Source of the DNA: a virus
Virus record (IMG/VR): IMGVR_UViG_3300013094_000139
Span: 1-36,285 of that record
Length of the DNA: 36,285 nt
Reading direction: 5' to 3' (one strand)
The position numbers and the translations under genes are program-made. The first letter of the stretch is position 1; the number at the start of each line of letters is the position of its first letter. The notes under the pieces were generated by a model. The model made no database searches. It saw only the letters and a list, made by a program, of their open reading frames with translations, and was not told the origin of the DNA. This document shows, piece after piece, positions 1 through 36,285 of the stretch.

Positions 1-2
1 CT

Positions 3-884
3 AATAGTGCATCTAATCTTACTGAATCACAACAGTTAGCACTTGCGGCTGGTAGCTCTACCGCAGTACCAGGGGCAGGATATGGTGTATCAGCTAACTC
101 CTCAAGTGCATCTACTCCCGATAATGATTGGCGTATAAAATTACAATTGGCACAAGGTGCAAAATACTTATATAAAACTGCAACTGATTCTAGTGACATA
201 TTGCATCCATTGAACTTAACAAATGGAGTAATTTTTCCATATATGCCGTCAATTCAAGTTGGGTATAAAGCATCATATGATTCACAAGAGTTAACACATA
301 CTAATTATAAGATGCATTTCTACAAAAATAGTTCAGTAGATGACATCACCATAACAGCAGATTTTACTGCACAAGATACTGTTGAGGCAAGGTATATGTT
401 GTCAGTAATACATTTCTTTAGAAGTGTTTCTAAAATGTTTTATGGACAAGATACAAGTCCTAGAGCAGGTACACCTCCTCCTTTGTGTTTTTTATCTGGG
501 TTAGGTCAATATCAATTTAATAATCATCCATTGGTAATAACTGGTTTTACTTATAATCTACCCAATGATGTTGATTATGTTAGAACCGAAATAGGAGCAG
601 CTTGGAGAGGATACACAATACCAACACAAGCAGGTGGTACTAAACAATCACTAACTCAATCAGTGCTTCAAACATTAAGACTAGCTAGTGCAAATCTTAA
701 TGCAGGTGGAACTACAAATGCACCTGTATTTTTATCAAACAAAAATCAACAGGTAACTTATGTACCAACAAAAATGCAAATGACAATTACTGCATTACCA
801 GTTGTTAGTCGTAAAGATATTAGTACTAACTTTAGTCTTTCAGACTATGCATCTGGTAATCTACAAGCTAAAGGATTCTGGTAA
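3..884 (+). CDS. Probable baseplate tail-tube cap protein (gp48-like), 5' end outside window
   Basis: The frame is open from the first bases of the window, so the gene begins upstream; the TTG at 147 is internal. About 50 Ser/Ala/Thr-rich residues lead into a compact domain starting at DWRIKLQLAQG. Recognisable segments follow: NGVIFPYMPSIQVGY, TADFTAQDTVEARYMLSVIH, FFRSVSKMFYGQD and PLVITGFTYNLPNDVDYVR. From memory, this signature is typical of a conserved structural protein lying just before gp53 in T4-like cyanophages, where it is usually called gp48 or tail-tube cap. The expected role is to join the tail tube to the baseplate hub. Its stop overlaps the gp53 start (TAATG), implying coupled translation. 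The phage structural family is secure. The exact label (gp48, gp54 or unnamed) is inferred from gene order. Confidence 0.6.
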   Translation, partial: NSASNLTESQQLALAAGSSTAVPGAGYGVSANSSSASTPDNDWRIKLQLAQGAKYLYKTATDSSDILHPLNLTNGVIFPYMPSIQVGYKASYDSQELTHTNYKMHFYKNSSVDDITITADFTAQDTVEARYMLSVIHFFRSVSKMFYGQDTSPRAGTPPPLCFLSGLGQYQFNNHPLVITGFTYNLPNDVDYVRTEIGAAWRGYTIPTQAGGTKQSLTQSVLQTLRLASANLNAGGTTNAPVFLSNKNQQVTYVPTKMQMTITALPVVSRKDISTNFSLSDYASGNLQAKGFW

Positions 885-1189
885 TGACTACAACTTATAC
901 ACAAACAAGTCCTTATTATTTGACTAGTGTTTATAAAAATTTATTTTTAGATGTTATGGAAAATCGCAGTATACCTAGTGATCCTAATGATATATACTGG
1001 GAAATCACAGTAACATATCATATGCGTCCTGATTTATTAGCGTATGACTTATACAATGATAGCAGATTATGGTGGGTATTTGCACAACGCAATCCTAATA
1101 GAATTAAAGATCCCTTGTTTGATTTTACTGTAGGTACATCAATCTTTATACCACAATTAGATAATTTGAAAATTTGGTTAGGTATATAA
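884..1189 (+). CDS. 53: Baseplate wedge subunit gp53
   Basis: A 101-aa protein with the gp53 pattern: an N-terminal part beginning TQTSPYYLTSVYKNLF, then a core in which a Tyr-rich stretch (LLAYDLYNDSRLWWVFAQRN) precedes a Gly followed by a hydrophobic IFIPQ segment. T4 gp53 is about twice as long; the short form here covers the LysM-like core and is usual in cyanophage-type relatives. In T4, gp53 helps hold the baseplate wedges around the hub. The ATG overlaps the upstream stop and is preceded by AAAGGA at 870-875, so the start is well supported. Its neighbours, gp48-like upstream and hub/gp5 downstream, fit the assignment. Confidence 0.85.
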   Translation: MTTTYTQTSPYYLTSVYKNLFLDVMENRSIPSDPNDIYWEITVTYHMRPDLLAYDLYNDSRLWWVFAQRNPNRIKDPLFDFTVGTSIFIPQLDNLKIWLGI

Positions 1190-1190
1190 G

Positions 1191-3986
1191 ATGGCAGATA
1201 TAACCGCCCTGCAAAATATAGTTAATAGCGATACACAAGAGGTTGCATCTGCTCAAAAAAGTGTAGATACTGCACAGAGTAATTTAGAGGCAGTTCAATC
1301 TGCATTAACTTCTTTTCAAGCAAAATTGGATGCCGCTAATGCAGTAGCAGCATCTTTACCTGCTGGTTCACCCGAACGACAAGCGGCTGAGGATAAAGCG
1401 GCAAACTATCAAATAACAGTAAACAATTACGTAAACAACACAATACCAAATGCACAAGCTACTTTACAAAACAATACATCTCTCCTCACATCTGCTACTA
1501 AAAAACTTAATCAAGACCAGCAAGCATTAAATGAAGCACAAAGTGCAGCTAATTCAAGTAATGCAAGTTCATCAACAAGTACAACAGACACAAATTCACC
1601 AACCCCTGTAAACAACTCGTCTTCAAGTTCTTCATCACCGACTAGTTCAGGAAACTCACCTGCAAACACAAATTCAAATACAAGTAGTTCAGATGACAGT
1701 ACTACCGGGAATAGTTCTACTGGGTCAAGTGGTTCATCATCTAATGGTGTAGGTACTGGTAATAGTACTGCAATATCAGGCAGTACCACAAATACACCTA
1801 GTAATTCTAATGGCACAAATACAGCCGGTAGCCCGCTTAATCCAGCACGAGAAAACCCACTGTCAAACTTCAGTAGCTACACATACAATATCAGTTTGTA
1901 TATGATAAATCCAGATTCGTTTAACACATACAGTTCTGGTGGAAAGTTAATACCTACTGATTGGAAATTAATTTGTCGCAGTGGTGGTATAAATAACACA
2001 CCTAATGCTAATCAACAAACATCACGTGCGGCTGAAATGCCTTATGATTATTATATTGATAACTTACAAATAGTAACTGCGGTTAGTAGTAAAGAAACAC
2101 AAACTGCAAGTAATAGTTTTAAATTTCATTTTCAAGTTTTTGAACCATATGGATTTAAATTTCCTACTCAATTGGTAAAAGCTGCTGTAAATACGCAACA
2201 GAATAGCAAGATTAGACGAGATAGTGAAATTAATGAAACAATAGTTGCACTACAAACACAATTCTTGTTAGTAGTAAGATTTTATGGATATGATGCTAAA
2301 GGAAACTTAATTGATCCATCAAACTATCCACAAGCAGATATTACAAAAACAGAAAAGGATTCTGTTTTTGAACGCAGTTGGCCAATTCAACTTACAGGTT
2401 TTAAATTTAAACTAGACAATAAGTTAATTGTATATGATATAGAAGCATCAATGGTTAGTGAACAGTTTGCATTGGGTAAATATAGAGGAACAACCGGCGA
2501 AACGTTTGAACTTAAGGGTGCTACAGTAAAAGACATGTTGGTTGGAAACTCAACAGGATCAACTAAAGGTAATGTTACTGGGTTAGTAGAGTATTTGAAT
2601 CAACGACAAATTAATTTACAAAAAGATGGTAGACTGGCAAAACCAGATACATATCAAATAACATTTGCACCAAACTGTAAAATAGATGAAGCAACAATGA
2701 TAGAGTTATCAGATGTGACTCTACAAAATACACCAGTTAAAGCTGTAACCAATGCAAATCAAGTCAATGTAAGATTGTCAGAGAAAGCCCCTGTTGTACA
2801 AAAATTGACAAAACCGTTGACAGTAACTGATGAACCTATTCTATCTATAATAGATAGGGTCATCACACAAAGTTCATATATTACAAACGCATTAGGTATC
2901 AAAGATAAAGAAAGTCTAAATGTATTAGATACAGATAAAGACTACACAGTTAATAGCGCTGCATCATCAGATATATTGGCGTGGTATCATGTTACCCCTT
3001 GTGTCACTTTGGGTGAGTACGACAACATAAGAAAAACTTATTCTTGTAACATAAATTATGTAATACAACGTTATGAGATTCCTTATATTCGTGGTATTAA
3101 TATAGGTAAAAAATCTAATTACCCAGGACCCTATAAACGTTATCAACATTATTATATGGGTGATACACAAAATGCAAAAGAAATTATAGGGTATGAGCAA
3201 GATTACAATTTATTGTTTTTTAACTTAGCAGGGCAAGGAAGTAAAGCTGGTATCAATAATACTGATGACTCAGCACCAGCTGGATCACTTGCAAATGATC
3301 AACAAAGTATTAGTAAAGAGGGCGGATGGTTCTCTAAAACTTTAGGTTCAGTTAAATCTTTTTTGTATAGCCCCTCTGATCAATTAAAAGCAAGAATTAC
3401 CATATTAGGTGATCCTGATTACTTAATGACAAGCTCGTGCCGCGGGGTTGATGTTGCAATAAAAAAATACTACGGTGAGGATGGATATACAATTAATCCT
3501 AGCACTAGTCAAGTTTTTATTGAAGTTAACTTTAGAGATGCAGAAGACTATGATAAAACAGATACTGGTTTACTAAATCCAGCCAATGACGGTGATATTA
3601 TGTTTTGGAATTATCCTGCTAGTATTGCAAATCAGATTAACGGTGTAGCATATAATGTTTGGGAAGTAACTAGTACTTTTAGCAAAGGTAAATTTACACA
3701 AGAATTAAAGGTTGCAATTCCACCTTTCAAAGATACACCAGGTACAAGTGCAACTAGTGCAACTGCATCTGGATCAACTAGCTCATCAGCCGCATCAGCA
3801 CCTGTACTTGATTCTAGTGGAAGATTAACCGCTGCAAGTGACCCTAGATCACTTATTGCTAATAATGCAGTAACATTACCAACCAGTACAAATAATACAT
3901 CATCATCCACTGCAATAGATGATGGTAATACTACAACACAAAAATCATCTACTACAGTTTCAGCTGGTGCTGATCCTAGGAGCTAA
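1191..3986 (+). CDS. Baseplate hub protein (gp27-like) with N-terminal coiled coil and Ser/Asn/Thr-rich linker
   Basis: 931 aa in three parts. Residues 1-118 are Gln/Ala/Leu-rich with heptad-like spacing and look like a coiled coil. Residues about 119-220 are a low-complexity Ser/Asn/Thr/Gly linker. From about 228 (SSYTYNISLYMINPDSFN) a globular body follows, ending near 885. Near its end, residues about 730-880 include KARITILGDPDYL, TSQVFIEVNFRDAEDY and a VTSTFSKGKFTQELKV strand pair. That arrangement resembles the end of hub proteins such as gp27, VgrG and gpD, where a tube-like domain contacts the spike. Its place immediately before gp5 supports a hub role. A second low-complexity Ser/Thr tail follows residue 885. 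The start has TTAGG at 1178-1182, one base separating it from gp53. The hub role is inferred from pattern and position. Confidence 0.65.
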   Translation: MADITALQNIVNSDTQEVASAQKSVDTAQSNLEAVQSALTSFQAKLDAANAVAASLPAGSPERQAAEDKAANYQITVNNYVNNTIPNAQATLQNNTSLLTSATKKLNQDQQALNEAQSAANSSNASSSTSTTDTNSPTPVNNSSSSSSSPTSSGNSPANTNSNTSSSDDSTTGNSSTGSSGSSSNGVGTGNSTAISGSTTNTPSNSNGTNTAGSPLNPARENPLSNFSSYTYNISLYMINPDSFNTYSSGGKLIPTDWKLICRSGGINNTPNANQQTSRAAEMPYDYYIDNLQIVTAVSSKETQTASNSFKFHFQVFEPYGFKFPTQLVKAAVNTQQNSKIRRDSEINETIVALQTQFLLVVRFYGYDAKGNLIDPSNYPQADITKTEKDSVFERSWPIQLTGFKFKLDNKLIVYDIEASMVSEQFALGKYRGTTGETFELKGATVKDMLVGNSTGSTKGNVTGLVEYLNQRQINLQKDGRLAKPDTYQITFAPNCKIDEATMIELSDVTLQNTPVKAVTNANQVNVRLSEKAPVVQKLTKPLTVTDEPILSIIDRVITQSSYITNALGIKDKESLNVLDTDKDYTVNSAASSDILAWYHVTPCVTLGEYDNIRKTYSCNINYVIQRYEIPYIRGINIGKKSNYPGPYKRYQHYYMGDTQNAKEIIGYEQDYNLLFFNLAGQGSKAGINNTDDSAPAGSLANDQQSISKEGGWFSKTLGSVKSFLYSPSDQLKARITILGDPDYLMTSSCRGVDVAIKKYYGEDGYTINPSTSQVFIEVNFRDAEDYDKTDTGLLNPANDGDIMFWNYPASIANQINGVAYNVWEVTSTFSKGKFTQELKVAIPPFKDTPGTSATSATASGSTSSSAASAPVLDSSGRLTAASDPRSLIANNAVTLPTSTNNTSSSTAIDDGNTTTQKSSTTVSAGADPRS

Positions 3987-3988
3987 AC

Positions 3989-6900
3989 ATGAGTGCAAAT
4001 GAAGATATAATTAAACAAACGGGTAGCTTCAAGTCAAGCAAAGATGACAGGGGTGGCGCCACACTAATTCCTAGTGCAGTTAAAGGTATTGTTAAAAACA
4101 ATATTGATGATTCACGAACAGGAAAGATTCAAGTATATTTAATACGACAAGGCTCTAATCCTGATGAAAATAACCCCAAAGGTTGGACTACAGTAAACTA
4201 TATGAGTCCGTTCTTTGGATACACACCTAACACAGGTGGAAAATCAGACAATGGAACTTATGTAACTAATCCTAATAGTTATGGAATGTGGATGACTCCA
4301 CCTGACATTGGTACTGAAGTTATTTGTGTATTCTTAAATGGTGACCCGAGTAAAGGTTACTACTTAGGTGCATTACCCATTGCAGGGATCAATTACATGG
4401 TACCTGCTTTAGGATCAAGCGATAGTGTAATAACTAACAGTGGTGAAGCAAAAAGTTACGGTGGTGCAACTCGTTTACCAGTTAGTGAAATTAACAATGC
4501 AAACCCCGCACAAGGCGATAATACAGTACTACCTATTCAACCCAGACCAGTGCACAGCTATCAAGCCGGTATATTATTCAATCAAGGATTAATTCGTGAT
4601 CCTGATAGAGGTACAATCGGATCAAGTAGTATGCGTGAAAGCCCAAGTCATGTGTTTGGTATAAGCACTCCAGGAAGACCTATATATCAAGGTGGATATA
4701 CAGATGCTACTATAGGTGATGCTATCAAAGATAGCAGTATATCTGATGATAAATTTAAAATTATTGGTAGATTAGGTGGTCATAGCATTGTAATGGATGA
4801 CGGTGATGTTACAGGCAATGATCAACTAATAAGATTACGCACTGCACAAGGTCACACAATTATAATGAATGATGCTGCACAGACATTGTTTATTATGCAT
4901 GCTAATGGTAAGAGTTATATTGAGTTAGGTAAAGAAGGTACAATTGATATGTACGCTACTAATTCAGTTAACATTAGAACACAAGGTGATTTGAATTTAC
5001 ATGCGGATAGAAACATTAATTTGCATGCCGGTAAAGATGGTAATGGTGACATTAACATGCATGCTGAGAATATAAGAACAGAAAGTAATAAAGAAACTTC
5101 ACAATTTGTGGGTACGACATTTAAAGGTTATACAAAAGGTGAATATACTCAAAAGAATGAGAGTAAGACATCAATACTAAGTGGTGGAGAATATGGTGTT
5201 AAAAGTAATAACTCTGTTGTTGTTCTTGACGGTACTAATGTTAAATTAAACAGCGGTGACCCATCACTAACTCCGCAAGAAGTAAAACAATTACCAATTA
5301 ATGCACACCCTGATACATTGCGTGATGATACTAAAGGTTGGGCACCTGCTCCGGGATTATTGCCTAGTATAACAAGTCGTGCACCGGCACATAGCCCATG
5401 GGCAAACGCAAACTTTGGTGTTGATATTAAAGTAGATAATAGTTCAAGTGCTGCATTACCAGCAAGTCCAAATGCGACTACTGCGGCGGTAAACACAGCA
5501 ACATCTACACCGCCGGCGAATATTACTAGCCCTGCAATTGCGGCAACAACACCTACTGTAGCACCGGTTAGTAAAGCAATTGATAATGCAACAACTAAAG
5601 CGGTATTGTCACAAGTCGCAGTTAGCGCTGCAACAGGGCCATTAAAAGATGCAGTTACTGCTGGTGCAGGTGTAGTTACAGATAACGGGGTGTCATGTGC
5701 AGTATTGGGTGCATATGGTAGTCAACCTGGCCATTTAGAGGATGCAGGATTCCTTAAGGCAGGTGCATCTATCATAGCAAATAAAAATATACAATCAGGT
5801 ATGGATATTGCCAGCGCAATACCTACAAATTTATTCACAGGTAAAGATGGTATCAAATCTGCACAAGATTTTGTTACAAGCCCCGCCGCTCAAGCAAATG
5901 TAATGACATCATTAATGGCAAAAACACAAAGTGCATTAACGGCAGATGGAACTATTTCTGGGAATGAAAGTGGTACACAAATTGCAGGTTTAGTAACAGG
6001 TGGTGCAATCGCAGGAATAAGCGCAGTTAAAAATTTAACATCTACAATAGCTAGCGGTGCTGGGTTATCTATTCCCGGAATTCCATCTGTTTCAGATATT
6101 TCTGCATCGGTAACCGGTGCATTGCCCAGTGATATTAAAGGTCTAGTGTCTGGTGCAGGATTTGCCAGCGGTCTTGCCGATAAAGCGATGAGTGCATTTA
6201 GTGGAGTAACACTTGGATCATTTGACCCAACTGCCGCACTTAAAGGATTTACTTCTGGTATGTTCTCAAATGTGTTAAAAGATTTTGAAGACTTGACATC
6301 AGGATCACCTCTTAATTTGACAAAATTGAAAGAAGCAAAAGATGCGGCTAAATCAGCACTTGATAGTGTAGCAGGATCAACAGGTAGTGCAAGCACTTTA
6401 TCTAATCTTACAGGTTCATTAGGGTCTGCAATACCCAGTATACCGGGACTCAATGCGCTGGGTGCAGGTGTTGCATCAGTAACAAATATTGTATCGAAAG
6501 TTTCATCTCTTGACCCATCTTCTATACCGGGCGTGGGTGATATAGCCAATGTTGCTGATAAAATTAAAGGCGCTGCAAGCTCAGGATTGTCAGGAATATC
6601 AAATCAAGTAGATGCATTAAAATCAAAAATAAGTACTACTGGATTAGAGGCATTTGCTAAATCAGGTATTAGTTCTTCTGCGGCACAAGAACTAGAATCA
6701 AGTGTGTCATCGTTAGGTGGTGGCTCAGTATCTGTGGCAATAGCTACAGTAGCAACTGATACAAGCCCTGCATCAGCTGGTGTTACCAAACAGTTATCCG
6801 CAGTACTCGGTGATGATAGAATTCCACCTATTGCAGAAGGTCCTAGCGCTCCTGCTGCTACTAGTACCGCAATTGCTAGCGTAAATGATATAGCAACACA

Positions 6901-7069
6901 AATAGCGACAGAAGAAGCAAACTATCAAAAATTAAAAGACGCATTACTAACTGCACAAGATAATTATGGTCTTGATAGTGCACAAGCAACTGCTGCTGAT
7001 GCGGCATTTACTGCATCAGCTAAAAAACTAGATGACTTAAATAGTCAACTTAACAACATTACTGTTTAA
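3989..7069 (+). CDS. 5: Baseplate spike protein gp5-like: OB fold and beta-helix, no lysozyme, long C-terminal extension
   Basis: 1026 aa. Residues about 28-135 form an OB-fold (GIVKNNIDDSRTGKIQVYLI through DIGTEVICVFLNGDPSKGYYLGALP). Residues about 160-235 contain a conserved stretch seen in cyanophage gp5 relatives (GLIRDPDRGTIGSSSMRESP, FGISTPGRPIYQ). Residues about 264-435 carry short periodic strands (IRTQGDLNLHADRNINLHAG) of the spike beta-helix. There is no gp5 lysozyme domain between OB fold and helix. Residues about 567-685 form a separate domain (GAYGSQPGHLEDAGFLKAG, LFTGKDGIKSAQDFV) that recurs in large myovirus hub or lysis-related proteins. The rest is Ala/Ser/Gly-rich, ending in a coiled coil from about 970. 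The protein is expected to form the trimeric puncturing tip. The start has TAGGAG at 3977-3982 inside the hub gene. Confidence 0.85.
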   Translation: MSANEDIIKQTGSFKSSKDDRGGATLIPSAVKGIVKNNIDDSRTGKIQVYLIRQGSNPDENNPKGWTTVNYMSPFFGYTPNTGGKSDNGTYVTNPNSYGMWMTPPDIGTEVICVFLNGDPSKGYYLGALPIAGINYMVPALGSSDSVITNSGEAKSYGGATRLPVSEINNANPAQGDNTVLPIQPRPVHSYQAGILFNQGLIRDPDRGTIGSSSMRESPSHVFGISTPGRPIYQGGYTDATIGDAIKDSSISDDKFKIIGRLGGHSIVMDDGDVTGNDQLIRLRTAQGHTIIMNDAAQTLFIMHANGKSYIELGKEGTIDMYATNSVNIRTQGDLNLHADRNINLHAGKDGNGDINMHAENIRTESNKETSQFVGTTFKGYTKGEYTQKNESKTSILSGGEYGVKSNNSVVVLDGTNVKLNSGDPSLTPQEVKQLPINAHPDTLRDDTKGWAPAPGLLPSITSRAPAHSPWANANFGVDIKVDNSSSAALPASPNATTAAVNTATSTPPANITSPAIAATTPTVAPVSKAIDNATTKAVLSQVAVSAATGPLKDAVTAGAGVVTDNGVSCAVLGAYGSQPGHLEDAGFLKAGASIIANKNIQSGMDIASAIPTNLFTGKDGIKSAQDFVTSPAAQANVMTSLMAKTQSALTADGTISGNESGTQIAGLVTGGAIAGISAVKNLTSTIASGAGLSIPGIPSVSDISASVTGALPSDIKGLVSGAGFASGLADKAMSAFSGVTLGSFDPTAALKGFTSGMFSNVLKDFEDLTSGSPLNLTKLKEAKDAAKSALDSVAGSTGSASTLSNLTGSLGSAIPSIPGLNALGAGVASVTNIVSKVSSLDPSSIPGVGDIANVADKIKGAASSGLSGISNQVDALKSKISTTGLEAFAKSGISSSAAQELESSVSSLGGGSVSVAIATVATDTSPASAGVTKQLSAVLGDDRIPPIAEGPSAPAATSTAIASVNDIATQIATEEANYQKLKDALLTAQDNYGLDSAQATAADAAFTASAKKLDDLNSQLNNITV

Positions 7070-7080
7070 TAGGAAAACAC

Positions 7081-7530
7081 ATGTCAACATATATTGGATT
7101 TAGCACACAAAATGTAAACAATGTCATGACCAATGGATATACTCCTGGTTATACCAATACAATAGGTATTAACAAGACACCATCTACAAATGGTGTTAAA
7201 TTTAAAACGACTGATGAAGCATTGGTAATACAAGATTTTATCAATGCAATGAATATTCAACAAGGTACTAAACCAGGCAAACCCGGTTACGGTACAACAT
7301 TATGGACTTTTATATTTGAGCCAAATACAGTAGATACAACCTATGAAATTGAAACAGAAATTCAAAGAATTGCTAGCTTAGATCCTAGATTAATACTAAA
7401 CTCTATAACAGTAAATTCAAAAGATTCAGGTGTTATGGTAACGATAGAATTAGCAGTTAGCCCATTTAATAATCCTACAACATTAGCATTGTTCTTTGAT
7501 CAAGGATCAGGAACTGCATCAGCGGTATAA
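7081..7530 (+). CDS. 25: Baseplate wedge subunit gp25 (GPW/gp25 family)
   Basis: 149 aa, the usual size for this family. The GPW_gp25 core is clear: FKTTDEALVIQDFINAMNIQ, then GYGTTLWTFIFEPNT, then EIETEIQRIASLDPRLILNS and a final strand pair ending VMVTIELAVSP. The family's EPR-type motif is EPN here. In T4 the protein is a structural wedge component that templates the first ring of the contractile sheath; it is not a lysozyme despite old names. AGGA at 7071-7074 sits six bases before the ATG. It is placed between gp5 and gp6, as in T4-like cyanophages. Confidence 0.92.
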   Translation: MSTYIGFSTQNVNNVMTNGYTPGYTNTIGINKTPSTNGVKFKTTDEALVIQDFINAMNIQQGTKPGKPGYGTTLWTFIFEPNTVDTTYEIETEIQRIASLDPRLILNSITVNSKDSGVMVTIELAVSPFNNPTTLALFFDQGSGTASAV

Positions 7531-7548
7531 ATCGTTGGTTTTTTGTAC

Positions 7549-7556
7549 GATAAATA
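7549..7556 (+). promoter_or_regulatory. T4-type late promoter motif GATAAATA before gp6
   Basis: GATAAATA lies in the 43-base gap between gp25 and gp6, 17 bases before the gp6 ATG. T4 late genes use TATAAATA, and T4-like cyanophages are reported to use NATAAATA, recognised by the phage sigma factor gp55. The same octamer recurs at two other gene boundaries in this window. Transcription would begin about six bases after the motif, leaving room for the AAGAGA ribosome site at 7562-7567. Confidence 0.6.
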
Positions 7557-7573
7557 TATAAAAGAGAATACAT

Positions 7574-10500
7574 ATGGCCACAAGTTCAAGACAATCAAAT
7601 ATTTTTGGGGTAAATGATTGGAAGTCAATCTACAAAACCTACAACAGTGCAGATTTTCAAAGCTATGATTATGAATCATTGCGTAAGAATTTTGTAGATT
7701 ATCTACGTGCATACTACCCTGAAACATTTAATGACTATGTAGAAAGTAGTGAATACATTGCTTTACTAGATGTTATTGCCTTTATGGGTCAGGGTCTAGC
7801 GTTTCGTGATGATTTAAATTCACGTGAAAATTTTATCGATACTGCTGAACGTAGAGATAGTGTTATCAAACTTGCAAACTTAATTGGCTATACACCTAAA
7901 AGAAATATCACCGGTCAAGGTTTTTTAAAGTTAGTTAGTATTCAGACATCTGAACCAGTTAGCGACATTAATGGTTTAAACTTGGGTAATATTAATGTTT
8001 TATGGAACGATCCTGCTAATCCAAATTGGCAACAACAGTTTAACGCAATCATCAATGCATCATTAGTTACTAGTCAACGTGTAGGACGTCCGGGTAATAC
8101 TCAAACTATTTTAGATGTTCAAACTGATGAATATGGAGTAAACATTCCTCCAACTTATATACCAACAAGTTCATTTACTGGAACAGTAGATAGTAACTCA
8201 ATGAATTTTGAGTGTGTTAGTGTTTCAAGCGTTAATTCAAATTCTTTATACGAAAAGAGCCCTGTACCAGGTTCACCATTTAATATTTTATATCGCAATG
8301 ATAAATTGGGCTATAGTAGCCCAAATACAGGATTTTTTGTTTATTTTAAACAAGGAGTCTTACAACAATACACTTTTAATATTGCAGAACAAACAACCAA
8401 TCAAGTGGTAGATATCAATATCGAAGGTATAAACAATACGGATACGTGGTTATTTGAAGTTAATACAACAACAGGTGCATTGACTCAATGGACTCAGGTT
8501 GACAACATCTATGCAAATCAAAATACTCAGTTGGCAGGCAATCAAAGAAAAGTTTTTAGCGTAATCAGTAGATTCAATGATCAAGTTAGCTATCAATTTG
8601 GTGACGGCGTGTTTAGTGAAATACCAGTTGGCACTTTTGTTGCATTTGTTCGCTCAGGAAATGCATTGACATACACAATCAATCCAACTGAGCTTAATGG
8701 TATATCAATTAATCTCAATTATCTAAGTAAAAATAATCGCATAGAAACATTGTCATTGGTTATGGAACTAACTCTTCCTGTAACAACGGCACAAGCACGT
8801 GAAACATTGACTGATATTAAGAGTCGTGCACCACAGCAATACTATACACAAAATCGTATGGTTAACGGAGAAGACTATAATAACTTCCCGTATACATTAT
8901 ACAGTTCAATTATTAAAAGCAAAGCAATCAATCGCAGTAGCGTCGGTGTAAGTAGAAATTATGACCTACTCGATCCAACTGCCAAGTTCAGTAGCACAAA
9001 TGATTTTGCTGATGACGGTGGTTTGTACATGGATCCATCCGATGGATTTACCACATTCACACCTAACGGATCAAGCAGTATTGCAAGTTTTTTAACAACT
9101 ACATTAGCTAACGTACTTAACAATTCACGCTCACAACAGTTTTATGTTCAAACTTTCCCCTGGGTTACAATGACATATACTACACTAAGTAGCATTTATT
9201 ATTGGGGACAAACCAGTAGAGTTGACAATGAAACAACTGGATACTTTTACAATAGCAACGGTCCAGCCGGAATTGGTGTTTATGCTACAGGTAATGTAGC
9301 GTATATAACTGAAGGTGCATTGTTACGATTCGTTGCACCGCCTGGTTATTACTTTGATCAAAGTAATCAATTGGTTGGGGGTTTGGCAGGTCCAAGTGAC
9401 ATTACTTATATTTGGGCTAGTGTAACTAGTGTCACTGGGGATGGTTCTAATAGTGGTATTGGTAATTTAAGTAGTGGAGTAGGTCCTGTTGTATTGAGTG
9501 TGTTAGTACCAGACACATGCAGATTGACTACCATTATTCCTTCATTTACAAATAACTTGGGAACAACATTGATACAAGATTGCATCACACAAATCAATCT
9601 TAAAAATGATTTCTCGTTAGTATTTGACAATACTATGTTAGCTAATCAAGCCCGTTGGAGCCGTAGTACAGTTACAGATGCAAATGCTTTTGTTACCTTT
9701 AAGAGCCAAAGTTCAGGAAGCTACTTAGTAACATACCGTAGTCTTGCATATTTCTTTGCAAGTGCTAATGAAATAAGATTTAGTTTTGATAGAGATAAAG
9801 TTATATATGATCCTCTAACGGGAAAACTGATGCAAGATTATATAACAATTTTAAAATCAAATAGTCAACCAATCAGTAATAACGCTTTGGCTAAAGATAT
9901 AAAATTATATGTTGTTGGGCAGCCAACCGAAACAGATGGTTATGTAGATGATTATAGTGTTGAAGTCTCAACCATAGATGCTACTACTAATTTTATTCGT
10001 GACCCAGACTTTTTTGCTGCAGTAACCGGCTATGTTACTGGATTCTCAAATTATCAATACTTTACATTCTTTCAACAATTGACTGATGCAAATATGTTGT
10101 CTAGATATGTTATGATACCTACCAGTGAAATCGTATATCAATATGGTTCATTGGCAGATATTACCACAGTTCGTTATGAGTATCCAGCAAATACTGTATT
10201 TTTTGCAGCTTTTGAAAATGCATTCTATGTCACAGTACAAGACCCAACAAATGCTAATGTATTGACAGTAAGTTCATTAAACAATTACACGGTTAAAACT
10301 GGTAGACAGGGTTTATATTTCCAGTATCGTCACATCTCAAACGAAACAACACGCATTAACCCAGCTACAACCAATATTATTGATTTATATTTGGTTACAC
10401 AGAGTTATTATACGCAATATCAAAATTGGATAACAGATACAACAGGTACTATAGCAGAACCCTCTGCGCCTAGTATTAACGAACTAATGCAGTCATATTC

Positions 10501-10924
10501 CAATTTAGAAAATTTTAAAATGCTAAGTGATAGTTTGATTATGAATAGCGTAAAGTTTAAACCATTGTTTGGTGTAAAAGCAGACCCGAGCCTACAAGCA
10601 ACTATTAAAGTAATTAAGAATGTCGGAACAACTGCAAGTGATAGTGAAATACGTACATTGGTTCTAACAGAAATCAATAGGTATTTTAGCATTGATAATT
10701 GGGGATTTGGTAATACTTTTTATTTTAGTGAATTGAGTGCATACTTACATAGTGTGTTAGGAGATTACATTAATTCTGTAGTATTGGTACCAAATGATCC
10801 TAACTTAGTATTTGGTGATTTATACCAGATCGGTAGCGCACCGTATGAAATATTTGTAAGTTGTGCACAAGCAACAGATATCACAGTTATAACAGCACTA
10901 ACTCCTGCTGAGTTACAGAATTAA
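7574..10924 (+). CDS. 6: Baseplate wedge subunit gp6
   Basis: 1116 aa, well above T4 gp6 (about 660). The conserved N-terminus is clear: DYESLRKNFVDYLRAYYPET, then SSEYIALLDVIAFMGQGLAF and RDSVIKLANLIGYTPKRN. Residues about 330-450 contain the baseplate-J-like core (VSYQFGDGVFSEIPVG, ITLP-type turn, then RAPQQYYTQNRMVNGEDYNN). The C-terminal part (about 970-1110) has the gp6-type dimer region (KADPSLQATIKVIKN, SIDNWGFGNTFYFSELSAYL). The middle is enlarged compared with T4. In T4, gp6 forms the continuous inner ring tying wedges together and drives the hexagon-to-star change. Start support: AAGAGA six bases upstream and the late-promoter motif. Confidence 0.9.
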   Translation: MATSSRQSNIFGVNDWKSIYKTYNSADFQSYDYESLRKNFVDYLRAYYPETFNDYVESSEYIALLDVIAFMGQGLAFRDDLNSRENFIDTAERRDSVIKLANLIGYTPKRNITGQGFLKLVSIQTSEPVSDINGLNLGNINVLWNDPANPNWQQQFNAIINASLVTSQRVGRPGNTQTILDVQTDEYGVNIPPTYIPTSSFTGTVDSNSMNFECVSVSSVNSNSLYEKSPVPGSPFNILYRNDKLGYSSPNTGFFVYFKQGVLQQYTFNIAEQTTNQVVDINIEGINNTDTWLFEVNTTTGALTQWTQVDNIYANQNTQLAGNQRKVFSVISRFNDQVSYQFGDGVFSEIPVGTFVAFVRSGNALTYTINPTELNGISINLNYLSKNNRIETLSLVMELTLPVTTAQARETLTDIKSRAPQQYYTQNRMVNGEDYNNFPYTLYSSIIKSKAINRSSVGVSRNYDLLDPTAKFSSTNDFADDGGLYMDPSDGFTTFTPNGSSSIASFLTTTLANVLNNSRSQQFYVQTFPWVTMTYTTLSSIYYWGQTSRVDNETTGYFYNSNGPAGIGVYATGNVAYITEGALLRFVAPPGYYFDQSNQLVGGLAGPSDITYIWASVTSVTGDGSNSGIGNLSSGVGPVVLSVLVPDTCRLTTIIPSFTNNLGTTLIQDCITQINLKNDFSLVFDNTMLANQARWSRSTVTDANAFVTFKSQSSGSYLVTYRSLAYFFASANEIRFSFDRDKVIYDPLTGKLMQDYITILKSNSQPISNNALAKDIKLYVVGQPTETDGYVDDYSVEVSTIDATTNFIRDPDFFAAVTGYVTGFSNYQYFTFFQQLTDANMLSRYVMIPTSEIVYQYGSLADITTVRYEYPANTVFFAAFENAFYVTVQDPTNANVLTVSSLNNYTVKTGRQGLYFQYRHISNETTRINPATTNIIDLYLVTQSYYTQYQNWITDTTGTIAEPSAPSINELMQSYSNLENFKMLSDSLIMNSVKFKPLFGVKADPSLQATIKVIKNVGTTASDSEIRTLVLTEINRYFSIDNWGFGNTFYFSELSAYLHSVLGDYINSVVLVPNDPNLVFGDLYQIGSAPYEIFVSCAQATDITVITALTPAELQN

Positions 10925-10938
10925 AATAGGCATAGATA

Positions 10939-13900
10939 ATGGCAACAAAAATTAGAACAATTGATTTTTTACCAGAGATTTTTCAAACAACCACAAACGA
11001 GTTATTTTTAAATGCTACGTTAGACCAATTGGTTCAACAACCAGATTTTAAAAAGGTTCAAGGCTTCATTGGTAGCAAATTTGGATATGGCATTTCAAGT
11101 ACTGACAAATATTTGACAGAACCAACCGTTACACGAACAAACTACCAATTAGAACCAGCAGTTGTTTTTAAGAAAAAAGATACTAGTATTGCAGTTGACA
11201 TGATAACCTATCCGGGTTTGGTTAGTGCAATTGAATTAGAAAGCGGTATTAAAACAAATCATAACAATTTGTTTAGTAATGAATTCTATGCATGGGATAG
11301 TTTTGCAGATTTAGATAAACTTATTAACTTTGGTCAATACTATTGGGTACCGCAAGGCCCTGAACCAGTTACAATTTCTAATGTACAAGCATTAACTGAA
11401 GCTACCTTTGCAGTCAATAGTTTAGCAAATGAATATACTTTTGTTATTAATGATGCCTCTACTACTCAGGGTAATCCTACAATTGAATTGGTTAGAGGTG
11501 GAACATATAGATTTAATTTAAATCAAACAACACCTTTTTATATTCAAACTCAACCAGGACTGTCCGGTGTTGATGCAACGAAAACAAATGTAAGTACACG
11601 TGAAATTTACGGTGTAGAAAATAACGGTAGTCAAACACAAAGTGTAATTTTCAATGTACCGTTAACCTCAGATCAACAGTATATATTTTCGCCAGGTGAC
11701 ATTTTTGCAGATTTACTAACAACCAAATCCTTCAATGATATTCATCATCATTATTTGAATGAGATTGTTTCAATTGACGGTGTCAATCAACTTGAAGGTA
11801 AAACATTACTATTTTACGGTACTGATGCGGCTGAAGTTTCAAATTTTACAAATACGAATGTTAACAAATATTTGTATAAGATACGTTATCTTGGTAATTC
11901 TTCCAATCCATTGATAGAATTAGATCCATATGAAATACTTAGTGATAATACTCAAATTACTATTCAAAGTGGTGTTGATTATATCTCACGTGTATTCATT
12001 AAAGATAGTTATGGGAATATACAGCTAATCCCACAAATAACTAGTACATTAGATACTTTATATTATCAAGACGGAGTAAATCCTTCAAAATTTGGTAAAA
12101 TAAAATTAATCGACAATCCACTAAGTAGTACCATCAATGTCAACGATGACGTATTGGGACAAACATCATATACTAGTCCTAATGGAATTACATTTACCAA
12201 TGGATTAAAAGTTCAATTCACCGGTAGTATATTTCCTGTTGAATTTTTAAATGACACATATTATGTTGAGGGTGTTGGTACCGGAATCATATTGATACCA
12301 GTCAGCCAACAGATTGTTCCTGAACCTTTTGGTGATACAATAAGTGAAGCATTTGATGAAACATATTATGATATGGATACATATGAGAGTTCATTGCAAC
12401 TATCTCATACTGCTGACTACATTACAATCAATCGTGCTAGCTTAGATAGAAATGCATGGACACGCAGTAATGCTTGGTTCCACGTTGATGTACTAAAAAT
12501 AACAATTGAAAATAATACAATTAGTCCTATTGCAAGTGCGGCACTAGCATCTAACAATGCTAGAGCAAAACGACCAATTATTGAATTTTATCCTAACCTA
12601 AAGTTAATCAATTCAGGAGTTAAAGGTAGAACTGCAATCGATTATGTTGATTTATCCACAAACAATGCAATGTCAATTGTTTCTGGTGCCACTGCATATT
12701 ATCCAGACGGTGTTACAAGCCAATTGTTCAATGGTGCAAGAATTGTTTTTGCCAATGATAACAATGTAGAAGTAAGAAACAAAATATTTGTAGCAAATAT
12801 TTCTAAAATCAACGGTGTTGAAACTATAACACTAAGTGTAGCTAGCGATGGTAATATCAAATATCTTGATCAAGTGTTTGTAACACGCGGAGAAAAATAC
12901 AAAGGTACTAGTTATTATTTTGATGGTGCATTTTGGATTCAGGCACAACAAAAAACAACGGTCAATCAGGCTCCTTTATTTGACATATTTGATAGTAATG
13001 GCATTAGCTTTAGTGACACATCATATTATGCTGGCTCAGACTTTATTGGATGCACATTGTTTCAATATGCGATTGGTACAGGCCCAGTAGATACGATTTT
13101 AAATTTTCCTATAGCATATGGTAATGTAGGAAATCTTAGTGACATTACATTTGAAATAACACTCAATAATCAAATATTTAATTATGTTATTAACAATGTC
13201 TCAACTCCTCAGTCAGTAAACACAGGATATGTATACTCATTGGACAATAATGGTAATACAATTAGAAAAATTGGTTGGGTAACTGCTGCAGAGAAAAGTT
13301 TCCAATATCAAGTGTTTAATTATGTATACAATAGTAATGTTATGCCCGCGGGTCCTATATTTATAACAGACATAGCTGCGAAAAGTAGCACATCTACTAT
13401 TTGGCCTACCATAGTTGTATATGTAGATAATACAAGAGTTGACACTTCATCTTATACTGTTTCTATTGGTGCAACCACAACAACCATAATATTACTCAAT
13501 AGCATAGCGGAAGATACACATGTTGATGTAATGATTTATAGTGATCAAATTTCAGAAATGGGATATTTTCAAGTACCTAGTAATCTAGACCACAATCCCT
13601 TTAACACACCTATCACTAATTTAAATTTAGGTGATATACGTGGTCATTACAAAAGTATCTGTAATAATATAGCATTGTCTGGCTCTGCATTTGGCGCAAA
13701 CAATTATAGAGATATGGGCATCGTAATCCCATATGGTACTAAGATTATTCAAAATAGTTCTAGTATAGCATCAGCCGCCGCATTCCTTAGAAAACAAAGT
13801 ACAAACTTCTTTAACAGTATTATATATAATTCTACAGAATATGTGAAGTTTAAAGCATTGTTGGCAAACACAGTTAACACTCAGAATTTTACTCCCTATG

Positions 13901-16900
13901 ATACACCTGACAGCATGCTAGATAGTGCATTGGACATCATTACCAGTGTTAAGTCAAGTGATAATGCGTTCTATTGGAGTGATATGCTACCTAGCAAAAC
14001 TCCAAAATATGTTAATAACTATCAATTCAAAGTTGGTATAGCAAATTCAGTATTCCCGACAAATATATTACATGACTTTAAGAATGCAAACTACAATGGT
14101 TTATTGATTTATGTAGTGCGTAATGTTGCTGGTTTACCCACTCAAACAATTCAACTTTATAAAGATATTGATTATGTTGTGCCTGATGGTCAACTTTATG
14201 TAGAAATTTTATTAACATTGCAGAATAATGATGTAATCATTATAAAAGAATATGATCAAACTTATGGAAGTTATATACCTAACACTCCTACTAAAGTAGG
14301 ATTCTACCCATTGTTTGTTCCTGAAGTAATTTTGGATGATACATATACAATACCTACATACTTCCTTAAGGGGCATGACGGCAGTTATACTAAGTTATAC
14401 GGTGAGTATAATAATGGTTATTTAGAAGACTTTAGAGATAAAGTATTGTATGAATTTGAAATGCGTATCTACAATAACATGAAAGTAGATGCTAAATTGC
14501 CATTGTCACTTGATGATATTAAACCTGGCCAATTTAGAACGACAGATTATTCATACAATGATTTTATGACAATCTATAGTACTAGTTTCTTAAATTGGAT
14601 TGGATTGAATCGTGTAAACTATACAAATCAGTTTTTTGACAGTAATAATGATTTCACATGGAATTATAATTCAACTCTCAATAATTTAGACAATACAAAA
14701 TTCAAGCAAGGTAATTGGAAAGGTATCTATCTATGGTTATATGATACAGTAAGTCCACACACAACACCATGGGAGATGCTAGGGTTAGTTAATAAACCTG
14801 TTTGGTGGGAAACTAGATATGGCCCCGCACCTTATACAAGTGATAATACATTATTATGGACTGACTTAAGCAATGGATATGTATACAACGATGGTTCACC
14901 TTATATCAATAGTAAGCGTGTTAGACCTAATTTAGTGAGTATTATTCCTGTTGATAATCAGGGTAACTTATTAAGTCCGTTTGGACAATACACAAACGGA
15001 CAATTGATATCTACATACAATAATGCAACTTTCAATGCACCATGGGCAGTGGGTGATGTTGGCCCTGCAGAATATAGTTATTTGAAGAGTTCAGCATGGC
15101 CCTTTGACTTAATGCGCATATATGCATTAACTAAACCAGCACAATTTTTTACATTAGGATTAGATTTAGATGTTTATAAGTATAGTACAGAATTTCAACA
15201 ATACTTAGTATATGACAGACTTAGAACTGCCCCTAATCAATTAGAAATTTATGGCGGTGGTGCAGGTGGACCAGTGTCAGCCTACAGTAATTATGCACAA
15301 CATAGTTATTTTAATTGGGTTGTTGATTATTTAAATCAATATGGTTTAAACGGTAGTTCAATCATTACAGATTTGTCAAACAGTTTAGATGTTCGTTTAG
15401 TGTATCGTCTAGCTGGCTTTAGTGATAAGAACCAGTTAGAATTTTATATAGAAAAAGGTAGTCCAAATAGTAAAAATAATGTGTTATTGATTCCTGATGA
15501 CAGTTACAATATTGTATTGTATAAAAATGAACCTGATGATGTCATCATTTATAGCAGCATCATCATTCAAAAAATTAGCACTGGATATAAAATATTTGGT
15601 AATAGTCAGAACAAAGCATATTTTTTAGCGTTTGATCCATTGTTTAATAACAACTATACACCAATAACAGTTGGTGGGACAAGTGTAAATGTACCAAATG
15701 ACTACGCATCTAATGTAACTGTTATACCTTATGGATATGAGTTTTCAAGCATACAATTATTAGCAAACTTTATAGCTAGTTATGGCAGATACTTGACTAG
15801 TCAAGGTATGCAGTTTACTGATACAGAAAACGGCATTGAAATAAACTGGAATCAGATGATTGCGGAAATGCTATATTGGTACAACACAGGTTGGGAAGTC
15901 GGTAGCACAATTAATTTGAATCCTAACGCAAATATTATCACAATAGATAACTCACAATCTGTGATTCAGCCTTTAACAGATTACAATGAAAATTATATTT
16001 TAAATCAAAACTTAATACAAGTTCCCATCAATAACTTAGAAATATATAGAAAAGATACTTTGTTTAGCGCCAAAGCGTTAACACAAGGTGATAGCTTAAG
16101 TTATTTCAGATCAATTGTCAGTAGTGTTGAACACGCTGTTATATTTGACAATACAACTGTATTCAATGATATAATATTCAATTTGGTTACTGGTTTACGC
16201 CAACAACGTTTGTACCTTAAAGGAACTAAAACAAATAATTGGAATGGTACATTAAATGCGCCTGGCTTCATCATAAATCAAGACAATGTAACTGATTGGC
16301 AACCCAATGTGCGTTATGTTAAGGGTGATATTGTAGTGTACAAACGTCAATACTGGATGGCTAATATACCGGTAGTTGTACCAAATATCACATTTAATTC
16401 TAATGAATGGTTATTAACACAATATCAAAATATTCATAAAGGTTTAGTACCAAATCCTAGTACTAGATCATATGAATCAGATTTATATTATAATACGTAT
16501 AAGAGTAATTTAGAGTCAGATGGTGGATTGTTAAGTTATTCATTGATTGGATATAGACCAAGACCTTATCTTGCAGACGCTAACCTAGACGATACAAGTC
16601 AAGTTAATTTATTCAAGACAATGATTAAAGGTAAAGGCACAGGTGATACTCTCAAAGCATTGCAAAGTATTGAGTTACAGGGCCATGAATTCACATATGA
16701 CATTTATGAAAATTGGGCTATTAAGAGTGTCGAATACGGCGGTGTATTGAATAGTAATTTTATTGAGTTTACACTTAATGGAAATGCATTAACTGGTAAT
16801 CCCTCTATCATTGCAATTACAAATGGCAATGGTGTAAGTTATGCTCAACAAGAAGTACCATTATCAAATATTGTCAACTATGCTAGATCCTTGATCTCTA

Positions 16901-19900
16901 GTGATATTTTACCTATTATGACAACTGCTCCTATGACTCAACTTGCTAGTGCAGGTTATGTACACATGGATGATGTTGCATTAATGGCATATACGGTGCA
17001 ACGGCTAGATCCATTGTCAGTATATTTCTTATACGGTGATGATTATGTATGGATTGCTAATAAAACAAACGACTGGGGTGTGTATTCTGTTTTAAGTTTA
17101 AACAACTCAATTACTTCTATTAAAAATAACTTTAACAATACTGTAACCGTTACTTTTGAATCAGCACATAATCTAACCACTAGTGATGTGATTGGTATAT
17201 CATATTATAGTACTGTTGTTGACGGATACTACACAATTAACAGTATTGCTAGTGCAACCAGTATAATTATAAACATTAGCTTGCCTAATGGTACTACATC
17301 AATACCTGCAGTTGGGTCTTCATTTGTAATTAAATTACAACTTCAACGCATTGGTAGCCCATTAGATATTAATTCTTTACCATTAGCATATGAATATGCA
17401 AATGAATATGTTTGGATGGATAAGGGTAGTAACAATAATTGGTTAGTGTATGAAAAATCACAAAACTATAGTAAGACAAACTTTATCAGTAGTATTGAAA
17501 ATGATGTGAACGTAAGTTATGGATCACAAGTTATATATATTCCTGAAGTAGGATTTTACATCAGTGATGCTGGTCGTGGTATCATGTACAAGTATATACA
17601 ATCTGATGCTGGGTTTGTCAAGATGAGTGAGTACACACCTGATGGTGGCGCAACAGCACCATATGGACAAGTAATTGCACGTAGCGATGAATTTGTAGCA
17701 GTAAGTAGTCCAAATCCATCAATAAGCCAAATCTTTATCTATCGCATTGTTAATACGCCCGAGATTGATGCGTTGGTATTAGAACAAGTGTTAAATTATA
17801 CGTTTGGTGTACCCGTAGGTACCGCAATGGCATTTAGCGGTGATAGTGAATTCTTCTTTGTAAACTTCCCTGGATTAAATTTAACCAGCGCAGGTGGTGG
17901 ACAAGGTGCAATTCTTATATACAAGCGTAGCCCTGACTTTACATATTTTAATCCATATCCTACAATGGCATTGTCAAATACGACATTACCTAATGAGAAA
18001 TTTTTCACACTCAGGGGTGATAGACGTAGCAGTAGTGCATTGGTACCCGGTCAAAGAATATCATTCTTTCACTATACACAATTTGGTGCATCAGCATTGG
18101 CAGAAGTAGGATATGATCCACAAACAGGCTACACACTACAACAAGCAGAAACTGCAACACAAATTAACGGTGAAGCACCATACAAACAAAAATATAGACG
18201 TTATTATATCAAGGCAAGTGGTAATATTCCAGTTGGTACTATATTTGCAATTGATCCCTCAATTGACAATGTTGATTATACTGTTACTTCTACAAATAGT
18301 TTATATGATGCGCCATCAAATACAACTAAGATTTACTTAGATAATATTTTAGCTCCAATATGGACGAACTTATTTTCCGTGTTAGACACCTATTCAATTC
18401 AATATTTTGATTTGTCAATTGTGCCCGGTGTTAATCAAATTTATACATACACAAACATGTTACCAGTCAATACGTATGTTACAGTAATTACTACTGAATA
18501 TACACCGGATCCCGGCTTTCCTGGTGATGCGACACGTGGTGTAACAAAAGTTCACACAGTAGAAAGAATTGGTTATAGCATTCCCGGACAAGATACATAT
18601 ATTCGTGCAGTACAGAATATATTCACTGGTGGAAACTATATCAGTACACCATTAAGTACAAACGCTGCTGATGTTTTTGGTTATAGTATTGCAGTCAATT
18701 ATGATGCAACGAAATTATTTGTAGGTGCACCATATAAGAATTTCTTAAGTCCTTTTATTGCGAATGTGGGTACAGTATATGCATTTAGTAGATTAGAACA
18801 AAAGTATGAAATAGATTTTACTCCTCCTGCAGGAAATGTTTTTGAATTATACTTAGATTTTATTCCGGGTGTAGGAACATCTCTGTGGTTGAATGGATCT
18901 AAACTAGATACAAGTAGATATGCATTTGGATCTATAAATGATAGTGTTTATGTAAAGATATCAGGTTTAGTAGCAGGTGATATCATATCAATTAAATCAC
19001 CTAATTTCGTAGTTGATCAACAATTAACAAGTTATGAAAGTCCTGATGGTGTAATACCTGGACAACAATTTGGTAAATCAATATCATGTAATAGTACTGG
19101 TACTGAAGTAATTGTGGGTTGTCCGCATGACTTGACAATGCCTGGCCAAGAGGGTGCAGTATATAGATTTACACATGAAGGTAAAAAATACGGAACAATT
19201 ACTGCATTAATTGGTGTTAACGGTACTGGTCAAATGACAGAATCGTATATTCTATTGAATGGCTATAGCGTACAAATTCCAGTAGGTGATGCGTATACTG
19301 CTGCCAATGCAATCAACAATGCGGCAGTTCCTAATGTAATTGCTTATGTATTTGATACACCTTCCGGTGATAATTTACTAAGAATTCGTTTACTCAATAA
19401 ATCAATAGGTGAAGAAAATAACAAATTAGATATCAATGTATTTAATGGCAATGAGTTCTTCTTCTTGGGAATTGCACCTTATATCAAAACACAAGTTATT
19501 CGTGAACCACATGCACAAGAAGGTAGCTATTTTGGTGAGCACGTGTTGTTTAATGAAAAAGGTTCTTTTGCAGTAACTGCACCTCATGCAACAAGTTATG
19601 CATCTACCTCATTTGATAATCTCGCTTCTGATATACATAACAACACAGTTTTTGATAATAATTTAACTACATTTGAAGATAAGTTCCCAGAAGCCGGTGC
19701 AGTATATATATTTGATTATATTCCAACATATGATGAAAGTTTATTAAATGCAGGGCAGTTTGTATATGCACAGAGTTGTAATGATGACATTAGTGATTAC
19801 GGGGCAACACCTTTATATGGCGCTAGCATAGCATTCAACAATGATACATTGATGGTTGGTAGTCCAAAGTTTAAAGCAGACATAGCAGTTAGCACATCTA

Positions 19901-22900
19901 CATATACAGGTGACGGTACAACTAAATCTTATTCAATTTATAGCGGATTATCGTCAAACGACATTCAGGTTACATTGAATGGCATAGTACAAAGAATATC
20001 TAATCCAGCTAAAACTTATATCAATGATGGTAAAACGCTTAAGTATACATTAACTGCAGGGGCAACTCAAAATTCTTTATTTGTCACAGTTAATGGAGTG
20101 CTTCAAGTAGCAGGTAGTCCCAGCTTACCTGGATCTAATTACATTGTTAATACTACATCATTAACTTTTATAAATCGCTTAAATCCGGGTGATGTAGTAT
20201 CAATTACTGAATTGTATACAGGTGCATATCATATTGTTGGATCATTATTAGTATTCAATGTTGCACCAGTCAAAAATGCAATTATACAAATCAATCAATC
20301 GTTACATAAAGATAACTTAGGATATTCTAGTGCAAACGGTAGAGTAACGATTTATGAAAACAAATCTAAAATTAACAATTGGCACATTTACAGAAATCCT
20401 ACTGAAATTGTTGATTTAGATAAGATACAACAAATTAAATTGTATGATAATGTAAATGATGACACATTAGATAGTTTAGATTATTTTGATCCATTGAATG
20501 GTAAATTATTAGGTGCAGTAAGAGAAAATTTAGATTTTATATCAGATAGTGATCCAGCTGGATACAACTCACCTAAATATACAACCGGTAAATTAGTATG
20601 GGGAACTAATCATGTTGGTAAACTTTGGTTCAATACTTCTAATACAAAATTTTTAAATTATCATCAAGATGATTTACATTACAATAGTGTTAACTGGGGT
20701 CGTATATTCCCGGGTAGTACAGTTACTGTATACTCTTGGACTGAGAATTCAGTACTACCAGTTAATTATACTGGTGCAGGTACTGTATTAGATATTGAAA
20801 AATATGTAGTTGGATATTCAGTTGACTCCACAAGCCAATTGGTTACCAAATATTACTATTGGGTCAGAAATACAAATGAAATATACAATGGTAAAACACT
20901 AAGTGATAGTATTCTAGAAAATTATATCACCGACCCACAGAACTCAGGTATTAGTTATTTTGCACCATTGGACGCTAGTACATATGCTTTATACAACAGC
21001 CGAGATTATATACACGGTGTACAAACTAATATGCATATTGGATTTAGTACTGGTGTTAGTGAAGCTCCATTACGCAATGAATTTAAACTAATAAGAAGTA
21101 ATTTTGCAGAAGATTTTCTACCCGGATTTGTTGATCCATCACGTGGCTATACAACCCCAATTGGATTGTACAGTAGAATGTTAGATAGTTTTGCAGGTGA
21201 TGATTTAAGCGGGCAAGTCGTGCCTGATCTTAATTTACCATCATATATGCGCACCGGTGTTAATGTAAGACCAAGACAAAGTTTCTTTGTAGATAGATTC
21301 AATGCATTGAAAAATTATTTAGAGTACTGCAATACAGTACTATTGCAGTACCCAGTAACTGAGGTCAGTAATTTAACTTTCTTAAGTGCACAGGGAACAT
21401 ATTATGATACAACTGCATATTGGTCATATGTTTACTATTGGGATACAGGTTATAGTGATAGTACAAAAACAACAGTTGAAGTAAACATATATGCTGATTT
21501 GTTAAAATTAACACCTAGTGAAGGTATGATTGTCGGTGTTAGGTTCAATGGTCAAGGTAAGCGTGAAGTATATGCTTACACTAGTGGACAATGGAATCGT
21601 GTTGGTCTACAAGACGGCACTATACAAATTAATAGTATGTTATGGGATTATGCTGGTAACCGTATTGGATTTGGTGATAGTTTCTTTGATACATTACCAT
21701 TTGATCAATACCCTAGCACTGAAACACGTTATATCATACGTGCATTGAACGAGCAAATTTTTACAGGACCTCTATTAAAATATAGAAATGAATCATTGAT
21801 ATTGTTATTTGAATACATCCAAAGTGAAAACACATTAGAACATAATTATCTGCCATGGCTAAACAAAACTAGCTTTGTAGATATTGACTATGTGGTTCGC
21901 CCATTAATTCAAGAAACAAAATATCAACTTGATAACTCAACATTATTAAGTGGCTACGTGGATGAAATAAAACCGTATCATACAGTAGTTAAAGATATAT
22001 CATTTAGTTACACAGGCTATGATTCTACTGAGTCTTATATGACTGATTTTGATTTGCCTGCTATATATGATGCTACTAGAAACGTATTCACAACCCCTAA
22101 ATTAGTGTACGATAGCAATGCGACATTAAGTAACGATGATGAATATAGTGCAAGTGCATCTATTTGGACTACCGATGCATATAGTAGCTGGTATCAAAAT
22201 TTTGGATTGACGCTAATTGACATACCAAATCAAACAGTAGCATCAGTTACAAAATATGTAGCCACTGTTGATAATATTTTATACATTGATAATGCTCGTG
22301 GATTGCCAATTCAAGGAGTAATGTATATCAACGGGGAAGCAATTGGTTATAATAATATCAACAGAGAAACCGGATTAGTATCAGGACTAACTAGGGGTCT
22401 TGAGAACACAACAGTAATAACACATTTACCGGGTGAACTAGTAGTAATGAATTTACCTGCAATCATGGTATTAGATGGTGGTCGCAATTATGTTAATCCA
22501 CCAAGTGTTACTGCGTATATAGATACTACGATATATCCAAAACCAACAACACCAGCAGTATTGTCTCCTGTGATGAACGGCGATCAAGTTGCGGCGGTAG
22601 TAGTTGTGGACCCGGGTGCTGGTTATGCAGTCAAACCTGAAATCATCTTCTCAAGTAGCTACGATGTTACATTTGATGAAAATGCAATCAATGCCACAAC
22701 TCATACAATTTTAATACCTAGTACGTTCTTTGTTACTGGTGACTTAATTAAGAGCACCTCTAGCGATCCAACTCATACAAGCATTCTTGATGGATACTAT
22801 TATGTATACATTGTTGCGACTATAAATGAAAACGAACTTGCACAGATTACATTACATAAATCACATGCGGCAAGTTTAAAAGGTGAAAATCAATTGGTAT

Positions 22901-25900
22901 TTGCTGGAATAGAAAATGCAAGTACTACATATACCTTTAGTCTTACTGCACGTGCAATTCCACAAACAACAAACACATTGGTAAGAACAATACAAAATAC
23001 AATGCGTTTTGATAGAACAAGCTATGCACCAAAAGTACAACAATGGGTACCAAGTCAATATTATTCTAGCCCATTCAATAGTTTGGGAACTGAAATAAGT
23101 CAAAGTACATTATTAAGTTACAGTCAACCTTATACAAACCTATCTGGTACAGGAGGAAATGGTACCGGTGCAGTTTTCACTGTATATAATGTGTTCATTG
23201 GTGGAAATTATTCTGTTACAGTAACTAATTCAGGTAATCACTATCATATCAATGATACTATCACTATTACTGGTAGTCACTTGGGTGGAACAGATAGTAT
23301 CAATGATTGTGTGATTACAGTTACTGGATTACTTAACACATATACTAGACTTAATGCTGATGTATACACAGGTACATCTGGTACTGCTGCCTTATTTACA
23401 ATAGTAAGTAATGGTATTAATTATGCAGTAACAGTTGCATCACCTGGTATTAATTATGTATTGGGTGATCAGTTCACATTTGCCGGCGGTAGATTCAATG
23501 GGGTAAGTACAACAAATGATGTGACTATTACTGTTACTGGTATCACAAGTCAGGGTGCTATCACTACAATCAGTTTCTCTGGTACACCTGCAACCAATGG
23601 CTCAATACACACATTATCAGTTTCTGGTACTGCGGTTGATGCATATCTATCAAGTTTAGCTGGCGTAGTTCTACCAATTACTAATTCATATGCAGATGGC
23701 AATGGTAACTCAATTGTTTCATTAGACTATGCTTTAAGTGGATTAAAACCTGGACAAATTCAAGGTAGTAAAGTTTATTTTTATCGTAATTTAAATTCAT
23801 ACATCTATGATGATACTAATTCTAATTTTACCGGTAATATAGTTGGAAGCATATCTGGTACTACTTTAACAGTAACTACTGTTAACAGTGGTAATCTTGG
23901 TATACCTTATCTGTTACACAACGGTGGGGTAGTATCGGGTACATATGTTACTGCGCAATTAACTGCTACTGAAACGCCAGTTGCAACTGCAACTGCGGCT
24001 CAAGCTACTGTTGGCACAAATACATTATTATTGAGTTCGTTTACACTAAATGATATTTCTAGAGTGTTAGTTGGTCAATTTGTTCAGCCAGTAACTGGTA
24101 TACCTGCTAACACATTTGTTACTTTTGTTAATTATGTAACTGGTTCAATCATTATAAGTAACAATACAACTGCTGTAGTTAATAGTTCGTTGAACATATA
24201 CATTGCAGGCGGTACGGGTACCTATACAGTAAACAACAACCAATCATTAGCGTCAACAACAATGGATGTCGGCGGTGGTGCAAAAATAGAAATTCATAGA
24301 CCTAGATTTAATCCAAACTCAGTTAATAATGAATATTTCATTAAAATATTAAATTATGGTACATGCTATAATGATACTACACAAAATAAGATTGTGGTAT
24401 CTGGTGCTTTATTGGGTGGCATAGCCGGAGTCAATGATGCTACAATCACAGTACATACAGGTAGTTTGATTGGAAATAATCCAATCATTAGTGCAACAGT
24501 TGGTGGTATAGCGGTTGGGTTCTATGAAATATATTACTTAAATCCCATCGATGACACACATGTGCAAGTATTCAAAGATTCGGCAAGACGAATCCCCTTA
24601 CCATACAATCAGTATGTGTATACTGATTATAGCAACATTACCAATAGAACTGCTTCAAATTATATAGGATCACTTAATACAGATTATGCATACATACCAG
24701 AACCTATCTATTCAGGTGAGGGTTATGTATATGATGCAACTGCATTGGTTCTTTATAACGGTAGTGCTTATACATGTATTCAAAGTAATAATGATAGTGT
24801 ATTTGATCCCGCTAAATGGACTAAACTACAAGCAGATGACCGTAAATTAAACGCTTTAGATAGAATTGTTATTTACTATCAACCATCTGCAACTATGATA
24901 CCAAAAGATATACAACAACTAGTCAAAGGAACCTCGTACCCCAATGATGTATATTATGGTAACAGCTTTAGCCCAGAAGATTCTTATCCGATAGACATGG
25001 TAGTAAAAGACCAAATATTCTATCCTAGAGATGTAAGTATCAAAGCCATGATTTACGACGGTGAAAATTATGTAGCATTATCAGAATCATCAACACATTC
25101 TAGTGTATTAACAAGTACTGACGGTATCAATTGGAATAACTTTTCAATATCAAATTCAGTATTACAATTAACTAGTTTAAATTATAATACTGATCACCAA
25201 CAGTATGTGGTGACTGATAACACATACCATAATTCTTTATTGTTGAGTCACGATTTAGAAAACTGGTTGGGTGTTGGACAGTCAACTAACTATGGTATGA
25301 CTCCATACGATGATAACAATTTTGATAGTAGTCCAATTGTATGCCCTGATGGTATATTGAACAAAGTGATTTACACACAGGGGTATTATTACGCAGCAGG
25401 CGATAAAATTCTTAAGAGTATCGATGGCGTAATTTGGGAAACTGTTGCATTATTAACTGGTCAATATCCTGCAATCATCAATGACATGGAAAATGTAATT
25501 ACAACATATTTTGATGGATTCATAGCAGTGGGTGAAACAACAGCAAGTGATTCAAATCATCTATCACAAACTGTAAGTTACATTATGGCTAGTATAGATG
25601 GTAACAATTGGATGGTAACTGACAATCAATTTTTAGGAATAGGTAGTGTACACTTGGTCACTTATTCTCCTGACATCATTGTTATTGCCGGTGCTAGTGG
25701 TTCAGTTTTCTATAGTACAAACGGATTTAATTGGTTGATGGGAGATATATCTGGAAATGGTAATACTAACGCCTTGAATAAAGGTGCATATGCTAATGGT
25801 ATATTCATATTAGTAGGAGACAGTGGAGTTATCCTAAGATCAACAAATGGAATAGATTGGCTTGATGTAAGTGGAGCTACGACAAACAATTTATATTCTA

Positions 25901-27711
25901 TAATCAATGATGGTGTTTATTTCTATGCCGCAGGTGATAAAGGTACTATATTACAAAGTATGGATGGAACTACATGGCTAGATACAAGTGTCATTAGACA
26001 ACCAACTAGTGATGTAGATCCAATAGAAAAATTACCATATAGCACAATCAAAGGCAGCGATTTCTTATTTGGATACGGTCCAGAAGAAATGATACCTGGT
26101 CTAATGACAGACTCATTATCTATGACTGTAGTTTCAGCTCCAGGAAGTTACTGGGATGATACCAACGCTATTAGCGGACAATTAATTGTAGAAAACAATG
26201 GTTTCTCAATGATTAGTAAAACAACAACTCCTATAAAAAATAAAGTAAGTTTTGCTAGTATGGCTTTGTACCCTGCACAAATTAGTGTATTTGTAATGGA
26301 TATGATTACTCATACCGGAACTAGAATTTATGAACAGTCTTCAGCAAATAGTCCATTGAGTTATACAGTTGATTGGTATAATAAAGAAATTACATTATCT
26401 GATTCTTTAACAAATGATAATCAAATTACAATTGAAGTATATGAAATTGGTAACGGTAAAGAATACTTTAAGAGCAGTACAGATTATGTTCCGTTGAGAA
26501 CGAATGATCAAGGTAATTCCTACATACAATTAGATATAAAATATAAACCAATTCAAGTAGAACCAGTGATATATGTCAATGGATCAGCTCTAGTATACAA
26601 TCAAGATTATACAATTGATTTCACAACTGGGGTATATGCATATACAATAATAACTTTTGTTACAGAATATGATCAAGAAACAGATTATATTACGTTTACT
26701 TTATTAGACACAAGTTTGAATGATTATAATACTACTGAATATTTGTTTAGTATCCCTGAAACACAGTTGTTCACAGGAAGTTCTACGGACACCTTTAATT
26801 TAACAAACTACATAGGCGGTACTTATTCACAGCCACCCGGTGCTGCCTTAGGTGATAATGCAACCAATGCAATTGTTGAAATCAATGGTATTAGAAGAGA
26901 CCCAACTCCCGGAGTAGAGTATACTATTACAGTTCCTGATCCAGTCAATCGACCTAATGTAGCTACATTGGTGTTTAATAATCCAGTAAGTAGTGATGAT
27001 TTAGTAGCGGTGACCACATACCACGAAGTTCAGCGTTTGTATTTAAAAACTCTTGTATGGACAAGTGCACCTTATACAGTTCAAGATTTATTTTATTACG
27101 GAATAATTGATTTAGTTGAATATAGTGATCCTACTAAAGTTTGGGTAACAATTAATGGTCAACGTGTAGACCCTAGTGTTGTCACATATGACGGTGCAAA
27201 CTTAAACATAGCAACTACTATTAATTCAGGGGATGAAGTGGTAGCTACTATTATGGCAAAAGGGTCAAGTCCAAATGCGTTAAGTTATACGGTCGATATA
27301 GATAAAAATAACAACACCTTAATTTATCGTAACAATATAGAAATTACATCATGGTTAGTAACAGACTTGCTTCCCTCTGATTCTTCAATCTATGTGTATG
27401 ATTTGCAAAATATCATTGATAAGGGTACAACTCAGGGTATTGTTAAAATAAACAATGAAAAAATAAGATATTCAATGGTAGATTTGGTTGCAAATACACT
27501 AAGTGGATTGACTAGAGGAGTTCTAGGAACTAGTGTTGCAGAGGTTCATAGCATGTATGAACAAGTAACTGGATTAACTGCTAATGCTACCCTTGATCCT
27601 AATTACTATAATAAACGCTGGAATACTAATAATATTGATGAAGTCAATGGAGATCCGTTACAACTAAGCACTAGTCCAACGGCTACTTTCTTAAAATACG
27701 GGCATTATTGA
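10939..27711 (+). CDS. Giant mosaic virion structural protein (5590 aa), at the gp7/gp8 position of the baseplate
   Basis: One uninterrupted frame of 16.8 kb. The N-terminus (TIDFLPEIFQTTTNELFLNA, NYQLEPAVVF, LINFGQYYWVPQGPEPV) is a signature I recognise from large structural proteins of marine T4-like myoviruses. A beta-sandwich-like segment follows at about 181-253 and HHHY at 269-272. Later parts: carbohydrate-binding-like segment about 1787-1825; AHNL/DGYYTINSI domain about 2055-2131; FG-GAP propeller about 2194-3144; conserved DEIKPYHTVVKD at 3675; GLTRG module at 3816; three tandem beta repeats about 4068-4528; seven Asp-box repeats 4725-5015; VNG-type beta repeats and a second GLTRG at 5523. 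Position right after gp6 suggests it replaces gp7/gp8, forming the outer baseplate and fibre attachment. AGG at 10928-10930 supports the start. The role is inferred and no enzyme active site was recognised. Confidence 0.85.
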   Translation: MATKIRTIDFLPEIFQTTTNELFLNATLDQLVQQPDFKKVQGFIGSKFGYGISSTDKYLTEPTVTRTNYQLEPAVVFKKKDTSIAVDMITYPGLVSAIELESGIKTNHNNLFSNEFYAWDSFADLDKLINFGQYYWVPQGPEPVTISNVQALTEATFAVNSLANEYTFVINDASTTQGNPTIELVRGGTYRFNLNQTTPFYIQTQPGLSGVDATKTNVSTREIYGVENNGSQTQSVIFNVPLTSDQQYIFSPGDIFADLLTTKSFNDIHHHYLNEIVSIDGVNQLEGKTLLFYGTDAAEVSNFTNTNVNKYLYKIRYLGNSSNPLIELDPYEILSDNTQITIQSGVDYISRVFIKDSYGNIQLIPQITSTLDTLYYQDGVNPSKFGKIKLIDNPLSSTINVNDDVLGQTSYTSPNGITFTNGLKVQFTGSIFPVEFLNDTYYVEGVGTGIILIPVSQQIVPEPFGDTISEAFDETYYDMDTYESSLQLSHTADYITINRASLDRNAWTRSNAWFHVDVLKITIENNTISPIASAALASNNARAKRPIIEFYPNLKLINSGVKGRTAIDYVDLSTNNAMSIVSGATAYYPDGVTSQLFNGARIVFANDNNVEVRNKIFVANISKINGVETITLSVASDGNIKYLDQVFVTRGEKYKGTSYYFDGAFWIQAQQKTTVNQAPLFDIFDSNGISFSDTSYYAGSDFIGCTLFQYAIGTGPVDTILNFPIAYGNVGNLSDITFEITLNNQIFNYVINNVSTPQSVNTGYVYSLDNNGNTIRKIGWVTAAEKSFQYQVFNYVYNSNVMPAGPIFITDIAAKSSTSTIWPTIVVYVDNTRVDTSSYTVSIGATTTTIILLNSIAEDTHVDVMIYSDQISEMGYFQVPSNLDHNPFNTPITNLNLGDIRGHYKSICNNIALSGSAFGANNYRDMGIVIPYGTKIIQNSSSIASAAAFLRKQSTNFFNSIIYNSTEYVKFKALLANTVNTQNFTPYDTPDSMLDSALDIITSVKSSDNAFYWSDMLPSKTPKYVNNYQFKVGIANSVFPTNILHDFKNANYNGLLIYVVRNVAGLPTQTIQLYKDIDYVVPDGQLYVEILLTLQNNDVIIIKEYDQTYGSYIPNTPTKVGFYPLFVPEVILDDTYTIPTYFLKGHDGSYTKLYGEYNNGYLEDFRDKVLYEFEMRIYNNMKVDAKLPLSLDDIKPGQFRTTDYSYNDFMTIYSTSFLNWIGLNRVNYTNQFFDSNNDFTWNYNSTLNNLDNTKFKQGNWKGIYLWLYDTVSPHTTPWEMLGLVNKPVWWETRYGPAPYTSDNTLLWTDLSNGYVYNDGSPYINSKRVRPNLVSIIPVDNQGNLLSPFGQYTNGQLISTYNNATFNAPWAVGDVGPAEYSYLKSSAWPFDLMRIYALTKPAQFFTLGLDLDVYKYSTEFQQYLVYDRLRTAPNQLEIYGGGAGGPVSAYSNYAQHSYFNWVVDYLNQYGLNGSSIITDLSNSLDVRLVYRLAGFSDKNQLEFYIEKGSPNSKNNVLLIPDDSYNIVLYKNEPDDVIIYSSIIIQKISTGYKIFGNSQNKAYFLAFDPLFNNNYTPITVGGTSVNVPNDYASNVTVIPYGYEFSSIQLLANFIASYGRYLTSQGMQFTDTENGIEINWNQMIAEMLYWYNTGWEVGSTINLNPNANIITIDNSQSVIQPLTDYNENYILNQNLIQVPINNLEIYRKDTLFSAKALTQGDSLSYFRSIVSSVEHAVIFDNTTVFNDIIFNLVTGLRQQRLYLKGTKTNNWNGTLNAPGFIINQDNVTDWQPNVRYVKGDIVVYKRQYWMANIPVVVPNITFNSNEWLLTQYQNIHKGLVPNPSTRSYESDLYYNTYKSNLESDGGLLSYSLIGYRPRPYLADANLDDTSQVNLFKTMIKGKGTGDTLKALQSIELQGHEFTYDIYENWAIKSVEYGGVLNSNFIEFTLNGNALTGNPSIIAITNGNGVSYAQQEVPLSNIVNYARSLISSDILPIMTTAPMTQLASAGYVHMDDVALMAYTVQRLDPLSVYFLYGDDYVWIANKTNDWGVYSVLSLNNSITSIKNNFNNTVTVTFESAHNLTTSDVIGISYYSTVVDGYYTINSIASATSIIINISLPNGTTSIPAVGSSFVIKLQLQRIGSPLDINSLPLAYEYANEYVWMDKGSNNNWLVYEKSQNYSKTNFISSIENDVNVSYGSQVIYIPEVGFYISDAGRGIMYKYIQSDAGFVKMSEYTPDGGATAPYGQVIARSDEFVAVSSPNPSISQIFIYRIVNTPEIDALVLEQVLNYTFGVPVGTAMAFSGDSEFFFVNFPGLNLTSAGGGQGAILIYKRSPDFTYFNPYPTMALSNTTLPNEKFFTLRGDRRSSSALVPGQRISFFHYTQFGASALAEVGYDPQTGYTLQQAETATQINGEAPYKQKYRRYYIKASGNIPVGTIFAIDPSIDNVDYTVTSTNSLYDAPSNTTKIYLDNILAPIWTNLFSVLDTYSIQYFDLSIVPGVNQIYTYTNMLPVNTYVTVITTEYTPDPGFPGDATRGVTKVHTVERIGYSIPGQDTYIRAVQNIFTGGNYISTPLSTNAADVFGYSIAVNYDATKLFVGAPYKNFLSPFIANVGTVYAFSRLEQKYEIDFTPPAGNVFELYLDFIPGVGTSLWLNGSKLDTSRYAFGSINDSVYVKISGLVAGDIISIKSPNFVVDQQLTSYESPDGVIPGQQFGKSISCNSTGTEVIVGCPHDLTMPGQEGAVYRFTHEGKKYGTITALIGVNGTGQMTESYILLNGYSVQIPVGDAYTAANAINNAAVPNVIAYVFDTPSGDNLLRIRLLNKSIGEENNKLDINVFNGNEFFFLGIAPYIKTQVIREPHAQEGSYFGEHVLFNEKGSFAVTAPHATSYASTSFDNLASDIHNNTVFDNNLTTFEDKFPEAGAVYIFDYIPTYDESLLNAGQFVYAQSCNDDISDYGATPLYGASIAFNNDTLMVGSPKFKADIAVSTSTYTGDGTTKSYSIYSGLSSNDIQVTLNGIVQRISNPAKTYINDGKTLKYTLTAGATQNSLFVTVNGVLQVAGSPSLPGSNYIVNTTSLTFINRLNPGDVVSITELYTGAYHIVGSLLVFNVAPVKNAIIQINQSLHKDNLGYSSANGRVTIYENKSKINNWHIYRNPTEIVDLDKIQQIKLYDNVNDDTLDSLDYFDPLNGKLLGAVRENLDFISDSDPAGYNSPKYTTGKLVWGTNHVGKLWFNTSNTKFLNYHQDDLHYNSVNWGRIFPGSTVTVYSWTENSVLPVNYTGAGTVLDIEKYVVGYSVDSTSQLVTKYYYWVRNTNEIYNGKTLSDSILENYITDPQNSGISYFAPLDASTYALYNSRDYIHGVQTNMHIGFSTGVSEAPLRNEFKLIRSNFAEDFLPGFVDPSRGYTTPIGLYSRMLDSFAGDDLSGQVVPDLNLPSYMRTGVNVRPRQSFFVDRFNALKNYLEYCNTVLLQYPVTEVSNLTFLSAQGTYYDTTAYWSYVYYWDTGYSDSTKTTVEVNIYADLLKLTPSEGMIVGVRFNGQGKREVYAYTSGQWNRVGLQDGTIQINSMLWDYAGNRIGFGDSFFDTLPFDQYPSTETRYIIRALNEQIFTGPLLKYRNESLILLFEYIQSENTLEHNYLPWLNKTSFVDIDYVVRPLIQETKYQLDNSTLLSGYVDEIKPYHTVVKDISFSYTGYDSTESYMTDFDLPAIYDATRNVFTTPKLVYDSNATLSNDDEYSASASIWTTDAYSSWYQNFGLTLIDIPNQTVASVTKYVATVDNILYIDNARGLPIQGVMYINGEAIGYNNINRETGLVSGLTRGLENTTVITHLPGELVVMNLPAIMVLDGGRNYVNPPSVTAYIDTTIYPKPTTPAVLSPVMNGDQVAAVVVVDPGAGYAVKPEIIFSSSYDVTFDENAINATTHTILIPSTFFVTGDLIKSTSSDPTHTSILDGYYYVYIVATINENELAQITLHKSHAASLKGENQLVFAGIENASTTYTFSLTARAIPQTTNTLVRTIQNTMRFDRTSYAPKVQQWVPSQYYSSPFNSLGTEISQSTLLSYSQPYTNLSGTGGNGTGAVFTVYNVFIGGNYSVTVTNSGNHYHINDTITITGSHLGGTDSINDCVITVTGLLNTYTRLNADVYTGTSGTAALFTIVSNGINYAVTVASPGINYVLGDQFTFAGGRFNGVSTTNDVTITVTGITSQGAITTISFSGTPATNGSIHTLSVSGTAVDAYLSSLAGVVLPITNSYADGNGNSIVSLDYALSGLKPGQIQGSKVYFYRNLNSYIYDDTNSNFTGNIVGSISGTTLTVTTVNSGNLGIPYLLHNGGVVSGTYVTAQLTATETPVATATAAQATVGTNTLLLSSFTLNDISRVLVGQFVQPVTGIPANTFVTFVNYVTGSIIISNNTTAVVNSSLNIYIAGGTGTYTVNNNQSLASTTMDVGGGAKIEIHRPRFNPNSVNNEYFIKILNYGTCYNDTTQNKIVVSGALLGGIAGVNDATITVHTGSLIGNNPIISATVGGIAVGFYEIYYLNPIDDTHVQVFKDSARRIPLPYNQYVYTDYSNITNRTASNYIGSLNTDYAYIPEPIYSGEGYVYDATALVLYNGSAYTCIQSNNDSVFDPAKWTKLQADDRKLNALDRIVIYYQPSATMIPKDIQQLVKGTSYPNDVYYGNSFSPEDSYPIDMVVKDQIFYPRDVSIKAMIYDGENYVALSESSTHSSVLTSTDGINWNNFSISNSVLQLTSLNYNTDHQQYVVTDNTYHNSLLLSHDLENWLGVGQSTNYGMTPYDDNNFDSSPIVCPDGILNKVIYTQGYYYAAGDKILKSIDGVIWETVALLTGQYPAIINDMENVITTYFDGFIAVGETTASDSNHLSQTVSYIMASIDGNNWMVTDNQFLGIGSVHLVTYSPDIIVIAGASGSVFYSTNGFNWLMGDISGNGNTNALNKGAYANGIFILVGDSGVILRSTNGIDWLDVSGATTNNLYSIINDGVYFYAAGDKGTILQSMDGTTWLDTSVIRQPTSDVDPIEKLPYSTIKGSDFLFGYGPEEMIPGLMTDSLSMTVVSAPGSYWDDTNAISGQLIVENNGFSMISKTTTPIKNKVSFASMALYPAQISVFVMDMITHTGTRIYEQSSANSPLSYTVDWYNKEITLSDSLTNDNQITIEVYEIGNGKEYFKSSTDYVPLRTNDQGNSYIQLDIKYKPIQVEPVIYVNGSALVYNQDYTIDFTTGVYAYTIITFVTEYDQETDYITFTLLDTSLNDYNTTEYLFSIPETQLFTGSSTDTFNLTNYIGGTYSQPPGAALGDNATNAIVEINGIRRDPTPGVEYTITVPDPVNRPNVATLVFNNPVSSDDLVAVTTYHEVQRLYLKTLVWTSAPYTVQDLFYYGIIDLVEYSDPTKVWVTINGQRVDPSVVTYDGANLNIATTINSGDEVVATIMAKGSSPNALSYTVDIDKNNNTLIYRNNIEITSWLVTDLLPSDSSIYVYDLQNIIDKGTTQGIVKINNEKIRYSMVDLVANTLSGLTRGVLGTSVAEVHSMYEQVTGLTANATLDPNYYNKRWNTNNIDEVNGDPLQLSTSPTATFLKYGHY
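16294..16413 (+). other. Carbohydrate-binding-like module in the giant protein (first)
   Basis: Residues about 1786-1825 contain DWQPNVRYVKGDIVVYKRQY, then a short insert and NEWLL. The order W, x-x-Y-x-x-GD-x-V-x-Y, aromatic pair, final W resembles the small CBM5/12-type chitin/cellulose-binding fold found at the tips of many phage proteins. Similarity is by eye only. Confidence 0.45.
17518..20370 (+). repeat. Seven FG-GAP-like beta-propeller blades with inserted domains
   Basis: Residues about 2194-3144 contain seven units of the type aromatic-G-x-x-(I/V/M)-x(6-10)-(V/F)-x-x-x-x-P, closed by a G-x-(V/I)-x-(I/V)-(Y/F) strand: YGSQVIYIPEVGFYISDAG, YGQVIARSDEFVAVSSPN, VGTAMAFSGDSEFFFVNFPG, FGYSIAVNYDATKLFVGAPY, FGKSISCNSTGTEVIVGCPH, FGEHVLFNEKGSFAVTAPHA and YGASIAFNNDTLMVGSPKF. 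The closing strand of the last blade (NGRVTIYENK) comes only after roughly 140 inserted residues. Other inserts sit between blades 3-4 (about 245 aa), 4-5 (about 90 aa) and 5-6 (about 105 aa). Integrin-alpha-type FG-GAP propellers are binding platforms. Confidence 0.6.
23140..24520 (+). repeat. Three related beta modules (IxGxxLGG...ND type) in the giant protein
   Basis: Three units share an extended Y-x-V-x-V strand, a G-x-x-Y turn, a G-D/N-x-(I/F) step and a GG...ND-x-(T/V)-I-(T/V)-V end. Unit 1 is at about 23149-23330 (YSVTVTNSGNHYHINDTITI), unit 2 at about 23365-23560 (YAVTVASPGINYVLGDQFTF) and unit 3 at about 24265-24520 (YFIKILNYGTCYNDTTQNKI, then GALLGGIAGVNDATITV). Units 1 and 2 are adjacent; unit 3 is separated by the nested domain at 23827-24263. 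DNA identity is low, so these are old duplications. Confidence 0.55.
24690..24840 (+). other. Carbohydrate-binding-like module in the giant protein (second)
   Basis: Residues about 4585-4634 read as Y-x-x-x-A-L-V-L-Y-N-G-S-A-Y-T-C-I followed by FDPAKWTKLQ. The pattern V-x-Y-x-G-x-x-Y-x-C/A plus a closing W is shared with CBM5/12-like phage modules and with the first such segment of this protein. Similarity is by eye. Confidence 0.4.
25042..25990 (+). repeat. Seven Asp-box (BNR-like) repeats forming a second beta-propeller
   Basis: Residues about 4702-5018 contain seven copies of S-x-(D/N)-x-x-x-W at residues 4725 (TSTDGINW), 4769 (LSHDLENW), 4826 (KSIDGVIW), 4884 (ASIDGNNW), 4925 (YSTNGFNW), 4967 (RSTNGIDW) and 5006 (QSMDGTTW). 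Spacing is about 40 residues in the last four and 44-58 in the first three. Each is preceded by a Y-x-A/V-x-G or equivalent strand. This is the Asp-box pattern of sialidase-like and Ycf48-like propellers, and seven blades is a normal closed ring. No sialidase catalytic Arg triad was recognised, so a binding or structural role is more likely. Confidence 0.7.
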
Positions 27712-27713
27712 AA

Positions 27714-27721
27714 GATAAATA
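27714..27721 (+). promoter_or_regulatory. T4-type late promoter motif GATAAATA after the giant gene
   Basis: GATAAATA starts three bases after the giant gene's stop codon and ends one base before the ATG of the 50-codon gene. If it acts as a T4-type late -10 element, transcripts would start near 27727, inside that small gene. It would then mainly serve the 206-aa gene and genes downstream. Confidence 0.5.
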
Positions 27722-27722
27722 C

Positions 27723-27875
27723 ATGACTATGAACGAAATCCCAGAAAAAAAAGATGAGGAAATATCCAAAGAAAAGCCCACAGATGAAAATGGCGGGTTT
27801 CTCTTTAGTTCAGCAATAAAGATTTACGACCCTAACACAGAAGAAGTGTTAGTACAAATACGAGGCGACAATTAA
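27723..27875 (+). CDS. Small acidic protein with IKIYDPNTEEV motif, related to the N-terminus of the next gene
   Basis: A 50-codon frame running from ATG to TAA, overlapping the next ATG as TAATG. Residues 1-23 are charged (Glu/Lys-rich). Residues 26-50 read FLFSSAIKIYDPNTEEVLVQ plus five more residues. The segment from IKIYDPN matches LKVYDPNSKEVF at residues 14-25 of the next protein: K, Y, D, P, N, E and V are identical in register with conservative changes between. I recall similar tiny ORFs beside the same structural gene in marine myoviruses, but cannot name a function. Ribosome-site support is weak (GAAAG at 27710-27714). An internal ATG at 27729 would shorten it by two residues. It fills the gap exactly and is coupled to its neighbour, so it is probably real. 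Confidence 0.7.
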   Translation: MTMNEIPEKKDEEISKEKPTDENGGFLFSSAIKIYDPNTEEVLVQIRGDN

Positions 27876-28495
27876 TGAGTAAACTAAATATCCCCCTGTC
27901 AATCGAGGGCTTTTTGAAAGTCTATGATCCAAACAGTAAAGAAGTTTTTTATGATGGGCACAATGCTATTCACTATGAGAATATCAGCATAGCCATTGCA
28001 AATGCACTTAGTAATCGCGGTCAAGGGACTATTTTTCAAATGGCTTTTGGTAACGGTGGCAGTAGTGTAGACCAAACCGGTATTATTACATATTTACCAA
28101 CCAATACAACTGGTCAAAATGCTAGTTTGTATAATCAAACATATACAAAAATTGTTGATGACACAAATATCTTAAATGATAATCCAGTAAGAAATAAAAT
28201 GACAGTAACACATACCAGTGGTAAAGTTTATACTGATATTGTTGTCAATTGTTTATTGGATTACGGTGAGCCTGCAGGGCAACAAGCCTTTGATAACGGG
28301 ACATTATTGCAAAGTGATTATGTCTTTGATGAGTTGGGTTTATTAGGTACATATGGGTTAGATAGCAACGGAAATGAATTAACTACATTACTAACACATG
28401 TGATTTTTCATCCAGTGCAAAAGAGTTTAAACAGACAAATTCAAATTGATTATACAGTTCGCATACAAAGCTTGACGAACTTGATCACAATTTAA
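27875..28495 (+). CDS. Conserved virion structural protein of T4-like marine phages (206 aa)
   Basis: The sequence carries motifs I recognise from a widespread uncharacterised structural protein of cyanophage- and pelagiphage-type myoviruses: LKVYDPNSKEVFYDGHNAIH, then QMAFGNGGSSVDQTGIITYL, NCLLDYGEPAGQQAFDN, YVFDELGL, and near the end LLTHVIFHPVQKSLNRQIQI. The length is typical and all blocks are in order, so it appears intact. It sits between the giant baseplate protein and the fibre genes, which suggests a baseplate periphery or fibre-connector role. That is inference from position. The start overlaps the upstream stop and has GAGG at 27862-27865. Confidence 0.8.
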   Translation: MSKLNIPLSIEGFLKVYDPNSKEVFYDGHNAIHYENISIAIANALSNRGQGTIFQMAFGNGGSSVDQTGIITYLPTNTTGQNASLYNQTYTKIVDDTNILNDNPVRNKMTVTHTSGKVYTDIVVNCLLDYGEPAGQQAFDNGTLLQSDYVFDELGLLGTYGLDSNGNELTTLLTHVIFHPVQKSLNRQIQIDYTVRIQSLTNLITI

Positions 28496-28503
28496 GATAA
28501 ATA
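28496..28503 (+). promoter_or_regulatory. T4-type late promoter motif GATAAATA before the fibre cluster
   Basis: GATAAATA begins right after the TAA of the 206-aa gene, 24 bases before the next ATG, with GGAG at 28514-28517 between. This spacing suits a late promoter with a short 5' leader, and it would drive the fibre genes. Confidence 0.6.
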
Positions 28504-28527
28504 TAGAAAACGCGGAGTAAAATATAA

Positions 28528-29772
28528 ATGGCTGCATATACAATCGTTAGAAGTAATGGTCAAACATTGACTACTATTCAAGATGGAACAATCAATACGA
28601 CTAGTTCCTCACTAAGTTTATTTGGGCGTAACAGCTCAGGGTATGGTCAAGGATTAGATACAAATCTAATTAGAATGTTGGAAAACTTTAGTAATCCTAC
28701 TCCACCTTCTAATCCAATTCTTGGACAACTTTGGTTCAACACAACACTTAATACACTTAACATTTGCCCAAGAGACGGGGAAAGTAATGCTCTTGCCTGG
28801 ATAACATTAACTAGTACAAATTCAGGCGGCAGTGCAACATTGGGTAATGTTACTGTAACTGGTAACATCACGACCAACAATTTAACAGTAACTAATTCAA
28901 CTAGTACAGATACACTTACTGCTAGATTAGAAACAATCTCAGGAACAGCAACCATAAATGCTGCAATAATTACATCTGGTACAATAGGTGCGTTGACAAC
29001 TACTAATGTTTCAACTGGTGGAACAACAACCGGCGGTATATTAACTGGTGCTTGGACATTATATGGTAACGCAACTGGTGAAGCAACCAATATTGGTTAC
29101 GGTGGTGGTTATGCATTGTATATTAAATCAGGTGATATTGCGTTTGATGCTAGTAGTCTTAATGGCATTAGATGTGATCGTTATATGAATAGTGACGGTA
29201 GTTTATTTAACCCAGCCGGTAGCTATACTAATGCCAATGTATATAATTATCTAACTGGTACAGGTGTAACTCAGTTTACAGGAAATATTGCACCAACTAA
29301 AGTTACTACAAGTCATTTGGCAGGCGGCGGTGATATTAGTGGTACTTGGACATTAACATCAGGCTCAACAATTCAAGCAACATACGCTGACTTGGCAGAA
29401 AGATTTGAAGCAGATACGTTGTATGATGAAGGTACTGTAGTTGAATTAGGTGGTGATAAAGAAATCACTGCCGTAGTAGAAGAACTAAGCGACAGAGTAT
29501 TTGGTGTAGTTAGTAAGAAAGCTGCATACATTATGAATAGCAAAGAAGGCTATACTGATGAAACTCATCCACCGGTTGCACTTAGCGGTCGTGTCCCAGT
29601 TAAAGTCATTGGACAAGTTCGTAAAGGTGATTGGTTAGTTAGTGCAGGAAAAGGCAAGGCTAGATCAGCCGGTTCTAATGAGAAGAATGCATTCAATACT
29701 ATTGGTCGTGCATTATCAAGCAAAGATACGTCAGGTGAGGGTATAGTTACTGCGTTCGTGTCAGTTAAATAA
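28528..29772 (+). CDS. Tail fibre protein with conserved N-terminal anchor and ADLAE-type C-terminal domain
   Basis: 414 aa. The N-terminus (residues 1-95) has the conserved attachment region seen in many T4-like phage fibres: LTTIQDGTINTTSSSLSLFG, GYGQGLDTNLIRMLENF, then PSNPILGQLWFNTT. The middle (about 100-190) is a repetitive Thr/Ser/Gly beta region (TLGNVTVTGNITTNNLTV) typical of a trimeric fibre shaft. The C-terminus (about 288-414) contains TYADLAERFEADTLYDEGTV, RVFGVVSKKAAYIMN, PPVALSGRVPVKVIGQVRKG and DWLVSAGKGKARSA. This resembles the fibre-end domain related to Peptidase_G2-like intramolecular chaperones; whether it cleaves itself cannot be seen here. Start support: late promoter and GGAG. 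Confidence 0.85.
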   Translation: MAAYTIVRSNGQTLTTIQDGTINTTSSSLSLFGRNSSGYGQGLDTNLIRMLENFSNPTPPSNPILGQLWFNTTLNTLNICPRDGESNALAWITLTSTNSGGSATLGNVTVTGNITTNNLTVTNSTSTDTLTARLETISGTATINAAIITSGTIGALTTTNVSTGGTTTGGILTGAWTLYGNATGEATNIGYGGGYALYIKSGDIAFDASSLNGIRCDRYMNSDGSLFNPAGSYTNANVYNYLTGTGVTQFTGNIAPTKVTTSHLAGGGDISGTWTLTSGSTIQATYADLAERFEADTLYDEGTVVELGGDKEITAVVEELSDRVFGVVSKKAAYIMNSKEGYTDETHPPVALSGRVPVKVIGQVRKGDWLVSAGKGKARSAGSNEKNAFNTIGRALSSKDTSGEGIVTAFVSVK

Positions 29773-29781
29773 GGATTTATA

Positions 29782-32700
29782 ATGACCTATCAGTCAAAGT
29801 CATTAGTACAAGCGATTGACTATAATACATTAGTTGGAGCTACAGGTACAGGTACCATATCAGCAACACCAACACCAACTTCTGGAATTGCATACGGTAC
29901 AGACCCGTTACAAACTGTTGATATTTTATCACCGTCTACTTTTAACTTTGCTACAGGCATAGGAGATGCACCCAAAGGTGTTATACTATGGTTACACGGT
30001 GGAACTCAATTTAGTAATCCATGTGATGAGTGGGGCGCAGGTGACAAAACCTTAGAAGCTTCAAACATTTCTAACGTGAACACGCTGGTACAAGCAGGAT
30101 ACTTGGTCATCAATGCAAATTATAGATTGGTTCTACCTAATACACTAGATAGTTCACCTAGTGGAGTGTTCCCTAATAATACATTAGATGTATTAACAAT
30201 AATGAGTTTCTTATTGGTTGATGGACAAGGTCAATCAAAAGCTCCGACTACCAATGATCAAAATGCTTGGGTAAATGCTAGAAACTATGTTAAAAAACAT
30301 GGATTAATGGTTGCAGGTGCAGGTGCAGGTGGGCACTTAGCAATGTTAGGTACATTTGAATTTGCATATGCTAGCAATGGTATATGGCCAAATGCAGTAA
30401 TGAACTTTATGGGACCAATGAATTTGGTATATGATTCAGTTACAAACCCATTGGGAACAGATGCACAGGGTGCAATGAATGTACTTACTGGTTCTAGTTC
30501 AACAGTATTACATAATGCTAGTCCGTACTATAGACGTTCTACATGGGCAAGTGGAATACCTAATTATTTAAACGCTCCTTGCAAATTTTATTTCTGGTAT
30601 AATACAAATGATACATTATTCCCTTCTACTAGTATATTAGGATTTGCTAATGCTTTAGCAACTGATATTCCTAGCAAAGTGTTTATCAATAGTGTTACTG
30701 TAGGTACTGAAACAGCAGGTACAGGTGGTTACCCAACACAATATCTATCAGATCATAATGTATCAGACAATACATTAATACCTAGTGCATTGATAAGTTC
30801 TGCAAAATTATCATTGCCGTTAGCACCCACGTCAACGGTAACTGCAAATACAGTTAATGCAGTATGGGGAACAGGTAACGGTAGCTTAGGGTATGGTCAA
30901 CCATCATTATCTTTAATTGATATCAATCAAGAAATACTTGCACAAGATTGGATTAATCTAATTAATGTTATTAATTATTGTGCAACTGCACAAGGTACTA
31001 CTATATCACCTGCAATTACTTTACCTGTTGCTAACTCATATGCAAGTAAAGTTACTGCGGATCAAAATATTATTTCTGGCTTGTCTTCAATATATACTAA
31101 AAGATTGAATACCTCAAGTCAAGGAACATCTAGTTCTGCAAGTACTGCAACACTTAATAACTCTTGGAATAGTGTAGCAACATTTCAACATGACATAACA
31201 TTCAGTTCAGGTGATCAAGCAAGGTATTTTTTCAATATGGGCGGTCAAATTGCACTGACACTTGCAACACCTAATGGTGCCGGCACAATCAATGGTGATT
31301 TGTACAATCTAGCAAATGCATGCGGTACACTATACTTAAGTAGTGGCACGTGTACTATTAACAATACTGCATTCAATGGTTTTACTAAAGTAGGTGGATC
31401 AGGAACACCATCTAAAATAGTACCAACTGCTGGATACTATGGATTAACCTCAACATATCAAGAAATTTTTAATCAACAAGTAGGAGGAAATGGTCCTACT
31501 GCATCATCTTATGTTAGTATTAGTGCAAAAACAAATGGCACTCAAGATATTAACGGTGATAACGGTACAGTCATTAGCCTACAGATTACTTGGGCAGAAA
31601 TTCCAGCTGGTACTGGTACCGTTACTTCTGGTACATCAACATCAGTTGTAGTTACTCAACCATACTTATTCTCAAACTTTGTACAATCATGGGGCTTACC
31701 AGTTGTAACTTCAACCGCATTAGGTGGGACAACAATAACAGTTGCACAGCCTGCGTTGACGCCTGTTAGCATCAATCCTAATCCAGTGACTGTGGGCGGA
31801 TCTACTACGATTAGCAGTATTGTGTCAAACGCAATTGGTAAAACATGGACAATGACAGTTATAGGTCCGGCTGGTACTAATTTGTCATATAACGGTTCTG
31901 TAACAACGAATCCGCAAACAATCACTCAAAATGTTACAACATCAGTGGTTGATTCAGCAACAGTAACGATTACTTTAAATTCAGGACAAAGTGTTACGGG
32001 TACATTGGTTGTGAACAAAGTTCCAGCCAAAGTATACAACGAAGTAGTATCTTTGCCTACTCCAGTAATAATCAATACTGATTTAGTTATTGGAATTAGC
32101 GGTGGTGCGCCTAGCGACACATGTGTTATTACTGGGTTAGACTATGCCATGAATGCACCTGGCACAAGTATTACAGTAAATTTAGATGTTAATGGTAATG
32201 GTAGTACAACTGTTCCTAGTTATGGTGGACCAACATCACCGTATTCTATTGTAGCTAAACATTTGGGTGCAACATTTAATGTAACATTTACATTTACTAA
32301 CACTACCCATGTAGTTACTAAACCGCTTACAGTTAACGCGGCGGCGGTCCCCCCGTCCCCAACATACCTATTAGCTGCTACTGAAACAACTATTTTACCT
32401 GGACAAAATGTAGAGTTTGTTTTAACAACAACTAATGTACCTGATGGTACATCTTTTCCCTTTACTATTGCATTTTCAACTGGAGTTGGAATTTCTGATT
32501 TTTCCCCAACAATGAGTTTGAATGGGAGTATGGTTGCTGCATCACCAACTGGTAATTTTATAGTTGGTAAAGCTGGCGTATCAGGTGAAGCAAAATTAAT
32601 ATTTGCTACAAGTGCGACTAGTCAAGTTTTTGCTAGTGGTCCAGTTGGAGTAACTGTCACTATAAATGCAAATGCAACACAACCAAAACTAACTGCAAAT

Positions 32701-35055
32701 GCTACTATAGGATCGATATTTAGTAGTGGTCCTAGTGCAACAGTAACAGTTGAAAATGAAAGTATAACTCAATATTTACTTAGTGGTCTTGCAAAACAAT
32801 ATGTACCACAACTAAATGATCCAAATTATGCACCAGGTTGGAACCCCGGTGACCCTGTGTTATTTAAAATATCTCCCGGTTGGGCACTAAATGATTGGCA
32901 CATTGATCTATCAAACTTCTTAGGTGGAACAGATGCAACATTAAGCGTTATATATACTGATGCAATAACAGGAGATATAACACAAAAAGCATTACCTTCT
33001 GCTATTTTTTCAGCCGCAAAAGCGAAAATAGATATTCCGGCAAACAGTCCAATATACACAGATGTGTTGGGAATATCAAATACAAATAGATTTATTTTTT
33101 GCATGGTAGTGATTAACGGTGCAAATAATCCTAATGTACAGAATAATGAAGTATATCCCTATTACTATTATTTTAAAATATCAACCGGGTCACCTACAAA
33201 TACAACTGGTCACTTTGGTGTTAGTGCTGATCCTGAGTTGGCATATTATCCTTGGTATATTAATGGTCCTTATGCAGATGTAGAATATCCATTGGCATTA
33301 TCAGGTATAACCAGTACACCATGGCCCCAGGCTGCATTGAATGTATTAACAGCAGGTGCTACAATTGATTTTGGTTTGTCAGAAATAGTTGCAAATCAAG
33401 CACTACCTAATTTATATATGTATGCAATGGGTGGTAAATATAGTGCAGGCTATACTTGGTCGACTACAGGTATTACATCACCCGGTATTGTTATAACACC
33501 TGGTAGTGCTGGTTATAGACAAAAAATATTAAATATTTCTGGAACGCCTACGGTCGCTGGTGATTTCCAAGGAACAGTAACGGTTACTAGTAATGGAAAA
33601 TCTACAACTGCCAATGTTAAAATACATGTAAAACCAAATGAATCAGCGATAGCTAAAGGAACCGTGATATCAGTAGGTGATAGTGGAACACATATTCTTC
33701 TTGCGTATGGATATCCAGGTGATACTGTAACTGTGTCTGCAACATTTATCGACTCTACCAATAGAAGTTCTCCTATAACACCATCAACTTCTACAATAAC
33801 TCTTGACAATAATGGTTCTTATCTTTACCCTGTGGCAGGATATGGCTCAATTGGTATATTGAACTATCAATTTTCATTCAGCAAATCGGGTACGGTATTA
33901 AGTGTTGGTAACGGTAAAGTAACTGCTATTACAGTACAAGCTGGTTCAGTACCTCCCTCACCAAAATACATATTTAGTATATCACCTGCAAACACAACAC
34001 TATCGGCAGGTCAACAATTTACAATAACTGCTACGGCTATAAATGTTACATATCCAAATACAATCTATTATACACTTTCTGGTGTAAATTCAACTGATGT
34101 ATTGTGGAGTTCTGGTTCATTGTCCGGAACTAATTTAGCATTAAATGGTCCAACTATTTTTCCTGACTCTACACCCATACCAATTAATTTTAACATGGCA
34201 TCTACCTCAGATAGTACAACAAAGACTGCCGTAATCAACTGGTATAGTAGTCCATCACAACAAGACTCATCTACATTATTGGGTAGTATTAACTGGAATA
34301 CTAGTTGGTCTTTAGGCACAACTACTACAACTACACCAAACACAGTTAATTCAGGCACCTCTGTGCCGTCAGTCCCGCCTCTAGCTGATCCACAAGGACA
34401 ATGGAATGTAGTCGATAGCAATAATACACCTTACCCGAATGGTAGCACAATACCACAAAATACACAAATTTATTTCCAATATCTTGGTCCTGCATTTGTT
34501 GATTATACTAGTACTTTCAATGGTAGCCCAGGACCTGGTGGAACTAGCGGTGGTAGAGTTAGACTAGTAAACATTATAGGACCGGTAACATTATCGACCC
34601 CGGGCCCGGTTACATGTACTATCACATATAGTGGATACATTCCACAAACATATAATGCTACTGTAACTGCTGCAGTTTCTGTACCACCAGGAGTAACATT
34701 ACCTAACTATTTTGCGATATCACCTAATTATTTGGTTAAAGGTAATACTGCTACTGCAACAATACAAGGAACACATGATGTTGCGGTAACTGCACACGCA
34801 TCATTTCAGACAGCTGGTCAAGACCCACCTGGAACATCAGTTGGAACAATAAACTTAGGAACTATAGGTACAAATGGTCAATTGTCTTGGACTTCACCGC
34901 AATTGAATTCAGTTGGTACTTGGTATTTCAGCGTTTACTTCGGTGGAACAATTTATACTGTGGATGACGGTAATGGCAATCAGGTACCAGCACAATATGT
35001 TGTGCAGGTATTTAATTCGCAAGCTGATTTGATTGCCGCTACATCATACGGTTAA
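29782..35055 (+). CDS. Large tail fibre/adhesin with an inserted esterase-like (alpha/beta-hydrolase) domain and Ig-like repeats
   Basis: 1757 aa. Residues 1-21 (MTYQSKSLVQAIDYNTLVGA) match the usual anchor of T4-like marine fibre proteins. The usual continuation (NAVWGTGNGSLGYGQ, QDWINLINVINYCA) appears only at residue 359. Between them lies an alpha/beta-hydrolase fold: GVILWLHGGTQF (HGG 72-74), AGYLVINANYRL, GAGAGGHLA (179-187), NTNDTLFP (Asp277) and SDHN (His325). From about 459 to 640 comes the common fibre domain (WNSVATFQHDITFSSGDQAR, FNMGGQIALTL). From about 660 to the end are Ig-like beta domains separated by VPP linkers. Expected role: receptor-binding side fibre. AAGGA at 29771-29775 lies six bases before the ATG, inside the intergenic gap. 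The anchor and fold calls are strong; the biological role of the insert is inferred. Confidence 0.8.
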   Translation: MTYQSKSLVQAIDYNTLVGATGTGTISATPTPTSGIAYGTDPLQTVDILSPSTFNFATGIGDAPKGVILWLHGGTQFSNPCDEWGAGDKTLEASNISNVNTLVQAGYLVINANYRLVLPNTLDSSPSGVFPNNTLDVLTIMSFLLVDGQGQSKAPTTNDQNAWVNARNYVKKHGLMVAGAGAGGHLAMLGTFEFAYASNGIWPNAVMNFMGPMNLVYDSVTNPLGTDAQGAMNVLTGSSSTVLHNASPYYRRSTWASGIPNYLNAPCKFYFWYNTNDTLFPSTSILGFANALATDIPSKVFINSVTVGTETAGTGGYPTQYLSDHNVSDNTLIPSALISSAKLSLPLAPTSTVTANTVNAVWGTGNGSLGYGQPSLSLIDINQEILAQDWINLINVINYCATAQGTTISPAITLPVANSYASKVTADQNIISGLSSIYTKRLNTSSQGTSSSASTATLNNSWNSVATFQHDITFSSGDQARYFFNMGGQIALTLATPNGAGTINGDLYNLANACGTLYLSSGTCTINNTAFNGFTKVGGSGTPSKIVPTAGYYGLTSTYQEIFNQQVGGNGPTASSYVSISAKTNGTQDINGDNGTVISLQITWAEIPAGTGTVTSGTSTSVVVTQPYLFSNFVQSWGLPVVTSTALGGTTITVAQPALTPVSINPNPVTVGGSTTISSIVSNAIGKTWTMTVIGPAGTNLSYNGSVTTNPQTITQNVTTSVVDSATVTITLNSGQSVTGTLVVNKVPAKVYNEVVSLPTPVIINTDLVIGISGGAPSDTCVITGLDYAMNAPGTSITVNLDVNGNGSTTVPSYGGPTSPYSIVAKHLGATFNVTFTFTNTTHVVTKPLTVNAAAVPPSPTYLLAATETTILPGQNVEFVLTTTNVPDGTSFPFTIAFSTGVGISDFSPTMSLNGSMVAASPTGNFIVGKAGVSGEAKLIFATSATSQVFASGPVGVTVTINANATQPKLTANATIGSIFSSGPSATVTVENESITQYLLSGLAKQYVPQLNDPNYAPGWNPGDPVLFKISPGWALNDWHIDLSNFLGGTDATLSVIYTDAITGDITQKALPSAIFSAAKAKIDIPANSPIYTDVLGISNTNRFIFCMVVINGANNPNVQNNEVYPYYYYFKISTGSPTNTTGHFGVSADPELAYYPWYINGPYADVEYPLALSGITSTPWPQAALNVLTAGATIDFGLSEIVANQALPNLYMYAMGGKYSAGYTWSTTGITSPGIVITPGSAGYRQKILNISGTPTVAGDFQGTVTVTSNGKSTTANVKIHVKPNESAIAKGTVISVGDSGTHILLAYGYPGDTVTVSATFIDSTNRSSPITPSTSTITLDNNGSYLYPVAGYGSIGILNYQFSFSKSGTVLSVGNGKVTAITVQAGSVPPSPKYIFSISPANTTLSAGQQFTITATAINVTYPNTIYYTLSGVNSTDVLWSSGSLSGTNLALNGPTIFPDSTPIPINFNMASTSDSTTKTAVINWYSSPSQQDSSTLLGSINWNTSWSLGTTTTTTPNTVNSGTSVPSVPPLADPQGQWNVVDSNNTPYPNGSTIPQNTQIYFQYLGPAFVDYTSTFNGSPGPGGTSGGRVRLVNIIGPVTLSTPGPVTCTITYSGYIPQTYNATVTAAVSVPPGVTLPNYFAISPNYLVKGNTATATIQGTHDVAVTAHASFQTAGQDPPGTSVGTINLGTIGTNGQLSWTSPQLNSVGTWYFSVYFGGTIYTVDDGNGNQVPAQYVVQVFNSQADLIAATSYG
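29845..30855 (+). other. Inserted alpha/beta-hydrolase domain lacking the catalytic serine
   Basis: Residues 22-358 of the fibre. In order: HGG oxyanion motif at 72-74, NYRL at 113-116, a Leu-rich helix, the nucleophile elbow at 179-184, the D-T-L-F-P strand-end at Asp277, and His325. The fold resembles esterases of the BD-FAE/HSL type, where the elbow is G-D-S-A-G-G-H-L-A. Here it reads G-A-G-A-G-G-H-L-A, so the serine position is Gly181 and the preceding Asp is Ala180. Confidence 0.7.
30313..30330 (+). repeat. Perfect GCAGGT x3 tandem repeat at the nucleophile elbow
   Basis: Three head-to-tail copies of GCAGGT encode Ala-Gly-Ala-Gly-Ala-Gly (residues 178-183). They cover exactly the position where the catalytic serine of an active esterase would be. 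Confidence 0.9.
32338..34690 (+). repeat. Ig-like modules joined by VPP linkers in the fibre
   Basis: Three inter-domain linkers share V-P-P: VPPSPTY at residue 856, VPPSPKY at 1390 and VPPGVTLPNY at 1634, each followed by a beta-rich unit beginning with a G-x-(N/Q/T) turn (LPGQNVEFVLTTTN, LSAGQQFTITATAIN, VKGNTATATIQGT). The first two units align best. A fourth proline-rich joint, VPSVPP, lies at about 34361. Confidence 0.55.
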
Positions 35056-35084
35056 TTAATATACATTCAATAACATAATATAAA

Positions 35085-35089
35085 AAGGA
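35085..35089 (+). promoter_or_regulatory. Ribosome-binding site of the Gly-rich adhesin gene
   Basis: AAGGA ten bases before the ATG at 35100, within the 44-base AT-only-looking gap after the large fibre. It fixes the start of the adhesin; no clear late-promoter octamer is present in this gap. Confidence 0.65.
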
Positions 35090-35099
35090 TATAATTTAA

Positions 35100-36140
35100 A
35101 TGACACTTCCATCATCCGGTTCACTATCAATGTCACAAATTAATACCGAAGTAGGTGGTATGAGTCCTGAAGATTTGAACAATTCCAAAGCTCGTACATT
35201 AGCTGGTGTACCTTCTGGACAAATATCATTCAGTCAATTTCGCGGAAAAAGCTCATATACTCCTTCTTTACATGTATTTTATAGTTCAACTGTTTTTCCT
35301 GTACCTGCAGGCGCAAACGGTACACGAATGAAAGTTGCTACTGTGGGCGGTGGTGGTGGAGGCGGAACTGAATTAGGCCTTAAAGGCTTTGATGGTGGTG
35401 GCGGTGGTGGCGGTGGTGCAGTGTATATCAATAGTACCGGCATTACAGTTTATTCAGGAACTTCAATAAGTATTACAGTAGGTGGCGGTGGCACTGGTGC
35501 TGGTTATCGTGCAGGGGTAGGTGGTAATGGAAGTCCTTCATATATATCAATCAATGGATCTATCAGTGGTTCATATGGTGGAGGCGGAGGAGGTGGATTG
35601 GGTTATACTTCAGTATACTGTTCATGTACAGGTGGATATGTATGTTCAGGGGGAAAAATAGCCCCTGGCTCAGCAGGAACCGGTGGTGGTGCAGTAGGAT
35701 ACTATGGTCCTAATCCGGGGGGTGGAGTTTCAAGTACAGGTGTAGATCAATTAGGTGGAGGTTCGTTGTATGGTTATCCCGGCGGAAGTAGTATTGATAA
35801 CTACTCAGCGGGCGGAGGCGGAGCCGGTAGTGCCGGCTTAACCGGATACGGTGCAGGTGGTAATGGAGGCACGGGGGTATACATAAGTTTTGCCGGCGTT
35901 TATGCTGGTGGCGGAGGCGGAGCCGGCGGCCCTGTATACTGTAACGGAAAACCTGCAGGTGCAGGAGGAACAGGTGGCGGTGGTACTGGTGGTTTATCAT
36001 CTTATGGTACAGGGTATACAGGTACAGCCGGTTCATATGGATCTGGTGGAGGTGGTGGCGGAGGCGGAGCCGGTAATTCCGGGTCTAACGGTGGTTCCGG
36101 GGGAGCAGGCGGTCAAGGTGCAGTATACCTGTATTTATAG
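35100..36140 (+). CDS. Glycine-rich tail fibre adhesin
   Basis: 346 aa. The N-terminus (LPSSGSLSMSQINTEVGGMS, ARTLAGVPSGQISFSQFRGK) is the conserved attachment region common to many phage fibre-tip proteins. Residues about 55-75 (HVFYSSTVFPVPAGANGTRM) lead into a Gly-rich domain that fills the rest: runs of up to eight glycines alternate with short variable segments. This layout resembles gp38-type adhesins of T-even phages and the GGGG-rich phage tip domains, where glycine runs pack as polyglycine-II helices and the loops between contact the receptor. Four cysteines lie in the loops: three in SVYCSCTGGYVCSGG and one in GPVYCNGK. Three exact 17-bp repeats lie in the 3' third. AAGGA supports the start. 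The receptor is unknown. Confidence 0.8.
   Translation: MTLPSSGSLSMSQINTEVGGMSPEDLNNSKARTLAGVPSGQISFSQFRGKSSYTPSLHVFYSSTVFPVPAGANGTRMKVATVGGGGGGGTELGLKGFDGGGGGGGGAVYINSTGITVYSGTSISITVGGGGTGAGYRAGVGGNGSPSYISINGSISGSYGGGGGGGLGYTSVYCSCTGGYVCSGGKIAPGSAGTGGGAVGYYGPNPGGGVSSTGVDQLGGGSLYGYPGGSSIDNYSAGGGGAGSAGLTGYGAGGNGGTGVYISFAGVYAGGGGGAGGPVYCNGKPAGAGGTGGGGTGGLSSYGTGYTGTAGSYGSGGGGGGGGAGNSGSNGGSGGAGGQGAVYLYL
35811..36073 (+). repeat. Three exact 17-bp direct repeats GGCGGAGGCGGAGCCGG
   Basis: Copies at 35811-35827, 35910-35926 and 36057-36073, all in the same frame and encoding GGGGAG or the equivalent with an extra Gly. They are far more GC-rich than the surrounding genes, which mostly use GGT and GGA for glycine. 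Confidence 0.9.
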
Positions 36141-36172
36141 CGCATTTAAATTAATAACAAAGGAAAAATACT

Positions 36173-36283
36173 ATGGATGATGTTTTAATTTTTATACTTA
36201 TGGTTATCATCATAGGTGGTTGCTATTGTTATGATTGGTATCAAAGGACTCACAAAGATGACATCGGACTCAAAGAAGACTGA
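36173..36283 (+). CDS. 36-aa single-pass membrane peptide of unknown function
   Basis: A complete short frame from ATG to TGA with AAAGGA at 36159-36164, eight bases before the start. Residues 4-15 (VLIFILMVIIIG with neighbours) form one hydrophobic membrane segment, followed by CYCYDWYQ and a charged tail RTHKDDIGLKED. The likely arrangement is N-terminus out or in with a short cytoplasmic charged tail; direction is not certain. It lies at the end of the fibre cluster, a place where phages may carry lysis-related or membrane peptides, but no family is recognised. The good ribosome site and the intact frame argue that it is translated. Confidence 0.55.
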   Translation: MDDVLIFILMVIIIGGCYCYDWYQRTHKDDIGLKED

Positions 36284-36285
36284 TA

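Follow-up and report, generated by a model that had tools for sequence, protein, structure and literature searches.

A short fibre-like virion protein encoded in the window (the whole stretch of viral DNA that was analysed, 36,285 nt, IMG/VR record IMGVR_UViG_3300013094_000139) almost certainly carries an inserted esterase-type domain with an alpha/beta-hydrolase fold, and the position of its nucleophilic serine is occupied by glycine. The explanation that we prefer, and to which as a whole we give a probability of about one half, is that an esterase was captured, lost its serine, and has been kept as a non-catalytic virion module that holds a ligand.

Genomic context of the fibre-like gene

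The gene is a 1757-aa ORF at positions 29782–35055, with an open and clean frame; it is on the plus strand, as are all of the features described within it and the two genes upstream. It is located after baseplate-type genes, and the gene order is a giant structural gene, a 206-aa gene (27875–28495), a 414-aa virion gene (28528–29772), the fibre-like gene, and a Gly-rich gene. The 206-aa product corresponds to phrog_11259, of unknown function; it has 598 relatives in IMG/VR, and the nearest named phages are the jumbo phages Sinorhizobium phage Phosso and Agrobacterium phage Atu_ph07. The 414-aa protein has PHROG matches to virion structural and tail-fibre families and is 62% identical to its counterpart in a related locus, L001 (IMGVR_UViG_3300025789_000035). 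The gene order is the sole basis for our calling the 1757-aa protein a putative tail fibre. We note that window positions 10939–27711 form one virion-type ORF of 5590 aa (16.8 kb); what appear to be its counterparts in Atu_ph07 and Phosso are shorter, at about 13.4–13.7 kb. We also note a sister contig, L018, that is 99.75% identical to the window across 11.9 kb and whose end falls at window position 29792, some ten bases inside the fibre-like gene, a hint that strains vary in this gene or that it assembles poorly.

The ORF begins with a segment (residues 1–21; 29782–29844) that is homologous to the N-termini of related proteins and is presumed to be the virion anchor. This is followed by the inserted domain (residues 22–355; 29845–30846), the normal continuation, or fibre body (residues 356–648; 30847–31725), which is 37–44% identical to proteins of ~317 aa in the majority of the related loci, and a C-terminal extension of 1109 aa (residues 649–1757; 31726–35052), which is 26% identical to L001 (E 3e-23). 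Searches of PHROG, Pfam and PDB with the fibre body gave no family or confident match that would name it, and a Pfam search with the extension gave no family match.

A domain inserted into a short fibre-like protein

Using the 206-aa neighbour gene we gathered 80 related IMG/VR loci, 74 of which have an uninterrupted homologue of the body just downstream of that gene; none of these 74 contains the insert. The uninterrupted homologues are typically ~317 aa, and the spacing from their start to the body is ~26 residues (18–31; lower in a small number of divergent copies) as compared to 355 in the window. Residues 1–21 of the window protein (MTYQSKSLVQAIDYNTLVGAT) match the first ~26 residues of these homologues (e.g. 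MSYAQFGLIQATDFNTLVGG) and are near-identical in L001, and residues 356 onward (NTVNAVWGTGNGSLGYGQ...) match their body. The insertion point is in a variable linker (...DYNTLVG / LNAVWATG...GYGQ). The original prediction had described an esterase-like domain interrupting a fibre between an anchor at residues 1–21 and a continuation from residue 359; the interruption and the anchor stand, and the continuation moves to residue 356, such that the domain spans residues 22–355. That residues 22–355 are simply the normal fibre body is ruled out by their absence from 74 of the 80 related loci. In four related phages (L022, L026, L063 and L071) the ~317-aa fibre-like gene is present as two or three tandem paralogues.

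The assignment of residues 22–355 to the alpha/beta hydrolases derives from Pfam, AlphaFold2, and Foldseek searches of the PDB, as well as from homologues. When residues 1–385 are searched alone, the Pfam family BD-FAE (PF20434) is matched with 29.3 bits (E 7.6e-7), above the cut-off of 26.8, and with the entire 1757-aa ORF the score is 24.8 bits, slightly under it; two relatives, L001 and L098 (= L017), score 61.9 bits. An AlphaFold2 model of the window domain, built from a seven-sequence alignment, has a mean pLDDT of 74 with the core above 90 and a pTM of 0.79, and its order of strands and helices is that of an alpha/beta hydrolase rather than an unrelated fold. The top Foldseek matches are exclusively esterases, lipases and their relatives (E 1e-9 to 1e-10), and BD-FAE itself is at rank 2 (6XYC) and rank 5 (6TKX). 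Searching the PDB by sequence with the window domain gave no match; the family profile does find esterases. The best reading of the domain type is an esterase of the BD-FAE/hormone-sensitive-lipase kind.

An active site without its nucleophile

We aligned the window domain with 14 relatives, gathered using the window domain, half-domain and family alignments, and the distant L008/L009 branch; the relatives include near-duplicates (L009/L110, L114/L117), and about a dozen are distinct. The HGG motif at the start of the oxyanion loop (residues 72–74; 29995–30003), the triad acid Asp277 (30610–30612) and the triad histidine His325 (30754–30756) are common to all fifteen sequences; the original prediction had recorded them as in place in the window protein. 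It had also proposed that a nucleophile serine was lost from an active ancestor and that relatives would show whether it is normally kept. The nucleophile elbow, G-x-S-A-G-G in all 14 relatives, reads GAGAGG in the window (residues 179–184; 30316–30333), and the serine present in every relative is replaced by Gly181 (GGT; 30322–30324). The codons are GTT GCA GGT GCA GGT GCA GGT GGG CAC (V-A-G-A-G181-A-G-G-H), and the residue that had been expected as aspartate next to the missing serine is Ala180. Another nucleophile on the elbow is ruled out, with no serine, cysteine or aspartate present there. The loss is lineage-specific, since 14 of 14 relatives keep the serine, including L001, in which the domain is at the same site; we found no strain variants of the serine-to-glycine change, and Gly181 is in one sequence among the relatives collected.

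A second departure lies in the oxyanion loop, where eight residues (QFSNPCDE, residues 76–83; 30007–30030) are inserted directly behind HGG-T in the window copy and in none of the 14 relatives. This loop is poorly modelled, with low confidence at model residues 55–75 (residues 75–95 of the protein). The change from HGG to HGGT was considered as a sign of decay and dropped; Thr75 is not diagnostic because L003 carries a serine at that position. The window has private changes at 11 of 94 otherwise invariant columns, and if all columns were equal the serine would be hit by chance alone about 12% of the time. In a wider set, the serine column is one of only three at which the window differs from all seven remaining members and these agree with one another. 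Loss of the serine would not be remarkable by itself, without the second active-site change and the deep conservation of the serine. As judged from the alignment, the two separate active-site changes (Ser181Gly and the loop insertion) arose on the window's own branch.

A mobile module in other phage proteins

The serine-intact relatives are found in several kinds of protein, and the comparison shows that the esterase domain is a mobile module that has been placed in quite different virion-associated proteins. In L001 the domain occupies the same fibre site in a 2245-aa protein, and in L098/L017 a gene of its own, encoding 680 aa, begins with it. We note that in L098 this gene (5788–7830) encodes the esterase domain and then an unidentified C-terminal part, and that it adjoins a Gly/Pro-rich collagen-like gene (4509–5786). 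In L014 (3322–6555) and L016 (3307–6555) the domain is near the C-terminus of a P22-gp10-like DNA-stabilisation/head-closure protein, for which cultured relatives match both ends but not the domain. A further example is in L008 (3394–7830), where Pfam places it between a subtilase (S8) domain and Ig-like domains, giving two enzymes in one chain; relatives L110–L117 have proteins of ~1470 aa with the domain placed similarly.

The domain in L003 (1605–2600; IMGVR_UViG_3300032241_001160), part of a 567-aa fibre-like ORF, is apparently circularly permuted. Within a single frame, the C-terminal half (ASPYYQ...Asp...His) comes first and is followed by the N-terminal half (HGGSW...GSSAGG). All catalytic residues are kept, and the new ends are between beta6 and beta7, the usual place of cap insertions in alpha/beta hydrolases. 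The permuted-chain model has a pTM of 0.71 and a mean pLDDT of only 60, Foldseek aligns it piecewise to esterases, and the permutation is seen on one 5.3-kb contig. Part of a review of alpha/beta-hydrolase classification (PMC11878206) describes permuted peripheral strands, and a half-for-half permutation like that of L003 is absent from that part.

Evolution of the domain

Tajima relative-rate tests with six outgroups show that the window domain has evolved no faster than the serine-bearing L001 domain (chi2 at most 1.8), and with this lack of acceleration we reject the idea that a dead gene is decaying throughout. All 334 residues of the domain are read in an unbroken frame. Its GC3 is 0.207, as compared to 0.164–0.286 in the flanking parts, and composition gives no signal of a recent horizontal origin. 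The window and L001 share the insertion site and the anchor. In the domain tree L001 is closer to L003/L014, with a two-tree AU test giving p = 0.017 against pairing the window with L001; in a wider domain tree the support at the placement of the window and L001 is weak. It is possible from these trees that the window and L001 reflect a later capture or a domain replacement at the same site as opposed to one shared insertion. Scans of genome contigs found no cellular donors, although the scans depend on conserved peptides and their negative outcome is weak evidence of absence. Among phage records the window ORF had no match for the domain, and the L001 domain had one weak match at 24% identity.

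Relationship to known systems

BD-FAE, a bifunctional feruloyl/acetyl-xylan esterase (PF20434; 6TKX/6XYC), is the best Pfam family for the window domain and among its best Foldseek matches, and the two share the order HGG, nucleophile elbow, Asp and His. BD-FAE has the triad Ser128-Asp237-His269, which lies in a furrow that is shallow and open to the solvent (PMC8165983). The window domain departs from it in lacking the equivalent of Ser128, in having eight additional oxyanion-loop residues, and in being embedded in a phage virion-type protein. Phage tailspikes with esterase or deacetylase activity, e.g. Acinetobacter phage Aristophanes gp41 (PMC11126041) and the G7C esterase tailspike, likewise have an esterase-type domain on a virion adhesion protein, where it removes acyl groups from surface glycans. 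The tailspike esterases in PMC11126041 are SGNH/GDSL-like or sialate-acetylesterase-like and are taken as active, whereas the window domain is an alpha/beta hydrolase, is close to the N-terminus, and is without its serine. Neuroligins, glutactin and neurotactin are alpha/beta hydrolases without a working triad, with a proposed role in adhesion (PMC5943944), and the window domain similarly combines triad loss with a retained fold. The neuroligin type differs in that it acts in animal cell adhesion and binds protein partners through its outer surfaces, and there is no close sequence kinship; the likeness is an analogy only. The closest parallel is the L001 fibre, with the same domain at the same site in the same kind of protein; L001 and the other IMG/VR relatives all have the serine, and none has the eight-residue insertion. 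Our literature searches, of partial coverage, found no dead or pseudo-enzyme form in a phage fibre, and for alpha/beta-hydrolase fibres found only a depolymerase annotation tool. Phage esterase tailspikes are thus already known, and a dead alpha/beta-hydrolase domain in a fibre, which is what the window sequence appears to encode, was not found in the literature searched.

Possible roles of a serine-less domain

The elbow sequence makes it very likely that the window domain carries out no serine-type hydrolysis. We consider it improbable that it is still an enzyme in which the part of the serine is played by Ser78, Cys81, Asp82 or Glu83 of the inserted loop or by a His-activated water. Asp277 and His325 are retained, and the unique loop puts Ser, Cys, Asp and Glu near the oxyanion region in the sequence, but the elbow GAGAGG has no nucleophile and the inserted loop has low model confidence; we know of no BD-FAE-type family member that works in either of these ways. 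Still less probable is that codon 181 was misread in sequencing, misassembled, or taken from a minority variant. GGT and AGT differ by one base, the codon is within a (GCAGGT)x3 repeat, and the end of the sister contig at the start of the gene suggests that the gene may be hard to assemble; such an error would not account for the 24 bases inserted separately, and in frame, in the oxyanion loop, and the frame is otherwise clean.

Some retained non-catalytic function is probable, and the intact fold, the presence of Asp, His and HGG, and the normal evolutionary rate argue for continued use of this kind. The original prediction offered as an alternative that this copy is disabled and an active one exists elsewhere. 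The latter part is borne out by L001; a recently disabled copy, with the serine lost and a functionless domain tolerated by the fibre, is rather unlikely. The change from AGT to GGT is a single base, Gly181 is in only one sequence, and the persistence of HGG and of Asp277 and His325, the latter two useful mainly for catalysis, also fits a recent loss. Yet a second, separate active-site change, the eight-residue loop insertion, has accumulated, the scaffold has evolved no faster than its serine-bearing homologue, and the 334-residue frame is intact. It is unlikely that the domain is a structural spacer that lengthens or stiffens the fibre base without cutting or binding. Its position directly after the presumed anchor, a variable linker that tolerates insertion, and the 1109-aa extension borne by the same protein are consistent with such a role; the catalytic set is complete in every other carrier, which argues that the module spread as an enzyme, and a spacer would have no need of pocket residues.

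The preferred explanation, a captured esterase kept for holding a ligand, runs as follows. A jumbo phage took up an esterase domain, a movable module, into one of its virion proteins, a short fibre-like one; in the window lineage the nucleophile changed from Ser to Gly181 and the oxyanion loop gained eight residues. As the original prediction proposed, the domain thus derives from serine-bearing ancestors. The acyl-enzyme route is closed, with the fold and the remaining pocket kept, and most likely the domain is now non-catalytic on the virion, where its old pocket would hold a surface ligand, such as a glycan with acyl groups, that the serine-bearing versions in related phages would de-esterify. 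The former substrate may have been acyl groups on a surface polysaccharide, and by analogy the simplest non-catalytic use of the pocket would be to bind a surface glycan that is acylated. Ligand binding specifically is a tentative suggestion, if quite a plausible one. The proposal that the domain is a receptor- or glycan-binding module derived from a killed captured esterase, of which a related phage has the live version at this site of its fibre, is possible and no stronger than that; the domain is near the presumed anchored end and therefore has a weaker claim as the main receptor-binding module, for which the extension or the downstream Gly-rich protein would be more natural tips.

Which surface glycans are open to a phage depends on the enzymes that its fibres carry. 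Here the forms with and without the serine occur naturally at one and the same site, so that two purified wild-type domains would suffice to test the idea. If it is true, a cutting module has been turned into a holding module, and the two forms would be a natural pair in which to watch an enzyme become an adhesin.
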